DNA of 64,000 bases from Nitrososphaera sp. (GTDB taxonomy: Archaea; Thermoproteota; Nitrososphaeria; Nitrososphaerales; Nitrososphaeraceae): the NCBI GenBank assembly GCA_039938515.1, contig JBDUUL010000024.1, positions 1 to 64,000 of the forward strand, written 5' to 3'. Within the stretch, counting starts at the first letter, position 1. Each line of letters begins with the position of its first letter. The position numbers and the translations under genes are program-made. Shown here in pieces: positions 1 to 64,000 of the stretch. The notes below the pieces were generated by a model, which was not told the DNA's origin, made no database searches, and was given only the letters and a program-made list of their open reading frames with translations.

Positions 1-365
1 AAGACGTACCCTCCATAGCTGACGGGCATTATCGTATAAGTCAGGCCGCTTCTCAAGGTGTATGAGATTGACGGACCGGTATTCCACGCAAGAAAAGTAC
101 CGCTCTGCCATAGGCCAAAGTAGCCACCAAGCGAGCCGCCTGAGTTGCTTACCGAGGTGATAGTCAGCGTCGAGTACAGCGAGTCGGCCCTGGCGGGCCT
201 TGAAACAAGCAAAGATGGTATGGCAGTAGTTGCCACGGCGAGAAGGCAGGCTATGGCGATTGCCGGCGCGGCTCGCCTGATTACTATCGCACTTGTTGGT
301 TGTCTGCTAGTGTTGGAAAGCTTTTTTCCGTTCGAATCTGCTTTGAATCCAAAAAAGTCTTTCAT
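1..365 (-). CDS. N-terminal part of secreted Gly/Tyr-repeat surface protein (partial)
   Basis: The minus-strand frame opens with ATG at 363-365 and runs off the window start, giving 121 residues. A polar N-terminus of about 29 residues (MKDFFGFKADSN...) is followed by a hydrophobic segment (AAPAIAIACLLAVATTAIP), which looks like a signal peptide or signal anchor. The exported part begins with YSTLTITSVSNSGG and continues with GGYFGLWQSG and YTIMPVSYGGYV. This matches the repeat unit of the proteins at 39499-41151 and 62877-64000 (GYYV-x-L-W-Q-x-G ... DYG), so it is a third member of the same surface-repeat family. A GAGG lies 8 nt before the ATG and a TATA-like box lies about 26 nt upstream. 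Export and family membership are well supported; function is unknown. Confidence 0.75.
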   Translation of the reverse strand, partial: MKDFFGFKADSNGKKLSNTSRQPTSAIVIRRAAPAIAIACLLAVATTAIPSLLVSRPARADSLYSTLTITSVSNSGGSLGGYFGLWQSGTFLAWNTGPSISYTLRSGLTYTIMPVSYGGYV

Positions 366-383
366 GTCGTCAGCCTCGTTACC

Positions 384-395
384 AAAATTATGAAC
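384..395 (-). promoter_or_regulatory. TATA-like box for the partial gene at 1-365
   Basis: Read on the minus strand the box is TTCATAATTTTG. Its centre is about 26 nt upstream of the ATG at 365, the spacing expected for an archaeal promoter giving an almost leaderless transcript. Confidence 0.4.
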
Positions 396-940
396 TTAAC
401 AGGTTAGACAGACTGTTCAATGGCAAAAGCACCATATTCGTCTATCGCGGGAATCTCATTGGAACGCAAGACCGGATGATATTTCTTTGAACTTTTTTGG
501 AAGGTTGATAGCTACTCGCACATGGCGAACTCGTATATTCGAGTCAGTCTGAATTTCCGCCGACAATAGCGCCCGCAGCCAACTCGAGGCGCGGCAAATC
601 GAGGTCGGCCCCAGCCATCATCACAAAATACATCAAATGTCTTCTCGGACACGGCATGTCGCCTCGCGACGTGTCATATTTGCCAGTTAGAGGAAGGTCG
701 CCTTCATGCTATCAGACATTCCAGCCTCCCTCTAATGCGCTTTTTCGCTGAAAAACATCTTGAGAGGACAAAACCCGGTTCTTGACCGTTGGCATGTAGT
801 TAGAAATTATACATAAGCATCGATTTAGACGCCAACGACTCCCGGCCATTCAAGGTCACTGAAAAATTGTCGCGATTCCCAGAAAACAAAGAGAGTGGAT
901 TTCTACCCCAGTCGTGCGTTTCGATATTTTCTCCAGTCAC
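396..940. other. Intergenic region between divergent surface-protein genes
   Basis: I see no convincing gene in this stretch. The short plus-strand frame from 895 only shadows the start of the next gene. TTATACAT around 806-813 and CGATATTTTC around 922-931 are possible TATA boxes for the rightward gene. They would give 5' leaders of about 160 or 45 nt. Confidence 0.4.
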
Positions 941-942
941 CG

Positions 943-967
943 TTTCCTCGATTTTTGAGGAACGGAA
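943..967 (+). promoter_or_regulatory. Hairpin just upstream of the HYR/GH5 gene
   Basis: The arms TTTCCTC and GAGGAA flank a short AT-rich loop, about 28 nt before the TTG start. A purine-rich AGGAAGG lies between the hairpin and the start. It may be a leader structure; no known riboswitch is recognised. Confidence 0.3.
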
Positions 968-994
968 AGGTGTTCCAGGAAGGTACAGCGAAAA

Positions 995-3418
995 TTGATC
1001 CCATTCAAGTTGATTGCAATAGCCATCACTGCGCTGATAGTAGCTGGCGGAACAGCGGCTACGGTGTTGGTTCCCAAGTCTCAGTCAAACGGGAGCGATA
1101 GTACTTCCGGAAATTCGACGCCCCTATCTGTGCTCAGCAGTATACCGTCAGGTGCTGGAGGTCTTATCATTCACTCGGACGGAACAGCAGGCAGCAAGGC
1201 AGGCAGCCCCTCCGAAAGTCAGACTACCGTGCAGTCTGGCTCCGAGAACCCTGCTGTTCGAAGCAACTCGACAATCGGCGGAGATGTTTCAGGTGTCAAC
1301 GAGACGGAGAAGAACTCGACAAGCAACATAATCGGCAATGTTACTCAAGGCGACATCGGCTCGGAGAACGTTACCGAGAGCTCAAACATAACGATCACCG
1401 GCCCTGCGCATGGCATGATGTTTGTAGAGGCAACTGGCCCGGCTGGCGCAAAGGTTTCATTTGATAATATCAATGCGACTGACGGATTCGGCCAACCCCT
1501 ATCTCCTGTTTGCACCCCGGTCACCGGCTCGACATTCCCTCTCGGCACCACAAGGGTTACCTGTTCAGCTACCGATCATCATGGAAGAGCAGCTAGTACA
1601 GCTTTTGACGTCATAGTGAGAGATACTACCGCCCCGTCGCTTGTAGCTCCGGACGACATTACCGCACTTGCAACGGGCACGCTGACCAAGGTGTCACTTG
1701 GTGGCCCGGTAGTCACCGATGCAGTTGACAGTTCTCCAAAGGTATCCAACGACGCCCCTCCGAATGGATTTCCTGTAGGCGATACCGTTGTAACATGGAC
1801 AGCGACAGACAGCTCGGGAAACACGCAGACAGCACAGCAGCTGGTCACTATTACTAATGAGTCATCTCAAACTAACGCAAATTCTTCCGAACCATCGACC
1901 ACCGATGTGCCACAGCTGACGCTGAGCGGCGCATACTATAACGACACCTCGAGTGGCAGGATTTTTGTCGGACCGGCCACCACATTTGCCTTAGGATCAA
2001 CTACCGGTAATGCCTCGACAGTGAATCATTACAGATACTACCGTTCAGGCGACAGCGGCGACCTTCCTGATTTCGCAAACGGATCTACCTTTACAGTTGC
2101 CGGCCACGACGGGGAGTATGTCATAGAGTACTATGGTCAAAATGCAACTCTTGTGCAGAGTCTTGATGTAACCTATGACGGCTCGCCGCCTACCTCTTCA
2201 GCGAGCATTGCCAACGATTCGTCGATAGCCTCAGCAGACAGCATTAACATTACTGCCTCAGACAGCGGGAGTGGATTGGCAAAGCAGATGCAGTCAGGGG
2301 TCTATTACTCGATCGACGGCAATAGCACATTTAGCAGCTCCAAAACCGGACTTTTGGTCCTTCCTGCCAGCGCGCTCAAATCAGGCCACCATTCGCTGAC
2401 TTTCTACAGCGTGGACAACGTCGGAAATAAAGAATCGCTCAAGACAATCAGCTTTAACCTTTCCGACTGCAGTACTATGCCGACCGAACTTGTAAAAGGA
2501 GTGGTATTTGCCGACCCGACGCTCACCACAACTGGCGATGGGCAGCCGCTTACAAAGTATAGCATGCCATCAATCGACTCGAAAATCGCGGACATCAGCT
2601 CCAGAGGCTTCAACACCATTAGCGTGCCATTCTTCTGGTCTGCCTATTCAGATAACCCGACATCCACGCTCTCCGAAATGTCAAAGATTGCCGCGAGTGC
2701 TCAGAACCACAAGTTGTGCGTGATTTTCTCAAACTATCAGAGTGACACTGGCGGCAAATTCGGAGGACACGGATTCCCGCTCTCTGTTACCAAAAACTAT
2801 GGCACAGAGCGGGCATTCTGGACGGATCTTTATGCTAACAGAATCCTCACCGACCACGGGCCGGAAACTATCTGGAACATACAGGCAGCAATGATGCGCG
2901 ATATGATCTCGTCTGTAGACAAGTACTCCAGCGTGACCGGCTACGAGATAATCACCAGACCATACGTCTATGACCTCGACCAGTACGCTCAACTCGGTCA
3001 GTATCAGACTTATGTAGCGTCACAGATGCGCTCCGTCACCGCCAAGGTGATATTCTTCGACAAAGCAGAACCTAGGACTGGCTACAACGTCTATGTCGAT
3101 CCAGAACATGACAGTCTGACAAAGCCAGCAGTGTCAAATGTAGTATTTGCTCCACACTTCTACGAAGGTGCGGCAAGTGGAACGGCTGAGGACGTGCAGG
3201 GATACGTGCAACTCGCGAGCGAATGGAACTGCCCGCTTATCATTGGCGAGTGGGCAGACAATTCCCTGAATAGCACAAAGACCAGCATCGACTCATTTGA
3301 CTCGAACAACGCTGGCTGGATCTGGTGGAGCTACGACCCAATTGATTCATCGAGCCTGATGGACGCCGACTACAAAACGACGCAGAACATGGCAAACCTG
3401 CAATCAGCAATGAACTAA
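995..3418 (+). CDS. Secreted HYR-domain protein with C-terminal GH5/endoglycoceramidase-like domain
   Basis: The protein has 807 residues. A TTG start follows AGGAAGG by about 8 nt and leads directly into a signal anchor (residues 3-25). A Ser/Thr/Asn-rich linker with many N-glycosylation sequons runs to about 130. Two HYR-like beta domains follow (about 135-290: FPLGTTRVTCSATD, FPVGDTVVTWTATD), then Ig-like regions to about 490. The C-terminal 310 residues resemble the GH5 barrel, closest in feel to endoglycoceramidases: GFNTISVPFFWSAY, GYEIITRPY, VFAPHFYEG, PLIIGEWAD, GWIWWSYDP. The nucleophile Glu is present (E752), but the acid/base motif NEP is replaced by T654-R655-P656. The protein is probably extracellular and either carbohydrate-binding or a hydrolase with altered chemistry. 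Domain identities are inferred from motifs. Confidence 0.7.
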   Translation: MIPFKLIAIAITALIVAGGTAATVLVPKSQSNGSDSTSGNSTPLSVLSSIPSGAGGLIIHSDGTAGSKAGSPSESQTTVQSGSENPAVRSNSTIGGDVSGVNETEKNSTSNIIGNVTQGDIGSENVTESSNITITGPAHGMMFVEATGPAGAKVSFDNINATDGFGQPLSPVCTPVTGSTFPLGTTRVTCSATDHHGRAASTAFDVIVRDTTAPSLVAPDDITALATGTLTKVSLGGPVVTDAVDSSPKVSNDAPPNGFPVGDTVVTWTATDSSGNTQTAQQLVTITNESSQTNANSSEPSTTDVPQLTLSGAYYNDTSSGRIFVGPATTFALGSTTGNASTVNHYRYYRSGDSGDLPDFANGSTFTVAGHDGEYVIEYYGQNATLVQSLDVTYDGSPPTSSASIANDSSIASADSINITASDSGSGLAKQMQSGVYYSIDGNSTFSSSKTGLLVLPASALKSGHHSLTFYSVDNVGNKESLKTISFNLSDCSTMPTELVKGVVFADPTLTTTGDGQPLTKYSMPSIDSKIADISSRGFNTISVPFFWSAYSDNPTSTLSEMSKIAASAQNHKLCVIFSNYQSDTGGKFGGHGFPLSVTKNYGTERAFWTDLYANRILTDHGPETIWNIQAAMMRDMISSVDKYSSVTGYEIITRPYVYDLDQYAQLGQYQTYVASQMRSVTAKVIFFDKAEPRTGYNVYVDPEHDSLTKPAVSNVVFAPHFYEGAASGTAEDVQGYVQLASEWNCPLIIGEWADNSLNSTKTSIDSFDSNNAGWIWWSYDPIDSSSLMDADYKTTQNMANLQSAMN

Positions 3419-3593
3419 AGCTGTCTGACTGGCGCAAGAAGATCAACGCGCCTCCCATATTTTTAGAAGTTAAATATACCGAATTTGTACCCCTGATTGT
3501 TCTGACAGATTGTGTGACCGTAGGAAGATTTCGAGCAGATTTCGCTAAATTCAGGCTCAAACCGTTAAGAGCCGTGTGGCATCGGTTGCTTCA

Positions 3594-4460
3594 ATGAAAC
3601 CAACAACTTTTGGAATCTCGACGGCTATAGTCCTGGCGGGAATCCTTGCAGTATTTTCTGCAGGTGGCTTTTCTGCCGTGGCAGCACAGACACAATCGAC
3701 CGGAACGGCAGCAGGAGCTGCCGGTAGCGCGAGCGGTTCAGGCGCAAGTCCCGGCACTTCAAATTCAGGCAGTGCATTGGCTTCGGCTCCTTATTCTAGT
3801 ATTGTAAACTCGACACGAACAGCGTCTTCAAGTATGATGTCAGTATGTGAATCGAACAATACCACGGGTACTGCTTCCACAGGCAATACAACTGCTACCA
3901 GCATGAACAGCACGTCAAGTGCAGGAAGCGCAGGCAGCGGCACTAAAACCGGCAGCTTGGCAGGAAACACCGGTACGGCAGCAGCTAACAGCAGCACTGG
4001 TACAACCTCAACTTCCCCATCAGCAACCTCAAGCCTCACTGCATATAACACCAATACAAAATCAAGTGCAAACAATTCGACGTCTACTGCAAGCCTTACA
4101 GTCAACTCAACAACAGCAATGAAGCAGGCCAAATCCGACATTGAAACCGCATGTACCTTCATCAAGACCAATAACACGAGCAGTGCCCTGATGTATCTCC
4201 AGATGGCTGATCAAGTTCTCATGCAGGCGCTCAACAATACCTCGACTTCGACCGCCTCGACCAACACCACAGCAAACACTTGCAGCCCCATCAGTACAGG
4301 AACAAGCGGCACTACTGGCGTCTTGGCAGGAAACACCGGTGCGGCAGCAGCTAACAGCGGCAACGCTGGTACATCAGGCAGCACTGCGAGCAACTGTGCT
4401 AACGGACTGACAAGCAGTTCAGGCACAGACAGCACCGGAACTTCATCCACTACAAGGTAA
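3594..4460 (+). CDS. Secreted Ser/Thr/Ala/Gly-rich, sequon-rich exoprotein
   Basis: The 288-residue protein starts at an ATG; an in-frame GTG at 3576 would add six residues. A clear signal peptide (ILAVFSAGGFSAVAAQ) leads into a low-complexity region very rich in Asn-x-Ser/Thr sequons, so the mature protein is probably heavily glycosylated. One ordered segment near residues 174-214 (DIETACTFIKTNNTSSAL, then MADQVLMQALNN) is predicted to be helical and interrupts the low-complexity sequence. A near-identical DNA repeat (TTGGCAGGAAACACCGGT plus about 20 nt) occurs at 3957-3992 and 4323-4358 and encodes LAGNTG-x-AAANS. Function is unknown; an extracellular matrix or surface component is likely. 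A strong terminator follows. Confidence 0.65.
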   Translation: MKPTTFGISTAIVLAGILAVFSAGGFSAVAAQTQSTGTAAGAAGSASGSGASPGTSNSGSALASAPYSSIVNSTRTASSSMMSVCESNNTTGTASTGNTTATSMNSTSSAGSAGSGTKTGSLAGNTGTAAANSSTGTTSTSPSATSSLTAYNTNTKSSANNSTSTASLTVNSTTAMKQAKSDIETACTFIKTNNTSSALMYLQMADQVLMQALNNTSTSTASTNTTANTCSPISTGTSGTTGVLAGNTGAAAANSGNAGTSGSTASNCANGLTSSSGTDSTGTSSTTR

Positions 4461-4472
4461 GCAAAAGGAATG

Positions 4473-4506
4473 CGGACCTAAAAGGTCCGGCTTTTTCTTT
4501 TTTTAT
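4473..4506 (+). terminator. Hairpin plus T-tract terminator
   Basis: The perfect 6-bp stem CGGACC/GGTCCG has a TAAAA loop and is followed by CTTTTTCTTTTTTTAT. It lies between convergent genes and directly after the exoprotein stop, so it probably ends the rightward transcript. Confidence 0.75.
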
Positions 4507-4512
4507 ATGTCT

Positions 4513-4740
4513 TCAGCCAGTTGCAGGAGAATTCTTTCTGTCCCTGCTGTCTCTTCCAAATGAACGCATGAAATATCCTGAAAAAACCATTCCCGCGCTC
4601 AAGAACGCGGCCGTAATGATTCTGTTCGGCTCGAGATGAAAAACCAGACCCGAAATCGCTGCTACGCCGGCGCCTCCTGCACTCAGTGCAAGCCATCGAA
4701 CAAGCTCGCTCGACCTGCCTTTAACGGATAGCCCTGACAT
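4513..4740 (-). CDS. Small two-helix membrane protein
   Basis: This encodes 75 residues from an ATG. Two hydrophobic segments (about 15-33, WLALSAGGAGVAAISGLVF, and 41-60, IITAAFLSAGMVFSGYF) are separated by a short polar loop, and a charged tail (RDSRDRKN) ends the protein. A TTTTATCTT box lies about 28 nt before the start on the minus strand. The gene is convergent with the exoprotein gene, and the other frame in the same place looks like a shadow. No family is recognised. A small inner-membrane protein is the only supportable description. Confidence 0.5.
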   Translation of the reverse strand: MSGLSVKGRSSELVRWLALSAGGAGVAAISGLVFHLEPNRIITAAFLSAGMVFSGYFMRSFGRDSRDRKNSPATG

Positions 4741-4987
4741 AGAACCATCAAACCTAACACAAGTTCAAGATAAAAGTATTGCCCATTCGTTTGACTGCGT
4801 GGCTGAAGGCCCGGCTGCGCAGCGGAAATGTGGAAGGATTCCAGATACTAGTGATCCCCGAAGAGTTGTTCTGTATGTTGTAACTGGGTTGACTGCCCTG
4901 AATCTTGTAGGGTCACAAGAATCCTGTACTTCAGGACAAAAGATAGGTTGTCATTCTTTTTATTTTTTTAAGGGTACAGTCATCACG

Positions 4988-5245
4988 ATGGGTCACCCCG
5001 AGAGAGATACTATTGAAAATAATCTAGAACATATGCTTCACTGTACCTGCAGAGCAATGGAATACAGCTACTGGGAGCCATCTAGGATGGAAAGGATGCT
5101 TTGTATCCGCGAGCCATGCAATTCGATCGAGTCCTCGAGCGAAAAAGGCAGAGGGATATCTCTTGGCCAACCAGTACTAGAGATAACGTTTGACTCACGC
5201 CGAACGCCGATCGTCAGGGAATTATGGCTCGGCTCAACCCTATGA
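4988..5245 (+). CDS. Small hypothetical protein with Cys pairs
   Basis: The frame is open from 4799, but the ATG at 4988 is favoured because a T-rich TATA-like element (4957-4970) is centred about 25 nt upstream, giving a leaderless start. The 85-residue product contains LHCTCRAMEY and later MLCIREPCN, i.e. two Cys pairs that might bind a metal. It overlaps the end of the convergent zinc-finger gene by a few bases. Its family is unknown, and a chance ORF is possible. Confidence 0.35.
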   Translation: MGHPERDTIENNLEHMLHCTCRAMEYSYWEPSRMERMLCIREPCNSIESSSEKGRGISLGQPVLEITFDSRRTPIVRELWLGSTL

Positions 5246-5524
5246 TTCCGGATGGGCCTGTCTAGAATGCTGCGTTAGCTCCGCCATAGTCTCGAACGAC
5301 TCGTCGCATTCGTCACATTTAGGCTGCGACTGGTCCTCTGGGTTTTTTGCATTCTCTGCAGTAAACTCGATGCGCTGCCTGCCGACCTCGATGTTCTGCT
5401 CGCTTTTGTAATCTGAAATATTTGGCTTTTCTTGCTCGCTGACAGAAGGTGCTTTTTCGTGTTTTTCAGGCATCCTTGCCTTGTCGCTTGACATGGATAT
5501 AGCTTGTCGCTCATTGAATTTCAT
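5240..5524 (-). CDS. Small C2H2 zinc-finger protein
   Basis: The product has 94 residues from the ATG at 5524; a GTG at 5533 would add three. The N-terminal two thirds are charged and probably disordered. The C-terminus carries one classical C2H2 finger, PKCDECDESF...LTQHSRQAH, with C-x2-C-x12-H-x4-H spacing. Thaumarchaeota encode many such single-finger small proteins, which are presumed nucleic-acid binders or regulators. The promoter is shared back to back with the 59-residue ORF on the other strand. The finger is certain from sequence; the target is unknown. Confidence 0.7.
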   Translation of the reverse strand: MKFNERQAISMSSDKARMPEKHEKAPSVSEQEKPNISDYKSEQNIEVGRQRIEFTAENAKNPEDQSQPKCDECDESFETMAELTQHSRQAHPES

Positions 5525-5560
5525 GGTTTTCACTGCTATCGCAGCGCCTCAAAAGGCTGC

Positions 5561-5572
5561 TCGATATATAGT
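5561..5572. promoter_or_regulatory. Shared, near-palindromic TATA region of a divergent pair
   Basis: TCGATATATAGT lies between the zinc-finger gene (minus) and the 59-residue ORF (plus). It is about 26 nt from the plus-strand ATG at 5593, which would therefore be leaderless. It is 34-40 nt from the minus-strand starts. One symmetric TATA element could serve both directions. Confidence 0.5.
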
Positions 5573-5592
5573 ACAAATGCGTTTGGAAATAG

Positions 5593-5772
5593 ATGGACGC
5601 GCGCGCAAAGGACGATGGAAGCATGTTCTACCTGCTTGGCAAAAGGCTGGAAAGGAAACACGCGGCTCACATGGACCGAAAGCAGTTGTACGACGCTCTG
5701 AGGCACGAGAACCCTTCGCTCAGGGACAAGAGCGACGAGTATATCTCACAGCTTATCGATAATCTGAGGTAG
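5593..5772 (+). CDS. Tiny basic helical protein (59 aa)
   Basis: The ATG at 5593 opens a 59-codon frame ending in TAG. The product starts MDARAKDDGSMFYLLGKRLE and ends EYISQLIDNLR. It is charged throughout and predicted to be helical. A TATA box (5563-5570) sits 26 nt before the ATG, which supports a leaderless gene. No family is recognised. The promoter position and good codon usage make it more than a chance frame. Confidence 0.5.
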   Translation: MDARAKDDGSMFYLLGKRLERKHAAHMDRKQLYDALRHENPSLRDKSDEYISQLIDNLR

Positions 5773-6189
5773 TCCGTTAGCAAGCGATGAACGGCAGCGC
5801 TGCTCGCCGCTGATCCACGCTGTGAATTCTCGGAATCTTTGCCATACTGGGAGCTATTGCATTAGCTCAATAGCCAGTCATTCTGGAAAAGGCCGACGCG
5901 TCGTAAACACAGGTTACGGAACTGAACCATGGGCCGCAAGGGACTCAGGACAAATTAGTCTTGAATCTCAATTTGGGTCGGGCCTACAAGCCTTTGAATC
6001 GTGTGCCGCAAGGTCCACAGCAGGGGATCACTCGTGCAAGTGAATATCAACAATTCAAAGGGAAAAGAAAGCTCATGCGTCCCACCTATGCTACAAGTTG
6101 GAGTCTAATTCAAATCACACATTAGGTCATTCGATAGAGGTCTCCTCAGATTTGTTGAGTCATGTAACTATAACAACTATCTTGAATAA
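5773..6189. other. Gene-poor stretch with a degenerate copy of the tRNA-Ile 3' end
   Basis: No convincing gene is visible. At 5929-5946 the sequence ATGGGCCGCAAGGGACTC matches the 3' end of the tRNA-Ile gene (25063-25080) at 15 of 18 positions, all mismatches being C/T transitions. This could be a decayed attachment site from an older insertion, or chance. A 10-bp palindrome, CGACGCGTCG, lies around 5894-5903. Confidence 0.3.
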
Positions 6190-6723
6190 TTAAGGGAGTG
6201 GCTCTGTAAAACGGATTGTGATAGAGTTCTTCCCTAATTCAAGTTGAGGGGCAACTCCGATAATTTTGCGAATGGCCGCATCAAAGTAATGGGCCAAAAA
6301 CTCAGAATATCCTGGCCCGAGTTCGTGATGGATGGCAAGCAGATGCACAGATTGTCCAATCGAGTGCTCGTACTCAAAGGTATTTCCATATTTTGATAGA
6401 ATGTGCACAAACTGAAAAAAGGTGTTAACATCAAGCTTTCCAAACCAAAAAAGGGCTATCTCTGGCGCGTTTCTTGAGCCAGCTTCTGATGCATGCTCTA
6501 GGAGTTTTTCTTTACCAATGGAATCTATTAGACTCCTGAAGCCCTGGCGGGAGATAGAGATCATTGGAAATCTTTGGGCAAACCTGTCCCATTCTGCATA
6601 CCTCGTAATAATTTCAGATAGGAGTGCATTTACACTGATCCCTCTCTTCTTCGCATCAGCCTTCAAAAGCCTGTCCTGTTCATCGTTAAATCTAATACTC
6701 CTAAGGATGGTTTTGCTGCTCAT
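6190..6723 (-). CDS. Ribbon-helix-helix-like regulator with unknown C-terminal domain
   Basis: The 177-residue product has an N-terminus (SIRFNDEQDRLLKADAKKRG, then ISVNALLSEIITRYAEWDR) with the strand-helix-helix pattern of MetJ/Arc-type DNA-binding proteins. The remaining 130 residues form a mixed alpha/beta region that I do not recognise (HHELGPGYSEF, ITIRFTE). It is transcribed divergently from the flavin oxidase, and the short spacer holds an inverted repeat, so it probably regulates that gene and itself. The N-terminal fold is an inference from pattern. Confidence 0.55.
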   Translation of the reverse strand: MSSKTILRSIRFNDEQDRLLKADAKKRGISVNALLSEIITRYAEWDRFAQRFPMISISRQGFRSLIDSIGKEKLLEHASEAGSRNAPEIALFWFGKLDVNTFFQFVHILSKYGNTFEYEHSIGQSVHLLAIHHELGPGYSEFLAHYFDAAIRKIIGVAPQLELGKNSITIRFTEPLP

Positions 6724-6732
6724 AGGGTTGTG

Positions 6733-6784
6733 TTACATTGTAATACTCATAAGGATTACTTTGTGGACAACATGGATATATTTA
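6733..6784. promoter_or_regulatory. Divergent promoter with candidate operator
   Basis: TTACA-T-TGTAA (6733-6743) is an inverted repeat 10 nt before the regulator's ATG. GATATATTTA (6775-6784) is a TATA box about 25 nt before the GTG of the oxidase gene. The repeat is a plausible binding site for the ribbon-helix-helix protein. Confidence 0.45.
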
Positions 6785-6803
6785 CAGGCCACTTTGAATC
6801 GGT

Positions 6804-8234
6804 GTGAATACCTCCCCAATTCCTTCAGAACCTCTCACTGCATCCCAAATAGCCAGTCTCAAATCTGTATTCTCCGGCGATATTATTTCGAAAAATGAGA
6901 GCAGTTACGACGAATCAAGAAAAGTCTGGAACGGAATGATTGACAAGCATCCTGAACTAATTGCCAGGTGCATGAACGTTAACGATGTTGTTCAGGCGGT
7001 CAAATTTGCGCGTAAACACTCACTCCCAGTAGCCATTAGGGGAGGCAGTCACAATGTCGCCGGCTTTGCCACCTGCGATAATGGAATGGTAATAGATCTC
7101 TCCTTAATGAAATCGATCAAAGTCGACGAGGCAAAGAAGGTTGCACGCGCTGATCCGGGCCTAAAATGGAAGGAGTTTGACGCTGCGACTCAGGCGCACG
7201 GATTGGCCGTTACCGGTGGATTAATTTCGACTACTGGAATATCCGGCTTTACCTTGGGCGGCGGCATTGGCTGGCTTGTTCGCAAATGCGGTTTTACGGC
7301 TGACAACCTTATTGGTGCCCAAGTTGTCACGGCGGATGGAGAAATAATAGACTCCAGCATGGAAGTAAACCCAGATTTGTTCTGGGGGCTGCGGGGCGGG
7401 GGTGGAAATTTTGGAATCGTCACATCATTTCAATATTCCCTTGCACGAATTGGAACCATGGTTCTGGGAGGCCTTGTGCTTTATTCCTTTAAAAACGCAC
7501 AGCAAGTGCTCGATCGGTATGCGAATCTAGTAGCACAGAACCCACCCGATGAACTTACTACCCTGATTGCGTTTATCACTGCGCCTCCTGCGCAGTTTGT
7601 TCCTCAAGAATATCAGGGAAAACCGGCGATCGCGCTGGCGTGCTGCTATTGTGGAGATACCAGCGATGGAGCAGAGATAGTGCAGCCGTTTAGGGCTCTC
7701 GGGGAGCCAATCGTGGATCTGATCCAGCCGATGCCCTATACTGTTCTTCAATCCATGCTTGACGAAACTGCGCCAGCCGGGCTTCAAAATTACTGGAAGT
7801 CTGCATACTTGCGGCCGATAGGCAAGGAGTTTATAGAGGCTGCAATTTCGCGGTTTAAATTAGTCCCCTCACCATTGTCTGCGATTCACATTCATCAGTT
7901 AGGTGGCGCCATCAGGCGCGTAGGCGACAATGCGACGGCTATTGGAAAACGAAATGCAGCCTATGTGTCGAATATCGTTTCCATGTGGATATCTCCAGAA
8001 GAATCCGACAAAAACGTGAAGTGGACAAAAGATACCTTTGACGCATTCGCAAAGTTCTCCGAGGAGGGCGCTTATGTTAATTTTCTGGGAGAAGACGGGA
8101 GCGATCGCGTCAGAGCAGCATATGGTGAAGGAAAGTACAGGCGTCTGTCGCAACTAAAGAGGAAATACGACCCGACTAACTTTTTCCATCTCAACCAGAA
8201 CATTCGCCCCGAGCCGAGCAAGTCTAAGCGTTGA
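6804..8234 (+). CDS. Berberine-bridge-type FAD-dependent oxidoreductase
   Basis: The 476-residue protein has the usual two-part architecture. An N-terminal FAD-binding PCMH domain (about 50-220) holds VAIRGGSHNVAGFATCDNG; its His is at the position that covalently binds FAD in this family. ISGFTLGGGIGWLVRKCGF and LFWGLRGGGGNFGIVTSF follow. A C-terminal BBE segment (YVNFLGEDG, LKRKYDPTNFFHLNQNI) ends the protein. Family members oxidise alcohols, sugars or alkaloid-like substrates with O2; the substrate here is unknown. The GTG start lies about 25 nt after a TATA box. It is probably controlled by the divergent regulator. Confidence 0.85.
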   Translation: MNTSPIPSEPLTASQIASLKSVFSGDIISKNESSYDESRKVWNGMIDKHPELIARCMNVNDVVQAVKFARKHSLPVAIRGGSHNVAGFATCDNGMVIDLSLMKSIKVDEAKKVARADPGLKWKEFDAATQAHGLAVTGGLISTTGISGFTLGGGIGWLVRKCGFTADNLIGAQVVTADGEIIDSSMEVNPDLFWGLRGGGGNFGIVTSFQYSLARIGTMVLGGLVLYSFKNAQQVLDRYANLVAQNPPDELTTLIAFITAPPAQFVPQEYQGKPAIALACCYCGDTSDGAEIVQPFRALGEPIVDLIQPMPYTVLQSMLDETAPAGLQNYWKSAYLRPIGKEFIEAAISRFKLVPSPLSAIHIHQLGGAIRRVGDNATAIGKRNAAYVSNIVSMWISPEESDKNVKWTKDTFDAFAKFSEEGAYVNFLGEDGSDRVRAAYGEGKYRRLSQLKRKYDPTNFFHLNQNIRPEPSKSKR

Positions 8235-8348
8235 CTGGATCAAGTCAAGCGAGTACGCATGCAAAGGGAAAAGACCTATTGTTCTTTTGTGCATCATTTA
8301 CTATATGCCTCCTAATAGGGTAGGATCCAAATTAAGAACCGTTATCGG

Positions 8349-8366
8349 AATGGGCCGTAAGGGATT
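8349..8366. repeat. Distal attachment site (copy of tRNA-Ile 3' end)
   Basis: This is identical over 18 bp to 25062-25079 and diverges immediately on both sides. The surrounding intergenic stretch 8235-8678 holds no gene that I can support. Its right end carries the TATA region (about 8641-8656) of the first element gene. Confidence 0.75.
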
Positions 8367-8678
8367 ACATATTACATAGGTGATGGGTTCCATGATATAT
8401 TGCAATTAGACATTTGCGCAACATTGAGAAGACCCCAAGAGGTTTCCGGACACAGTCGTTCAAAGCAGCGTGCATCGTAAATTATGAAGACAGGTATTTA
8501 GAATGATTTCCCATTCAGCTGGCACAAAGCTAGATTGCACCCAAAACTGCTTATGATATTCGTTTCAATGTTATTGTAACAGTGCAGGCTGCATTTAAGC
8601 GTACTCTTAACATTAATCTTCACAAGCAGGTGCATACCACTATATACTTAAATATTTGCTCCATTTAACTCGCCAGAA

Positions 8679-8912
8679 GTGTATGTCCTCAAGTTGCAGA
8701 GGAAAATAGAGGTCAGAAGAGAGCGCATATTGCAGGTGCTCCCTGGAAAACAATTAGACGGGAAGACCATGGTAGAAGTTTTGTCAGCACTCAACCATGA
8801 CTATTCTTTAGCTACAATCAGAACGGACCTCATGGCACTAATGGAAAGAGGAGAAATCTCTTGTGATGATAAAAGAAAACCGACCATATGGTGGAGGGCT
8901 AGGCAAAAATGA
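8679..8912 (+). CDS. Small winged-helix-like protein
   Basis: The 77-residue product starts at GTG about 28 nt after CTATATACTTAAATA, so it is probably leaderless. The sequence ILQVLPGKQLDGKTMVEVLS, then SLATIRTDLMALMERGEIS, fits helix-turn-helix plus wing: a recognition helix following 'SLATIRTDL' and a hairpin at the end. It overlaps the next gene by 4 nt (ATGA), so the two are translationally coupled. It is likely the regulator or a partner of the DCD-like and TS-like genes. The fold is inferred. Confidence 0.55.
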   Translation: MYVLKLQRKIEVRRERILQVLPGKQLDGKTMVEVLSALNHDYSLATIRTDLMALMERGEISCDDKRKPTIWWRARQK

Positions 8913-9673
8913 ATACAGAACCTGCAACCCAAGACAATCATCCGGATGTTAAAGGAGTACTTCTATCAGATGAAATCGAATACTGTGTTGAAAATTATGA
9001 TTTAATTAGACCATTCGAAATTCGCAACTTACGTCCAGCGAGCTATGATTTCACAATCGGCGACGTATACAAGAAAGGTGGCAGAGAGTATACTCTAGAT
9101 GCACAAAATCGTACTCTCGAGATCAAGCCGCACGAAGCAGTCGTGGTTTCTACAAGAGAATCATTGAACATGCCAAGATTTTTGGTTGGTCGATGGAATC
9201 CCAAAGTAAAAAAAATCTTTCAGGGACTCGTATGGGTCGGAGGAGTGCATATTGATCCTGGTTGGACGGGACCGTTATGGTGTCCTGTGTATAACTTATC
9301 ACGTGAGACTATCTGGTTGAACCGCGGCGACACCTTCGCTTCAATAGATTTTGAGAAGACATCAGAGTATCACGAAGGATTGAGTCAACCTTATCCCTCA
9401 GGTAAGAGACCTGAGTTAACTCATCCTGGAAGCGGGCTTGAAATCGTTCGTGATGAAGTGAAGAGTTTCCCAAAAAGATTAGAAATGTTCCAGACTACTA
9501 ATTTTGCCATACTGGCAATAATCGTCGCTGCACTATCCGTCATCGCTGTCGCGCCTGACGGGAAGATGCCAAATTTTCAATATGATCAATTGAGTACTGG
9601 TATAAGCATTGGTGCACTATTTCTTTCTGTGATGGCATTAGTTGCGTCGTATATCAGAACTAGGAGGGATTGA
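8909..9673 (+). CDS. dCTP deaminase/dUTPase-fold protein fused to two C-terminal membrane helices
   Basis: The product has 254 residues. The N-terminal 170 follow the trimeric DCD/dUTPase fold: LRPASYDFTIGD, the equivalent of PxSxDLxLG, then VHIDPGWTGPLWCPVYNLS. The C-terminus has two hydrophobic helices (about 192-212 and 229-248) ending in RTRRD, so the domain is tethered to the membrane. Aligned by eye to E. coli Dcd, catalytic Ser111, Arg115 and Glu138 correspond to K99, I103 and P126, so deaminase chemistry is unlikely by the known mechanism. It may bind or sense nucleotides. It is coupled to the upstream winged-helix gene; the thymidylate-synthase-like gene starts 4 nt after its stop. 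Confidence 0.65.
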   Translation: MNTEPATQDNHPDVKGVLLSDEIEYCVENYDLIRPFEIRNLRPASYDFTIGDVYKKGGREYTLDAQNRTLEIKPHEAVVVSTRESLNMPRFLVGRWNPKVKKIFQGLVWVGGVHIDPGWTGPLWCPVYNLSRETIWLNRGDTFASIDFEKTSEYHEGLSQPYPSGKRPELTHPGSGLEIVRDEVKSFPKRLEMFQTTNFAILAIIVAALSVIAVAPDGKMPNFQYDQLSTGISIGALFLSVMALVASYIRTRRD

Positions 9674-9677
9674 CATT

Positions 9678-10700
9678 ATGATTGCAGAAACTAAGGAGAG
9701 CGATTTGGATTCCATCTATGTTAAAGTACTAAAAGACATTCAGAAAAATGGTGAGACAGTCGAAGCGATAACTGATGCATTTTCAGTGGGATCAAAGTTC
9801 GGTGAAACTGCTAGATCGACACGCGAATTAATTGCCTACAAATTCATCCTTAGTGATCCTAGAGCAAGATTGCTTTACAATGAAGCGCGACAGTTTGACT
9901 TAACTTTTGCCTTCGCGCAATTTTTATGGAACATTTCTGGATCTGATCAACTGAGCGCGATCTCGTTTTACAATGGTAAGGGGATTGATTTTTCTGATGA
10001 CGGAAAAACCATTTGTGGTAGTTCCTACGGAAAGCGCTTGTTCAAGACCCCGACAGATAGAAGCCAAATAGAATCTATTGTAAGTAGACTGAAACATGAT
10101 CCTACATCAAGAAGGACATTTGCAACAATCTTCCAGCCTTCAGACAATGTCACAATGACTAGAGACGTGCCTTGCCCTATTGGAGTGCAATATCTGATAC
10201 GCGATGATAAATTACATGCCATTACTTTCATGAGATCCAACTCGGCGGCATTTGTCCTGCCATACAATGTGTTCTTTTTCACTATGGTGCAGGAACTAAT
10301 CGCTCTGGAAGTAGGTGTGGAATTGGGCGAGTATATTCATATGTGTGGCTCCTTGCATTATTACGACGACGAGACTCGCCTAGTGGAGCATGCTTTATCC
10401 TGCGAAGTGCCGAGCAGGAATCCAATGAAACCAATGCCAAAGTTTACAGATAGAGAATATCTGAGCAGCCTTACTTCATTTGACTCTGATCTTAGAGAAG
10501 CTGTAGAAAATTCCAGATTTAATGCTGATCAATGGATTGAGCGCGCAAAGAAATTTGATCCTTACTGGAGCCAGGTTGCGCTCCTCTTTGTCTATCATGC
10601 CCTCAGAAAGACCAAACAAGATGACATTATTCCGTCGCTTGCCCATGAACTGAATCACGAATATCTCTTCTTCTTGGAGGAACTAAAAATAAGACACTAG
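9678..10700 (+). CDS. Thymidylate synthase/hydroxymethylase-like protein
   Basis: The 340-residue protein starts at ATG 9678, with a strong AGGAGG 10 nt upstream; the longer TTG frame is less likely. Family motifs are in order: GSSYGKRLF, DPTSRR, DVPCPIGVQY with the nucleophilic Cys (C166), FMRSNSAAFVLPYN and GSLHYYDD. Asn197 (PYN) matches the Asn that selects uracil in thymidylate synthase; dCMP hydroxymethylases have Asp there. However, the positions of E. coli Glu58 and Asp169 read Q81 and S189. It is therefore a divergent member that probably acts on or binds dUMP. A C-terminal extension of about 80 residues is unassigned. It forms an operon with the DCD-like gene. Confidence 0.7.
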   Translation: MIAETKESDLDSIYVKVLKDIQKNGETVEAITDAFSVGSKFGETARSTRELIAYKFILSDPRARLLYNEARQFDLTFAFAQFLWNISGSDQLSAISFYNGKGIDFSDDGKTICGSSYGKRLFKTPTDRSQIESIVSRLKHDPTSRRTFATIFQPSDNVTMTRDVPCPIGVQYLIRDDKLHAITFMRSNSAAFVLPYNVFFFTMVQELIALEVGVELGEYIHMCGSLHYYDDETRLVEHALSCEVPSRNPMKPMPKFTDREYLSSLTSFDSDLREAVENSRFNADQWIERAKKFDPYWSQVALLFVYHALRKTKQDDIIPSLAHELNHEYLFFLEELKIRH

Positions 10701-10703
10701 AAG

Positions 10704-10810
10704 TCATCTCATAAATGGTCGTTACGAAGGGCAGCGTCGCAAGAGCCAAAAATCATGGTTGACTTTACGGTGAAATCGATAGTTGACTTTTCTTAATATT
10801 TATGAGATGA
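10704..10810. repeat. 13-bp perfect inverted repeat between convergent operons
   Basis: TCATCTCATAAAT (10704-10716) is exactly inverted at 10798-10810. The inner 81 nt contain GTTGACTTT twice. It may be a bidirectional terminator, a regulatory RNA or a small non-autonomous insert; no target-site duplication is evident. Confidence 0.6.
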
Positions 10811-10833
10811 GTTCTAGTTAAAGGATCACTTCC

Positions 10834-11439
10834 CTATTCCCATTGAAATTGAGATGTAATGTCCTTAATGGCCGTATCCGTGGTAATATCTATATCAGTT
10901 GTATTGATCTCGATAATAGGGCACGATTTCCACTCTCCCACGAACTTATTGAAAGCAGTTTGCAAATCATTCAGATAATCCATGCTTATGGTTTGCTCGG
11001 CATCTCGATTTCTTCCTTTAATTCTGCGATTTAAAGTGTCGATGTCAGCACGTAAAAAAATTAACAAATCTGGTTGGTGCAGCTCTCCGCGCCGTGAATC
11101 AAGTATCTGTTCCAAGAGGGCGTATTCATTGATGTCTATATACCCGCGACTAAGCATCACATTAGAGTAGACACCGTTGTGTTCATTTATAACATAATCT
11201 TGACACACTACTTGCGTTGAGAAATCTAGCTCTGCATGCCGGAGGATGCTTTGCATGAGTATGTAAACCTGATTTTGAAACGCATAATTTCCTTTTTCTT
11301 GATAGTATCTCTTCAGGAATGGACTTTTGTGTGCCTGCGAATAATTTGGAATCCATTTGAAAATACCGCATAGCCTTTGACATAAAGTTGTAGTTCCGGC
11401 ACCGATGTTGCCAGTAATGTTTACAAATTTCTGCATCAT
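10834..11439 (-). CDS. Deoxynucleoside-kinase-like P-loop protein with altered Walker A
   Basis: The 201-residue product has the length and layout of the dNK/dGK family: a GNIGAG P-loop at residues 10-15, FLKRYYQE...FQNQVYILMQSI, LLIFLRADIDTLNRRI and a lid RRIKGRNRDAEQ. The Walker A Lys is replaced by Thr (GNIGAGTTTL, T16), and the usual catalytic E-P segment after strand 2 reads PNYSQAH. Kinase activity by the standard mechanism is therefore doubtful. The ATG overlaps the end of the methyltransferase gene by 4 nt, so the three minus-strand genes 12997-10834 form an operon. Confidence 0.65.
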   Translation of the reverse strand: MMQKFVNITGNIGAGTTTLCQRLCGIFKWIPNYSQAHKSPFLKRYYQEKGNYAFQNQVYILMQSILRHAELDFSTQVVCQDYVINEHNGVYSNVMLSRGYIDINEYALLEQILDSRRGELHQPDLLIFLRADIDTLNRRIKGRNRDAEQTISMDYLNDLQTAFNKFVGEWKSCPIIEINTTDIDITTDTAIKDITSQFQWE

Positions 11440-12401
11440 TTTTTCACTGCTTCAAGAATCCAATTTAGGGTATTAAACTTCCTCCAACGAGGCCTGCTAA
11501 ATCCAACAGAAAGAACTAAGTCTCTAAGCTGATGTTTATTCCACACATGACCATCACGGGTGCAAATTAGCATATTAAGATCGAACAGATTAGCCATCTG
11601 AGAACCTTTTATCCACTCGTTAATTATGATTTTACCATTACGATGTAATGCGTCAAAGGTTTTTGAAGCAAGCTGTCTCGCTTCATTTCTACTTTTGCCA
11701 TGTAAGACGTTGCTAATCAAAGCTACGTTAAAATCATTTGGCCATTTGGATAAGAGTAGGTCCCCCGGAATCACAGAGATTCTCTGTTCAAGGTGATATT
11801 CTTTTATTACTTTTCTTGTGAGCAGAGCAATCTCAGTTCTGTCAATAATTGTAGCATTCAGTGATGGGTTATCAATTGCAGCCAATATAGTATAATGCCC
11901 TAGGCCTCCACCAACATCAAGAAGTTTAATCTTTCCTCGTAGGTTAACCACATCTTGCAACTTTCTATATTGGAGCAAATACAATTCCATCAAACCATAA
12001 GCATAACTTGCTACGTTCAAATCATGTGTATTCTTGAGAATCGGAGCATCAGTTCTGATTGATTCTGATAAGCTTGCCCATGATCGGAATAGATTCTTGT
12101 GATGCGCTGTCCAATTCCTAATCTTTCCGTTAATTCCAAAGCATTCGATCCCTAATCTGGTAGGTCTATATCTAATTCTGGAACCGGATGCTGGAGATCC
12201 CTTCACCAATCCTAAATCTTTCAGAGCAAGTAAAAGCCGTTCAATGCCACGTTCGGAAACTTTTAGTCTGAGAGAGAGTTCTTCGGAGTTGCTTTGTTCA
12301 TGCTCAAGAAGTGGAATAATTTCCAACTCATTAGCCGCCATTATTACTTGTGCTTGTTCATACTTTTCAATGAGTTGCATTACATCAGATATTTTTTTCA
12401 C
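11436..12401 (-). CDS. O-methyltransferase with N-terminal winged helix (ASMT-like)
   Basis: The 321-residue protein starts at GTG. An N-terminal winged-helix dimerisation domain (about 1-85, SNSEELSLRLKVSERGIERLL) precedes a Rossmann methyltransferase whose SAM motif is intact (LLDVGGGLGHYTILAAID, about 160). VALISNVLHGKSRNEARQ is the family's motif after strand 4. The layout matches the acetylserotonin/polyketide O-methyltransferase group that methylates small molecules. The chromosomal protein at 52936-53925 has the same architecture. It lies between the UDG-like and kinase-like genes; the substrate is unknown. Confidence 0.75.
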   Translation of the reverse strand: MKKISDVMQLIEKYEQAQVIMAANELEIIPLLEHEQSNSEELSLRLKVSERGIERLLLALKDLGLVKGSPASGSRIRYRPTRLGIECFGINGKIRNWTAHHKNLFRSWASLSESIRTDAPILKNTHDLNVASYAYGLMELYLLQYRKLQDVVNLRGKIKLLDVGGGLGHYTILAAIDNPSLNATIIDRTEIALLTRKVIKEYHLEQRISVIPGDLLLSKWPNDFNVALISNVLHGKSRNEARQLASKTFDALHRNGKIIINEWIKGSQMANLFDLNMLICTRDGHVWNKHQLRDLVLSVGFSRPRWRKFNTLNWILEAVKK

Positions 12402-12421
12402 ACTGATCGGCCGTGCCCCAC

Positions 12422-12997
12422 TTACTTGTTTTCGCTAATTAATATTCTAACTAGATCGTTTGTGTAGTTGGCGACGATCACTTTTCCTTGTTTCATAATG
12501 TATGAAGGATGATACATAGGATAAACAGTACGGCCCTTCGATTGTACACTCTTTCCAACAGAGCTTGGCCAAGCATCACTCCCTAGGATACTAATGATTG
12601 CATCCTGCCCGAGTGGGATTATTATAGCTGGATCAACCAGATTGATTTCCTGCGACATGAAATGTGCACAATTCATGATTTCATGTGGGAGCGATTTTCG
12701 ATTATCCGGGGTATGACAATGTACTACATTCGTTATGAATACATCAGCTTTTTGCAAACCTGCGATCCTAAAGGCATTATCCAATAGGCGGCCCGATCCA
12801 CCAGTAAATGGAATTTGTGTGCGCATACATGGTCTGCATAAACTCTGGCCTATTATCATGACCTTTGATTTCAAACTTCCATATCCAGGAGAATTTTCTG
12901 TTATACCTTTAATGTTTAGCCCAAGACATTTCTGACACCGCTTGATGTCTGTTACTAGAGCATCAAACCTTAGTTGCTTTGAAATTAGGCCTGTCAT
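12422..12997 (-). CDS. Family-4-like uracil-DNA glycosylase with divergent motif 1
   Basis: The 191-residue product carries the Fe-S cluster pattern of family 4 UDGs: C21-x2-C24, then VFITNVVHCHTPDNR, and MNCAHFM. It also has the conserved PAIIIPLGQDAI strand and the C-terminal MYHPSYIM motif (HPS). The first catalytic motif, normally GE(A/G)PG, reads IGQSLCRPC, with extra cysteines. PFTGGSGRLLDNAF is conserved. Either substrate or activity has shifted. It is the first gene of the minus-strand operon, 20 nt before the methyltransferase. A CTTAATTC box lies about 35 nt upstream. Confidence 0.7.
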   Translation of the reverse strand: MTGLISKQLRFDALVTDIKRCQKCLGLNIKGITENSPGYGSLKSKVMIIGQSLCRPCMRTQIPFTGGSGRLLDNAFRIAGLQKADVFITNVVHCHTPDNRKSLPHEIMNCAHFMSQEINLVDPAIIIPLGQDAIISILGSDAWPSSVGKSVQSKGRTVYPMYHPSYIMKQGKVIVANYTNDLVRILISENK

Positions 12998-13360
12998 ACA
13001 GGTGAAAATGGATGAGCATTTCCTAGTGAATTAAGATTGCGTCGATTTTCATACGTCCCCAAGCTTGCAATCTTAGAGAAAGTTACCGAGGGCTTCTGCC
13101 AGGGAATTTGATGTTGTTTATAATTCTTCTAAGGAGCGATATAGAAGTATTCAATGGTGGACAGATTCTCGCATACACAATATGCTGACTATAGATGGTT
13201 GGCTCAAGGTAATTGGAGAGTCAGTAAGAGATCAGACTGCAGATCTGGCAGTTGACAGATTTAGGATTTCGCCAATTCGAACCCTTGTTGAATTACTGGT
13301 TCGCAACTAAGAAGATCCAAGTGACCTAATCTAGGAGGCATTCCGCGATGGTAATTCTAC
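12998..13360. other. Intergenic stretch with a doubtful 42-codon ORF
   Basis: A plus-strand frame at 13182-13310 (ATG to TAA) encodes MLTIDGWLKVIGES... ending LVELLVRN, an amphipathic 42-residue peptide. No ribosome-binding site or well-placed TATA box supports it. The left part holds the promoter of the UDG operon. Nothing else is recognised. Confidence 0.25.
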
Positions 13361-14827
13361 TTAAATTCCATCTCTCTTCTTAATTCTCTCCAAGAGCAAT
13401 GATGCAGGTTCATCATTTGGATCTTGTGCGACCAATTTGCCTGAAAACGCTTTCGTGAGGATAGAACCATCTATACTATAGGCTCTTCTTCTAACCTCAG
13501 TAACAGATCTCTCAATATCTTCTGCAAAATTCAAGATAACCTTTACCTTAGCTACTATCCTCTTCTGTTCTTCAAAAGGAGGGATAGGCACTACCAATTT
13601 TCTCATTGAACCAATATTGAAATGCGTTTGAGCAATACCGACTTTCCCGAAGTTGATTTGATCTCGAGCGTATGCTGAATTAATGTAGAATGAACCATAT
13701 TCTGAGAGTAGACAAGATAAAGGTCTCATAATTATAAGGTCTGAACAGTTAGCATCTTTCAAGGTGCCAGGAATGACACATGAAATTCCCACATTGCCTG
13801 ACCTTACTACTACTATGTTGCCGGGTTCAAGCTTTGACTTCGATAATTTATTATGGAAACTCTCAGAGATAAACTTCAAGTCAGTCGGATCAAAATAATT
13901 TTCCCTTACGTTCAGTGACCGAAGGAAAGGTATCCCATTTTCAACATACTCTTTCATCATCGGCCCAACATGTCCGACAGTTATGTCCCGACATAATTCC
14001 TCGAAAGTAGTCCATACCCAGCCAAGCGGTAATTTGGACAAGCCACTTGCTTCAACTTTCTTAGCATCATAGCATGCAGATTTGCCAACGTTCCTTCCAT
14101 CAGAATTATGCTTTATCGTTGTTGTTAAATGGTGCGCCCTTGTAGTACGGTTAAGCATTATTTCTGCGGGTACATCATTTGGGCTTTGAGGAACTAGCTG
14201 ACCTCTAAATGCAGATACCAGAACAGATTGTCTAATTCTCTTCATTATCCCCGGAACATTGTCTAAAGCATCACGCGCTGTCTTGCTATCACTAAAGAGC
14301 TCTTCTATTTTTGCAACTATGCGCCTCTGTTCATTAAGAGGTGGCATGGGAAATGGAATCGATGCTACGTCGTCCCTTCTTAACGAGGGTACGGTAGTAG
14401 CCCTACTGTACTGGCCCAATCTCACTGTTAACATGAAGTAATAGGCAAAGAGATTGTCGATACTTAGATCAAAACACTCCAATCCCATTATGTTATTGTC
14501 TACCAAAGACTCTTGCGCTAGAATCGCTCTCCTGTTCAGGGCAATAGCTGCTCCAATCTTGGCAAAGACTATAGCGCCTTTTTTCAGAGGTTTCGCGTTT
14601 AGACTTTTGCAGTCATCTTTGCTAACATAGTTGGCAGCCTGCGTAAGATACCTTTTTCCATTTAAGACGGCTTCTGAAATGTCTCCAACCTTAAAGAATG
14701 GAATTTGACCTTTCCTTCTTCCTTGGTACTCCAGAGGGAAGCCTGCCCCCGAAGCTATGCTGCAAACGCTTCCTACGTCGGCAAGAACCCAACCCTTCGG
14801 GAGACTCGGTATTGCTTGCGAGTTCAT
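13361..14827 (-). CDS. hsdS: Type I restriction-modification specificity subunit HsdS
   Basis: The 488-residue protein has two target-recognition domains. Each begins with the classic LPKGWVLADVGSV / LPLGWVWTTFEEL segment and ends with a conserved helical spacer (NEQRRIVAKIEELF at about 165; EEQKRIVAKVKVI at about 425), followed by FRGQLVPQSPNDVPAEIML / FSGKLVAQDPNDEPASLLL. This two-fold repeat is diagnostic: each half reads one part of a bipartite DNA target. It starts 4 nt after the hsdM stop and is the last gene of the R-M-S operon. Confidence 0.93.
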   Translation of the reverse strand: MNSQAIPSLPKGWVLADVGSVCSIASGAGFPLEYQGRRKGQIPFFKVGDISEAVLNGKRYLTQAANYVSKDDCKSLNAKPLKKGAIVFAKIGAAIALNRRAILAQESLVDNNIMGLECFDLSIDNLFAYYFMLTVRLGQYSRATTVPSLRRDDVASIPFPMPPLNEQRRIVAKIEELFSDSKTARDALDNVPGIMKRIRQSVLVSAFRGQLVPQSPNDVPAEIMLNRTTRAHHLTTTIKHNSDGRNVGKSACYDAKKVEASGLSKLPLGWVWTTFEELCRDITVGHVGPMMKEYVENGIPFLRSLNVRENYFDPTDLKFISESFHNKLSKSKLEPGNIVVVRSGNVGISCVIPGTLKDANCSDLIIMRPLSCLLSEYGSFYINSAYARDQINFGKVGIAQTHFNIGSMRKLVVPIPPFEEQKRIVAKVKVILNFAEDIERSVTEVRRRAYSIDGSILTKAFSGKLVAQDPNDEPASLLLERIKKRDGI

Positions 14828-14831
14828 TTAA

Positions 14832-16223
14832 TCACATCTTGGACTTTCCATTGCCAAGTTTGGAAACTAGATCATTCAATGAATTGAGCGCCGTTTCCAA
14901 GTGTGCAATAGCTTCATTAGCAAGCTCCGAGGGTTCCAGCAAATTACCAGAATCGCACGAACTGTCTTTTAGCCAGATGATATCAAGATTGTAGTCTCTG
15001 TTTTCAATCTCCTTCCTAGTAAATCGCTTAAACCTTTCAGATTCCTTCCGGGGCTTTTGGTTATAGCATTCTTCAAAGTCTCTAAAATAATCATCAGTTA
15101 ATGGGTGTCCTTTTGTAACTTTCTCGATATTTGTCCGAAGGTCGTAGATCCATGTTTCTTCAGTAGGCAAACCTTTCCTAAAGAACATGATGTTGGCTTT
15201 AACTCCGGTGGAATAGGGTGTGAACGTTCCTATCGGCAGTCGCAAGATCGTATGCAATTGGCAGTCTGTTAGCAACAGTTTTCGAATATCTTTTCCTGCG
15301 TTATCATCAAAAAAGACATTATCAGGTGCGACCATCGCTGCTCTACCTCCCGGATTTAGTATGTTTATTATGTGTTGGACAAAGTTCAATTGTTTGTTTG
15401 ATGTCTTAACAGTGAAATCTTCCCGTAAAGGAACTTCACCAGCACCTTTTGTGCCAAATGGCGGATTTGTCAAAATGCAGTCATATCTCCTGCTAGAGTG
15501 CCTTCCTTCGCTGAGAGAATCGCCATAAAAGATATCGGCCTCAATCTCGTGCAGATAGAGATTCATTAAGCCTAGCCTTCGGGTATCTAGCACGATTTCG
15601 CATCCAGAAAAGGTCTTTTTCAGTAGTCTGTTCATCTCTTCTCTTTTCAGCAGAGCACCTTCCTCTGTCTGGCGCATCGTCCATTCGTAAGCGCCTATGA
15701 GGAAGCCAGCAGTTCCCAATGCCGGATCATGTATAGTAAAGTCAGGTTTTTCCCGAATGTCTGGCTTCATGCACCTTACGACGCAACGTATTGCTTCCCG
15801 GGGTGTGAAGTATTGGCCTGCGCCTTTTTGCTCGGCTGCGTATTTTTGAAGCAATCCTTCATAGGCTTGAGCCTTGAGGTCGACATCAATTGTGGCCCAT
15901 TCTGTCTCGTCTATTACATTAATTAGCTTCTTAAGATTCACAGGCTCTCTAAACTTTGAAAGTGATCCAGCGAAGATGTCCCCAAGCACTCCGTTTTCCT
16001 TTGCCAACACTCTTAATAGCTCGTTGTAGTGGTCGAGCAACTCGGTTCCAGACCTATTCTTTAGCGACTTCCAATCAAAGCCGGTCGGAATGTCCACGCC
16101 CTTTTCGTCAACAAGTTTTAGAAAGAGTAGATAGGTTAGTTGCTCAATGTAATCGCCGTAGTTAATCCCGTCGTGCCGAAGGGTATTGCAAAAACCCCAG
16201 AGTTTTCCGATTACTTCTGACAT
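14832..16223 (-). CDS. hsdM: Type I restriction-modification methyltransferase HsdM
   Basis: The 463-residue N6-adenine methyltransferase has an N-terminal helical HsdM domain (LWGFCNTLRHDGINYGDYIE). QYFTPREAIRCVV, SAM motif I (HDPALGTAGFLIGAYEW) and catalytic motif IV NPPF in YDCILTNPPFGTKGAGE follow. It methylates host or element DNA at the site set by HsdS and is needed for restriction. Its start overlaps the hsdR end by 13 nt, so expression is coupled. All key motifs are intact. Confidence 0.94.
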   Translation of the reverse strand: MSEVIGKLWGFCNTLRHDGINYGDYIEQLTYLLFLKLVDEKGVDIPTGFDWKSLKNRSGTELLDHYNELLRVLAKENGVLGDIFAGSLSKFREPVNLKKLINVIDETEWATIDVDLKAQAYEGLLQKYAAEQKGAGQYFTPREAIRCVVRCMKPDIREKPDFTIHDPALGTAGFLIGAYEWTMRQTEEGALLKREEMNRLLKKTFSGCEIVLDTRRLGLMNLYLHEIEADIFYGDSLSEGRHSSRRYDCILTNPPFGTKGAGEVPLREDFTVKTSNKQLNFVQHIINILNPGGRAAMVAPDNVFFDDNAGKDIRKLLLTDCQLHTILRLPIGTFTPYSTGVKANIMFFRKGLPTEETWIYDLRTNIEKVTKGHPLTDDYFRDFEECYNQKPRKESERFKRFTRKEIENRDYNLDIIWLKDSSCDSGNLLEPSELANEAIAHLETALNSLNDLVSKLGNGKSKM

Positions 16224-18871
16224 AATACCATCACGTTAATTTTTTTCAAGAGTTCTGGCAGTTTGCCGTCAAACACTTCATTTGCCTTCTTCCAAGCACC
16301 ATGTCTGGAAAAAGGAGGATAGCTAAAATCTTTTTGCTCCACTATTAGGTTTGCAACTAGATGATTTCTTATAAGTGCAAGCCACTTTTCTTGTTCTTCA
16401 GTAAACTTGGTGTTCTTCTTTAGCATAGCGATTGCCTTATCGACTTTCTCCTCTGGCGGGATTAGAGGATCGCCATTTGCCGCATGTCTGACAATTCCTA
16501 CAATATCGGCAAGCGCGTTGTGGTATGCTCTTCTGAGGTTATCTTCGGTGAACCTCTCTGGTCTCTTCGAGAGCTTCGCCCTTAGCTCATTCAATTCCTT
16601 GGTTGTAAAGTTTGACGGTTTGTCAAGAAGGATCTTTATTGCATCGATATGGTCAGGGTTTGCCTTCACAAACTTCTCAAATGTCGCAATGTATTCATCT
16701 GGCTTGTACTCCTTACCATCCAGTGTTCTGAAGATCAGTTGTGATTCAATGGTATCTTCCTGCCCTTCCGCGACAAGGAATGGCTGCTTTGCCCTCGGAT
16801 AATCCTCCATCAATTCCAAGAATCTGTCATCTCTTAGAATCCTCATCGTCTCCGCCCAGTTAGTTTTGAGTTTTATGGGCAGAAATGCTGCAAAAGAAGA
16901 GATATCACCATCGGGGATAATACTATCAAACATCTCCCTTCCTTCCTCAGAAACGTTCTTTTCTACTCGTTGCAGCCTTCTCACCAAGCACTTAACGTTG
17001 TATTCTCGGTCTTTATTTCCATAGATTGCATCTACTAACTCTTTTACAGACCTCGTGGGTTTGTCTGGCGGGTCTGCTGTGAAATCGCTCGCGTTCTTGA
17101 AGTATTCTATTACTTCGACAGAGTCAAAGACTGTAAAGTATGATTTGTGAATGTCGTCTGCACGCCTCGTTCCCCTTCCCAGCATTTGCTCAAACAAAAT
17201 ACGCGACTTTACTGGCCTGACAAACACTAGGTTTTCTAATTTTGGAATGTCGACTCCGGTAGTGAGCATATCCACAGTTACCGCAATAGCAGGCTCTGGC
17301 CTGTTTCTAAACTCCCTAATTCTCTGTAATGGCCTATCAACTGTAGGACTTCCAGTAATTTTTTGAACAAACCCGTCGCCTCTGCCAAACTCTTCTCGCA
17401 GCATCTCAACTAGCATGTCTGCATGAGATGTGTGGGGCAAATCGTGAATAGCAAAGAATAGAGTCTTTGGGAATCTGCCATAGTCGCGCTCGAAATCTAG
17501 CGCATACTTCTTGAACTCTTGGACTATCTTCCTGTTCCTATCAGGAGCTGTAGCCTTCCTTTCCAAGTCTGTAGAATCATATTTGCGCTCATCCTCAAGT
17601 ACGTCAAAGACTTCCTTGCCGCTTTCTGGATCAACGAGCTTAACCTCTTCGCCTGGCTTGAGGAAGAATCCTTTCATCGTAATGTCGGTCTTAATCTTGA
17701 CAATATCGTAGTCTACCAAAAATCCTTCTCTAATTGCTCTCTCAAGGCCGTACCTGTATACAATATCATTGAAGTATGCCTTCGTGTGGGCTGCTGGAGT
17801 AGCAGTCAGGCCAACCTTTATCGCGTCAAAATGCTCCAGAACTTCGCGCCATTTGCCCTCCTCGGTGGAGGTATAACCTCTATGGCATTCGTCTGCTATT
17901 ATGCAGTCAAAGGCATTGATTGGAATGTCAAGCTTGCGAGCATCGGGCTCAGTCTCGTCTGATTCAAACATTCCTTCAGAGCCAAAGAGATTGATCCTCA
18001 TTCTCTGGATTGTGCAAATATAGATGTAGGTATGCTTGGGTTGAGGATTCTCCAAATAGTCATCAGGCAGTTTCTTAGAGTTGAACTTCTGGTCTTCAGA
18101 AAGATCCTCTTTGCGAATCCCTTGGCTGTATGTTTCGTATATCTTGTCAAACTTTAATCCAGTCTCAGGCTCAAAGGTAGATAGCGCGCCTACTGCCTGT
18201 GCAGCGAGGGCCCGCCTGTCAACAAGGAACAGGATGCGCTTAGCGAAACCGGACTTTAGAAGCCTATACATCAGTGTTGATGCTGTGAACGTCTTACCAG
18301 TTCCAGTGGCCATAGCAAGAAGCATCTTTCTCTTGCCCATGACTAGCGAGTCTTCTATCGCTTCGATTGCTTCTCTTTGATAAGGTCGTAGGTCTTTAAT
18401 CTCTACAGGATTGCTCTTGACCCATGATTCATAGCTCTCAGAACCTCTGAGCAGTTTCTCTTCGATAGCACTTGGAGTATGGAACCTCGCTATTTTGTAT
18501 GACTTGCTAGCCTTGTGTCTCAGGTCACGAAACCAGATGACTTCGCCATTTGTTGAATAGACAAGAGGAAGATGGTATCCGCTGAAATCGAAGTCCCCAT
18601 CAAAGTCTTGGGCGTACCTTTCTGCTTGGACTAGGACATTCTGAGGGCCCAGGGTCAACTTCTTTGCCTCTACCGCTGCAACTGCTCTGCCATTGAAAAA
18701 CAGAATATAGTCTGCAGGGCCGCTCGCTGTTGGGTGCTCTCTTACAGCAGCAAAATCGTAATGTTCGCCTTCTTGGAAATTGACTATGTTGCTCCAGCCA
18801 GATTCACGCAACAGCCTATCGATAAGTTTGAGCCTTGTCTTCTTCTCGCTCATGTAATTGGGATCTTTCAT
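16211..18871 (-). CDS. hsdR: Type I restriction endonuclease subunit HsdR
   Basis: The 886-residue protein starts at ATG 18871; ATG 18853 is an alternative, and the longest frame opens with TTG. An N-terminal nuclease region (PADYILFF...AVAAVEAKK) has the D...ExK signature. An SF2 translocase follows, with Walker A MATGTGKTFTAS, IADECHRGY (DEAD-like), GLTATPAAHTKAYF, TVDMLTTGVDIPKLE and QMLGRGTRRADD. The C-terminal part resembles the EcoEI HsdR C-domain. Length and motifs are intact, so the system should restrict. An AGTATTATAAC box about 55-60 nt upstream is the likely operon promoter. Confidence 0.93.
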   Translation of the reverse strand: MKDPNYMSEKKTRLKLIDRLLRESGWSNIVNFQEGEHYDFAAVREHPTASGPADYILFFNGRAVAAVEAKKLTLGPQNVLVQAERYAQDFDGDFDFSGYHLPLVYSTNGEVIWFRDLRHKASKSYKIARFHTPSAIEEKLLRGSESYESWVKSNPVEIKDLRPYQREAIEAIEDSLVMGKRKMLLAMATGTGKTFTASTLMYRLLKSGFAKRILFLVDRRALAAQAVGALSTFEPETGLKFDKIYETYSQGIRKEDLSEDQKFNSKKLPDDYLENPQPKHTYIYICTIQRMRINLFGSEGMFESDETEPDARKLDIPINAFDCIIADECHRGYTSTEEGKWREVLEHFDAIKVGLTATPAAHTKAYFNDIVYRYGLERAIREGFLVDYDIVKIKTDITMKGFFLKPGEEVKLVDPESGKEVFDVLEDERKYDSTDLERKATAPDRNRKIVQEFKKYALDFERDYGRFPKTLFFAIHDLPHTSHADMLVEMLREEFGRGDGFVQKITGSPTVDRPLQRIREFRNRPEPAIAVTVDMLTTGVDIPKLENLVFVRPVKSRILFEQMLGRGTRRADDIHKSYFTVFDSVEVIEYFKNASDFTADPPDKPTRSVKELVDAIYGNKDREYNVKCLVRRLQRVEKNVSEEGREMFDSIIPDGDISSFAAFLPIKLKTNWAETMRILRDDRFLELMEDYPRAKQPFLVAEGQEDTIESQLIFRTLDGKEYKPDEYIATFEKFVKANPDHIDAIKILLDKPSNFTTKELNELRAKLSKRPERFTEDNLRRAYHNALADIVGIVRHAANGDPLIPPEEKVDKAIAMLKKNTKFTEEQEKWLALIRNHLVANLIVEQKDFSYPPFSRHGAWKKANEVFDGKLPELLKKINVMVLCQK

Positions 18872-19026
18872 GAATATGACCAAGCTGGCGTGCTGCTAAT
18901 GATTTGATATCAAAAACGCACGTTATAATACTATATGTCGCCTTAAACGGACCAAAAACTATGTGCGCAAGTTCAAGTGAACCTTGTAAAAGGCCCTCCC
19001 GACTTTGGGTATCTGCTCGGTGTGTC

Positions 19027-19287
19027 TTATCTCTGTACGAGGAATGATGCTTGGCGCTCAAGCGCCTTCAAACGCCATTCCATGTCCACGATTTCAGCCA
19101 GTTTGCCCTTTGTTAAGGCCAAGTCTTTCAGTGCATAGGCTATGCGAATCAACTTTTCAAGGTCTGTATCTGATAGCCTGCCGTCTTCTCCTTCCTGTAT
19201 CCTTTGGGCCTGCTTTGCCAGCCTGCGAATAATAGTCCTCATTAATTGGCCTTCGTAGCGAGAATCAGACCAGCTGGATTTTGTCAA
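19027..19287 (-). CDS. Small helical hypothetical protein of the element
   Basis: This is an 86-residue frame starting at TTG. The sequence is charged and predicted to be all-helical (LMRTIIRRLAKQAQRIQEG, LEKLIRIAYALKDLALTKGK, MEWRLKALERQ) and might form a coiled coil. It lies downstream of the MCM and helix-turn-helix genes in the same direction, about 157 nt after them. No homologue is recognised. The intergenic 19288-19444 contains no recognisable gene. Confidence 0.5.
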   Translation of the reverse strand: MTKSSWSDSRYEGQLMRTIIRRLAKQAQRIQEGEDGRLSDTDLEKLIRIAYALKDLALTKGKLAEIVDMEWRLKALERQASFLVQR

Positions 19288-19444
19288 TAAATGACCTCAA
19301 ATGCAGAAAAAGGCCTCATAAATGGCCCTGATTCGAGCGTGGCTGAGCACGTACCCCCACCCCCTGGCATGATTTTGATTGCCGTCAGTACATTAATCGC
19401 ATGGCTATCACGCTTTACCACTAATTCTGTAACGCCGTCTGCCA

Positions 19445-20089
19445 TTAGGTGTCAGACACCTCGATAAACCCAAGGCCTTCTTTTTTCATTATTTTAAGGA
19501 TGGCTTTGCGGCCTTCAGGTGTCACCTTGAGCAAGTCAAAGATGCCTGTAGTTTGATAGTTTAGTTTTTGCTTTTCTGCAACGGCATTAACGTGATGGGC
19601 GACTTTCTGCCATACTATGACATCGCTATTCTCTATCCTCTCTGCGGCTCTTAGCATCCGCAGGTCTAGGTCAGCCATCTGAGCGGTAAGGGCTCGCTTG
19701 GCATCAATGTCAGTAGTAGAATTGCGATACTCAATCAAGTCATCGCGAAGAGATGACAGCCTTGTCATCTGTCTCTCGAAGAAACTTGAAAACGGTAGGA
19801 CCTCGTTTCCTGTTTTGCCCAGTTCTTTGTAGAGGAGTTGGATATCCGAGTTGACGGTATTCTTGTCAATCCTCATTATGCCTGCTATCTTGCGGGCGGA
19901 TATCCCGACCTCGAAGTGCAGCCGGTAAACTTCTTGGCGGCGCTTGTTTCGCTGTGACTTGGTGTAAGGTGCGAATTTTGACCTATGTTGACTGAAGTTA
20001 GCGTTCAGGCCGGCCATAAGATCAGGGCTTGCGTCAAGGCCGGTTGTGACAGACGGATCGGCACCGATATCAGCGACAGAATCAGTCAA
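19445..20089 (-). CDS. Helix-turn-helix protein following the element helicase
   Basis: The product has 214 residues from a TTG that overlaps the MCM end by 8 nt. After a disordered N-terminus and a basic patch (YTKSQRNKRRQEVYRLH) comes a clear helix-turn-helix (VGISARKIAGIMRIDKNTVN, then SDIQLLYKELG), as in resolvase or terminase-small-type DNA binders. A long helical region follows, ending in LLKVTPEGRKAILKIMKKEG. Coupling to the helicase suggests an origin-binding, copy-control or transcription factor of the element. The exact role is unknown. Confidence 0.6.
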   Translation of the reverse strand: MTDSVADIGADPSVTTGLDASPDLMAGLNANFSQHRSKFAPYTKSQRNKRRQEVYRLHFEVGISARKIAGIMRIDKNTVNSDIQLLYKELGKTGNEVLPFSSFFERQMTRLSSLRDDLIEYRNSTTDIDAKRALTAQMADLDLRMLRAAERIENSDVIVWQKVAHHVNAVAEKQKLNYQTTGIFDLLKVTPEGRKAILKIMKKEGLGFIEVSDT

Positions 20090-22064
20090 CTCGCAGCCTC
20101 CTGTCTGAGTCTCGGTCAGGAGGGTCAGTTGAGTCAGTTAGGTCAATAGAGCAGGATGTCTGCTGATCTATCTGACCTTTGACGTTTTCAGAATTTGGGC
20201 TGTGTTCCTTCATATCTGACCTATCTGCCTTATCTGACCTGCAAAGAACGAGCGGCTTTATCGATGTCACAACTATGTCATTGCCGGGTGCCTGCTCCAT
20301 GATGTCTCGGATTCCTCTCAGTTTCTTATTGTCTTCGACTCGCATCTTCTTTCCAAGATAAGCCCGCATTTGCTCGTTGCCAGGCTTTTCCATCGCAATC
20401 TTCGTCGCTTCTCTAAACTCTATTGGTGCTAGCATTGATAGGACAACTTTTTGAATCTCCTTGATTGCAAATACTCTAGGGTCTTCTGGCGTATAGATAG
20501 AACGTCCGTATTGCCTGATGACCGAGTTGTAAAACTCGATTGCAGCATTGGCGTCTGTCTCGTCTGCTACGATACTAAGCCTGAGCCGGGCAAAAGCCTT
20601 TGTACATTTGAATAAACTGTCTAAGATGCGCTTTGAGGTAAAGTCCTGGTCTGTGGCGATCTGTACCCAGTGCTCATTTAGCATGGCTTGGGCCTCGTCC
20701 GTCAGGACAGGATTGATGCTCTTTGCATAGTGAATGTATTTCTTGATAAAGTTGTAGTTGTACCGATTGCGCTTGCGTTCTCTATCAGACCTCTCATAGG
20801 CATATTTGCGATTGCCCTCTGAGGAGCTGTCGCGCCTGAACTCAAAGAGCAAGTCAAATCTGTCTCTTAGAGGCTTTACAAGTGGCAGCTCGGAATCAGA
20901 AATGCGGTCCTTGTTCTCCCAGGTAGCGCCTATCTGGTTTGTCGATGCAATGATTGTAGTCGGCGCATCTATTGGCTTGTCAAATCCGTGTTTATTGACA
21001 TTGAAACAGCCTTCCGCCATAATGTCAAAAAGGAAGGATTGATCCTCGAATGCTATCAAGCCTATCTCATTCACAGCACAAAAGGCTTGCTTTGCCATCA
21101 CTACGGGCCCAAATTTCAGGACAAACATATCGCCCTCTTTATCGACTATCGCAGTCATGGACTTCGGGCTTGCATATTGAGATGTGACATACTTGCTTGA
21201 CGGAATGAGTTTTACTCCGTCTCTCAATAAGAGCGACTTTGCCTCCCCCGGGTCGCCGGCGCATAATATGTTAATCCTAGAATCACGGTCTGCAGTATTT
21301 ACTGCTGAGAGAAGCAGGCCCTTCTTTGGTACGAAGTGGCCGACTACGCTTAACGCAACCATCGAAGTTAGCCTGTCGATTAGTGACCAAGTGTCAGCGC
21401 ATCTAATCGCCGCAAACTTTTTGACAGCCGCAATATCTTTGCATGTGAGCTCTAGCTCCTCACGGTGTTCATACTTGATACCCGCCGCATGCATTATTGG
21501 TGCTAGCCTGCTATTCCTGCCGCCGCCCTTTACAATGTGAATATCGCCTGTCACCGTGACGAGCTCACCGACGCCTACGGATTCGTTATCACTGCCAAAC
21601 AACACGACAGGTAGTCGTTCTAGCTCGTTCTTTGGCTGTGTATCTTGCATCCAGACGTTAACGGCTGTTAGGTACTCATGGGATGCACTGACTTCAGTGT
21701 CCTTGCATGATGGGCATTTACGATATTCTCTTTCATCAAAGCTTGCAAGCGGTACCTTGTACAGTATCTCGTCCACTTTGTCGCAATTGTTACAACGGAT
21801 CATCGTCTTTGAAATCAAGTTGTAAATATCAGAGCGTGAGACAATGACACCCTGAACGGTATGCCTTCCGCTTTGCTTCCTTAATGCCTGAGAAATTATC
21901 AGTGTCGGCGTTTCAAGGGCTGCAAGGAAATTTCTTGAAACGTACCTGTAGCAACTGCAATTCTGTATCCTACATCTGCCACGCTTACCATCAAAATGAT
22001 CCTCATGCTCCGTCTTGTCATGGCTGCATTTGCACGACTCGGAGATTGTGGCAACTGCTGTCAT
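20082..22064 (-). CDS. MCM-family replicative helicase of the element
   Basis: The 660-residue protein has two N-terminal Cys clusters (CKCSHDKTEH...CRIQNCSCYRY, then CNNC...CPSC near 91-120, the MCM zinc ribbon) and an AAA+ core. Walker A is CAGDPGEAKSLLL (K276) and sensor 1 is TIIASTNQIGATWE. The arginine-finger region PLVKPLRDRFDLLFEF is typical of MCM. Walker B reads FCAVNEIGL: the usual Asp is Asn332 while Glu333 is kept. The chromosomal MCM is expected elsewhere, so this copy should replicate the element. It is the third gene of a four-gene minus-strand run with 4-8 nt overlaps around it. Confidence 0.85.
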   Translation of the reverse strand: MTAVATISESCKCSHDKTEHEDHFDGKRGRCRIQNCSCYRYVSRNFLAALETPTLIISQALRKQSGRHTVQGVIVSRSDIYNLISKTMIRCNNCDKVDEILYKVPLASFDEREYRKCPSCKDTEVSASHEYLTAVNVWMQDTQPKNELERLPVVLFGSDNESVGVGELVTVTGDIHIVKGGGRNSRLAPIMHAAGIKYEHREELELTCKDIAAVKKFAAIRCADTWSLIDRLTSMVALSVVGHFVPKKGLLLSAVNTADRDSRINILCAGDPGEAKSLLLRDGVKLIPSSKYVTSQYASPKSMTAIVDKEGDMFVLKFGPVVMAKQAFCAVNEIGLIAFEDQSFLFDIMAEGCFNVNKHGFDKPIDAPTTIIASTNQIGATWENKDRISDSELPLVKPLRDRFDLLFEFRRDSSSEGNRKYAYERSDRERKRNRYNYNFIKKYIHYAKSINPVLTDEAQAMLNEHWVQIATDQDFTSKRILDSLFKCTKAFARLRLSIVADETDANAAIEFYNSVIRQYGRSIYTPEDPRVFAIKEIQKVVLSMLAPIEFREATKIAMEKPGNEQMRAYLGKKMRVEDNKKLRGIRDIMEQAPGNDIVVTSIKPLVLCRSDKADRSDMKEHSPNSENVKGQIDQQTSCSIDLTDSTDPPDRDSDRRLRVD

Positions 22065-22240
22065 ACTTTCGCAGACACCTGCGCTAACTTCTTACGTGCC
22101 AGATTCCCTGTTTCAATGGCAATTTTAGGTCTGTCTGATGCAGAGCGATGTTTTGGGTGTTTTTTGACCAAGTCGTCATTTTGAGGATTGTTACCTTGGT
22201 CCATGTTCTTTATCGCTGACAATTTCTTTCTCTTTATCAC
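22061..22240 (-). CDS. Small basic protein upstream of the helicase
   Basis: The frame overlaps the MCM start by 4 nt (ATGA). It is open from 22378, but the part upstream of 22250 overlaps another plausible ORF. I therefore prefer the GTG at 22240, giving 59 residues (MIKRKKLSAIKNMDQGNN ... NLARKKLAQVSAKV). It is strongly basic and lacks recognised domains; it may be a DNA-binding accessory factor. Start choice is uncertain; the longer 105-residue version is the alternative. Confidence 0.4.
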   Translation of the reverse strand: MIKRKKLSAIKNMDQGNNPQNDDLVKKHPKHRSASDRPKIAIETGNLARKKLAQVSAKV

Positions 22241-22250
22241 TTCGTGGATT

Positions 22251-22439
22251 TCATGGCTCACACGGAGAAGCAATATTGCCACCTTTTCGCGGCACTTCCA
22301 GTTCAGCATGACAGGAGCAAATGCAATGAAGCTCGAGGCCCAGACTTGCTGAGACATAACTACCTGTGCAGGTTCCACAAGGAGCTAGGCAATGGTTGAT
22401 AGTGTCCGTCTTACGAGGGGTCATTGATACGTTTGTCAC
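22251..22439 (-). CDS. Small Cys/His-rich protein
   Basis: This 62-residue frame opens with GTG (ATG at 22424 is an alternative). It contains HCLAPCGTCTG followed by HCICSCHAE, i.e. six Cys and several His in two clusters, a pattern typical of a small metal-binding domain. The frame ends 11 nt before the proposed GTG of the next small gene. It competes with the long version of that gene over 22251-22378. The regular C/H spacing is why I favour it. Confidence 0.4.
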   Translation of the reverse strand: MTNVSMTPRKTDTINHCLAPCGTCTGSYVSASLGLELHCICSCHAELEVPRKGGNIASPCEP

Positions 22440-22601
22440 TCGCTGGCTAGCGCTCCCTTCTTGTTGTCGGTGTCATGTTCACATAGCCGTAAAATTACAC
22501 TTGAGAATGAATCTTTGAGATTTCCTCTTTTGGCAAGTTCATTGTACGCTCTTTCGGAAACTCGAATTAGCTTTGTTGTCACAGTATGCGCAAGCAACAA
22601 A

Positions 22602-22633
22602 GTTAATTATATAGCTGACCCGTAGTGCTACGG
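22602..22633 (+). promoter_or_regulatory. TATA box plus palindromic operator at a leaderless start
   Basis: TTAATTATATAGC is centred about 26 nt before ATG 22634. Directly between them lies CCGTAG-TG-CTACGG (22620-22633), a perfect 6-bp-arm palindrome abutting the ATG. It is ideally placed for autoregulation by the winged-helix protein it precedes. Confidence 0.5.
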
Positions 22634-23713
22634 ATGCAGTACGACCTAAAGATCGATAGAGCAATCTTAAATGAGCTTTCGGAGGGACAATGTAATTATC
22701 GCAAACTCTATCGGTATGTCAATCGACGCACTAAGAGAATAATATCGTTTGAGACCTTTGGTAACCACTTGCGAGATCTGGTGAACCGCGGCATGGTCCT
22801 AAAAGAAGATACAGGGCAGAGAGGTAAAGCCGTGACCTATAGTTTATCGGAGCTTGGAAAGAAGAAGGCAAGTCTATTTGTCGCTACGAGGATCACTCTA
22901 CAGGATAAGTCCACATACGGATTTCTTGAGGCATATCACGCAATTCTTCTATTCGATGAAAAGAGGCCCAAGTTTGTTTCGTTAGCTGAACTAGAGGATA
23001 TCATTTCCAGGCAAGGCAAGAAACTCGATGAGTTTAAAGAGGATGAACCATGGCAAGACGGAGATGAGAGAGGATGGAACTGCACATTATCACCATACAT
23101 TGAATTTATTTTGATAGAAGAGAAAGTTAAGTGTAAAAGCTGTGGATGTGAGGAGTATGTGTTCTCTAGGGCTTTGGTTACAGGACCTGGCATTGCAGCA
23201 AAAGATTTTACGAATGTCTATGTGCGCCATCTATATCACAATCGCTTCTCTGACGCACAAATAAGACGTGCACTAGATTGCCTTGAGTCCGAGGGTTACT
23301 TAACAAGAGTCGAATCTTTTGACTCTGAGATAAGGTATGCTATCGCTGACAGCCATCTCAGGGACTTTACACACTCACTGAGCATGCTGATATTTTATGA
23401 GCGAAATCTAAGGTACTTGTTTTGGTCAAGCGTAAAACGGCCTACTGCAGATGAAGTAGATTGGCTAACATTTTTGGGAGGAGACCAAGATGCCCAGAGT
23501 AGTCTAGACTTTTACGCGCTGCAGAGGCGCAAATGTACTGAAACCAATCGAGAGACCGCTTTAGAACAGGCAACCAAACTCGAGCTGGAGATTAGAGAGA
23601 AGCGGATTCAGGTCATTTCGGATATGAAACTAATGATAAATGAATATCCGGAGCTTTCAGAAGTATTCTTGAAGAGCCTTCCAAAAGATGTAATTAAGAG
23701 TATGAATTGTTGA
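22634..23713 (+). CDS. Winged-helix transcription regulator of the element
   Basis: The 359-residue product starts at ATG 22634, judged leaderless from the TATA spacing; a GTG at 22625 is also possible. The N-terminus is a winged helix (NYRKLYRYVNRRTKRIISF, then ETFGNHLRDLVNRGMVLKE, wing RGKAVTYSLSELG). A Cys pair (VKCKSCGCEEYVF) lies in the middle, and a second helix-turn-helix is likely at FSDAQIRRALDCLESEGYL. The C-terminus is helical. It is divergent from the replication genes and convergent with the integrase, so probably a master regulator of the element. Confidence 0.6.
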   Translation: MQYDLKIDRAILNELSEGQCNYRKLYRYVNRRTKRIISFETFGNHLRDLVNRGMVLKEDTGQRGKAVTYSLSELGKKKASLFVATRITLQDKSTYGFLEAYHAILLFDEKRPKFVSLAELEDIISRQGKKLDEFKEDEPWQDGDERGWNCTLSPYIEFILIEEKVKCKSCGCEEYVFSRALVTGPGIAAKDFTNVYVRHLYHNRFSDAQIRRALDCLESEGYLTRVESFDSEIRYAIADSHLRDFTHSLSMLIFYERNLRYLFWSSVKRPTADEVDWLTFLGGDQDAQSSLDFYALQRRKCTETNRETALEQATKLELEIREKRIQVISDMKLMINEYPELSEVFLKSLPKDVIKSMNC

Positions 23714-23750
23714 CAGCGAATGACGACCATTTTATTCAGACACTTTGCTT

Positions 23751-25022
23751 CTATGACCTATCCAATAATCCCTTCTCATACAGAACCTTGTAAATCATGT
23801 CGAGCTTGTCTTCTTTTTCCTTCTCTTTGGCCTTGATTTCCTCATAAGCTGCAACGGTAAGCGGATAACTGCACTGAGGATTAGTGCAGTACTTGACATC
23901 TGGCGCATTTACGCGGTTGCATTTGGGGCAATTCAGTATCGAAGGCTTGTCCTTGGCTCCCTCAACAATGATTCCTTCTCTGGCTAGAATTTGAAGTTTC
24001 AGGTTATTGCCCATCCTAGAGCTGACGTATCGCCCAGGTTGGCGAGAGTTCATTGTCCAGCGAACTTTTTTTCGAAGTGCAAATTCAGGCAGCGAGTCAG
24101 AATCGTAAGTAATTGCAGAATGACGGATGCAATAAGGGTTCCATTTCTTTGTACGGAGCAGATGCTCTAAAGTCTCTCGTTCCTTTGGGTCAGTTATCTC
24201 GCCCTTTTTCAATAGCCTAGATATCCTGCCTCGTAACGATTGCATCATCTGCCACATTGATTCAGGATTTACAGGAGCGCCATTTTTCAGGCTGCAAATG
24301 ACTCTAGCATCGGGATTATCCTTGAAAGGATGCAGATTGAGCCAGTCGCGGACATATGGAAATGAGAGGGTTAGTAAAATGGGTCCACCGCCTGTTTTGG
24401 TGTTGTGCGGAATTTCACCTTCTGCGTACCTCTCGTTTAGGCGAATGTGCTTAATCTTCAGCACCGTTACTTCGTGATTTCTGGCGTCAAGATCCCAGAA
24501 AAGCCCAAGAGCCGCCTTATTTCTTGGATGTGTGCAATATCGCAATATAGACAGAATTTCTCCCTTGTCCCATTTTTCAGCGTCAGCATAAGGACTCTTG
24601 CGAGTCGCCTTCATGTGTTGCATTTTCGCAAATGCAGGAGTTTCCCAGCTGTTTGAATCTGTAAGGTCGTCGCGTCCCCGCTGGTTGTAGAGCCATCGAA
24701 AGAAAAACTTGATGCTGTCCTGATAGTCGTTGTAAGTAGTCTTCCATTTTTCATCCGGATCAATGTCTTTTGACTTCCTTTTGGTGTCAAGGAATGCGAG
24801 GATCTCGGATTGTTTGGAGACATCAAAGTATGACTTCCCGCCAAGGTGCATTGCAAATAATAGGTTCTGATAGACGTGATTCTTGATGTGTCGCTCACTG
24901 GCGCCAGTCCGATGCATGTAATCATGCATCTCAAGAAGAAGGGCTGCATTGGCCTGATTCGGCACGTCAGGAAGCCTTGAAATTACTCGGGTAAGACTCA
25001 TGGGCACTTTTTGAGGAACCAA
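23751..25022 (-). CDS. Tyrosine recombinase (integrase) with C-terminal zinc ribbon
   Basis: The longest frame has 423 residues (TTG start); ATG at 25001 gives 416. An N-terminal SAM-like core-binding region (YMHRTGASERHIKNHVYQNL) precedes the catalytic domain. That domain has first Arg DLDARNHEVTVLKIKHI, second box NPYCIRHSAITY and catalytic Tyr in RQPGRYVSSRMG. The C-terminus has a zinc ribbon, NCPKCNR...YCTNPQCSYPL, typical of thaumarchaeal integrases. The start is only 40 nt from the 3' end of tRNA-Ile, which carries the attachment core. It should catalyse integration and, with partners, excision. Confidence 0.88.
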   Translation of the reverse strand: MVPQKVPMSLTRVISRLPDVPNQANAALLLEMHDYMHRTGASERHIKNHVYQNLLFAMHLGGKSYFDVSKQSEILAFLDTKRKSKDIDPDEKWKTTYNDYQDSIKFFFRWLYNQRGRDDLTDSNSWETPAFAKMQHMKATRKSPYADAEKWDKGEILSILRYCTHPRNKAALGLFWDLDARNHEVTVLKIKHIRLNERYAEGEIPHNTKTGGGPILLTLSFPYVRDWLNLHPFKDNPDARVICSLKNGAPVNPESMWQMMQSLRGRISRLLKKGEITDPKERETLEHLLRTKKWNPYCIRHSAITYDSDSLPEFALRKKVRWTMNSRQPGRYVSSRMGNNLKLQILAREGIIVEGAKDKPSILNCPKCNRVNAPDVKYCTNPQCSYPLTVAAYEEIKAKEKEKEDKLDMIYKVLYEKGLLDRS

Positions 25023-25061
25023 TATCAGCTAAGGAGAAGATGTATTTGAACCCATGAGTAA

Positions 25062-25079
25062 AATGGGCCGTAAGGGATT
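25062..25079. repeat. Proximal attachment site within tRNA-Ile
   Basis: This 18-bp sequence is identical to 8349-8366. It covers the acceptor 3' strand and part of the T-stem of tRNA-Ile, so integration leaves the tRNA gene intact. Confidence 0.75.
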
Positions 25080-25137
25080 TGAACCCTCGACCTTTCGATT
25101 ATCAGTCGAACGCTCCACCAAGCTGAGCTAACGGCCC
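25064..25137 (-). tRNA. tRNA-Ile (GAU)
   Basis: On the minus strand the acceptor GGGCCGT pairs with ACGGCCC, the D-arm is GCTCAGCTTGGTGGAGC and the T-arm is GAGGG-TTCAAAT-CCCTT. The anticodon arm is TTCGA-CTGATAA-TCGAA with anticodon GAT. The discriminator is A and CCA is not encoded. A possible TATA (GAATTAAATATC, about 25160-25172) lies upstream. It is the integration target of the element. Confidence 0.95.
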
Positions 25138-25284
25138 GCGAAGGAACAGCAAGTCAAGCGATATTTAATTCGTTTGCCAGATGGCCGCTGCGCTACACTT
25201 TTAACCCCAGATTACGATAATTCTAGCTGATCTAGTATAGGCAAGAAAAAAGTACTCTCTGAATCCGCGTTGAAGGAAATGGTT

Positions 25285-25545
25285 ATGCCACAGCAGGGAG
25301 AGCTGCTTGGCCGAGTTATCAAACTTGTCGGCGGAGATAACATCATTGTCAAATGCACCGATGGTAAAGTCAGAACTTGCAGGATAAGAGGCAAAATTAA
25401 GCGCAGGATGTGGATACGCGACAACGACCTTGTACTCATTGCCCCATGGGACTTTCAGTCTGAAAGGGCAGACATCATCTGGCGCTACATTTCCGCACAC
25501 GCCGAGAAGATGAAGGCCGACGGTCTTTTAAACGGCCTCGACTGA
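25285..25545 (+). CDS. eif1a: Translation initiation factor aIF1A
   Basis: This is an 86-residue S1/OB-fold protein: GELLGRVIKLVGGDNIIVKC, RTCRIRGKIKRRMWIRDND, LVLIAPWDFQSERADIIWRY. These are the hallmark strands of archaeal and eukaryotic IF1A, which binds the ribosomal A site during initiation. ATG 25285 is preferred, since GAAGGA lies 8 nt upstream; ATG 25279 and TTG 25270 are alternatives. It is a single-copy core gene just outside the element. Confidence 0.95.
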   Translation: MPQQGELLGRVIKLVGGDNIIVKCTDGKVRTCRIRGKIKRRMWIRDNDLVLIAPWDFQSERADIIWRYISAHAEKMKADGLLNGLD

Positions 25546-25547
25546 TA

Positions 25548-25559
25548 CTTTTAAATTAT
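25548..25559 (+). promoter_or_regulatory. TATA box of tRNA-Ala
   Basis: CTTTTAAATTAT is centred about 28 nt before the first base of the tRNA and overlaps nothing but the aIF1A downstream region. Confidence 0.5.
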
Positions 25560-25581
25560 CATCGATTTTCGTTAGTTGCGT

Positions 25582-25673
25582 GGGCCGGTAGTTTAGTCCG
25601 GTAGAATACCTGCCTTGCATGCTTTAGGCAGAGGAGACGTAGGTGGTCGTGGGTTCGAATCCCACCCGGTCCA
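25582..25673 (+). tRNA. tRNA-Ala (UGC) with 18-nt intron
   Basis: The acceptor GGGCCGG pairs with CCGGTCC and includes the G3-U70 pair that identifies tRNA-Ala. The D-stem is GTTT/GAAT, and the T-arm is GTGGG-TTCGAAT-CCCAC. The anticodon loop CTTGCA is interrupted after position 37 by an 18-nt intron (25620-25637). The sequence resumes with C38 and GTAGG, restoring the stem with CCTGC. In the precursor, CTGCCT can pair with AGGCAG inside the intron, consistent with a splicing-endonuclease substrate. CCA is not encoded. Confidence 0.9.
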
Positions 25674-25810
25674 CTACATCCCGCGCAATCAAACAAGATT
25701 CCCTCATGTCGGCAGGCTTGCGGCTAATTTAGAGAGAAGAGCGCTCTCGTTTGGCTCCTATTCTTTTATACAAGATTTCAAAATGTATATGCACCGAGGA
25801 GATGGACTGA

Positions 25811-26209
25811 TTGCGCAGGGATCAGATAATTGAACAGGAAATGTCGGACTTGGCTCATCGTGTCATGCATGCCGACGACTCGATAATATTTTCGGCAGTA
25901 GGCCATGCATCGGGCTCTCTAGTCTCGTCGTCTGCACCGCGGCACTTTTCGCCGCAAGATAGGCTTACACAGGCTGACATTGAAAAGTATGTCTTTCAGA
26001 CAGGCATCAACTGCGCGATGCAGCGAATCTGGGAGCATAGGGCCGGAAGGCTGCGGTATTTTGCATCATATTATGACGGGATGATGCTAGTAACAGTTGT
26101 TCTAAACGAGGATTATTTCTTGCTGACAGCTATTGACCAGGCTGGCGGCTCGGTTGATGGCTTTATTACCAAGAAAATAATACCTTCGCTTTCCAAAATG
26201 ATGCATTAA
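25811..26209 (+). CDS. Thaumarchaeal small sensor-like protein of unknown function
   Basis: The 132-residue product uses a TTG start with GAGGAG 9 nt upstream. It is a compact alpha/beta protein: an N-terminal helix (IIEQEMSDLAHRVMHAD), then strands such as LRYFASYYDGMMLVTVVLN and DYFLLTAIDQ. The pattern recalls small roadblock/PAS-like sensory domains common in Thaumarchaeota, but I cannot name the family with certainty. It is followed after 20 nt by the AlkD gene in the same direction, so the two are probably co-transcribed. Confidence 0.6.
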   Translation: MRRDQIIEQEMSDLAHRVMHADDSIIFSAVGHASGSLVSSSAPRHFSPQDRLTQADIEKYVFQTGINCAMQRIWEHRAGRLRYFASYYDGMMLVTVVLNEDYFLLTAIDQAGGSVDGFITKKIIPSLSKMMH

Positions 26210-26229
26210 GTAAGCGCAAGTCATTTTTA

Positions 26230-26991
26230 TTGGCCGGTTTTCAAGAAAATGACGTGCGCGAAAGACAGGTAGTATGCGCCGTTAGGAAGGAGCTTTGGAC
26301 AGCAGCGGACCCTGTCAGGGCGCTATTGCTTGCCAAGTATTTCAAGACCGGCCCCGGTCAGTACGGGCACGGTGACCTATTCATTGGAATTACGGTCCCG
26401 CTGCTAAGACGCATTGCAAAACAACATGCAAAGAATGCAGAGCAGCAGGACATCCGGCAACTTGTTGCGTCGCCCTATCATGAAGAGAGGCTTGTGGGGC
26501 TTTTGCTGCTCGTGCAGATGGCATCGTGCCGAGAAATGCTGGAACCTGCTGCTAGGCTCTACCTGACCATCCGCGAAAGGGTGAACAACTGGGACCTGGT
26601 CGACCTTTCGGCACCTAAGATTCTAGGGGCTTATCTTGCAGACAAGAATGATCGCTCGGTACTCTACGACTTGGCGCGTTCGAAGGTTGTCTGGGACAGA
26701 CGCATCGCGATAATTTCTACGTTTTACCTTATCAGAAACAGCGACTTTGCCGACGCGCTGAAGATAAGTAGGATGCTTCTAACCGATGAGCACGACCTCA
26801 TACACAAGGCGGTAGGATGGACGCTGCGTGAAATTGGCAAGCGCGATTCCAACCTGCTTGAGAGTTTTATACTTGAAAATTACAGCAAGATTCCGCGTAC
26901 CACGCTTCGCTATGCGATCGAGCGATTTTCAAATGACAAGCGGCTCTACCTCTTACAGCTCAAAGCGAGCGGCGCGATGAGGAAAATGTAG
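26230..26991 (+). CDS. AlkD-family DNA alkylation repair protein
   Basis: The 253-residue HEAT-repeat protein contains [20 protein letters not shown] near the N-terminus, [15 protein letters not shown] (the conserved W-D pair near the alkylated base), [17 protein letters not shown] and [18 protein letters not shown]. All are characteristic of AlkD glycosylases, which remove 3-methyladenine and 7-methylguanine without base flipping. A TTG start is assumed. The genes on each side are unrelated to repair. Confidence 0.9.
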
Positions 26992-27029
26992 ATAGGGTTA
27001 AATTATGGTCGGCTCGGATTGGTTTTGCA

Positions 27030-27338
27030 ATGGAATACGTTTACGCTGCACTACTGCTCCACAAGCTAAAGCAGAATATCACCGAGGATAATGTCAAGAA
27101 CGTGATCAAGGCCACCGGTGCAAGCCCGGACGACGTGAGGGTAAAGGCACTCGTGGCCGCGCTTTCAGAAGTTAACATTGATGAGGCCCTAAAGGCAGCC
27201 CCGGTGGCTGTAGCTTCCGCTGCTCCGGCAGCTGCGGCGCCTTCAGGCGGTGCAGCAGCGGCTCCAGCAAAGGAAGAGAAGAAGGACGAAAAGAAAGAGG
27301 AAGAGGCGCTCGAAGGGCTCTCTTCGCTCTTTGGTTAA
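27030..27338 (+). CDS. rpl12: Ribosomal stalk protein P1 (L12 of archaea)
   Basis: The 102-residue product has an N-terminal helical dimerisation domain ([20 protein letters not shown]), a flexible Ala/Pro hinge, a Lys/Glu-rich stretch and the universal stalk tail [11 protein letters not shown], which contacts elongation factors. GGTTAAATTATGG about 26 nt before the ATG suggests a leaderless transcript. It lies apart from rpl1-rpl10 (30801-32363, opposite strand), although these are often adjacent in archaea. Confidence 0.96.
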
Positions 27339-27347
27339 GCGGTTCCC

Positions 27348-27363
27348 TTTTTTCCTCCTTTTC
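27348..27363 (+). terminator. Oligo-T terminator after rpl12
   Basis: TTTTTTCCTCCTTTTC follows the rpl12 stop by 9 nt, a typical archaeal T-rich terminator with no stem. Confidence 0.5.
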
Positions 27364-27442
27364 ACTTTATTCCGCTACTAGTTCCAGCCTCTAGTGGGAT
27401 TTTGCAGAGTATTTTTAAGTCAAATTCCATCTCCGCAAATTT

Positions 27443-29206
27443 ATGAAAAGACTTGTCATTTTCGCACTGATAGGAGTGTTGCTAGTGGCGGCCATTCCGC
27501 TTACTGCAATGGTTCCCAGTGCGTCGGCAGCCAAGGCCGGAAAGAACCAACTAAATGCTGGCGCCAACGATGCCGTCATCGCTCGCCTGCATGCGAGAGG
27601 ATACGCGCTTATTGGAGGTAATGGATTGCAGAATGCGACCATTAACCTGCACGGGCCTGCCCACCACACCACAGACAAACGCATTCTTATTCCGTCATTT
27701 GACGGCACCGTAAACATCGGAGGAAAAGCGTATGATGTGAGTGGTCAGGGCGTGATAAAGGTCGGTCCAGGTAGCAAAATGATGGATGTGCTTGTGATTC
27801 ACGGCAAGGTTTCAAACGGCTCGAATCACAACCTTCTGCTGCGCTTTATAGTAGGCCCCGGGAACAACGGCACTCACACAATTGTTGGAAATCCCGCAGG
27901 CAGGATGGGCATAGGAGTGAAGCTTGTTGATATGACTGGCAAGCTTATTCTGAACGGCACTTCTTCTGGAGGCGGCGGAGGTTCTACTCCGGGTCTTGAC
28001 CACTTTACGGTGAGCCCGATTGGCAACCAGACAGCAGGGCAGCCCTTCAACTTTACAGTAACTGCCATCTCGACCAACGGTACTGTTCTTGATAGCTATA
28101 ACGGAACTGTTAGCTTGGGCACCAACGATGGTACTAGTCCCGCAGGCAATGAAAGTATCTTTACACCAGAGACTTACAGCTTTGTTCCGGGCTCGGACAA
28201 TGGTGTCCATACGTTCTCATCGACAATGTACAACGCAATGAGCAGCGTATACATCAATGCCTCGGGCTCAGGCAAAACCGGCATGAGCAATTCCTTTGCA
28301 GTAGTACACGGCAACTTGGCGCAGGTGAGAGTAAACCCTCCGTCAATCACACTTGTACCAAATGCCACCCAACTATTTGCCGCTTCAGCTTTTGACAGCT
28401 TTGGAAACCAAATGTCTGGAACAGCCTTTAACTGGTCGCAGACCACAGGCATAGGCACCTTGAGCCCTGGCAATTCGTCAATGTTTGAATCCTTGCACGC
28501 ATCCACAAGCACAGCGGGCGCCAATGGCACCGTGGTTGCAACGGCAAACGGCACAAGCATCAGCGGATCGTCATCAGTAACGATAAGTTCAGCCTCGGTA
28601 CACTTGGATCACTTTGCAATCAGCTTTATCCGCTCGAACCAGACAGCGGGCCAGCCCTTCAACTTTACGGTAGTAGCAGTAGACAACCTTGGCGGCATAA
28701 TGACAGGCTTTAACGGCATGGTCAACCTGACAGGCACGGACGGCTCCAGCCCGCTTGGAAACGCAAGCATGTTCAGCCCGCAGAGCTACGTATACCAGAA
28801 CTCTGACGCGGGCAGGCACGTGTTCTTTGCGACAATGTTCAAGGCTATGCGAGGGGCAACAGTAACTGCAAGTGGAGCGGGCAAGACCGGCAGTTCAAAC
28901 CCATTCAACGTGGTTCCAAGCGCAATAACAAAGGTCACAATCACGCCAGACAATGTTACCATTACGGCAAACGCCACGGTGATAGCGACCGCTAACGCAA
29001 CCGACGCCTACGGAAACCCGGCGAACTCGGGCTTTGAGTGGAGCATCAGTCCGACTTCAGGGGTGGCAACTGTGACTCCGACTGCAAACACCCACAGCGC
29101 TGCAATAAGGGGAGCCAACGTCAGTACAGTTACGACGGGCACCCTGACAGCCAAGGCATCGGGGACCTCGGTGTCAGCAACCGCCCCGGTCAAGGTCAGC
29201 CCGTGA
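27443..29206 (+). CDS. Secreted protein with tandem Ig-like (Big-type) domains
   Basis: The 587-residue protein has a clear signal peptide (MKRLVIFALIGVLLVAAIP ... SASA). An N-terminal domain of about 130 residues and a Gly-rich linker (SSGGGGGSTPG) lead into two long repeats. Each starts LDHF...NQTAGQPFNFTV (about residues 188 and 390), contains GTDGSSPLGN-like and SGxGKTGxSNxF motifs, and is followed by a Big-like domain (VNPPSITLVPNATQLFAAS; ITPDNVTITANATVIATAN). Many N-glycosylation sequons are present. It is probably an adhesive or structural surface protein. TATTTTTAAG lies about 30 nt before the ATG. Confidence 0.8.
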   Translation: MKRLVIFALIGVLLVAAIPLTAMVPSASAAKAGKNQLNAGANDAVIARLHARGYALIGGNGLQNATINLHGPAHHTTDKRILIPSFDGTVNIGGKAYDVSGQGVIKVGPGSKMMDVLVIHGKVSNGSNHNLLLRFIVGPGNNGTHTIVGNPAGRMGIGVKLVDMTGKLILNGTSSGGGGGSTPGLDHFTVSPIGNQTAGQPFNFTVTAISTNGTVLDSYNGTVSLGTNDGTSPAGNESIFTPETYSFVPGSDNGVHTFSSTMYNAMSSVYINASGSGKTGMSNSFAVVHGNLAQVRVNPPSITLVPNATQLFAASAFDSFGNQMSGTAFNWSQTTGIGTLSPGNSSMFESLHASTSTAGANGTVVATANGTSISGSSSVTISSASVHLDHFAISFIRSNQTAGQPFNFTVVAVDNLGGIMTGFNGMVNLTGTDGSSPLGNASMFSPQSYVYQNSDAGRHVFFATMFKAMRGATVTASGAGKTGSSNPFNVVPSAITKVTITPDNVTITANATVIATANATDAYGNPANSGFEWSISPTSGVATVTPTANTHSAAIRGANVSTVTTGTLTAKASGTSVSATAPVKVSP

Positions 29207-29208
29207 CC

Positions 29209-29229
29209 TTTTCCTTTTTCTTTTTTTTC
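29209..29229 (+). terminator. Oligo-T terminator
   Basis: TTTTCCTTTTTCTTTTTTTTC directly follows the stop codon of the Ig-like protein gene. Confidence 0.55.
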
Positions 29230-29267
29230 AAAAGCCATAAATTAAAACGATGGCATTCTAGGCATAA

Positions 29268-29867
29268 TTGTCAGGCCTCAAGTTTTGCTTTGGGCCGGTT
29301 CCAGCCATACTTGCTGCAATCTGCATAACTGGCGCTCTTGCAGCCCCATTTGGCGACCCTCGCCTGCTCGTCGTGGCAATTCCCATAGAGGTCCTCTTTA
29401 TTGCGCTTACAATTCTTACTGCCCTTGGCTACAGGAAGGCGTTGTATGCGTGCCTCCCGTTAGCCGGAATAGTAATTATAGGTAATTCTCTGGCACCTCC
29501 GCATGTCCAGATAATGACAACATTTTCAAAGCCACTTAACGCGGTGCTGTTGATAATAGGTGGCTATGTACTCCAAGTGGCGTTGATTGCCGGAATATTA
29601 TCAAAACTGAAAAAGGACAGGGCCCTAGCACGCTCCCGTGCGGGAGACCATAGTCCTTCAATCCAAATACTGGCGACATCAGTTAGTCATGTTGGCCAAC
29701 ACATAATCATCCTGACCAGCTCTTTTCGGATAGGGGCTAGCTCGGCTGCGCTTTTTGCCGACCGCTTGGTTCCTTTCTTGGACCAAGTGCCATTGCAGCC
29801 TCTATTACAGAGGATCAATGAACCTAGGCAAGGGGCGCAGATCTTGAAAAGCTCTAGGATAGCCTAG
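29268..29867 (+). CDS. Four-helix membrane protein with atypical C-terminus
   Basis: This is a 199-residue frame. Residues 1-115 form four hydrophobic helices (PVPAILAAICITGALAAP, LLVVAIPIEVLFIALTIL, ALYACLPLAGIVIIGNS, LNAVLLIIGGYVLQVALIAG), ending at LSKLKKDRA, where a small membrane protein would normally stop. The remaining 80 residues have no similar character and start over a 14-bp palindrome, CTCCCGTGCGGGAG. The tail also contains the first copy of TTCGGATAGGGGC. I suspect that a rearrangement joined the membrane domain to foreign sequence. Function is unknown. Confidence 0.5.
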   Translation: MSGLKFCFGPVPAILAAICITGALAAPFGDPRLLVVAIPIEVLFIALTILTALGYRKALYACLPLAGIVIIGNSLAPPHVQIMTTFSKPLNAVLLIIGGYVLQVALIAGILSKLKKDRALARSRAGDHSPSIQILATSVSHVGQHIIILTSSFRIGASSAALFADRLVPFLDQVPLQPLLQRINEPRQGAQILKSSRIA

Positions 29868-29895
29868 TGACATAGTGAACTCTGGCAGATACAAC

Positions 29896-29938
29896 GCTAC
29901 GGGTAGCGCTACTGGTAGCTTAGTCTGCTACTGGTAGC
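29896..29938. repeat. Three palindromic 12-mers, GCTAC-NN-GTAGC
   Basis: GCTACGGGTAGC (29896-29907) and GCTACTGGTAGC (29908-29919, 29927-29938) form a compact array. It sits in the spacer before the unknown gene at 30041. The sites look like an operator array or iterons. Confidence 0.6.
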
Positions 29939-30040
29939 GAGTCAAAAAAATTAGCCTTACTAGGCTATAGGATGACAGAGTAACGACTAGGCAAGTGTTA
30001 TGACACTGGAAATGGTCGTTCGGATAGGGGCAAGATAGGT

Positions 30041-30679
30041 ATGTCGGCACTTACATCAGATAAGCAAAAAGGCAGGGCTTTTCCCAAAGGCTCAAGACCA
30101 ACGATTAATCAGGTAAGGTCGAATGGCAACTTCATCCTGATGCCGCTGGAACCAGGCAAATGTTACTGGGTCCACAGTGGCAAAGATAGAGCCATAAAGT
30201 TCAAAAATTCAGATTTCCCGTCAGAATGTTACCTGTTTACGATCGGGAGACACCTGACATACGAACAGGCGGAAAGATTGAAAGCAGATTACATAGCTTC
30301 ACATCCAAACGCAATACAAGATGCAGCTAAAAGAAAGCAGTCCGTGGTTCAAGCGAAGGCGTATACGCGATCATCAGTTGAGCCTAACAGTCTGAATGAA
30401 ACAAAAAATGCGGATGCCAATAACAAGATCGGTTTTGGAGTTGCAGATCCGCGTTCCAAGTCTCAATTCTCATATCCACTTTTCTATGATCTGGCAGCAC
30501 CCTCAACCTCAAAAATTGTACTGCAAATGCAAGAAATGATTTCTTTCCACCTGCTCCTACCCCTACTAGCAGAGGTACAGTCGAGTGCGGGAATGCCTCT
30601 TGACCTAATAAGGCTGGCTCGCGCAAATTTGATCGATAAGTTCAATAACGAGGTCATACGCAAAACGGCAAATACTTAA
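30041..30679 (+). CDS. Hypothetical protein behind a palindrome array
   Basis: The 212-residue product opens with a basic N-terminus (SDKQKGRAFPKGSRPTINQV) and a beta-rich stretch (FILMPLEPGKCYWVHSGKDR). A polar, low-complexity middle follows, and the C-terminus is helical and hydrophobic (MISFHLLLPLLAEVQ). No family is recognised. The upstream 170 nt contain three GCTAC-NN-GTAGC palindromes and a direct repeat TTCGGATAGGGGC (29725-29737 and 30019-30031). These surroundings look accessory rather than core. Confidence 0.45.
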   Translation: MSALTSDKQKGRAFPKGSRPTINQVRSNGNFILMPLEPGKCYWVHSGKDRAIKFKNSDFPSECYLFTIGRHLTYEQAERLKADYIASHPNAIQDAAKRKQSVVQAKAYTRSSVEPNSLNETKNADANNKIGFGVADPRSKSQFSYPLFYDLAAPSTSKIVLQMQEMISFHLLLPLLAEVQSSAGMPLDLIRLARANLIDKFNNEVIRKTANT

Positions 30680-30800
30680 TTTCCTACGATAGAGAATAGC
30701 ACCAGACATATTTGGTCAGTTTTGTAGGGGTCGAAGACTTAGAAAGTCCCTCGGATCTGTGCACATCTTTTGGAAGTTAGATTTGCCGAGTGAAGGAGAG

Positions 30801-31688
30801 CTACTGTGGCGTGTAGCCCTTCTTCTTTGCCTCGTTAGCCAGTGCCTGAGCCTTGGCCTCTGCCCTTGGAAGAACGTACTGGGCGGTATCAGGCGCAAGG
30901 TACCCGGACTCTGCGGCAAGCGAGCGTGCCTGCTGTTCTGCCTTGACGAGTAGAGGAGTAACGGTCTCGGGCGTCATGTAGCCGACCTCGGTCGCAAGCG
31001 CGAGTGCCTGCTGGAACGAACGGATCAGTTCGTCCCTGTACTCGGCCAGATTAATCTGGAGGTCCCGCTCCTTGAACATCAGGCCCTCTGATATCGCAAA
31101 GTTGACCGCGATGCCCGCCTCAATCGGCTTTATGTTCAGTTTGCCGAGAAGCGAGGCGAGTGCCTGCGAGATGACGTCGCCGGGCTTTGCGGCCACGGTG
31201 TCCTTGTTCACCCAGATAGTGCCCTGGTCTATTTTCGTCTGAATATTGGCGACCTTGAACTCGGAAAGCACGGGTCCGGGAGCAATCCCGGTGTTGCCAG
31301 CAGGGACCACAATTTCCTTGCTTGCAATGTCGCCTCCTTTGGCCGGCAGGAACACCTTGTTCTGGGCAAAGATCAGGTTGAGCTTGAACGGGCTGATGTT
31401 TGTAAACATGAGCGCGCACTGGCCTTCGAGTTCCTTGCTCAGGTTCTCCATGCCTGCAACGCCCTGGACCTTCTCAAAGGCCCGTTGCGCAACCTTGTTT
31501 TTGATTATCCTTATCTTTATGTCACTTCGGAATTTTTTGCGCAGCATCATGAGTTGCGTTGCGCGCACCTTGGTCATCTTCGAGAGCGCTATTACGTTGT
31601 AGTTCTCGGGTAGCTGCTGGAGCTCCTCGTACATCAAGCGCTTTTTCTTAGGGTAGTGCTTGCGTTGCTGCTGCGCTACTTGGGCCAA
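30801..31688 (-). CDS. rpl10: Large-subunit ribosomal protein L10/P0
   Basis: The 295-residue protein has the archaeal L10e layout. The N-terminal rRNA-binding part is RKHYPKKKRLMYEELQQLPE ... VIALSKMTKVRATQLMMLRK. The insertion domain contains FLPAKGGDIASKEIVVPAG. C-terminal helices bind P1 dimers. The C-terminus ends AKKKGYTPQ and lacks the acidic LFG tail usual in many archaeal P0 proteins. It starts 3 nt after the rpl1 stop, so rpl1-rpl10 is one operon. Confidence 0.95.
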   Translation of the reverse strand: MAQVAQQQRKHYPKKKRLMYEELQQLPENYNVIALSKMTKVRATQLMMLRKKFRSDIKIRIIKNKVAQRAFEKVQGVAGMENLSKELEGQCALMFTNISPFKLNLIFAQNKVFLPAKGGDIASKEIVVPAGNTGIAPGPVLSEFKVANIQTKIDQGTIWVNKDTVAAKPGDVISQALASLLGKLNIKPIEAGIAVNFAISEGLMFKERDLQINLAEYRDELIRSFQQALALATEVGYMTPETVTPLLVKAEQQARSLAAESGYLAPDTAQYVLPRAEAKAQALANEAKKKGYTPQ

Positions 31689-31691
31689 GTC

Positions 31692-32363
31692 CTATTCCTG
31701 CTCCTTCTTGGCCTCTTTTAGAGACGATAGCTTGACGCCCTTGCCCATGGTGAATTTTATCATGGCGTTCCGGATGTTCTTGTCGCCCTGCGGAAGCTTC
31801 TTCTCAATCGCCGCAATTACGGCACTTGCGTTTTCCGCTAGCTGGCTGTCTTCCATCTTTTCGTCGCCTATCTTGGCCGCAACGTTCAGCTGGCTCTTTG
31901 CCCTTACTCGCACCGAATTTCTGAACCTGTTGGCAATGTTCTCGACCGGCGCCCCATAGGGAAGAGGCGTGGGCATCTTGCCCTTTGGACCCATGAACTG
32001 ACCCAGAGAGCGACCAACCGAGGCCATCTGACCCGTGTCGGCAAGGAAAAAGTCGTGACCGCGGACTAATTTTCGGGCCTCGCGCTTGTTTGTGCCAAGC
32101 CTGTCAAGTTCCTCAGGAGCCATCACCTTGTCAATCCCTGCGGCTCTGGCCCGGGTCCCGAGGTCTCCTCCTCCAATAACGCAAATGGTCGGCTGCTTGC
32201 TTGGCTTGTGGGGAAGGGCCACCACCTCGTTAAGGTTGAAACCTTTCTTTACGTCGATATCCTTCAGAATAAGTGTCAACTCGGCGGACTGGCTAAACTT
32301 GCGCTTGGGCGAACCCTCTCTAGCGCGCTTGACCAGCTCGAGCAGTTGGCTATCGCTTACCAT
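31692..32363 (-). CDS. rpl1: Large-subunit ribosomal protein L1
   Basis: The 223-residue protein starts at ATG 32363. The longer frame to 32474 would overlap the upstream gene and adds no L1-like sequence. Family motifs include KRKFSQSAELTLILKDIDV, TICVIGGGDLGTRARAAGID, FFLADTGQMASVGRSLGQ, MGPKGKMPTPLP and SVRVRAKSQLNVAAKIGDE. L1 forms the mobile E-site stalk. A GATTTTAAG box lies about 35 nt upstream. The 62-nt gap to the membrane-protein gene suggests a separate promoter. Confidence 0.95.
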   Translation of the reverse strand: MVSDSQLLELVKRAREGSPKRKFSQSAELTLILKDIDVKKGFNLNEVVALPHKPSKQPTICVIGGGDLGTRARAAGIDKVMAPEELDRLGTNKREARKLVRGHDFFLADTGQMASVGRSLGQFMGPKGKMPTPLPYGAPVENIANRFRNSVRVRAKSQLNVAAKIGDEKMEDSQLAENASAVIAAIEKKLPQGDKNIRNAMIKFTMGKGVKLSSLKEAKKEQE

Positions 32364-32424
32364 AGCTTGTACAGCCAGAAACTGGATTGGAAGCCACTTA
32401 AAATCCTTAGCCTCCGTAGGGACG

Positions 32425-33519
32425 TTACTTGTAAGAAGCGCGTATTCTTGCAAACAGCGAGATCTGCAAGGCAATGATTACTGAAATGAGAGCAAGTATA
32501 GGCAAGATGATAGAGTTGAGCTGTCCCGATGCATCGCGGAGGCTATTGATGTCTGTGTCTATCGACGACTTGGCTTGGTTAACAGAATTTGAGAGTGTCT
32601 CTCCCGTCTTGTTCAAAACTACATTAGTGGTGGTGAGCTGGTTTTGAAGGTTGACAAGCTGTTTGTTTGTAGTGTTCAATTTTGTGTTTAATTGGTCAAC
32701 CGACTGCTGTATTGAGCCGATGGAGCTGTTGCTGACCGTGATCACTTTAGAGTCATGGGCAAGGTATCCTTTGTAAAAGGCTATTGCATGTATGATATAG
32801 GTGCCCTGCTGCGCAAGCTTGACGTCTGCATAGTACAAGCCCTCATGCAGCTGTACAAAGCTCTTGCCCAAGTTTATCGTCTGGTTGCCTCCGCTTCCGT
32901 AGTGTATGTGCGAGCTTCCCAAGAGATCGGTCCCGTTAGAGTTTACCAAAGCGCCATCAAACGTTACCTGAACGAAAACCCGAAAAGTGCTATTAGTAGA
33001 AACTTGCGTTGGCGAATCGAGTTTTGCGGCAAGTGTGTGTTGTTGCGGAATCTGGCTCACCGCTGCGTTCTGTGTAAAGACTATCGGAATTTCCTGGGTG
33101 TTTGGTGACCCGATGCTTGAAATCACTTCAAGGTTGTATATGCCGTATGGATAAGTGTTGGAGGCTGGAGGCCAAGTGAATAGCTGCGCTGTAAAGATTC
33201 CATTCTTGTCTAACTTGAGAATATCTTGCCTCAGGACCTTTCCGGCAGGGTCTACAAGGCGAGCTACCAATGTGTCGTTTGCCGCGCCTTTGCCATAAAC
33301 TACCACAGTATCGCCTGCAGAAAATGCGCCTTGGTTTGTTCGGAAAAGAAACTCTGCCGCGTCCGCCTTCTTTACAAGCGCGCTGGAATTCAAATCTGGA
33401 ATACAAGCCATCGCACTCACAACTAAAAAGGATGCAAGAATTATTCTGACAACTTCAAAGCCGCCTTGATTACTCCGCGCCAATTTGAGCAGCTTGCCTA
33501 TATTGGTTAGAATTGCCAT
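32425..33519 (-). CDS. Extracellular coiled-coil protein with C-terminal membrane anchor, beside the S-layer gene
   Basis: The 364-residue product has an N-terminal signal/TM segment (VVRIILASFLVVSAMACIP). Two beta-sandwich-like domains follow (FSAGDTVVVYGKGAANDT; VSTNSTFRVFVQVTFDG). A long heptad-like coiled coil (about 265-330, SVDQLNTKLNTTNKQLVNLQ ...) leads into a C-terminal transmembrane helix (ILPILALISVIIALQISLFA) and a short basic tail. The topology is an extracellular stalk fixed in the membrane. It lies directly downstream of the S-layer gene, whose product has no C-terminal membrane helix, so a role as S-layer anchor is an attractive inference. Confidence 0.7.
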   Translation of the reverse strand: MAILTNIGKLLKLARSNQGGFEVVRIILASFLVVSAMACIPDLNSSALVKKADAAEFLFRTNQGAFSAGDTVVVYGKGAANDTLVARLVDPAGKVLRQDILKLDKNGIFTAQLFTWPPASNTYPYGIYNLEVISSIGSPNTQEIPIVFTQNAAVSQIPQQHTLAAKLDSPTQVSTNSTFRVFVQVTFDGALVNSNGTDLLGSSHIHYGSGGNQTINLGKSFVQLHEGLYYADVKLAQQGTYIIHAIAFYKGYLAHDSKVITVSNSSIGSIQQSVDQLNTKLNTTNKQLVNLQNQLTTTNVVLNKTGETLSNSVNQAKSSIDTDINSLRDASGQLNSIILPILALISVIIALQISLFARIRASYK

Positions 33520-33601
33520 GAGCTTTCAATACTTTGACAGGAATTCGGTATTTTACATAAAGACTTCAAAAAGTTCAGACATTGTATCGATTTGCTGTTT
33601 T

Positions 33602-33648
33602 CAAAAAAAGAGAAGGAAAGGGAAGGATAGGAGTCATTCACTCCTATC
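33602..33648 (-). terminator. Strong hairpin terminator of the S-layer gene
   Basis: On the minus strand GATAGGAG and CTCCTATC (33641-33648 and 33626-33633) form a perfect 8-bp stem with a 7-nt loop just after the stop codon. A pyrimidine run ending in seven T (33603-33609) follows. Confidence 0.8.
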
Positions 33649-33649
33649 T

Positions 33650-36600
33650 CTATACTACGTTGACCGTGGATGTTGATGTTTGTGACAGTAGCTGTGGCGT
33701 TGCGATGTTGGTCACAATGAAGGTCCTTACAGTGTAGGTGCCAGATGTGTCTGGAGTCCATGAGCTACCTACGTTAAGGCTTCCACCTGCATTGAGGGTG
33801 CCAGTTTGGAACGTCAGAGATACGGTCACGTCGTTTGAGTCTCGGACTTCAATGATTGCTGCGAATGGCTGTGCATTGTTGTTATTGTTCTGGACTGTGG
33901 TTGCCAATACTACCTGCTGGCCTGCTGTGATTTGTGAGACTTGTGTGCCTGCAATGCTCTGTGTCTGTGGTGCGGTTACTGATGTTGCGTTGTTGTTGCC
34001 TAACCCGCTGCTTGAGCCGATGACAGTGTTGAAGAAGAAGTCCTTGCTTGGGTCAGCTACCTGTTTGACTCTTGTTGCGAAGTCTGCGGGGTACTTGTCG
34101 TTGTACTTGACGGTCAGTGTGTCGCCTGTCTTGACTGAAACAGAACCTGCTGAAACGCCGGTTGTTGTCGGGATGTTAACGGTAAAGTTGCCGGTGTTCG
34201 GTCCAGTCTCTAATGCTGACAGTGTGATGCCTACCGCGTCAGAGGTCGAGTATGCCCTGATTGGTATGCTGTCGACTGCTTCGCCGTCAGTGTTTGCATC
34301 TGGATCGCTAACGGTCAAGGTGAATGAATCTCCCGCTGCGATTGTCTGTCTGTCGGTAGAGAATGTCGGGTCGAAGCTCTGAACTTTGAATGTGGTTGCA
34401 ACTGTTACCTTGTTGCCGCTTGCATCTTTTTGGTCTGTGTATCGCAGTGAAATTGTGTCACCCGGAAGTGCTGTGCCAAATATTTCCTTGCCTGCGCCAC
34501 TGAATGCGCCGCTAGTTGCGGTGCCAACCGCTGGTGTCAGTGTCAATTTGGTGTGGAAGATGCCTGTGTTTGCGCCTGTCTCTTCACCCTGGATACCTGT
34601 CGAAAGGACGTTTGCATTAGTCGCGTCTGAAGTGATTCTCAAGTAGTCAGCTGTCGGATCAGTGAGGTCAACACCTTGTGGGTTCACGTTGAGGTCGTTG
34701 TCTTTTACATCAATGCCCACCTTGGTTCCTGGACCGACGATCGTTGGCGTAACTGTGACCATACCTGTGGATGTTCCGACCTTGAGGTCAAGTTCTCTGT
34801 CGACGTTTACTGACAGGTCGCTTGCAACTGAATCGGTGTAGTGTACTTCAAGGGTTGTTGCAAACTTGTTTGTTGGCAGGTCACCTATTTTGACATCCTT
34901 GCCTATCTGGATATTCTTTGTAAAGATGCCAGTATTAGGTCCTGTTTCCTGCAAGTTGGAGATGACTGTGTCTGAGCTTACTGTGTCGTCGCTTGTGTGT
35001 AGAGTTACGCTAGCCTGCTCGGCAATCGTGTTGTCTCTGTTCAGGTCTGGGTCGTTGAGTGTGAGTGTGATGTTGTCACCGTTTCTGACGATTGAGTTTG
35101 ATGATGTTACAGCACCATCGTAGTCCTTCAAAGTGACAGATATGCTTGAGGATGTTCCGCCAGATGTGTATGTGAATTTGACTTTTGCGTTGTTAAGATC
35201 GGCAATGCTAGCGGTTCCCGTGTTGTCAAGAACATACTGGTATGTGAAGATACCTGAGCTTGCGCCTGTTTCAGTGTATATCTGTGGAGTTAGTGCGTTT
35301 CCACCGCTTGTGAAACCACCGATCGATCCTGCTAAGGAAGAACCATCACTCTTGGTGATAGCGACTGTCAGAGGGTTTGCAGAAGCTGGACCGAGAAGCG
35401 GACTGTCAATGCTGCTTGGGTTGATATTCAGACTCTGGTCGGTTACTGTGATTGTGAACTTTACTTGTCCACCCGGAGCTGCAGGGTTTGGAATTGTTGT
35501 TCTGTCAGTGTCAATCGTTACTGGAGGGTTGCCTACCGTAATGTCGACAGTGCTTGTTTGTGACGGTCTTTCAGAGAAATCACGATATTTGAACTCGACT
35601 TGGTCACCGTCTTTCAGACCGGCAGGGACTGTTGTCTTGTATGCAGTGTTGATAATTTGCATGTCCAAATTGTTTGCCGTAAAGACGCCTGTGTTAGCAC
35701 CTGTCTCGACAAAGGTTACAGTCATTGGAGATCCGCCAAAGTTCACACCAACGCCAGCAGCTTTGACCGTCAGTGCAGCCAAGCTAGCTGTGTTACCCAC
35801 ACTTGCTGTAGGCACAAACTGAGATGGATTCAGTGCGCTCGAGTCTGCGCTGTTGAATGTAATTGTGAATGAGTCTTGTGTGTCTGGGTTGAGGTTTTGG
35901 TCATTGTCAGTTATTGTGAGTGGGAACTTTGAGTTTAGGCTTACTGTTGGTTGTGGAGCACTAACCTTACCTACCACGTGTGACACCACAGTTACCTGCT
36001 GGAACACCTTGCCGAGTATGTTCGGGTCGGCTGCGGGGTCTGTGTATTTTATGTAGAGGTTGTTGTTTTGTGAAAGTGTTGAGGCGTTGAGGAATATGCC
36101 TGTTGTTCCCTTAGTTGCGTTGTCATTGAAGAATGAGTCGCCTGTTGTAAATTGGATTGCAATCTTGTTATCAGTTGTGTCTGGGACAAAAACGCCGCTG
36201 TTAAAGTCGGTTTCCTTCATTGGTACATTGCAGAACTTGTTGTCGGAAGTTGCCGATGCTGTAACATTGTCCATCGTGATACAAACTAGACTTGTGAAGT
36301 TGTCCCTTGTTTTGGTGTCAATGTTCCTGTCCTGATCGTTAATCTGGATAGCGATGCCGTTTGGAATGTTTACAGTGTTCTGAAGTGTGAGCTGACCGTC
36401 AGTATTTTGCAGTGTAACTGTCTGAGATGAGGTTACTGAGGGGTTTGGAATTGCTGCGTTGTACGGGGCTGTTGCACTTGCAGGGAAGTCGGTTGGATAT
36501 ACATCAAATCCGTGCAGTGTGAACTGTGCCGTTCCGGGGAATGTTGCAGAGCCAACTCGTCCGCCGTTTGATGGGTTTAGAATTGTGCCAGAATTCGAGC

Positions 36601-37390
36601 TTGTCACGTTAAGCACAAGGTCGAAGGCGCCGTTGTTCTGTCCCTCTTCAATGAATTTAGCACCTGTAAGGTTCATGGTGCCGCCCACTACTGTTGCGAT
36701 AGCATTGGTTGCGTTGAAAGAGTCAATTGCTGTCGGGTCGATGTTGCCGTTCTGGTCGTTGAGTGTGAGTGTAACCTTGTTTCCATTACCAGCTACTGTT
36801 CTGTCGATGCTGGCTTTAACATTGCCCTTTGCAAATTGCACTGTTGTGGTTTGGCCACCATAAGTGATTATGATTGAATCGCCGTCCTTCAGTGGGGCAG
36901 AGCTTGAGCTGATTGGGAATGAGTATTCAGATGGAATGGCGCCAAAACCTGCGGCCGCTTCAGTTGTGCCGTTAATTACGGGGGTCTGGCTGATTCTGAC
37001 GATAATTGGGGGGCCTGCTGTGAATGATGGACTTGCTGGTTTGAATGGGCTGTTTGAGGTGGTCAGATAGAACTCGAATGTGCCTGATGTTCCAATGATT
37101 GGAACTGTGATGTCTTGCTCAAATAGAGAGGTTGAACCGCGCTTTACTGCTACGTGTGGTACGATTGTATCCGTAGCTGTATCTTTTGAAGTGTCCGTAA
37201 TCAGGACTCTCTCCAAAGCAGGGCCATAGAACTGGCTGCTGCTAGTGGTGATTGTCACTGCTGCGAAAGCACTTTTCGGCGTATATGCGACTATGCCTAC
37301 TGCTCCAAAAACAAGCAGGGCGATAATAGCAATGCTCGCCGATTTCTTGTATCCACTGCCTTTGGCAAATGGATTAACATCTATGTTCAT
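33650..37390 (-). CDS. slp: S-layer protein, thaumarchaeal type
   Basis: The 1246-residue protein has a signal peptide (MNIDVNPFAKGSGYKKSAS, then IAIIALLVFGAVGIVAY, ending SAFA-AVTI). The mature part is built of about seven Ig-like units. Each carries an Asp/Asn-rich strand-turn (LTLNDQNGNIDP, IQINDQDRNIDT, LTITDNDQNLNPDT, ITVTDQSLNINP, LTLNDPDLNRDN, IDVKDNDLNVNP, LTVSDPDANTDG) and an ETGxNTGxF motif (seven copies with variants). This is the known layout of Nitrososphaera S-layer proteins, the main cell wall. The acidic turns probably bind cations. The protein ends TSTSTVNVV with no membrane helix. A good TATA box and strong terminator flank the gene. Confidence 0.95.
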   Translation of the reverse strand: MNIDVNPFAKGSGYKKSASIAIIALLVFGAVGIVAYTPKSAFAAVTITTSSSQFYGPALERVLITDTSKDTATDTIVPHVAVKRGSTSLFEQDITVPIIGTSGTFEFYLTTSNSPFKPASPSFTAGPPIIVRISQTPVINGTTEAAAGFGAIPSEYSFPISSSSAPLKDGDSIIITYGGQTTTVQFAKGNVKASIDRTVAGNGNKVTLTLNDQNGNIDPTAIDSFNATNAIATVVGGTMNLTGAKFIEEGQNNGAFDLVLNVTSSNSGTILNPSNGGRVGSATFPGTAQFTLHGFDVYPTDFPASATAPYNAAIPNPSVTSSQTVTLQNTDGQLTLQNTVNIPNGIAIQINDQDRNIDTKTRDNFTSLVCITMDNVTASATSDNKFCNVPMKETDFNSGVFVPDTTDNKIAIQFTTGDSFFNDNATKGTTGIFLNASTLSQNNNLYIKYTDPAADPNILGKVFQQVTVVSHVVGKVSAPQPTVSLNSKFPLTITDNDQNLNPDTQDSFTITFNSADSSALNPSQFVPTASVGNTASLAALTVKAAGVGVNFGGSPMTVTFVETGANTGVFTANNLDMQIINTAYKTTVPAGLKDGDQVEFKYRDFSERPSQTSTVDITVGNPPVTIDTDRTTIPNPAAPGGQVKFTITVTDQSLNINPSSIDSPLLGPASANPLTVAITKSDGSSLAGSIGGFTSGGNALTPQIYTETGASSGIFTYQYVLDNTGTASIADLNNAKVKFTYTSGGTSSSISVTLKDYDGAVTSSNSIVRNGDNITLTLNDPDLNRDNTIAEQASVTLHTSDDTVSSDTVISNLQETGPNTGIFTKNIQIGKDVKIGDLPTNKFATTLEVHYTDSVASDLSVNVDRELDLKVGTSTGMVTVTPTIVGPGTKVGIDVKDNDLNVNPQGVDLTDPTADYLRITSDATNANVLSTGIQGEETGANTGIFHTKLTLTPAVGTATSGAFSGAGKEIFGTALPGDTISLRYTDQKDASGNKVTVATTFKVQSFDPTFSTDRQTIAAGDSFTLTVSDPDANTDGEAVDSIPIRAYSTSDAVGITLSALETGPNTGNFTVNIPTTTGVSAGSVSVKTGDTLTVKYNDKYPADFATRVKQVADPSKDFFFNTVIGSSSGLGNNNATSVTAPQTQSIAGTQVSQITAGQQVVLATTVQNNNNNAQPFAAIIEVRDSNDVTVSLTFQTGTLNAGGSLNVGSSWTPDTSGTYTVRTFIVTNIATPQLLSQTSTSTVNVV

Positions 37391-37430
37391 GTACTATACG
37401 TCACCGTTTGACGAGCGCGGTTACTGAAGT

Positions 37431-37440
37431 CGATATATAA
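37431..37440 (-). promoter_or_regulatory. TATA box of the S-layer gene
   Basis: TTATATATCG on the minus strand lies about 45 nt before the ATG, predicting a short leader of about 17-20 nt with GGTGA near the start. The rest of 37391-37639 is AT-rich and holds no gene. Confidence 0.6.
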
Positions 37441-37639
37441 GACTTATGAACAAAACGTTCATTCATTACGAATTTGGGAGAATCTGCCAATAGATAATAA
37501 CAAGAGTGTTAAAGATTTACTAAAAAACATCATAAAAAGATAATCGCTAAACGGATTATGCTTAATTTATTGTAATAATCGGGGCTAAAATAGTAAATGT
37601 AGTCAGAATATGAGGACAAAAAGGAGGGGCAGGCTCTCC

Positions 37640-38890
37640 TCAAACCTGTGAGGAAGGTAAGCCATAGTCAAGAGTCAGAGCCATGTATGATTTTTGCATG
37701 TCGGAGAGGCTGTTCCAGTCGATGCCTAACGCGTCCGCCGCGAGCATTGCTTTTATTACGCCATCAGAGTCGGCGTTTTGAACGTCGTATAGCGATTTGT
37801 AGGTCACTTTGACGCCGCTAGGGCCCAGTGGCAAACCAGACAGGTTCTTGTCGGGAATCATACTACCGGTGGGTGTGTTGTACTGAAGTGATAGGGTGAG
37901 GTAGGCCTTTTGCATGTCAGAGAGGTTGTTCCAGTCGATGCCGAGTACTTGGGCGGTTTTCATGGCGTTCATGATTCCATCAGAATCAGAGTTCTGGAGG
38001 TCATAGAGTGAATTGTAGTACACGACTGTACCTGACGGTCCAATTGGGATTCCGGATAGGCTGGTGCTAGGTATGTTCTTGGCAGTCAGAGCGGTGACAT
38101 TTGAGGGGTTTGTCGATGCAACAGTAGTGAAGGCACCTGTCGGCCCATTGAGAACTGAGTTTACAATTGTTTGCTTCATGTTCAGTGTCGAATATACTGT
38201 GTCCATGTCTACGCTCCACTTGTGTTTGTGGTGCGCAGCGACATGCGGAGTTGTTGCGCCTGTTGGAACTTTAACGGGTGCGCCCTCATAGCAAGGCTGT
38301 GGTGCGTTAGGATCCATGCCGTCTGGAACATATCTGTAGTATCCTGCTGCATTGATTATTGTGTTTGATGTTATTGTGAAGGGTCTTGGGTCCGCCATGG
38401 CATAGGGACTACTGCAATCCGCCCAATTGTTGAAGATGACTTTGTGGGGGACCATTTCGCCGGGTATTCCTGTTGTATTGAAGTACAATGGCGATACAAG
38501 GTAGGTTTGCCCTACGGTAAGGCCTGTAATGAAGACGCCATCTTCATTCGCAAATGCCTGACCATCTCCGCCTATGATTTCTTTGCCTGCGCTGTTATAG
38601 ACAATGAAGTTCATCCAAGTGCCAGTTCCAGTTGTCACATTGACGACCTGACCGTCGACTAATTGCTGGCAGTCTTTGGCAAAACACCACGGCCAGTAGC
38701 TCTCTGGAAGTCTGTGGAGGGTGAGGAAGATTGTCCCTGTGCCTGAACCTGCGCTGTATGAATTCGAGAAGGCGGCGTATGCTTTTGGACTGGGCGCTAC
38801 GAAGCTAAGTACGGATACGAGCATTGTTGCTGCTAATGACAGTGTTAGAAGCTTTTTTGTGTCGATTCTAAGTCCGTAATCTTTCCGCAT
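37640..38890 (-). CDS. Secreted protein with duplicated C-terminal 60-residue repeat
   Basis: The 416-residue protein has a signal peptide (LTLSLAATMLVSVLSFVAP ... AYAAF). The N-terminal 220 residues include YWPWCFAKDC and other Cys that may form disulphides, plus a His-rich stretch (HVAAHHKHKW). The C-terminus holds two near-identical repeats (about 283-345 and 350-410): LSGxPxGPSGxxVxYxSLYD, then QNxDSDGxxxAMxxAxxLGI, then DWNxLSDMQKxYxxLxLxY. The acidic NADSDG loop recalls a calcium-binding or dockerin-like turn, but I cannot assign it. It lies upstream of the S-layer gene in the same direction, so probably another envelope component. Confidence 0.7.
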   Translation of the reverse strand: MRKDYGLRIDTKKLLTLSLAATMLVSVLSFVAPSPKAYAAFSNSYSAGSGTGTIFLTLHRLPESYWPWCFAKDCQQLVDGQVVNVTTGTGTWMNFIVYNSAGKEIIGGDGQAFANEDGVFITGLTVGQTYLVSPLYFNTTGIPGEMVPHKVIFNNWADCSSPYAMADPRPFTITSNTIINAAGYYRYVPDGMDPNAPQPCYEGAPVKVPTGATTPHVAAHHKHKWSVDMDTVYSTLNMKQTIVNSVLNGPTGAFTTVASTNPSNVTALTAKNIPSTSLSGIPIGPSGTVVYYNSLYDLQNSDSDGIMNAMKTAQVLGIDWNNLSDMQKAYLTLSLQYNTPTGSMIPDKNLSGLPLGPSGVKVTYKSLYDVQNADSDGVIKAMLAADALGIDWNSLSDMQKSYMALTLDYGLPSSQV

Positions 38891-38963
38891 AATTTTCCAA
38901 TTTTGCGGAGCGCTTTTATTGCGGAAGATTGATTATTCTGCTTCAAAACTAGTGGCAACAGAT

Positions 38964-39350
38964 CTAGAGCTTGCCGGGGCTGCCGGACCGTTTGACGTGT
39001 CCGGGGTATATCCTTCTGCCTTCAAAAAACTTCATTTCCCTGAGCATTTCTAGCATCTCAACGTCAGCAGAGCCGCGCGAGTTTTGCTGGAACTTTTTGT
39101 GAAATATCTGGGCGTTTAGACGGGCCAGTTCTCGCATAAACTCTTCGTTGTAGATTGACTCGGGGTCGAGCAGGCTTTCCCTCGGCTGGAGGGTGGAAGC
39201 TTTGATTTGAGAATTCTTTCTGCCTGCAATGTAATCCTGAAAGAGCACAATGCTGCCGGCTCCGTTATGGACCAGGCGGATGTGGCGCTGTACGCTATAC
39301 CTCCTAGACGACGACATGCCGCATTCGTAGCAAGAGTATTTTGGGATCAT
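38964..39350 (-). CDS. C2H2 zinc-finger protein
   Basis: The 128-residue product has its finger at the N-terminus: YSCYECGMSSSRRYSVQRHI, then RLVH, giving C-x2-C-x12-H-x4-H. The rest is charged and helical (FMRELARLNAQIFHKKFQQN; VEMLEMLREMKFFEGRRIYP). It is divergent from the Gly/Tyr-repeat surface protein gene at 39499 and may regulate neighbouring envelope genes, though this is only suggested by position. Single-finger proteins of this kind are common in Nitrososphaerales. Confidence 0.7.
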   Translation of the reverse strand: MIPKYSCYECGMSSSRRYSVQRHIRLVHNGAGSIVLFQDYIAGRKNSQIKASTLQPRESLLDPESIYNEEFMRELARLNAQIFHKKFQQNSRGSADVEMLEMLREMKFFEGRRIYPGHVKRSGSPGKL

Positions 39351-39498
39351 GTGCTCGGCGTTGCGCTGCGCAACGCTGGCTTATCTCGGACATCATAGAT
39401 AAAGCTACCGACGGTCAGTAAATAGAGCTGACTTCTGCGATAGTCTATAGCGGCATTTCTCGCGCTTTGTTTTATTGAGCTGCCACAAGCGATACAGG

Positions 39499-41151
39499 AT
39501 GCGATCCAGTACCGGACTTATTGCTGCAATATCGGCACTACTCTTGGCGGTGACCTCTGTTGTTACCCCCTTGGCTAGTGCAATGGCAAACACACCAAAC
39601 CTTACTATCAATGCAATCGACACGTCGAACAATCCAGTCAACGGCTATTACGTGCAGATTAGCCAGGGCGGAACCGTGGTATCCTCGGGATTTACGCCAG
39701 CGTCATTCAGCCTTGCGGCCGGAACATATAGCGTTTCTGTCGGAGACTATGGAGGCTATTACTTTAGCAAATGGAGCGACGGGACGGCCACTAGAGCGCA
39801 TTCGGTCACGGCGAGTACTTCGGGAGCAGTCACGCTGACGGCAGTGTACTCTACTTCCTCTTCGTCTAGCGGCAGTACGATAACGGTATCAAGCCAGTAC
39901 GCGGGAGGCGGGGCACTGACCGGAATGTACGTCCAGCTTCAAAGCGGGTCAACAACAACTTCAGGGTTTACGCCGCAGACGTTTACTGTTACCTCGGGCC
40001 AGCAGTACACCATCACTCCTTCCGACTATACTAACGCATACTTTAGCCAGTGGAGCGATGGATCTACATCGAGAGCCAGGACCGTAACGGCGACCTCAAC
40101 TGCCACGTCGCTGATGGCCATCTATACCAGCACTCAAGGCGGAGGCGGGGGCGGCTCCGGAGCAAGCCTGACTGTAAATGCGGTCGACTCGAGCAACAAC
40201 GCACTTACAGGCTACTACGTAGAAGTCGACCAGGGAAAGTCAAAGGTTGCCTCTGGGTACACTCCTGCGTCCTTTAACCTTCCAGCCGGGACATACGACG
40301 TAGGGGTAGGCGACTACGGCGGGTATTACTTTAACCACTGGAGCGATGGAACTTCAGGACGCCTGTACGCTGCCACGATATCGGCTTCCAAAACAACCGC
40401 ACTGACCGCTGTATATTCTACAACGCAGGGCGGCGGGGGATCAGGCGGCGGTACGCAGGGTGCTCCCGACACAGTCACTGTAGTAAGCACAGACCTTAAC
40501 GGCAACCCATTGACAGGAGAGTACGTCAACCTCCGGCTCAACGGCAACATCATAGCAACAGGCTACACGCCCGTGACGTTCAACCTGCAGGAGGGACAGC
40601 AGTATGTCGTGGTGGCATACTGGTATGGAGAGTATTACTTCAGGCACTACACCGATGGGACGCTGACACGGTACCATTACCTCAATGCAGATCCGACAAA
40701 GGGCATAACCTATACGGCAGTCTATGAGGACGTACCAGCTGCGCAGGCGGCAAGACTGAACGTGCACGCGTACGACACTAACGGCAACCTAATAGGCGGC
40801 ACAAGCGGTTCGGCAGAAAACGGTACCCTCATTGCGAACCCAGGAATGTGGGAAACGCTTACTCCTCCAGGAGCCACTGCACCTTATACCGGCGCATACA
40901 GTGACAGCAGCAGCACTCCGTTTACCATATTCAACCACAAGACCTACACAATAGCGATGGACTCGTACGGCAACTACCAGTTCGACCACTGGCAGGACAA
41001 CGGAAGCACGAACCCGGTGCGCAGTTTTGCAATGAACGGCGACAGCATCAACAACATTGCGGTCTACAGAATAGTTTCGTCGAGTTCGACGACGACCCAC
41101 ACTGCAATGATGGCAGGTCCGCCGTACCCGTGGTTTGACGACAGCAAGTAA
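39499..41151 (+). CDS. Secreted protein with five Gly/Tyr-rich surface repeats
   Basis: The 550-residue protein starts at ATG 39499, which lies about 28 nt after a TTTGTTTTATTG box; an upstream TTG at 39475 is less likely. After the signal peptide (LIAAISALLLAVTSVVTPLA) come five copies of a unit of about 95 residues: GYYV...G..V.SGFTPASF.L..G.Y.V...DYGGYYF.HWSDGT..R...V...LTAVY. Copies are separated by Gly/Ser linkers (GGGGGGSG, GGGGSGGG), and the last copy is divergent. Relatives lie at both ends of the window. It is probably an adhesin or extracellular-matrix protein. Confidence 0.8.
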   Translation: MRSSTGLIAAISALLLAVTSVVTPLASAMANTPNLTINAIDTSNNPVNGYYVQISQGGTVVSSGFTPASFSLAAGTYSVSVGDYGGYYFSKWSDGTATRAHSVTASTSGAVTLTAVYSTSSSSSGSTITVSSQYAGGGALTGMYVQLQSGSTTTSGFTPQTFTVTSGQQYTITPSDYTNAYFSQWSDGSTSRARTVTATSTATSLMAIYTSTQGGGGGGSGASLTVNAVDSSNNALTGYYVEVDQGKSKVASGYTPASFNLPAGTYDVGVGDYGGYYFNHWSDGTSGRLYAATISASKTTALTAVYSTTQGGGGSGGGTQGAPDTVTVVSTDLNGNPLTGEYVNLRLNGNIIATGYTPVTFNLQEGQQYVVVAYWYGEYYFRHYTDGTLTRYHYLNADPTKGITYTAVYEDVPAAQAARLNVHAYDTNGNLIGGTSGSAENGTLIANPGMWETLTPPGATAPYTGAYSDSSSTPFTIFNHKTYTIAMDSYGNYQFDHWQDNGSTNPVRSFAMNGDSINNIAVYRIVSSSSTTTHTAMMAGPPYPWFDDSK

Positions 41152-41153
41152 CC

Positions 41154-41186
41154 GGTAGCGAGGCTACCTCCCCTTCTTATTTTTCA
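41154..41186 (+). terminator. Hairpin terminator
   Basis: GGTAGC-GAG-GCTACC forms a perfect 6-bp stem 3 nt after the stop codon and is followed by CCTTCTTATTTTTC. Confidence 0.7.
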
Positions 41187-41261
41187 GTATCAATTTCATG
41201 GAAAAAAGATCTAAAGACATTTTGCCTCAGGAAAATAACTAAGTATAAAGATAACCTGTAG

Positions 41262-41648
41262 ATGCAATCGTCTTGTTATCCAGACTTGGATGCTGCTACT
41301 GGTCCTTCCATATCTCCGGCAACTGAAAAACGCCCCTGGGGCAGATTCGAGCGCTTTACCCAGAACCAGCCCTCCACAATCAAACTGATTTATCTGGACG
41401 GCGACAAGCGCCTTTCACTACAGTACCACGACCGCAGAAAGGAGTTCTGGAAGGTGATAAAGGGGCCTATTCGCGTGCAGCTTGACAAGGAAACAAGGAC
41501 GCTTGAAACCGGCGAGTCAATCATGATACCTGAAAAATCGGTTCACCGCCTGATGGGAGCCGGAACAAACGCGATAATCCTTGAAATCTCGGTTGGCGAT
41601 TTTGACGAGTCAGATATCGTCAGGCTGGAAGACGACTACAAGCGCTGA
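41262..41648 (+). CDS. Cupin protein, mannose-6-phosphate isomerase type II-like
   Basis: The 128-residue product matches the C-terminal cupin of bifunctional GDP-mannose pyrophosphorylase/phosphomannose isomerase: KRPWGRFERF, LSLQYHDRRKEFWKVIKGP, LETGESIMIPEKSVHRLMG and EISVGDFDESDIVRLEDDY. The metal-binding pattern is Q-x-H...E, later H. It could isomerise mannose-6-phosphate for glycan synthesis, fitting the many glycosylated surface proteins nearby. A stand-alone cupin may also act on another sugar. An AGTATAAAG box lies about 20-25 nt before the ATG. Confidence 0.85.
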   Translation: MQSSCYPDLDAATGPSISPATEKRPWGRFERFTQNQPSTIKLIYLDGDKRLSLQYHDRRKEFWKVIKGPIRVQLDKETRTLETGESIMIPEKSVHRLMGAGTNAIILEISVGDFDESDIVRLEDDYKR

Positions 41649-41660
41649 GCATCACTCGAC

Positions 41661-43796
41661 CTAGACCTGCGAGCCTTCCGATGTCATCGAGAACCGGAAA
41701 ATCTGGTCCACTTCCGAGTCTTCAAAGATTTCAGTGTCGTGCGTAATTATGATAAGCTGAGCAAGCGGTCCGGCGCCCTCGCGGAAAGCCTCGGAGATTA
41801 TCCGGACAAGCGCCTTTCGCCTCTCTTCGTCAAGGTGAGTGGTCGGCTCGTCGAGGATTATAAAATCAAGCTTGTTTGAGCCCATCATGTAAGCGATTCC
41901 AAGCCGGAGCGCAAGCGCGATGGCCACCTTTTCGCCTCCGCTCATAGAGTCGGTGTCAATCTCGCCGTGCCGGCCATAGCAGGTGATTTCCACCTCGCGT
42001 GCCTTCTCTGAAAGCTCTATCCTTGATATGCCGATGTTAAACAGTGCCGCATACTCGGACGCCTTTGCAGAGATCATTTTCAGCGCCCACGACCGCAGGC
42101 TGATCCCGATTGGGCCGTCCCTGTTGTAGACGGTAGTGCGGATTTTTTCAAGCAACTTGGCAAACTCTGACGCGCTCTGGAGCTGGCGCTTTATCTTCTC
42201 CCCGTTCTCGACGGCTGCCTTTGAATCGTCGCGAGTCTTTTGATACCTGCCGGTGTCCTCGCTTATGCGCTGCAGCCTCCGGGAGAGCGAGTCTCGCTCA
42301 AGCCGGGCATTTGAAAACCTCTGCTGGTCAAAGCCCTGGGTCTGGTCGCGGAGCGACTGTACTGTTGCTGCCAGCGTCCGCGTCACTTCGTCCACAACGA
42401 GCCGGGCGGGATCGTCGACTCGGGAAATCCTGCCGGGCAGTTTTGCCGCAAGAGACTTCTTGTCTTCCAGCTGTTTTTCCAGCATTGTGACTGTCATGCC
42501 CTGCCCGGTGCGAGGATTGTCCGGATTGCCGGGACCCCCTTGCGCGTCCAGAATGATAGAATTGCTGTCAAGAAACTTTTCCGCAGCAGCGATTTCGCTG
42601 CTCCGGGCTTCAAGCTGCTTTTTTTCCGCGTTCAGCTTGTTCCGCTCTGCGGTCAGTTTTGACTTTTCGTCGTTCTTGCGGCGTGTTTCCTCGGCAACAT
42701 GTACGCCATCAAAGACCTTGTTCAGCTTTTGGACTGGCGAGTCGCAGACGGGACATTTGCCGTCGGTGATGACAAGTTTGCCGGCGTACTCGGAATAGCC
42801 GCGCAGCTTGCCAAGCTGGCCCTCGTTTTCTACCAGCCTGCACTGGACGTCGTCAAGCTCCGCAGATACCATCCGAAGCTGCATCGTAACTTCGGGCTTT
42901 GACTTCAATGCTTCAGCGGAAACCCTCGCGGTGATAACCAGGCGATCAAGCCGTGAAACCTCGGACGACAGCGAGTCCATCACGCTATTTACCTGCTGCA
43001 GAAGCACTTTTTCCGTACGCTGAAGCTCGGAAACCTTTGCCGCCAGTGGCCCCAGCCTTTCAATTTCAAGGTCAATTGATGCCACCTTCTCGGAAACTTC
43101 CCTTCTCTGCCTTTCAAGTTCTGCAAGCTCTTTTTCGGACTGTTCCATGGACGAGCGCGCCTGAGCTATTGCATCCTCGACCTTGGGCATGTCCTGCGGG
43201 CCGTAGCCCGAGTTTTCGTCTCGCACCCTGTCCTCAAATCCCCGAAGCACGTCTGCCATGGTCAAATACGCTGCATCGAGGCGGTCGATTCCTATCAGGC
43301 TGTTTAGCAAGAGCTTGAAGTCCTTTGGAGTGGCCTCGACAATCTTGCCCAGCTCTCCCTGCTGCACGACGGCTGCAATCCGGAGCTTTTCATAGTCAAG
43401 CCCCAGGACTTTGGCGACCTCGTCGCTCATTGATTCGCCGCCAAGCGAGCGCCTCTCGCCTCCGGCAATCTTTTTAGAGACGGCCTTGCCCGAGTCGCTG
43501 ACAAGCTCGAATTGCGAATGGGCAAGGGTCCCCGTGGCAGAGATGTTTCTGACAACCGAGAACTCGCGCGAGTTTATCGTAAAGTGCAACTTGACCATCG
43601 CGCCGTTTGCGCCCCGGCGCACCAGGTTCCTGCCAAGCTTTCTCGTGTGCTTGCCAAAGAGCGCAAAGGTAATCGCGTCTATGACCGACGACTTGCCGGA
43701 GCCGTTGTGGCCCACAAAGACTGTAATGCCCCTGCAGAACTGGAGCCGGGTGTCATGATGGGCGATAAAGTCCTTCATTTCAATGTCCTTTATCAT
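41661..43796 (-). CDS. rad50: DNA double-strand-break repair ATPase Rad50
   Basis: The 711-residue protein has an N-terminal half-site with Walker A GHNGSGKSS and the Q-loop VVQQGELGKI. A long coiled coil is broken by the zinc hook CPVC (about residue 350), and the C-terminal half-site has signature SMSGGEKVAIALALRLG and Walker B FIILDEPTTHLDE. The coils are relatively short. It overlaps mre11 by 4 nt and is the last gene of the nurA-herA-mre11-rad50 operon. It works with Mre11 to tether and process DNA ends. Confidence 0.95.
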   Translation of the reverse strand: MIKDIEMKDFIAHHDTRLQFCRGITVFVGHNGSGKSSVIDAITFALFGKHTRKLGRNLVRRGANGAMVKLHFTINSREFSVVRNISATGTLAHSQFELVSDSGKAVSKKIAGGERRSLGGESMSDEVAKVLGLDYEKLRIAAVVQQGELGKIVEATPKDFKLLLNSLIGIDRLDAAYLTMADVLRGFEDRVRDENSGYGPQDMPKVEDAIAQARSSMEQSEKELAELERQRREVSEKVASIDLEIERLGPLAAKVSELQRTEKVLLQQVNSVMDSLSSEVSRLDRLVITARVSAEALKSKPEVTMQLRMVSAELDDVQCRLVENEGQLGKLRGYSEYAGKLVITDGKCPVCDSPVQKLNKVFDGVHVAEETRRKNDEKSKLTAERNKLNAEKKQLEARSSEIAAAEKFLDSNSIILDAQGGPGNPDNPRTGQGMTVTMLEKQLEDKKSLAAKLPGRISRVDDPARLVVDEVTRTLAATVQSLRDQTQGFDQQRFSNARLERDSLSRRLQRISEDTGRYQKTRDDSKAAVENGEKIKRQLQSASEFAKLLEKIRTTVYNRDGPIGISLRSWALKMISAKASEYAALFNIGISRIELSEKAREVEITCYGRHGEIDTDSMSGGEKVAIALALRLGIAYMMGSNKLDFIILDEPTTHLDEERRKALVRIISEAFREGAGPLAQLIIITHDTEIFEDSEVDQIFRFSMTSEGSQV

Positions 43797-44962
43797 TGTG
43801 GAGCGCTCCTTTTCTTTTGAAAGGCGTCCCAGACTATTCTCAGCGACTCTGCCGCATCCCCCTCTGCAGCTCGCGGCAGGAGCTCGCTTACTGCTAGGGC
43901 CGCAAGCTCATCTGAACCTAGAGCTTCTCGTGATAGCCTGTACAGCTCCCCGTCAATGTCCTCTGGTCTTCCGTCGAGCACAAGCCCGTCCGCCGGCATT
44001 GCTCCGCCCTCCTCGAGCGGCCTCCAGATGTAGTGAAGGCAGTAGTCGTTCAGCCTGCGCAGGTTGTTTGCGATAACGCTTGAATCGAGCGCCGAGCCTG
44101 CGATGTCAATCTTGGCTATCGGCTTTTTTCCGTTCTCCGTGAGAGACTGAGACTGCCGGATAATGTCTTCGACCTCAGAAGCGATGTCGGCGTAGCTGAT
44201 TCTTGTCGCGAACTGCTTTCTGCGCCGCAGCAGTGGGACAAAGTTGGTCGAGACCTCCTCGCCGGACAGGTCGGCTATCACAAAGCCTTTCTTTATGTCC
44301 TTGATGCCCTCGCTTGGCGTAAGGTCGATTGAGCCAGGGTACATGAGCGGCCCGCCGAGAAAATCAAAGCGCCTTTTCTCGTGGTCGTGGTAGTGTCCCA
44401 TCGCATAGTAGTCAAACTCTGGAGGCAGGTCCGCGGAATTGAGTTCGCCGGCGAACCTGTTGATGTCGGTGATGCCCTGGTGCAGGACAAGGATTTTTTT
44501 CGCCCTGCCGGGATATTCTTTTGCCATCTTGCCGGCGCCCTTGAGCCTTTCTACCAGCTGGTCGATGCTGTTCCTCCGCTCCTTGTCCGCGCCAAATATC
44601 ACGGCATCATCACCGAGCTCCAGCGGCTGGTCCATGCGGAGCCTTTTAGCCACGCCGAGGTTGCTAAATACGTAGGCAAGCGGAACGTCTCTGATCCTGC
44701 TGATGTCGTGTTCGCCGAGGATAAACGCCGCTGTTATTTCCTTGTCCTTGAGCTTTTTTAGCGCATTGCCAAGCGTGACTATGGCCTTGCCACATGGCCG
44801 AGGCGTATGGAAAATGTCGCCTGCAAGGAGCACGAGTTTTACGCCCTCGGCGATTGAAATGTCCACCGCCTCCTGAAACACTTCATAGACGTCTTCCTCC
44901 CTCTCCTCAAGGCTGAACTGCGCGTAACCAAGGTGCAGGTCAGAGAGGTGCGAAACTAGCAT
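43793..44962 (-). CDS. mre11: DNA double-strand-break repair nuclease Mre11
   Basis: The 389-residue protein has calcineurin-like phosphoesterase motifs in order: HLSDLHLGY, LLAGDIFHT, FILGEHDIS, LVLHQGI and YYAMGHYHDHEKR. In the third motif the usual GNHD reads GEHD. The metal-binding Asn is thus Glu, which may be a lineage variant. The C-terminal region binds Rad50. It starts 11 nt after herA. Confidence 0.94.
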   Translation of the reverse strand: MLVSHLSDLHLGYAQFSLEEREEDVYEVFQEAVDISIAEGVKLVLLAGDIFHTPRPCGKAIVTLGNALKKLKDKEITAAFILGEHDISRIRDVPLAYVFSNLGVAKRLRMDQPLELGDDAVIFGADKERRNSIDQLVERLKGAGKMAKEYPGRAKKILVLHQGITDINRFAGELNSADLPPEFDYYAMGHYHDHEKRRFDFLGGPLMYPGSIDLTPSEGIKDIKKGFVIADLSGEEVSTNFVPLLRRRKQFATRISYADIASEVEDIIRQSQSLTENGKKPIAKIDIAGSALDSSVIANNLRRLNDYCLHYIWRPLEEGGAMPADGLVLDGRPEDIDGELYRLSREALGSDELAALAVSELLPRAAEGDAAESLRIVWDAFQKKRSAPQ

Positions 44963-44973
44963 TGCGGAGATGC

Positions 44974-46488
44974 TCAGTCCTGAATGTACCCTGATGGTAT
45001 GTACGAATCAGACGATTCTCTTGCAGCCGCCGTGCTCATTGCGGCAAGCTGCTTCCACGCCTCGACTGCCTTGAGGTCTGCCCCCACTCTGCGGTCCTTG
45101 ACCTCGGCCACCTTGACAAACGTCGGCAGGTTCACCCACTGGCCTGCAAATATCGCCTCGCCTGGGTTAAGCGAGGTCAGCTGGTCTATCAGGTCGCGGC
45201 TAAGCGACTCGCTTGCCGCCGAGACATGCGCCTGGTCGTCCTGCTGAATCATTCTCATTACTGCAAGCGAACCCATCTGGCTCAGGATGTTTGAATCTAT
45301 CCCCCGGGGCCGCTGTGACACGATCACGAGTCCGAGCCCGAACTTGCGGCCTTCCCTTGCCACCTTGGAAGCATAGTACTTGGTTTCGGTGTCCTCGTCC
45401 TTTGGGATAAACACGTGCGCCTCCTCAATTACGACAAGCACCGGCGCCGGGAACTTGGGGGCTTTTTTCGGATTCTTTTTCTGGTGCGTGGCTGCCTTTC
45501 TGTCGTCGAGCAGCTCCTCCAGGTAGTAAGAAACGACGATGTTTGCTTGCCTTTCAGTAAGTTCTACCAGGTTGATTACGTTAAGTTTGCTGTTTTTTAT
45601 CAGCCTCACCGGATCTTCTAGCCCGGCGTCAAGAATGCTGCTGAACTTGCGCCTTGCATCGTCAATTTTGTCCACGACGCGCTCTGACGCCTCCCTGTAT
45701 GACTTGTCGGCGCCGAGAGCCGCGGCGCCGGCCTGCAGCGCGTCCCAAAAGTCGTTTCCCTTTCGCTGCTTTACTTCCTCTGTCAGCGCAACACGCAGCA
45801 CGTGGCGCTGGTTTGTTGCGTTTTCCTGGACCTCTATCACGTCGGCAAGTTTGTCAGAGGGAAGGAGGCGAGGGTTAATCCTTGCATTCATAACGTTTGC
45901 GCCGTCGAGGCTTGAATAGTCGTCATGGTAGTCGAATATGACCATCGTGCCCTTTATCGCGGCAACCTCCTTTGCAATCAGCGAGACAAGGTTGCTCTTG
46001 CCCATGCCAGTCATGGCAAGTATTGCCAAGTGGCGCGACACAATCTTGTCAATGTTGACCTTGGTTTCCACCTCGGTGTTTCGAAGAAGCGTTCCGACGC
46101 GCACCCATTCGTGGGCGGCAGGCGAGAAAATGTCCAGAAGGTCATCGCGCGCGGCTTCGAACACCTCGGTTCCGGGCTCCGGTGGCAGAGCAGGGATTAC
46201 CGCCTTGCACTTGTTCAGCTGGTCAAGCAATCCGAGAACCCTGATGGTGCCCTTGTAGCTCTTGTCACGGGTGTTCTCAAGCGCAATCATGCGGCTTTCA
46301 AACGCCTCGTCAAAGTTGCGGATTGTGGCCCCAAGCGCGTCGCTTGTGATAAACGATTTTTCAACAAGGCCGAGAATCCGCTTGCGGTTATAGAGAAGTA
46401 CCACGTACTCGCCAATGCTGACAGGCCGGCGCGACTCGAATGTTACCTGCTCCGGCTTGGACGTTCCGATGACAATCCCAAGCTCCAC
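44974..46488 (-). CDS. herA: HerA bipolar DNA helicase/translocase
   Basis: The 504-residue protein has an N-terminal HAS-barrel (MELGIVIGTSKPEQVTFESR) followed by a FtsK-like RecA core: Walker A LAILAMTGMGKSNLV, Walker B VLVVIEEAHVF and the arginine-finger region SKVAREGRKFGLGLVIVSQR. HerA hexamers pump DNA into NurA for resection of breaks. Gene order nurA-herA-mre11-rad50 is the classic archaeal arrangement. The 19-nt gap to nurA indicates co-transcription. Confidence 0.95.
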   Translation of the reverse strand: MELGIVIGTSKPEQVTFESRRPVSIGEYVVLLYNRKRILGLVEKSFITSDALGATIRNFDEAFESRMIALENTRDKSYKGTIRVLGLLDQLNKCKAVIPALPPEPGTEVFEAARDDLLDIFSPAAHEWVRVGTLLRNTEVETKVNIDKIVSRHLAILAMTGMGKSNLVSLIAKEVAAIKGTMVIFDYHDDYSSLDGANVMNARINPRLLPSDKLADVIEVQENATNQRHVLRVALTEEVKQRKGNDFWDALQAGAAALGADKSYREASERVVDKIDDARRKFSSILDAGLEDPVRLIKNSKLNVINLVELTERQANIVVSYYLEELLDDRKAATHQKKNPKKAPKFPAPVLVVIEEAHVFIPKDEDTETKYYASKVAREGRKFGLGLVIVSQRPRGIDSNILSQMGSLAVMRMIQQDDQAHVSAASESLSRDLIDQLTSLNPGEAIFAGQWVNLPTFVKVAEVKDRRVGADLKAVEAWKQLAAMSTAAARESSDSYIPSGYIQD

Positions 46489-46507
46489 CCTGTCGGCAGG
46501 ATAATCG

Positions 46508-47362
46508 CTACTCGTTTAGGACCACCCTTGCACCCGGCTCGTGCTGCAGGCCAAACACGCTGGCAAGCCTGTCGATGTCGTCGTCTGATATCTTGCAGTT
46601 GTTGTGGGCATATTTTAGGCAGTACGGGTAGCCGGAAACGCTCCTGTAGCTTAGTAAATCCATGCTGCGCTTGATGTCCTGCTCGCCGACTCTTCCCAGA
46701 AATTCTAATCGGATTATCGGAGTCCCTATGCGCAGCCGCGCATAAACCTCCGTCACATTTACAGACTCGCTTGACGCCCTCGCAGGGGCGCTGAACCCCG
46801 GCGAGTCCTTGCTTGCCTTGCCGTAGTAGTAAATGTCGCCTGCACGCGAACCGAGCTCGCCGAACTGCGCCCTGCTCTCGGAACTCTTTGAAATAAAAAC
46901 AGCGGACTTTTCGCCGTACTGCCTAACCAAGTCGGATGCGGCAAGCGGATTCTTGCCCCGAAGCCGGGGGATTATCGAGCCGTCAATGAGAATTGTGTCC
47001 ACCACTGCCTTGCCGTTTTGCTCTAAAGCCCTTGCTGCTACGGAAGCTTCCATCGCCATCGCCTTTGATTCCAGAGTTTCGTTTCTTGCGGAATCGGAAA
47101 CGTCGACTTCAAATTCCACTGCTAGCAGCTCATTAGCCGAAGTCACCGCGACCGCGTCTACCGCATAGAGGTTCAGCCCCTGAAAAGCCCTCTTGTTCCA
47201 GCTGCTGTCAACTCCGGCAGAAACGCAGGGGCTCTGCTGCGGAGTATACATTGTCCACCGCGCAGCCGCCTCTGCAAGGATCCCGTCATAGTTGGAATCC
47301 CTTATCTTGCGGACCTTGGTATCACGGTTTTTCAGGGCATAGCGGTAAACTTCCTTTAACAA
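46508..47362 (-). CDS. nurA: NurA 5'-3' nuclease
   Basis: The 284-residue protein starts at TTG. The RNase H-like NurA core shows the first catalytic Asp in SAGVDSSWNKRAF, ELLAVEFEVDVSD, and a second acidic motif TILIDGSIIPRL; near the C-terminus comes GYPYCLKYAHNNCKI. It partners HerA in end resection. It is the first gene of the operon, and the 133-nt region to the divergent gene at 47496 holds its promoter. Confidence 0.93.
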   Translation of the reverse strand: MLKEVYRYALKNRDTKVRKIRDSNYDGILAEAAARWTMYTPQQSPCVSAGVDSSWNKRAFQGLNLYAVDAVAVTSANELLAVEFEVDVSDSARNETLESKAMAMEASVAARALEQNGKAVVDTILIDGSIIPRLRGKNPLAASDLVRQYGEKSAVFISKSSESRAQFGELGSRAGDIYYYGKASKDSPGFSAPARASSESVNVTEVYARLRIGTPIIRLEFLGRVGEQDIKRSMDLLSYRSVSGYPYCLKYAHNNCKISDDDIDRLASVFGLQHEPGARVVLNE

Positions 47363-47495
47363 GATTTACTCAATACCGTGTTCTGGCTTTCTTAAAAGTT
47401 TGACACCGGCTAGAACCGTTTGTCAGGCTAGTTGCCGCCATTGATTCTCAGGTTCTCAATTGCTTAATAACTAGTCATCAGCATTAAAATCGTCG

Positions 47496-48743
47496 TTGGC
47501 AGGCATTAGCCCGGTGATTGCGGCATCCATTATCATTCCGGCAATTGCAATTATCTTCTTTAGCCTGAGTCCTTCTCAGCCGACTTTCTCTTCCACATCT
47601 CAAAGCGCTCCCTCCTCCCTCCCCCCAAGCCCAGATGCTGTTGGCGCCAATTATCATGATCCCAACACTGCAACAATTTCAAGACACGCAGATGATAGCT
47701 CTAATTGGACAGTCTCTGACCCGCAATCTGTTTTTGTTCAACATGGCAGCATCTACATTGGCTCGAATGGCCGGTTTAATGATTATGCGTGGAAGCAGTT
47801 ATCAATTCCACTAAGCAACTCTTCAGGCATCGTACTTGAGCAGAGGATGAAACTGGAATCAGGGGGAAAGAACTATCGTCTTCCGTTGGAAATCATATCA
47901 TTTGAAAATGGCACGCAGCTGATAGTAACTGATTTGCCCGACTTGCAGCATCACGGCTGGAACTTTGGTGGCTGGACTGGCATTATGGATAACTCTGTCC
48001 CGGGCACGGGAGACTGGAACAATGCGACAGCTAACTACTGGGCGGTTACTAGAATTGTACTCTCTGATAGTCAGGCCACATTGTATGTCAAGCCGGATGA
48101 TGCTGCCAGAGGCTGGTATTCAAACCATTTTGTGCAGATAGCTACACTGGAAATAAAGCATTCAGTGCTTACTGGCATCAAGTTTCAACAGCCGTGGGAC
48201 AGCATCAATTACATAGACTACCTGCGGATTTACCGCTCGCCGTTAAACGATACGTCCACTCAAGCACCGCCGCTACAAGACGTAATATCGAATATCGAGT
48301 CCCTGAGGTCACTGGGAATCGCGCAAGAAACATCTTTTTTCAGAGGCGATGGATTGGCTGCTGATGGGCAGGTCCAGCCCAATCTGAGACTTGATACCGT
48401 GGTTCAGGCAGGAGGCCAGGGAAATGAAGTACTCTCGGCTGGTCCAAGTCAATCCATCAGGTTCACATACTACGTGGACGTCCGGAATGACCTCACTCCA
48501 GATGCCTTCCACTGTTCGGACACCAGGGTGCAGATACTTGTTGATGGAAAAGAGGTAGCTTTATCGCACTGGCTTGGATATGAGGGCAGAAATCCAGCAT
48601 TGCCACTTGATACTGGAATCGTCACCATTGGAAACGTAACCAGCGGAACGCACCTGTTGACGCTTATCCCTGAAGGCAGACTGGTCGGCTGCGATACAGA
48701 TTACCTGCGTTCATGGGGCGGGACTTTAGTGATTTTTAACTGA
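47496..48743 (+). CDS. Surface protein with archaeal pilin-like N-terminus
   Basis: The 415-residue product has a TTG start about 28 nt after a CTTAATAAC box. The N-terminus MAG-ISPVIAASIIIPAIAI closely resembles the archaeal class III (pilin-type) signal: a short leader, then a G-I cleavage site followed by SPVIA and a hydrophobic helix. A Ser/Pro linker follows. A large beta-rich domain (residues 60-250) resembles concanavalin-like lectin folds in pattern only (YAWKQLSIPLSN, HHGWNFGGWTGIMD, YLRIYRSP), and a second beta domain ends the protein. It may sit in pili or be a membrane-anchored exoprotein. Confidence 0.65.
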   Translation: MAGISPVIAASIIIPAIAIIFFSLSPSQPTFSSTSQSAPSSLPPSPDAVGANYHDPNTATISRHADDSSNWTVSDPQSVFVQHGSIYIGSNGRFNDYAWKQLSIPLSNSSGIVLEQRMKLESGGKNYRLPLEIISFENGTQLIVTDLPDLQHHGWNFGGWTGIMDNSVPGTGDWNNATANYWAVTRIVLSDSQATLYVKPDDAARGWYSNHFVQIATLEIKHSVLTGIKFQQPWDSINYIDYLRIYRSPLNDTSTQAPPLQDVISNIESLRSLGIAQETSFFRGDGLAADGQVQPNLRLDTVVQAGGQGNEVLSAGPSQSIRFTYYVDVRNDLTPDAFHCSDTRVQILVDGKEVALSHWLGYEGRNPALPLDTGIVTIGNVTSGTHLLTLIPEGRLVGCDTDYLRSWGGTLVIFN

Positions 48744-48779
48744 AGGCACTATCGGGCGCGGATCAAAACCTAGACGATT

Positions 48780-50087
48780 TTATTTCATTTGTTCGGCGAG
48801 CCGGCTCGCGTCCCACAGGCCCGCCCGGTCTTCCGACCTTTGCAGGACGCCGGCTTCAAAGATGGTGCTTGCGATTCTTGCTGCCATTGGAAGCGCCCCT
48901 GTGGCACCCGGCGAGTTGTAGTTGAGTATGTGAAGTGAATTTTCTCGCTCCAGGATTATGGTGTCTGGAACGAACCTTCCCCGGCTATCCACAACCGAGG
49001 ACCTTATGCCAGAGGTGCCTCTCGTTTGAAAATCAGCAGGCCGCAACTGGGGCAGAAATTCCCTGACCCTGTTTACCATTGCGGTCTTTGAAAGCGAACT
49101 TTTCAGCTCCGCGCTTGCAAGCGACAGGAACTGCCTGTCAAGGACCATCTTTTTGGCGCCTGTGCGTGAAGACTCTAGTATTTTGGGTATCATGTCGGCG
49201 AGATTTTTCTCCCAGCCGTATGCGTACGGTCCAAAGACGGGGACTGCGTTAGGACCGACCTCCCGCCTGCCATCGGACCGCACTATCCAGTGCGGGTCAA
49301 GGAACGGGTATTCGGGATGCTTGGGCACTGAATAAATTGAAAGCCTTGTAAGGTCCTTGTACTTGTCGGGAGCCTGCCAGTACTCGCCTCTGAAATGGAG
49401 ATCGGTATAGTCTCTGGCAATATCCATCGCATGCGCAATGTCGACCGCGTTTCCGCCGGCAGAGTTGACAATAAAATCTGCCTGAATTTCTGCTCCGTCT
49501 GCAGTGACAATTGTATGGCTCCCGGAGCCCTGACTCTTTGCTATCCTGCTGGCCCTGGCGCCCAGCATTATCTTGCAGCCAAAATTCTGGCAGTCTGCCA
49601 GCAGTGCGTGCGCAAAGGCGCCGTAATCGACAGAGCCGTCCTTGGAGCAGAATATTGCCGAAGAGCACTTTACGGACGGCTCGATTCTTGCGACATCGCT
49701 TGCGTCTAGAAGGACAAGCTCGTTCTCCAAAAGGCCGTTCTGCTTGCCCCAGACCATGTACCTTCGCAGCCTGTCAATTCCCTTTTCGTCGGTTGCGACT
49801 TCCAAGACGCCATCACGGACAAAAGTCAGGTGCTTGTTGTTGGAGTACTCTAGCCACATATCGTATCCCAGCGCAGCCGCCGTTGCCAGGGTCTTTTTGG
49901 TCGAGGGGTCGTACAGAAATGGTGCATGCACCTTGCCCGTGTTTCGGCTGCTCGTGTGCATCGCCACGTTGCTTTCCTGCTCGAGCAGTACCACCGAATC
50001 TGGCCGGCGAGTGTGCGATGATAGGAAATATGCAATCGAGATACCGAGCAGGCCGCCGCCGATTATTGCGAGCTTGAAGGTTGACAC
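48780..50087 (-). CDS. lhgO: FAD-dependent oxidoreductase, L-2-hydroxyglutarate dehydrogenase-like
   Basis: The 435-residue protein starts at GTG. It has the N-terminal FAD dinucleotide motif AIIGGGLLGISIAYFLS, then SSRNTGKVHAPFLYDP, DGSVDYGAFAHALLADCQ, FIVNSAGGNAVDIAHAM, YTDLHFRGEYWQ and VGPNAVPVFGPYAYG. This order is typical of LhgO/YgaF enzymes of the DAO family, which oxidise L-2-hydroxyglutarate. Substrate assignment is by resemblance; other 2-hydroxy or amino acids are possible. Confidence 0.8.
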   Translation of the reverse strand: MSTFKLAIIGGGLLGISIAYFLSSHTRRPDSVVLLEQESNVAMHTSSRNTGKVHAPFLYDPSTKKTLATAAALGYDMWLEYSNNKHLTFVRDGVLEVATDEKGIDRLRRYMVWGKQNGLLENELVLLDASDVARIEPSVKCSSAIFCSKDGSVDYGAFAHALLADCQNFGCKIMLGARASRIAKSQGSGSHTIVTADGAEIQADFIVNSAGGNAVDIAHAMDIARDYTDLHFRGEYWQAPDKYKDLTRLSIYSVPKHPEYPFLDPHWIVRSDGRREVGPNAVPVFGPYAYGWEKNLADMIPKILESSRTGAKKMVLDRQFLSLASAELKSSLSKTAMVNRVREFLPQLRPADFQTRGTSGIRSSVVDSRGRFVPDTIILERENSLHILNYNSPGATGALPMAARIASTIFEAGVLQRSEDRAGLWDASRLAEQMK

Positions 50088-50170
50088 GAAAGCATGCCCA
50101 GCCTTTAGACAGCTAGCGATTTGGCGTCTGATAAATCCTTGGAACGTTTATTATTGATCGCCGGCAAGGT

Positions 50171-52864
50171 TTGAGCAGTCACTTGGCACAGCAGCAAATA
50201 TCCGACGCTAGACGCAGGAGGCTGGACGACCAGCCGGAGATCCCCGAGGGAAGGCCGCTGCTGTTGATGTCCGCGGTGTATTCCGGCGAGGAGCGCAAGG
50301 TCTACCTGAAATTCTACGATGAACAGGACAAAAAGGTGTACTTTTGGCGCGACAGGACGGGACACAGGCCTTATTGCTATACCAAGACGGAATTTGAAGA
50401 CGAAGTCAAGCAGGTTATGGCAAGCGACCCCAAGTATTCACTCGAGCACACTAAAAAGCGCGACATCATAGCCGACAGGGAAATTGACGTCCTGAAGGTT
50501 CTTGCGCCCGACCCGCTGTCCATCGGAGGCACCGACAGCAGCTTCAGGGAAAAAGTGACTTCGTGGGAGGCGGACATCAAGTATCATGAAAATTATCTTT
50601 ACGACCGGGCGCTGATTCCCGGCGCCTATTATATCAGGAAGGGAGACAACCTGGCCCCCTTCGAGTACCCGATTTCTGAAAAGGTCCAGCAGGCCCTGAA
50701 GGGACTGCTCTGGGACAAGATAAAAGAGTCTGGCGAATCCGGCAAGGAGTACAGGCAGTACATCACCGCATGGGCAAACCTGCTAAACCAGCCCATCCCG
50801 GACCTAAAACGCGTGGCGCTTGACATCGAGGTCGAGTCAGAGGAGGGCCACATGCCAACGCCTCGCGACCACGACAGGCGCGTGACTGCTGTCGGCCTCG
50901 TGGGAAGCGACGGCCTCCACAAAGTGTATGTTCTCGACGGCCTGCCTGCAGAACAGAATGTCCCCATGCCTGCGGACGCGATTATCTGCAAAACAGAAAA
51001 GGAGCTTATCGAGAAGGCCTTTGAAGTAATCGGCGAGTACCCCATTCTTCTAACTTTCAACGGCGACGACTTTGACCTGCCGTATCTCTACGCAAGGTCG
51101 CAGGACCCCCGCATTGACGCGTCAGGAATAGTAATTCCAAAAGAGAGGATACCAATTGTCGTAAAGAAAGAGTCTTTTATCAAGCGCGGGATGCAGGCCG
51201 AGCCGGTAAGCATCAGGCACGGTATTCACCTTGACCTTTTCCGAACGTTTGACAACAGGTCGATTCAGATTTATGCCTACAACAGGTCGTACACTGAAAA
51301 AACGCTCAACGCGATAAGCGAGGCGCTGTTGCACGACTCAAAGATAGAGTTTGAAGGCGATATCAGCGAGCTTCCCGTGCAAAAGCTGGCAGAGTACTGC
51401 CTCAAGGACGCCGAGCTCACTTTTCGGCTGACAAGCGAGAGCGACAACCTGCTCATGAAGCTGCTTGTGGTCATTGCAAGGATCGGCCGGCTTTCAGTTG
51501 ACGACATTGCCCGCTTTGGCGTGAACCAGTGGATCAGGGGCATACTATACTACGAGCACAGGCAGAGAAACGAGCTTATACCAAGCAGGAAGGAACTGGA
51601 GCAAAAGGGCACGGCATCGACTTCCGCAGTTATCAAGGAGAAGAAATACCGCGGCGGCGAGGTTGTCGAGCCTGTGGCGGGCATCCACTTTGACGTTGTC
51701 GTCCTGGACTTTGCGAGCCTGTACCCGAGCATAATCAAGGTCCACAACCTCTCGTACGAGACGATAAACTGCCCGCACGAAGAGTGCAAACAGACAGCGC
51801 CGGTTGAAGGGACTACCCACTGGGTATGCAAGCGCAGGCGCGGTCTGACATCGCTCCTGATAGGCTCGCTCCGGGACCTGCGCGTGAACTATTACAAGCA
51901 GCTGTCAAAGGACAAGACGCTTCCGCCTTCCGAACGCCAGCTGTACAGCGTCGTCAGCCAGGCTATCAAGGTCATTTTAAATGCGGCTTATGGCGTCATG
52001 GGGGCGGACATATTCCCGCTGTACTGCCTGCCCGTCGCAGACTCGATAGCCGCGATTGGAAGAAACACCATTCACAAGGCCATTGACAAGTGCAAGCAGG
52101 TCGGAATCGAGGTCGTGTATTCCGATACCGACTCGCTGTTTCTCAAAAACCCAAAGCCGGATGCGATAGAGGAAGTGGTAAACTGGGCCAGAAACAGCCT
52201 GGGCGTCGACCTCGAGGTCGACAAGGAATACCGTTACGTTGTATTTAGCAACCTCAAAAAGAACTACCTCGGAGTAAAACCCGACGGGACGGTCGACGTG
52301 AAGGGGCTGACAGGCAAGAAATCCCACACGCCACCTTTTATCCGAAGCGCATTCAAGGAAATCCTTGAAATCCTGGGAAGGGTGAATTCGCAGAAGGACT
52401 TTGAATCTGCAAAGCAGAACATCAAGGGCATTATCCAGCAAAATGCGAAAAATCTCGAAGCGCGCAAGATTCCAATGGATGACCTGAGCTTTAACGTCAT
52501 GATGAACAAGTCCCCGGCAAGCTATGGAAAAAAGATCTCCGGCTCCGGCTCAATGGACGACAAGGGCCAGCAGCAGTACAAGGGCCTTCCGCAGCACATC
52601 AAGGCAGCCAAGATGCTGGAGCAAAAGGGAACAACCATCAAGGCAGGGGACATTATCTCTTACGTCAAGACCAATACTACGGACGGCGTAAAACCGGTGC
52701 AGCTTGCCAGGCCGGAGGAGATTGACACGGAAAAGTATCTTGAAGCGATGGAGTCAACGTTTGACCAGATACTCTCGACGCTTGACATGGACTTCAAGTC
52801 GCTGCTTGGAAAGCCCCGCCAGAAGAGCCTGGACGAGCTTTTCTGGAGCAAGCCGTCTGCATAG
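50171..52864 (+). CDS. polB: Family B DNA polymerase
   Basis: The 897-residue protein starts at TTG behind AAGGT. The exonuclease domain shows RVALDIEVESEEG (ExoI), LTFNGDDFDLPYLYAR (ExoII) and AEYCLKDAELT (ExoIII). Polymerase motifs are LDFASLYPSIIKVHN (A), KVILNAAYGVMGA (B) and VYSDTDSLFL (C). A Cys/His group (CPHEECKQT...HWVCKRRR) sits after motif A. The C-terminal tail ends KSLDELFW, a likely PCNA-binding (PIP-like) motif. All catalytic acids are present, so this is a replicative or repair polymerase with proofreading. Confidence 0.96.
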   Translation: MSSHLAQQQISDARRRRLDDQPEIPEGRPLLLMSAVYSGEERKVYLKFYDEQDKKVYFWRDRTGHRPYCYTKTEFEDEVKQVMASDPKYSLEHTKKRDIIADREIDVLKVLAPDPLSIGGTDSSFREKVTSWEADIKYHENYLYDRALIPGAYYIRKGDNLAPFEYPISEKVQQALKGLLWDKIKESGESGKEYRQYITAWANLLNQPIPDLKRVALDIEVESEEGHMPTPRDHDRRVTAVGLVGSDGLHKVYVLDGLPAEQNVPMPADAIICKTEKELIEKAFEVIGEYPILLTFNGDDFDLPYLYARSQDPRIDASGIVIPKERIPIVVKKESFIKRGMQAEPVSIRHGIHLDLFRTFDNRSIQIYAYNRSYTEKTLNAISEALLHDSKIEFEGDISELPVQKLAEYCLKDAELTFRLTSESDNLLMKLLVVIARIGRLSVDDIARFGVNQWIRGILYYEHRQRNELIPSRKELEQKGTASTSAVIKEKKYRGGEVVEPVAGIHFDVVVLDFASLYPSIIKVHNLSYETINCPHEECKQTAPVEGTTHWVCKRRRGLTSLLIGSLRDLRVNYYKQLSKDKTLPPSERQLYSVVSQAIKVILNAAYGVMGADIFPLYCLPVADSIAAIGRNTIHKAIDKCKQVGIEVVYSDTDSLFLKNPKPDAIEEVVNWARNSLGVDLEVDKEYRYVVFSNLKKNYLGVKPDGTVDVKGLTGKKSHTPPFIRSAFKEILEILGRVNSQKDFESAKQNIKGIIQQNAKNLEARKIPMDDLSFNVMMNKSPASYGKKISGSGSMDDKGQQQYKGLPQHIKAAKMLEQKGTTIKAGDIISYVKTNTTDGVKPVQLARPEEIDTEKYLEAMESTFDQILSTLDMDFKSLLGKPRQKSLDELFWSKPSA

Positions 52865-52935
52865 ATAAGCTAGCTAGTATTCAAAATGCCCGCTAGTTTA
52901 AGTTGAAATACCAGCCGAACCACCCCTAACAGGAA

Positions 52936-53925
52936 TTGCCCGAAATTTCACCTGACAAGATCTTGCAGGTAGCGACAGGATTTATGGCGGCTAAGCACCT
53001 TTTTGTTGCAAGCGACGTCGGAATTTTCGAGAGACTTGCTGACAATCCATCGACAATTCAAGAGCTCGCAGAGAATACCGGCCTGTCACAGAGCAGCACA
53101 AGAATTCTTGCCGATGCGATGGTTGTTTTGGGCTTTTTGGAAAAGCAGGACGGCGTTTACCGCAACAGCGCCGAGGCAGCATCATTTCTTGCGGGCAGGA
53201 CTCCGGCCGACCTCCGTCCTGCGCTTCGTTTGTTTGACAGAGTTGCTTACCCTAACTGGAGTAATTTGGAGAAGGCAATAAGGTCCAAGCAGTCCTCCCA
53301 CTTTGGAGAACTGAGTGAAGAGCAGCAAAAAGTATTCTCGCAAGGAGTAGAGGCACTGACTGCAGGTGCCGCCAACGCACTTGCAAGCGCATACGAGTTT
53401 GAAAGACACATGCGGGTGCTGGATATCGGGGGAGGCACCGGCTCGTTCCTTCTTCCGCTCGTTCGACGCCACGCGCACCTCAAAGAATGTGCGCTTTTTG
53501 AGTTACCCGACACTGCCAGGGTCGCAAAGGCGAGGCTTGCCATAGATGACTTGGGAAACAAGGTCAAAGTAATTGAAGGCGATTTTATGAAAGGGCAAAT
53601 TCCAGCGGGCTATGATGTACTGATACTGGCAAACGTAGTTCATATTTTATCACCGGATCACAATGTCGACTTGATGTCCAAGATTAGAAAATCATGCAAG
53701 ACCGGTGACAGGCTACTGCTAGTCGACTTTTGGACAGATTCCACGCATACCAAACCCGCAATTGCCGCACTTTTCGCGGGAGAGTTTCTTGTAATGAGTG
53801 GTGAGGGAGATGTCTACAGCGTGGACGATGCCAAAAAGTGGTTTGCCAAGACTGGCTGGAAATTCGTCGACTACAAGCAGCTTGCAGGACCGCAGAGCCT
53901 GGTTGTGGCAGAAGCAACTGCCTGA
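52936..53925 (+). CDS. O-methyltransferase with N-terminal winged helix
   Basis: The 329-residue protein starts at TTG. An N-terminal winged-helix dimerisation domain (IQELAENTGLSQSSTRILAD) precedes a SAM-binding core with RVLDIGGGTGSFLLPLVRR, an acidic loop VIEGDFMKG and VLILANVVHILSPDHN. It has the same architecture as the element-borne protein at 11436-12401. It likely methylates a small molecule, such as a quinone or other metabolite; the substrate is unknown. Confidence 0.8.
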   Translation: MPEISPDKILQVATGFMAAKHLFVASDVGIFERLADNPSTIQELAENTGLSQSSTRILADAMVVLGFLEKQDGVYRNSAEAASFLAGRTPADLRPALRLFDRVAYPNWSNLEKAIRSKQSSHFGELSEEQQKVFSQGVEALTAGAANALASAYEFERHMRVLDIGGGTGSFLLPLVRRHAHLKECALFELPDTARVAKARLAIDDLGNKVKVIEGDFMKGQIPAGYDVLILANVVHILSPDHNVDLMSKIRKSCKTGDRLLLVDFWTDSTHTKPAIAALFAGEFLVMSGEGDVYSVDDAKKWFAKTGWKFVDYKQLAGPQSLVVAEATA

Positions 53926-53956
53926 ACCGGCTAACCAGGATTGTCGGCCCGGATAC

Positions 53957-53968
53957 AAAATTTATTAC
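53957..53968 (+). promoter_or_regulatory. TATA box supporting a leaderless TTG start
   Basis: AAAATTTATTAC is centred about 28 nt before the TTG at 53991 of the ureohydrolase. It argues against the longer frame from 53838. Confidence 0.5.
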
Positions 53969-53990
53969 AACCAGTTTCAGAGCATCTACA

Positions 53991-54935
53991 TTGGACACGT
54001 TCCTGTCTAGATTCTTGGTGCCCGAGAAAACCGCGGCGGGCTATGCCTTTGCGGACACGCCTGTCAGCATTTCTTTTGAAGAATCCAAGGTTGCAGCTTA
54101 CGGGGTTCCGCTTGACGCGACTACAAGTTTTGGGAAGGGCACTGCAAGGGGGCCCGAAGCTGTCCGGCTTGCCTCGGCAAGGCAGATAGAGACATTTCTT
54201 ATCGACAAGGGCAGGGACATCTATGATCTTTGCTCGCTCTACGACCTGGGCGACGTCAGGATTCCTGCCCAGAAGGCCAAGCCGGCAGAAAAGGCTCTCG
54301 AGTTCGTTGACAGAACCGTGACTCTTATCACTCGGGAACTGCGAAGCAGGGGGAAAATCCCCCTGATGCTTGGAGGGGAGCACACTCTTTCTTATTTTCA
54401 GCTAAAAGAGCTTGCGTCAGAGAAGCCGCTGGTCCTTCACTTTGACGCGCACAGGGACATGAAGCCAGAGTACGACGGTATGGAAATGTGCCACACAACG
54501 CCGTTCTACCACCTGCTCAAATCCATCAAGGGTAGCGACATTGTTCAGATCGGCATAAGGCAGGCAGACAGGAGCGAAAACGAAATCGCAAAGTCAAACG
54601 GCGTTGTCACGTTTGACGCATGGAAGGTGCACGATGATTTTGATTCGGTGCTTGCATACATTGGAAAAGCAACGCAAGAAAGAAACATCTACATTTCCTT
54701 TGACATTGACGCATATGACATTTGCTTTGTTCCGTGCACCGGCACGCCCGAGCCTTTCGGCCTTGATCCATTCCAGGTAGCGGCGATGATTGACGCGATT
54801 AATCCTACTGCACGGCTCATCGGGCTTGACATGGTTGAAGTGGGGCTGAAGAACGGCGACTACCGGGAGGGTGCGCTTGCCACCCAAACGCTCTACCGGA
54901 TTCTTGCGCACAAGTGGGCAAACAGCCTTCGCTGA
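53991..54935 (+). CDS. speB: Agmatinase/arginase-family ureohydrolase
   Basis: The 314-residue protein starts at TTG 53991; the frame extends to 53838, but that part overlaps the methyltransferase in another frame. Mn-binding motifs are present: PLMLGGEHTLSY, LVLHFDAHRDMK and ISFDIDAYDICFVPCTGTPE. The last lacks the usual DP after the second Asp, reading DAYDICFVPC. The family hydrolyses agmatine, arginine or related guanidines to urea; agmatinase in polyamine synthesis is the likely role. Confidence 0.87.
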   Translation: MDTFLSRFLVPEKTAAGYAFADTPVSISFEESKVAAYGVPLDATTSFGKGTARGPEAVRLASARQIETFLIDKGRDIYDLCSLYDLGDVRIPAQKAKPAEKALEFVDRTVTLITRELRSRGKIPLMLGGEHTLSYFQLKELASEKPLVLHFDAHRDMKPEYDGMEMCHTTPFYHLLKSIKGSDIVQIGIRQADRSENEIAKSNGVVTFDAWKVHDDFDSVLAYIGKATQERNIYISFDIDAYDICFVPCTGTPEPFGLDPFQVAAMIDAINPTARLIGLDMVEVGLKNGDYREGALATQTLYRILAHKWANSLR

Positions 54936-54993
54936 CGTTTCGAATGCTTGATTAGTTTGACCGGCTAAGTTTCGGCAGGACAGCTGATAGACA

Positions 54994-56208
54994 TTGGGCG
55001 AGTCGCCTGGCGGCCCTGAAAAGCGGGAAGAGGAGTCGGTTCGGAGTGGCATGCGCAATGTCAAAGCCATGGGCATTGTCAGCTTTTTCACCGACTTTTC
55101 AACCGAGATGGTGCTTGGTCTTTTGCCAATCTTTGTAATATCAAGCCTTGGCGGGAGCAGGGCGCTTCTTGGGGCCATCGAAGGCTCTGCGGACCTGGTA
55201 AGCTATGCATTTCGGATGGTGTCCGGCTCCGCATCAGACAAGATAGGCCGGAGGAAAATATTTGTCGTCCTCGGCTATTCCCTCTCGGCGTTTACCAAGC
55301 CTCTTTTTGCGTTTGTACAAACCCCGCTTGGCGCCCTGGCAGTCAGGGTTTCTGACAGGATGGGCAAGGGAATCAGGACTGCTCCAAGGGATGCGCTTAT
55401 TGCGGACTCGGTGCCCGAATCGGTTTCAGGCAAGGCATTTGGGATTCACCGAACTATGGACCAGTTCGGCGCGGTGGTCGGACCGCTTGTCGCCTTTGCC
55501 CTGGTCTCGTTAATCGGAATCCGCGGGGTTTTCCTTTTCTCGCTTGTTCCCGGGCTGATAGGCGTGCTCGTCCTGGTCCTGTTTGTCAGGGAAGTTGCCG
55601 TCAAGAGGTCGGCAAAGGTTGCCATCACAGCCAACATTCTTCGGCTGTTAAGGCAGAACAGGCAGTTTGTTCTATTGCTTGTCGTGACCGCAATATTTTC
55701 CGCCGGCGCGTTCAACTTTTCCTTTGTGATTCTGAGATCGACTGACTACGGGGTGGACAAGAATGCGGGTCCGCTCATTTATGCCGTCATTAATATCGCA
55801 CACACTGCAATAGGCTACCCCTCAGGCACGCTTTCGGACAGGATTGGCAAGCCAAGGATGCTGATGATAGGCTACGGGGTATTTGTTGTGTCGGCATTAA
55901 TGATGGCCATTCCGGTTGCTGGCGGGCCGGGAGTACCTTATGCTTACCTGCTGGCAGCCGTTTACGGAGTATATGCAGGCATAACCGAAACTCTGCAGAG
56001 GGCGATCATACCCAGATTTGTCAAGTCGGAGGAAAGGGGCACGGCCTATGGCCTTTACAACCTGGTGACAGGCATCGGCCTTCTTGCAGGGGGAGTGGTG
56101 TTTGGCTTTCTCTGGGATTCAAATGGTATACTGGCCGCCAGCATCTATAGCATGTTACTTGCCGCGATATCAGCCGCATTGCTTGCTATCCTGTTCGCAA
56201 AGAAATGA
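54994..56208 (+). CDS. Major facilitator superfamily transporter
   Basis: The 404-residue frame starts at TTG; an ATG at 55051 behind GGAGTG is an attractive alternative that keeps all helices. About twelve hydrophobic segments are present. The MFS signature loop RMVSGSASDKIGRRKIFVV lies between helices 2 and 3, with its counterpart GYPSGTLSDRIGKPRMLMI in the second half. SDRMGKGIRTAPRDALIADS resembles a group of MFS proteins often linked to drug or metal efflux. The substrate is unknown. Confidence 0.85.
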   Translation: MGESPGGPEKREEESVRSGMRNVKAMGIVSFFTDFSTEMVLGLLPIFVISSLGGSRALLGAIEGSADLVSYAFRMVSGSASDKIGRRKIFVVLGYSLSAFTKPLFAFVQTPLGALAVRVSDRMGKGIRTAPRDALIADSVPESVSGKAFGIHRTMDQFGAVVGPLVAFALVSLIGIRGVFLFSLVPGLIGVLVLVLFVREVAVKRSAKVAITANILRLLRQNRQFVLLLVVTAIFSAGAFNFSFVILRSTDYGVDKNAGPLIYAVINIAHTAIGYPSGTLSDRIGKPRMLMIGYGVFVVSALMMAIPVAGGPGVPYAYLLAAVYGVYAGITETLQRAIIPRFVKSEERGTAYGLYNLVTGIGLLAGGVVFGFLWDSNGILAASIYSMLLAAISAALLAILFAKK

Positions 56209-56308
56209 AGAGGAACTACATGGGAGCTCCTCAACAGTCTTTCTGGGGATTCGTGTGAATGGAGGCGAATGTCGTTCCTGAGACAGCTTTATTGCGACTT
56301 CAGTGACT

Positions 56309-56959
56309 TTATTTTTTGATCTTCAAGGTCTTGGCTACTGGCATTAGCACCTTCTCTATACGCGGCGCTAACCCGACAAAAACAAACGCTACGCCTACGC
56401 CAAGGAGAATTCCTCCAATAACATCGCTAGGATAATGACCGCCAACATACACTCTAGAGATACACACCAGAGCCGCTTCGATTGTTAGGCCAATTGTTAC
56501 AGCTAGCTTTCGGCTAGTGTCTCTAAACAACGCCCAAGCGACCGCCGCGCCCGCAGAAACTATAGTTGCGTGGCCAGAAGGAAATGAGCCGTCAGTATCT
56601 GATGTAATAATAACGTCTTGGGCTGGTACTACAGGACGTTCTCTTCCGATAGCGTCCTTGGCTACCGTGCCGACTACTATGAGAACGGCCATGGAAATCG
56701 CCATGATGACTGCGGCCTTTTTGCCTGACCAGCCGCCGAAAACAAAGAGCAGGATTATAGCAGCAATCCAAAAGACCTCTCTTCCGTATTTGGTGAGCGC
56801 TACCATGAATGCGTTCAGAGTATGGCTATGAGAGTTGTTCACCGCAAGAAAGGCGCTAGAATCCCCGGACAGCAAAGGAGATTCTTTAATTGAAACAATA
56901 CCAGCTAGAATAACAAAGGCAGCAATAAGCGCAATTGCAGCCGCATGGTACCTATTCAA
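56309..56959 (-). CDS. PAP2-family membrane phosphatase
   Basis: The 216-residue protein has about six membrane helices and the three phosphatase motifs: KDAIGRERP, SFPSGHA and SRVYVGGHYPSDVIGG. The active site faces outside. Likely substrates are lipid or polyprenyl pyrophosphates, for recycling of glycan carrier lipids, or phosphatidate-like lipids. The former suits an organism with many glycoproteins, but this is inference. Confidence 0.9.
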   Translation of the reverse strand: MNRYHAAAIALIAAFVILAGIVSIKESPLLSGDSSAFLAVNNSHSHTLNAFMVALTKYGREVFWIAAIILLFVFGGWSGKKAAVIMAISMAVLIVVGTVAKDAIGRERPVVPAQDVIITSDTDGSFPSGHATIVSAGAAVAWALFRDTSRKLAVTIGLTIEAALVCISRVYVGGHYPSDVIGGILLGVGVAFVFVGLAPRIEKVLMPVAKTLKIKK

Positions 56960-57111
56960 GACAAGCTAGCTATATCCACTTTAACTATAAGCGTATCTGC
57001 CTTTGACCCCAAACACTTACGCGAGCTTTACAGTTCAAGCTAGGCAACAGCACACAGGATAATAATCAAAGAATCCACGGCTTTCACCTTCCGTCGCAAA
57101 GGGATCTGCGA

Positions 57112-59028
57112 CTAGACCATAATCTGCGGCCTTATCGACAGCCTGCGCGGAAGGTTGAGCGGGAGGTATGGCTTGTCCTCGGTCTGCGACCTGACCTCCT
57201 GTACCAGCTCGTCTACGGTCATTTCCCTCTGCTTGCCCTGCTCCCTGTCGCGGACAACCAGCTTGCCGGATGCTATCTCTTTATCCCCGATTACTGCAGA
57301 GTAGCGGATCCACTCGGTTTCAGACTCGCGGATTTTCCGGCCCACGGTTTCGTCGCGGTCGTCAAGGTCCGCCCTTATCTGCTTAGCCGCAAGCTCGCTT
57401 ACAAGCTTGTCGCAGTACTCCAAGTGCTCCCTGCCGACTGATATCACCCGCACCTGGGTATGGGCAAGCCACAGAGGAAACGAGGGTATGCCCCCAGTCT
57501 TTGAGATCTTGGCCGACTTTTCAAGCAGCGCATAGATTACGCGCTCTATTGCGCCGGAGGGCGAGTTGTGCAGGATTATCGGGTTCTTTTTGCTCCCGTC
57601 CTCGTCAACAAACTCGATGTTGTAGCGGGCTCCGTTTTCGACGTCTATCTGGTCCGTCGAGAGAGCGGACGCCTTGCCCAGGCCGTCGACAAAGTTAAAC
57701 TCCCACTTGAGCGTAAAGTAAAAGAACCGCTCCTTCCAGACCTCGGCAAGCACAGGCTTTGAGAACCTCCCGATAAGCTCGTTGATAAAGTCCTTGTTCT
57801 CGTTGTAAAAGTCCTCGGTGAACCGGATGGCCATCTCAACGTCCTCTATGGTAAGGCCAAAAGCCGCAAGCACGCTGATTGACAGCTCGAAGCGCTTTCG
57901 GAATTCCTCCTTTGCCTGACCGATATCCCGGCAAAAGGCATGGCAGTCCGGCATCGTAAAGGCGCGCAGCCTGCGCAGCCCCACGAGCTCGCCGCTTTTT
58001 TCCCGGCGAAATGAATACCTTGTAAGCTCGTACAGCTTTATCGGCAGGTTCCTGTAGGATATGGTAAAGTCCTTTGCCATGAGAAACTGGCCAAAGCACG
58101 CTGCAAAGCGCAGAAAGAGCTGCTTGTTGTCGGAGTTGATGTTGTACTGCCTGGCAGGAAACCTGTTAAAGTAGCTCTCCATGGACGGGTGCTTCGAGTC
58201 GTACATGATTGGAGTCTCGACTTCTATGCCGCCGTACTCCATCACGCGCCTTGTCACGTACTGCTCGATAAGCGACTTTAGAAGCCTGCCCTTTGGGTAG
58301 TAGCGCATGTTGCCAACATCTGACGCGGGCTCATAGTCTGCAATGCCCAGCTTTTTCATCAGCCTGACATGAGCCGGCTCCTGGTCGACCGCCCTCTTTT
58401 TGGCGACCTCGTAGTTTGCCAGTACCTGCAGGTTCTGGTCCTGCTTTTTGAACCGGTATTCTGAAAGCGGCGTCATCTGCCCGCCGGGCTGCAGTATGTA
58501 CCAGAATGACTGGAGTTTTTCCTCCGCCTTGAGAGCGCTGGACTCCTTGTCCGGCATCGGGGTCGCGGCAATTACCCCGTGGTCATGGTCGTGGTGCATT
58601 TCAGAGTGCTGCGCGCCGGCGTGGATTTCCTTGGCGTTTTCGGCAAGCGGGTGGCCCTTTACCTTTATCTGAAACGACTTGGTCCAGCCAAAGGGCGAGG
58701 AATGAACGTCTGAAAGCGACTGTTTGGCGACCTGTACGAGTGACTTGACAAGTTTTGACGCTTCCGCCGGGCTTGCAAGGTCGGAGCTCAGGTGCGCATA
58801 GGGGTAAATCAAAAGCCGGCTTGCCTTGACAGTGTCGAGGTACTTCTTTATCTCTGCAAAAGCGCCCTTGACAACGGATTCGTCGTCGCCGGCCTCGACT
58901 GCGACAAAGGCAACGACAAGGTCCTCAAGCCTTACCTTTGCCTTGGATTCAATGTCCTCGGCCTGCTTGATCTCCTTGGCAACCGGCTCGTATTCTATAA
59001 AATCAGAGTGTAACTGCAGCAGCCGCAT
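57112..59028 (-). CDS. thrS: Threonyl-tRNA synthetase, archaeal type
   Basis: The 638-residue protein has an N-terminal archaeal editing domain (about 1-145, D-aminoacyl-deacylase-like: LLQLHSDFIEYEPVAKEIKQ; LIYPYAHLSSDLASP) that removes mischarged Ser. The class II core has MRYYPKGRLLKSLIEQYV, motif 2 YSFRREKSGELVGLRRLRAF and motif 3 GAIERVIYALLE. A C-terminal anticodon-binding domain follows (PLWLAHTQVRVISVG). It is complete. Confidence 0.96.
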   Translation of the reverse strand: MRLLQLHSDFIEYEPVAKEIKQAEDIESKAKVRLEDLVVAFVAVEAGDDESVVKGAFAEIKKYLDTVKASRLLIYPYAHLSSDLASPAEASKLVKSLVQVAKQSLSDVHSSPFGWTKSFQIKVKGHPLAENAKEIHAGAQHSEMHHDHDHGVIAATPMPDKESSALKAEEKLQSFWYILQPGGQMTPLSEYRFKKQDQNLQVLANYEVAKKRAVDQEPAHVRLMKKLGIADYEPASDVGNMRYYPKGRLLKSLIEQYVTRRVMEYGGIEVETPIMYDSKHPSMESYFNRFPARQYNINSDNKQLFLRFAACFGQFLMAKDFTISYRNLPIKLYELTRYSFRREKSGELVGLRRLRAFTMPDCHAFCRDIGQAKEEFRKRFELSISVLAAFGLTIEDVEMAIRFTEDFYNENKDFINELIGRFSKPVLAEVWKERFFYFTLKWEFNFVDGLGKASALSTDQIDVENGARYNIEFVDEDGSKKNPIILHNSPSGAIERVIYALLEKSAKISKTGGIPSFPLWLAHTQVRVISVGREHLEYCDKLVSELAAKQIRADLDDRDETVGRKIRESETEWIRYSAVIGDKEIASGKLVVRDREQGKQREMTVDELVQEVRSQTEDKPYLPLNLPRRLSIRPQIMV

Positions 59029-59078
59029 TTCTTTATACGGCAGAGTCAGAGCCCGATGCTAATTTAAGCCATGAAGCC

Positions 59079-59285
59079 CTAGCCCCAGCGGGCGCGCTCG
59101 TTTTCGCGGTCTTCCTTGGTGGCCTTTTTCCACTCCTTGTAATGCTCCTTGCAGAGAAAGACGCGCTTGCTTCCGCCAAGACCTAAGTCTGGATCCATTG
59201 CGGCCTTTGTTCCGCTCATAGAGCGCTCGGCCTGATTTTCACAGCCCCCAACGCTGCAATTTACCCCCTTGTTTACCTGGCCCAT
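59079..59285 (-). CDS. Small zinc-binding protein
   Basis: The 68-residue product has NCSVGGCENQAERSMS and RVFLCKEHYKEWKKATKED. The Cys-x4-Cys and Cys-x2-His pairs form a treble-clef-like metal site. The C-terminus is highly charged. It resembles small conserved archaeal proteins without assigned function. Confidence 0.65.
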   Translation of the reverse strand: MGQVNKGVNCSVGGCENQAERSMSGTKAAMDPDLGLGGSKRVFLCKEHYKEWKKATKEDRENERARWG

Positions 59286-59377
59286 AAGCCTGCATCACGC
59301 TTGAGAGTATAAAAAGCTGACTAGAATGGACGCCAGCTACGTTAATAGACTGATGCAGGCGGACTAGAGGTGCGCCG

Positions 59378-59539
59378 ATGGAGCTTTACAATGACCCGCT
59401 CTGCAAGAAATGCCTGCACCCTGAGAACCTGCATACCGAGGTTGTCTCGCGGATAGATGGCCGGGAGGTAAGAAGGTGCATCGTCGGCATTTGCTCCTGT
59501 GTGATCCCCTTCCACGTCGCGAAATACAAACCGGCATAA
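59378..59539 (+). CDS. 53-residue Cys-rich protein
   Basis: The ATG lies 6 nt after GAGGTG. The frame encodes MELYNDPLCKKCLHPENLHT ... RCIVGICSCVIPFHV ... KYKPA. Two C-x2-C-type pairs (CKKC, CSC with an extra C) and His residues suggest a small zinc site. It ends 1 nt before the convergent TauE/SafE stop. The ribosome-binding site and cysteine pattern support a real gene. Confidence 0.55.
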   Translation: MELYNDPLCKKCLHPENLHTEVVSRIDGREVRRCIVGICSCVIPFHVAKYKPA

Positions 59540-59540
59540 T

Positions 59541-60326
59541 TCACAGTATGCCGCCGGCTTTTAGGAACATGACTGTGCCTACCGCAATCAGGACAATGCC
59601 TATGAGCATCTTTAAAGTGTCTGGCCGGAACCGGCTGGTGTATCTTGCGCCGATATAGCCTCCGGCCATTGCGGTTGAGCCCATGACTGCAAGGACGAGA
59701 TAATCAACCTCCCCATTGATTATGTGTCCTGCCAGACCCGCCGCCCCCATTATGGACGATGCTGCAAGGTTTGTTCCGATGGCAATCCTGGGAGGTATTT
59801 TCAGGACGGTTATCATGGCAGGCATCCGGATGCTACCAAGGACGAGTCCGACCATGCCACCGAGGACTCCGACGCCAAAGCCGATTAGCGATTCAACCGC
59901 GATATTTGTCTTTTTTTCAGACGGCGAGTTAGACTGCGCTTTCTTTCTCGATGCGCTGATTAAAGAATACGCTTCGTATGACACAATTGAGCCGATGATC
60001 GCAAAGAGCAAGTACGATGGGACGTACCTCGTCAGCATCGAACCAAGAAATGCCCCGGCAGCTCCCGTTGTAGCCATGATGGCAAAAATTCTGAGGAGCA
60101 CGTTATGCTGGCGGAAGTGCCTGATTGCTGCACTCGTTGCGCCAAGTGTGCTTACACCGATGTTGGTCCCTGCGACCACGGCAACAGGAGTGCCGGCAGC
60201 GCCGGCGGTTGCCAAGATTATCGGAAATCTGATAACGCCAAGCACCAAGCCCAGGAGGCCGCCTATGAAGCCGATGGCCAGGCCAAGAAGCCCGAGCATT
60301 AGCACCACGATGGTGTCGACTGGCAT
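59541..60326 (-). CDS. TauE/SafE-family membrane transporter
   Basis: The 261-residue protein starts at ATG 60326; the longer frame adds a non-hydrophobic N-terminus and ignores the TTTTATACT box about 26 nt upstream. About eight helices fall in two halves. Each begins with the family motif: GFIGGLLGLVLGVIRFPIIL ... GTNIGVSTLGA and GGMVGLVLGSIRMPAMI ... GTNLAASSIMGA. The family exports sulfite, sulfoacetate or other organic anions. The substrate here is unknown. Confidence 0.88.
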   Translation of the reverse strand: MPVDTIVVLMLGLLGLAIGFIGGLLGLVLGVIRFPIILATAGAAGTPVAVVAGTNIGVSTLGATSAAIRHFRQHNVLLRIFAIMATTGAAGAFLGSMLTRYVPSYLLFAIIGSIVSYEAYSLISASRKKAQSNSPSEKKTNIAVESLIGFGVGVLGGMVGLVLGSIRMPAMITVLKIPPRIAIGTNLAASSIMGAAGLAGHIINGEVDYLVLAVMGSTAMAGGYIGARYTSRFRPDTLKMLIGIVLIAVGTVMFLKAGGIL

Positions 60327-60414
60327 GGAATGCCGCGGATAATGAATCGAGGAGTATAAAATCCGATGACAGCTGGGTGCACTGTCAATTTGTTTCATTG
60401 AACGCGTTCAAAAT

Positions 60415-60424
60415 GCTTATAATA
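60415..60424 (+). promoter_or_regulatory. TATA box of the hyperacidic micro-ORF
   Basis: GCTTATAATA is centred about 27 nt before the ATG at 60447, the spacing of a leaderless archaeal transcript. Confidence 0.5.
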
Positions 60425-60446
60425 CTCAGAACTTTTCGTTACGGGC

Positions 60447-60539
60447 ATGTCAAGTACCGACGATGACGATGTTGCTGACGAGGATTTTGACGACGACTTT
60501 GACGAAGAGGAAGACGCGGACGAAGGCGACGAAGAATGA
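60447..60539 (+). CDS. Hyperacidic 30-residue protein
   Basis: ATG to TGA encodes MSSTDDDDVADEDFDDDFDE and ten further residues (EEDADEGDEE). About two thirds of the residues are Asp or Glu, and there is no Lys or Arg. The TATA box 27 nt before the ATG argues for real expression. Such acidic tails may mimic DNA or bind basic proteins or metals; this is speculation. It lies alone between two minus-strand genes. Confidence 0.5.
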   Translation: MSSTDDDDVADEDFDDDFDEEEDADEGDEE

Positions 60540-60612
60540 AGGCCGCTTTTAGAGTCGCGATGTGACTTCGGTCCGTCCGAAATTGAAGTTCAACGCGTCT
60601 AAAGTTTTTGAC

Positions 60613-60903
60613 TCAGACTTTAAGCCCGAATGACTCTGCAAAGCCCTTAAAGTTGTTGTAGGCATTAAGAAACTCCAGGCCCCTCTCGCTAATCTTGTAT
60701 TTTGACTGGCTGGGCACCTCCTGCAAAAGACCGGACTGCTTTAGCTGGCTTACAATCATGCTGAGCCTCTGGTGAGGCACGTTTGCCTTTCTTATGAGGT
60801 GGGTGACTGAGGCACCGTTGTCGTAGCCCTCATAGCTGTACTCCTTTGCAGTCGCAAGGACGTCCGCGATGATGCTTACGTGAGTTCTATACGCCACTGC
60901 CAA
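60613..60903 (-). CDS. Winged-helix protein paired with a 7-TM protein
   Basis: The 96-residue product has a winged-helix core of the kind common in archaea: ASVTHLIRKANVPHQRLSMI, VSQLKQSGLLQEV, wing SKYKISERGLEFLNAY. It overlaps the upstream membrane-protein gene by 17 nt, so both are co-translated. The pair may be a membrane sensor and its regulator; this is inferred from gene order. Confidence 0.75.
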   Translation of the reverse strand: MAVAYRTHVSIIADVLATAKEYSYEGYDNGASVTHLIRKANVPHQRLSMIVSQLKQSGLLQEVPSQSKYKISERGLEFLNAYNNFKGFAESFGLKV

Positions 60904-61534
60904 TCTGAGAGTTCACCTTTCCAAGTCCGGTCGAGAGTCCGAATTTTGAGAATGGGATAAAGAGCAGGCCAAAGCCCGCCACCTTGATGGCAAGCGCGGG
61001 GTACGCAAAGATGCCGGGGTAAATGAAATCATACCATGCAATGAGCTCTGCCGTTGCCAAAAGTCCAAGCCCTGAACCTATCATCAGGGTGCTGGTCTTC
61101 CTGCTCTGCATATATGCTGCCATCGTTTCTATTGACACATATACTAATAGAATAAAAGAAATTGACCTAATGAGGTGCTCAATTGAATTTCCCGGAATGA
61201 TAAACGGCGTGAGAGCGAGCGGGATGAAGGCAAACCTTGGCGCGGGGGCAAAGTCAAAGGACTTTTTGAGCCCGTGCGATAGCGCAATGAAAAAGTACCC
61301 GATTGTCTGCGCTGCAAGTCCTGCCGTCATCAGGGGCTGGCTGTATGCCGGCTGGACAAAAAGCGATCCGACAATGATTGCAAAGCCGGCCGAGATTGAG
61401 ATAAAAGCAAACGTCAGGCGGAGCAGGTTCGGGCTGCCGACCGCGGCATAGCCGGCAAAGGCGAACCTTGAGATAAACACCGAAATGCCAAGACCAAGGA
61501 GGTTCATGACTAGTGCAAAGGAAATGTCCGGCAT
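60887..61534 (-). CDS. Seven-helix membrane protein (putative sensor)
   Basis: The 215-residue product has seven hydrophobic segments (for example LVMNLLGLGISVFISRFAFA, LTFAFISISAGFAIIVGSLF, ISFILLVYVSIETMAAYM, LAIKVAGFGLLFIPF). Conserved polar residues between helices are few, and no catalytic motif is visible. Coupling to a winged-helix gene is a recurrent thaumarchaeal arrangement that suggests a membrane receptor. Confidence 0.7.
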   Translation of the reverse strand: MPDISFALVMNLLGLGISVFISRFAFAGYAAVGSPNLLRLTFAFISISAGFAIIVGSLFVQPAYSQPLMTAGLAAQTIGYFFIALSHGLKKSFDFAPAPRFAFIPLALTPFIIPGNSIEHLIRSISFILLVYVSIETMAAYMQSRKTSTLMIGSGLGLLATAELIAWYDFIYPGIFAYPALAIKVAGFGLLFIPFSKFGLSTGLGKVNSQIGSGV

Positions 61535-61573
61535 TGAGTCAGCTTGCCAGCCGGAGCGTCGGGAGTTTATATA

Positions 61574-61768
61574 TTATTTCTTCTCGTAGTCGCTGAGGAT
61601 GTCGCGGTAGCGTGAGTCTTTGTGGGTTATATACCTGATATAATCGCCGTATGTCATGTCCAGCCCGCAGTGAGAGCATTTGACGTACGAAAAGTCGTCT
61701 CCCATCTCGGCTATGTCCTTGCAGTCAGGACAGCGGATTTTCACACCATGGATTATCCACAAAGTCAT
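61574..61768 (-). CDS. Small zinc-ribbon protein
   Basis: The 64-residue product starts at ATG 61768; a GTG at 61744 is possible, and the longer frame overlaps the opposite gene. IRCPDCKDIAEMGDDFSYVK, then CSHCGLDMTYGDYIRYI, contains two C-x2-C knuckles of a zinc ribbon. The C-terminal helix is charged (SRYRDILSDYEKK). Function is unknown; possibly a nucleic-acid or transcription accessory factor. Confidence 0.65.
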   Translation of the reverse strand: MTLWIIHGVKIRCPDCKDIAEMGDDFSYVKCSHCGLDMTYGDYIRYITHKDSRYRDILSDYEKK

Positions 61769-61880
61769 AATAAACTTGCTTGATTTAGCGCGGAGCTTCG
61801 AAAAAGCTCGGCCGATTCTACATCCAAATTCGACACCTGCTGGGGGCAGGTGGGAGAAGAGACAGACAAACTTTACTAAC

Positions 61881-62567
61881 ATGAGCCAAATGCTGTCAGA
61901 CGTGCAGCTTAGCCTCAAGGCCAAGATAATTGCAGGGATTCTCCTGGTTGATGCTTTACTAGGTTTTACGTCTTCCATGGCAGGAGCTCGGTGGCTCGGA
62001 GGTTGGATATTCGTTAACGCCATTGTCCTTTTGCCGGGGCTGTACATCCGCCATAGGCTCCAGGCAAGAAAAAAACGACAGAATAGGACCGCAGAGGATG
62101 GTATCAAGAGCAAATATCGCCTGCCGCGCACTGAAACCCAGCGATATGGCTCTGGTCAAATTACTTTGAGAGGCGAAGTGGTAAAGAGCTATGGGGAAAA
62201 GGCGCTCGCCGATTATTTTTTTCGGAATAATATCGATTATGAATATGAAACGAAAGTAATGGAAAGACAGCGACGCCGCGTCCGCAGCGGTAAAGAGTAC
62301 TCAACTGCAAGACCAATAGGCAGGCCCGATTTCTACCTGCCTGATTTTGATGTATTCGTAGAGTATTGGGGCTTGGCGGACTCTTATGATCCAGTCATGA
62401 GAGAAGAATATACAAAATCAATGAATTGGAAAATGGACAGATATCGTGAAAATGGAATCAAGTTCATCTCCATCTACAAAGACAACCTAGAGGACCTTGA
62501 CTCAAGCTTCAAGTCAAAACTTCGTGAAGCTACGGGAATTAATCTTAGCAGCAAAAGAAGAGTCTAG
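61881..62567 (+). CDS. Membrane-anchored PD-(D/E)XK nuclease-like protein
   Basis: The 228-residue protein starts at ATG 61881; the frame is open from 61680, but that part overlaps the zinc-ribbon gene. Two hydrophobic helices (AKIIAGILLVDALLGFTSS; WIFVNAIVLLPGLYI) are followed by a basic linker. The cytoplasmic domain has the arrangement seen in UvrD/helicase-IV-associated nucleases: SYGEKALADYFFRNNIDYEY, GRPDFYLPDFDVFVEYWG, then YTKSMNWKMDRYRENGIKFI. Candidate catalytic residues are the E of GEK, the D of RPDF and the E of FVEYWG. No partner gene is evident. Confidence 0.65.
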   Translation: MSQMLSDVQLSLKAKIIAGILLVDALLGFTSSMAGARWLGGWIFVNAIVLLPGLYIRHRLQARKKRQNRTAEDGIKSKYRLPRTETQRYGSGQITLRGEVVKSYGEKALADYFFRNNIDYEYETKVMERQRRRVRSGKEYSTARPIGRPDFYLPDFDVFVEYWGLADSYDPVMREEYTKSMNWKMDRYRENGIKFISIYKDNLEDLDSSFKSKLREATGINLSSKRRV

Positions 62568-62617
62568 TTCACACGATGTTATTTCGGCCGTCAACTGAGG
62601 CTTCCCTCCACTTTCTG

Positions 62618-62788
62618 CTACCTTGACAGCCTGAAGGTTTCACTTGCAGTGCACGTTTCATAACTAGTGCTATCATCCAAAAAGTAGCACTCGCTTGTCA
62701 ATAATCCGTCCGTGTCGCCCAGTACCTCGCACAGCTTTCCCGGTGTCTGCGGATTGGCTGAAATCTCTGTATTGAGGTTGGCTTTCAT
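62618..62788 (-). CDS. Small Cys-containing hypothetical protein
   Basis: ATG 62788 lies about 27 nt after GTTTTTTACA on the minus strand (62811-62820), suggesting a leaderless 56-residue product (MKANLNTEISANPQTPGKLC ... CYFLDDSTSYETCTASETF). The frame also extends upstream to 62896 without a start that fits the promoter. It is acidic with three Cys. It could be a chance frame. Confidence 0.35.
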   Translation of the reverse strand: MKANLNTEISANPQTPGKLCEVLGDTDGLLTSECYFLDDSTSYETCTASETFRLSR

Positions 62789-62876
62789 TCTTGCCCTGAT
62801 ACATTCAAAGTGTAAAAAACTAGTAGTTGAGGGAAACTGAAAATCAGAAAAAAGAAAAGAAGGGAGTTGAGGTCTG

Positions 62877-64000
62877 CTATGGACTATAGTACGCATGCGC
62901 TATTACGCTTGTACTTGCACTTCCGGTAATGTCTACTGGATACATCCTGTCTGCACTGCCGCCTTCCCAGTGGTTGAATGACTCACTGCCATAGTCTGCC
63001 ACAGCTACCTGGTACTGCTGGTTGTTGTTTATGGTAAACGAAGTTGGAGAAAAGCCGCTTGCAATGACATTGCCGTTCTGCCATAATGTCACATAGTAGC
63101 CGTTGATTTCACTGCCTGCTGCATTGAAGGTCTGGACTGACAATTGCGATGTGGTTCCTGACCCTCCGCCGCCACTTGAGCCCGTGCTATACACTGCAGT
63201 TAGCATCTGCTGTGGCACTGGGGCAATAAACGTCCTCTCCCTGTTAGTGCTGCCGTTGTCCTGCCAGTGGTCAAAGTGATAGGAACCAAAGTCCTGCACT
63301 TCTACGGTATATTGTTGGCTAGATGTTGTTTCAAACGTAGCCGGTGTAAAGCCGGAATTGACTACCGCGCCATTCTGGTACAGCACTGTGTAGTAACCGG
63401 TAAGAGGGTTATTGGACGAGTCAACGGAATTGACTACCAAATTAGAGCCAGGCGGCGGACTGTTGACATTTCTATAATCTGCCTGCAATACCTGGTCGGA
63501 TGTAGGAGTTACTACTCTATCCCTCGCTGTGCTGCCGTCAACGCCCCAGTGGTCAAAGACGTACTGTCCGTAGTCTTGTGGTTCGACTATGTATTGCTGG
63601 TTGGCGTTTAGGTTGAAAGTTGCCGGGGTAAAACCCGAATTTGCTACTGCACCATTTTGATACAGCACCGTGTAATACCCATTAAGTGCTTGATTTCCGG
63701 CAAAATCCCATGCATTAACGGTGAGTTGATATGTAGTAGACGATGTGGGAGCGGTCCACTGTATCTGCCAGCTTTCGCATGTGCTGCTAGGATAGTTGAC
63801 ACAAATTGAAGCATTCTGTAAGAACCCCGCAGAAAACGGTGCACTAGCTGTTATTGTTTGCGTAACTGATGTATTCGCACCAGAGACAGGCACGCATACG
63901 CCATTGAAATAATTTGCAATGTCCTCGTCTATCCAGATGTTGCCAGCTGAAGTGTTGTTCTGCGCGCTCTTTGATGCAGACTGCATTGTTAGCGATACAT
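62877..64000 (-). CDS. Gly/Tyr-repeat surface protein (5' end beyond window)
   Basis: The frame stays open from the internal Met at 63986 to the window end, so the true start lies outside. Three copies of the surface repeat are visible: GYYTVLYQNGAVANSGFTPA ... DYGQYVFDHWGVDGSTARDR; GYYTVLYQNGAVVNSGFTPA ... DFGSYHFDHWQDNGSTNRER; GYYVTLWQNGNVIASGFSPT ... DYGSESFNHWEGG. They are joined by Gly/Ser/Pro linkers. The N-terminal part has Cys residues (CVPVSG, ICVNYPSSTCESW). It is closest to the proteins at 39499-41151 and 1-365. Likely secreted and adhesive. Confidence 0.8.
   Translation of the reverse strand, partial: VSLTMQSASKSAQNNTSAGNIWIDEDIANYFNGVCVPVSGANTSVTQTITASAPFSAGFLQNASICVNYPSSTCESWQIQWTAPTSSTTYQLTVNAWDFAGNQALNGYYTVLYQNGAVANSGFTPATFNLNANQQYIVEPQDYGQYVFDHWGVDGSTARDRVVTPTSDQVLQADYRNVNSPPPGSNLVVNSVDSSNNPLTGYYTVLYQNGAVVNSGFTPATFETTSSQQYTVEVQDFGSYHFDHWQDNGSTNRERTFIAPVPQQMLTAVYSTGSSGGGGSGTTSQLSVQTFNAAGSEINGYYVTLWQNGNVIASGFSPTSFTINNNQQYQVAVADYGSESFNHWEGGSADRMYPVDITGSASTSVIAHAYYSP

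What the first reader, a model, noticed from the sequence alone, without database searches (positions are those of the whole stretch)
8679..12997. Two facing operons of divergent nucleotide enzymes: a candidate undescribed system
A wHTH protein, membrane-tethered DCD-like protein and TS-like protein converge with UDG-like, O-methyltransferase and dNK-like genes inside a mobile element. Four of the enzymes deviate at key sites: DCD S/R/E to K/I/P, TS E58/D169 to Q/S, kinase Walker A K to T, and UDG motif 1 changed. The set could make or sense a modified pyrimidine (as phage dUMP hydroxymethylases do), act as a nucleotide-pool defence, or make a nucleoside-like small molecule. Neighbouring restriction-modification genes fit a DNA-conflict role.
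Basis: partly seen in the sequence, partly recalled or inferred. Interest (0 to 1): 0.85.

Follow-up and report, generated by a model that had tools for sequence, protein, structure and literature searches.

The report
Dead nucleotide enzyme membrane sensor pair
A mobile element in an archaeon carries a broken nucleotide-enzyme domain tethered to the membrane, paired with an odd thymidylate-synthase relative; the same kind of pair turns up in unrelated bacteria, often near defence genes, so it is probably an uncharacterised nucleotide-triggered defence module rather than part of a six-gene pathway.

Summary
The six ORFs are real and lie in a 16.7-kb element bounded by an 18-nt copy of the tRNA-Ile 3' end. 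The 'one system of five enzymes' idea is not: the five families were not found together elsewhere. What recurs is the pair DCD-like-with-transmembrane-tail + TS-like, adjacent and same-strand in four bacterial genomes (Alphaproteobacteria, two Bacteroidota, Binatota). The TS partners of the archaeal and bacterial pairs are not one clade (AU p=0.005), so the pairing probably arose more than once. Elsewhere DCD-TM genes neighbour adenylosuccinate synthetase, dUTPase, a deaminase or a SIR2 protein. All 13 members collected lack the deaminase glutamate and have a TM tail; six lie near known defence genes. Best reading: a catalytically dead DCD/dUTPase-fold nucleotide receptor with a membrane effector tail, gated by a nucleotide the partner makes or holds, with Kongming-like logic. 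The window's TS is closest to MilA-type hydroxymethylases but has lost E58, D169 and G173, so its chemistry is uncertain. The facing UDG-OMT-dNK operon is probably independent cargo. No function was tested.

The parts
8349..8366 (.). left attachment-site repeat, AATGGGCCGTAAGGGATT
   Evidence: identical to 25062-25079 at the tRNA-Ile 3' end
8679..8912 (+). small winged-helix (HTH_DeoR-like) protein, 77 aa; stop overlaps the start of the DCD gene by 4 bp
   Evidence: HTH_DeoR E 0.017, weak
8909..9673 (+). DCD/dUTPase-fold protein without the deaminase glutamate, with two C-terminal TM segments (residues 197-215, 231-249): proposed receptor-effector
   Evidence: Pfam DCD 2.8e-14; fold 4xjc E 4e-11, 8y1w 5e-11; residues and TM
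9678..10700 (+). TS-family protein, hydroxymethylase-type; ATG at 9678 preceded by AGGAGG; keeps Cys146, Arg126, Arg166, Ser167, Asn177, His207, Tyr209; E58->Q, D169->S, G173->V
   Evidence: PDB best MilA 5b6d 1.2e-41 vs ThyA 6.7e-17; residues; tree
10701..10822 (.). stable hairpin between the convergent operons (long inverted repeat around TCATCTCATAAAT, arms 10704-10716 and 10798-10810); possible two-way terminator
   Evidence: MFE -47.4, z -5.5; arms
10834..11439 (-). dNK-fold pseudokinase (Walker A K->T, E->S, DR->DY); probably separate cargo
   Evidence: PADLOC VakA match 7.4e-10
11436..12401 (-). O-methyltransferase (Methyltransf_2 + Dimerisation), SAM motif DVGGGLG intact; probably separate cargo
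   Evidence: sequence
12422..12997 (-). family-4-like Fe-S UDG with motif 1 GQSLC, member of a plasmid-borne mycobacterial family; probably separate cargo
13361..18883 (-). type I restriction-modification genes hsdS, hsdM, hsdR on the same element
20082..22064 (-). MCM-like replicative helicase of the element (by eye)
   Evidence: sequence; not searched against a library
23751..25022 (-). tyrosine-recombinase-like integrase (by eye; no Pfam match)
   Evidence: Pfam none
25062..25137 (-). tRNA-Ile with right attachment-site repeat 25062-25079

Best explanation
The working unit is the two-gene pair at 8909-10700, with the small wHTH as its likely regulator. SHOWN by sequence or model: the first protein is a DCD/dUTPase-fold domain without the deaminase glutamate and with a membrane tail; the second is a TS-fold protein of the hydroxymethylase branch that keeps the nucleophile and the nucleotide-binding residues; the pair recurs in distant bacteria, and the first protein recurs beside other nucleotide enzymes, often near defence genes. 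INFERRED: the DCD-TM protein is a receptor-effector that binds a pyrimidine deoxynucleotide in its dead active site and, when that ligand appears or changes during infection, disrupts the membrane. The partner controls the ligand. In the bacterial pairs the partner looks like an intact dCMP hydroxymethylase and could make hydroxymethyl-dCMP, which a viral or host kinase would raise to a triphosphate read by the dead DCD. In the archaeon the TS keeps the uridylate-type Asn177 but has lost residues on the folate/hydroxylation side, so it more likely binds (perhaps covalently) dUMP or a related nucleotide, or does altered chemistry. Outcome: a nucleotide-triggered abortive defence carried by a mobile element.
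For: DCD-TM lies directly upstream of TS in L065, L079, L120, L127: the only four DCD hits in about 1.1 Mb of TS-locus sequence, all adjacent and same-strand, overlapping by 4 bp (L065, L127) or 21-22 bp apart (L120, L079). The bacterial DCD-linked TSs are one clade (98*; 100/99*), the window TS lies in another (96*; 93/94), and holding the window TS with them is rejected, p-AU 0.005: repeated pairing. 13 of 13 DCD-TM family members lack the glutamate and have a C-terminal TM segment. Other partners: adenylosuccinate synthetase (L024, L147), dUTPase (L028, L023), SIR2 (L023), cytidine/dCMP-deaminase-like (L146). Defence neighbours: Druantia DruF, Dcm, Vsr (L127), Dcm and REase_II-like (L065), type II R-M (L146), BilD and GajB-like (L024), PDC-S25 SIR2 (L023), type I R-M (window). 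L028's tail matches PADLOC CARF_TM, 5.4e-5. Core fold DCD/dUTPase. Bacterial partner TSs keep R126, C146, S167, E58, D169 and have D177 (dCMP type). TS domains have been validated in E. coli defence units (PMC13092281). Host dTMP can come from ThyX; the pair are the genome's only ThyA- and DCD-family genes.
Against: No function was tested. Only four of the 80 TS loci kept (cap reached) show the pair. The window TS lacks E58, D169 and G173, so the hydroxymethylation step drawn from the bacterial pairs may not apply to it. The window DCD is only 20-24% identical to the bacterial partners. The model of the TM tail is low confidence (pLDDT under 50 for 155-254). Some DCD-TM members keep parts of the phosphate-binding motif and might still hydrolyse nucleotides. 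Defence neighbours can reflect a general mobile-element environment. The ligand and the kinase step are by analogy only. The partner tally was made after seeing the loci.
Confidence: 0.45

Rival explanations
1. Small-molecule pathway: TS-like, UDG-like (as N-glycosidase), OMT and dNK-like proteins together make a methylated pyrimidine antimetabolite, as bacimethrin and mildiomycin clusters do with a TS-like hydroxymethylase, an N-glycosidase and a methyltransferase.
For: TS is closest to MilA in the PDB. Bacimethrin/mildiomycin-like clusters with TS + SAM-methyltransferase + nucleoside deoxyribosyltransferase-type gene are among the TS relatives. The closest relative L061 (42-43%) sits with a guanylate-kinase/methyltransferase fusion, a radical-SAM-like gene and a HAM1-like gene. 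OMT SAM motif intact.
Against: The kinase has lost its P-loop lysine and other catalytic residues. The window TS lacks the S167A/R126K signature of CMP enzymes. UDG relatives are Fe-S DNA-glycosylase types without OMT/dNK neighbours. DCD-TM pairs with TS without these genes. The two operons converge and are split by a strong hairpin.
Confidence: 0.13
2. DNA-base modification: the set makes 5-hydroxymethyl-dUMP-type nucleotides that are incorporated and further modified in DNA, protecting the element from restriction.
For: Many TS relatives sit with aGPT-Pplase/ADDT genes of hypermodified-thymine systems (46 of 80 loci). The window TS keeps the dUMP-type Asn177. R-M genes are adjacent.
Against: No aGPT-Pplase, DNA kinase or base transferase was recognised among the six proteins. 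The window TS lacks residues that all aGPT-linked TSs checked keep. The dNK-like gene is a pseudokinase. A membrane-tethered dead DCD has no role in this scheme.
Confidence: 0.1
3. Pool-tuning cargo: degenerate nucleotide enzymes acting as regulators or decoys (for example hetero-oligomers with viral dUTPase, TS or kinases), without a membrane effector.
For: DCD, TS and dNK are all non-standard at catalytic residues. The host has ThyX for dTMP.
Against: The TM tail is conserved in 13 of 13 DCD-family members collected. Bacterial partner TSs keep intact catalytic residues.
Confidence: 0.12
4. Chance gathering of unrelated decaying genes on a mobile element.
For: Lower G+C than the rest of the window (0.385-0.44 vs 0.516). 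No homologue of the dNK elsewhere in its genus. The five families do not co-occur elsewhere.
Against: ORFs are intact and tightly packed with 4-bp overlaps and a good ribosome-binding site. The DCD-TS pairing recurs in distant genomes.
Confidence: 0.15

Closest known systems
Kongming (KomABC) nucleotide-signalling defence
   Same: Proposed logic: an enzyme makes an abnormal deoxynucleotide that is raised to a triphosphate and switches on an effector complex (mechanism as described in PMC12774641)
   Different: There dAMP becomes dITP and the effector is the KomB-KomC NADase; here a TS-like enzyme, a DCD/dUTPase-fold reader and a membrane tail. Only L023 also has a SIR2 gene. No homology of components is claimed
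DefensePredictor-validated defence units with thymidylate synthase, dNMP kinase and 5-hmdU kinase domains (PMC13092281)
   Same: TS domain in an anti-phage unit; dUTPase and aGPT-Pplase domains predicted as defensive there
   Different: Exact architecture could not be read (figures not held); no DCD or dUTPase appears in the abbreviation list of the figure with the validated units
MilA CMP 5-hydroxymethylase / T4 dCMP hydroxymethylase branch of the TS superfamily
   Same: Best PDB match (E 1.2e-41); C-terminal extension; bacterial DCD partners have dCMP-type residues
   Different: Window TS lacks E58, D169 and G173 and keeps Asn177; it lacks MilA's S->A and R->K
dCTP deaminase / dUTPase family (Dcd, DCD-DUT)
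   Same: Fold and Asp-Pro-Gly motif
   Different: No deaminase Glu; C-terminal TM segments
SLATT / CARF-TM type TM effectors of nucleotide-centred conflict systems
   Same: Small C-terminal TM effector tail; L028 tail matches CARF_TM, window tail weakly SLATT_5 (E 0.049)
   Different: Sensor domain is a dead DCD/dUTPase fold; the SLATT match is far below cut-off

Membership tests
dCTP deaminase (enzyme) | DCD/dUTPase fold | tested here: met
   Foldseek 4xjc E 4.3e-11 on a model whose core is mostly pLDDT 70-90
dCTP deaminase (enzyme) | catalytic Glu138, Ser111, Arg115 | tested here: not met
   P, V, F in the window; Glu absent in 13/13 family members
Thymidylate synthase ThyA (enzyme) | nucleophilic Cys146 and dUMP-binding residues R126, R166, S167, N177, H207, Y209 | tested here: met
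Thymidylate synthase ThyA (enzyme) | E58, D169, G173 | tested here: not met
   Q, S, V
MilA/BcmA CMP hydroxymethylase | S->A and R->K ribonucleotide signature | tested here: not met
   window keeps S and R; the bacimethrin/NDT-linked TSs have A and K
dCMP hydroxymethylase (bacterial DCD partners) | Asp at position 177 with C146, E58, D169 kept | tested here: met
   L065, L079, L120, L127; activity not testable here
Kongming | KomA/KomB/KomC homologues | not tested
   no Kom sequences were on hand; only the working logic is compared
PADLOC-known defence system | match to a defence model by the pair's proteins | tested here: not met
   no match for window DCD/TS or for bacterial DCD/TS (only L028's tail to CARF_TM)
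Hypermodified-thymine system | aGPT-Pplase/ADDT gene beside TS | tested here: not met
   absent among the six proteins; present at 46 of 80 relatives
Family-4 uracil-DNA glycosylase | Fe-S cysteines and HP(S) of motif 2 | tested here: met
   C21, C24, C94, C110 and HP invariant in the alignment
Family-4 uracil-DNA glycosylase | motif 1 of the GE(G/A)PG type | tested here: not met
   GQSLC
Deoxynucleoside kinase (enzyme) | Walker A lysine and DRS/ERS motif | tested here: not met
   GAGTTT; DYV
SLATT effector | SLATT profile over cut-off | tested here: not met
   NF033631 E 0.049, 13.1 vs 60 bits

The most novel reading that the evidence does not exclude
A previously undescribed family of membrane-anchored, catalytically dead DCD/dUTPase-fold receptors that pair with interchangeable nucleotide-altering enzymes (TS/hydroxymethylase, adenylosuccinate synthetase, deaminase, dUTPase) in archaea and bacteria, forming a modular defence class that reads an abnormal deoxynucleotide and breaches the membrane.
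Probability: 0.3. Interest if true: 0.85.

Novelty: new variant of a known kind. Interest (0 to 1): 0.6.

Why it matters
If right, nucleotide-signalling immunity would include a new sensor fold (dead dCTP deaminase/dUTPase) with a membrane effector and swappable nucleotide enzymes, and would extend to archaea. It would also explain why catalytically broken nucleotide enzymes persist on mobile elements, and would link phage base-modification chemistry (dCMP hydroxymethylation) to host defence. The bacterial pairs are short, two-gene and ready for testing in laboratory E. coli.

Tried and rejected
Single-protein scans for DCD (genome contigs, viral contigs) and TS (viral contigs) found no relatives; an alignment of nine divergent DCDs was too variable to search with. 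The genome search cannot be centred on bacterial loci. Literature: no held paper joins SLATT with dCTP deaminase; the SLATT/thymidylate-synthase and VakA searches returned unrelated papers; Burroughs 2015 and the DOI tried for the hypermodified-base study are not held, so a prior mention of DCD-TM there cannot be excluded. Considered and rejected: canonical ThyA/Dcd function (residues lost; host has ThyX); a Panacea antitoxin next to the Nitrosopumilus TS (Pfam found nothing); the inter-operon hairpin as a repeated MITE (single copy in the genome). The second structure job and the 'viral' fold search were not used.
Full report
What is there. On the + strand lie a 77-aa wHTH (8679-8912), a 254-aa DCD-like protein (8909-9673) and a 340-aa TS-like protein (ATG 9678, stop 10700, AGGAGG upstream). 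Converging on them from the - strand are a UDG-like (12422-12997), an O-methyltransferase (11436-12401) and a dNK-like gene (10834-11439). Pfam supports five of the six clearly; the wHTH is weak. Between the operons an inverted repeat folds far better than shuffles (-47.4 kcal/mol, z -5.5) and is single-copy in the genome: a likely shared terminator.

The element. An 18-nt stretch at 8349-8366 is identical to 25062-25079, the 3' end of tRNA-Ile. A recombinase-like gene (23751-25022, recognised by eye, no Pfam match) lies beside the tRNA. The 16.7 kb between carry the two operons, type I R-M genes and an MCM-like helicase (by eye). Their G+C (0.385-0.48) is below that of the rest of the window (0.516). 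The tRNA side is conserved in the genus, while the left flank (6804-8340) was found in none of 17 other genomes of the genus. The dNK has no match in other members of the genus. A weaker copy of the repeat at 5928-5945 hints at an older insertion.

The host background. The genome's only ThyA-family and only DCD-family proteins are these two; a ThyX gene is elsewhere. So the island genes are not the host's only route to thymidylate.

TS-like protein. Its best solved relative is MilA, CMP 5-hydroxymethylase (1.2e-41), far ahead of ThyA (6.7e-17). Eighty related loci were fetched. 46 of them have an aGPT-Pplase/ADDT gene of the hypermodified-thymine type nearby, usually with a converging ImmA/IrrE gene and sometimes a UDG-like gene; others have nucleoside-deoxyribosyltransferase and methyltransferase genes, as in bacimethrin/mildiomycin clusters, or NDPK and radical SAM. 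The bacimethrin/NDT-linked enzymes carry the S->A/R->K change known from MilA (PMC5175136), which checks the residue mapping; the aGPT-linked and DCD-linked ones keep S and R and have Asp at 177, the dCMP type (that Asp marks cytidylate specificity is from my own knowledge of T4 dCMP hydroxymethylase). The window TS lies in a small clade with a cyanobacterial protein (42-43% identity), a Nitrosopumilus protein and mycobacteriophage Papyrus gp76 (SH-aLRT 96; 93/94 in the careful tree). All four lack E58 and G173, and three lack D169, but keep Cys146 and the phosphate- and sugar-binding residues. This suggests lost or altered folate chemistry with retained nucleotide binding (inference).

DCD-like protein. 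The predicted core (12-154) has the DCD/dUTPase fold (4xjc E 4e-11; Thermococcus dUTPase 8y1w 5e-11), while the TM tail is modelled with low confidence. Thirteen family members were gathered. None has the deaminase glutamate and all have a hydrophobic C-terminal segment. The glutamate is also absent from true dUTPases, so its loss excludes deamination, not phosphohydrolysis; the window protein further lacks the serine and arginine of the phosphate motif.

The pair. In four of the 80 TS loci a DCD-TM gene lies immediately upstream of TS on the same strand: Antarcticirhabdus (L065), a Flavobacterium MAG (L079), Chitinophagaceae (L120), Candidatus Binatia (L127). No other DCD-like frame was found in those 80 loci. 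Their TSs form one clade (100/99) to which the window TS does not belong (AU p 0.005; the group was named after seeing the loci, so the p value is a guide). The link therefore seems to have formed more than once or to have survived partner replacement. UDG, OMT and dNK genes do not accompany these pairs.

Partner swapping. Elsewhere DCD-TM genes adjoin other nucleotide genes: dUTPase in an archaeon (L028), SIR2 and dUTPase in Peribacillus (L023), adenylosuccinate synthetase in Sinorhizobium (L024) and, with a methyltransferase, in Agrobacterium (L147), and a divergent cytidine/dCMP-deaminase-like gene in S. meliloti (L146). A NUDIX-like neighbour in L031 was seen by eye only (Pfam none). Two members (L022, L148) have no recognised nucleotide partner. 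Defence genes lie near six of the thirteen: type I R-M (window), Dcm and a REase_II-like protein (L065), Dcm, Vsr and Druantia DruF (L127), type II R-M (L146), BilD and a GajB-like helicase (L024), PDC-S25 (L023). The TM tail of L028 resembles PADLOC's CARF_TM.

Mechanism. The most economical reading is a receptor-effector that binds a deoxynucleotide in a dead active site and acts on the membrane, with a partner that makes, removes or holds that nucleotide. Kongming is a precedent for the logic: a phage deoxynucleotide kinase, KomA and host NDK turn dAMP into dITP, which activates the KomB-KomC NADase (PMC12774641). For the bacterial pairs the natural candidate signal is hydroxymethyl-dCTP; for the archaeal pair a uridylate-type nucleotide. 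The fold, dead site, TM tail, pairing and neighbours rest on sequence and model; ligand, kinase step and membrane action are inferred. TS domains have been found in experimentally protective E. coli units (PMC13092281), whose architecture I could not read.

The facing operon. The dNK-like protein has lost the Walker lysine, a glutamate and the DRS arginine. The UDG belongs to a defined Fe-S subfamily on mycobacterial plasmids (41-50% identity) with nearly the same motif 1, without these neighbours. Nothing links these three genes to the DCD-TS pair except position.

Verdict. Confidence in a nucleotide-gated membrane-effector module 0.45; interest 0.6; new variant of a known kind, because nucleotide-signalling defence with TM effectors is known while this sensor-partner combination matched no PADLOC model and no paper I could read.

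Noticed in passing
L061:402-5261 (Cyanobacteria bacterium UBA11371): The closest TS relative (42-43%, also E58->N, D169->S, G173->V) lies in a cluster with a guanylate-kinase/methyltransferase fusion, a radical-SAM-like gene, an unknown 263-aa protein and a HAM1-like pyrophosphatase: possible modified-nucleotide pathway or signalling unit.
   Followed up: partly
L062-L139, e.g. L066, L075, L081: 46 of 80 TS-like loci carry aGPT-Pplase/ADDT near TS, mostly with a converging ImmA/IrrE gene and many with a UDG-like gene: a widespread bacterial module, perhaps the aGPT-Pplase systems predicted as defensive in PMC13092281.
   Followed up: partly
L059, L060 (Geobacillus and S. salivarius plasmids): Two TS-family genes with kinase-like genes, PqqD-like proteins and CYTH/phosphotransferase genes: looks like an uncharacterised nucleotide-derived natural product cluster.
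   Followed up: no
L206:5066-9528 (E. coli plasmid p1106-IncFII): TS + inosine/xanthosine triphosphatase + amidohydrolase + formyltransferase + MFS transporter run, apparently a nucleotide-derived small-molecule pathway.
   Followed up: no
L003/L076 (Nitrosopumilus): A TS of the window's clade lies near a MUG/TDG-type UDG gene; the 160-aa protein next to it matched no Pfam family.
   Followed up: partly
G000:C21:50599-51939: The host's ThyX match is two Thy1 domains in one 546-aa frame.
   Followed up: no
window 5928-5945: A second, degenerate copy (83%) of the attachment repeat, suggesting an earlier insertion at the same tRNA.
   Followed up: no
window 52936-53925: Another O-methyltransferase-like gene outside the element (by eye).
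   Followed up: no
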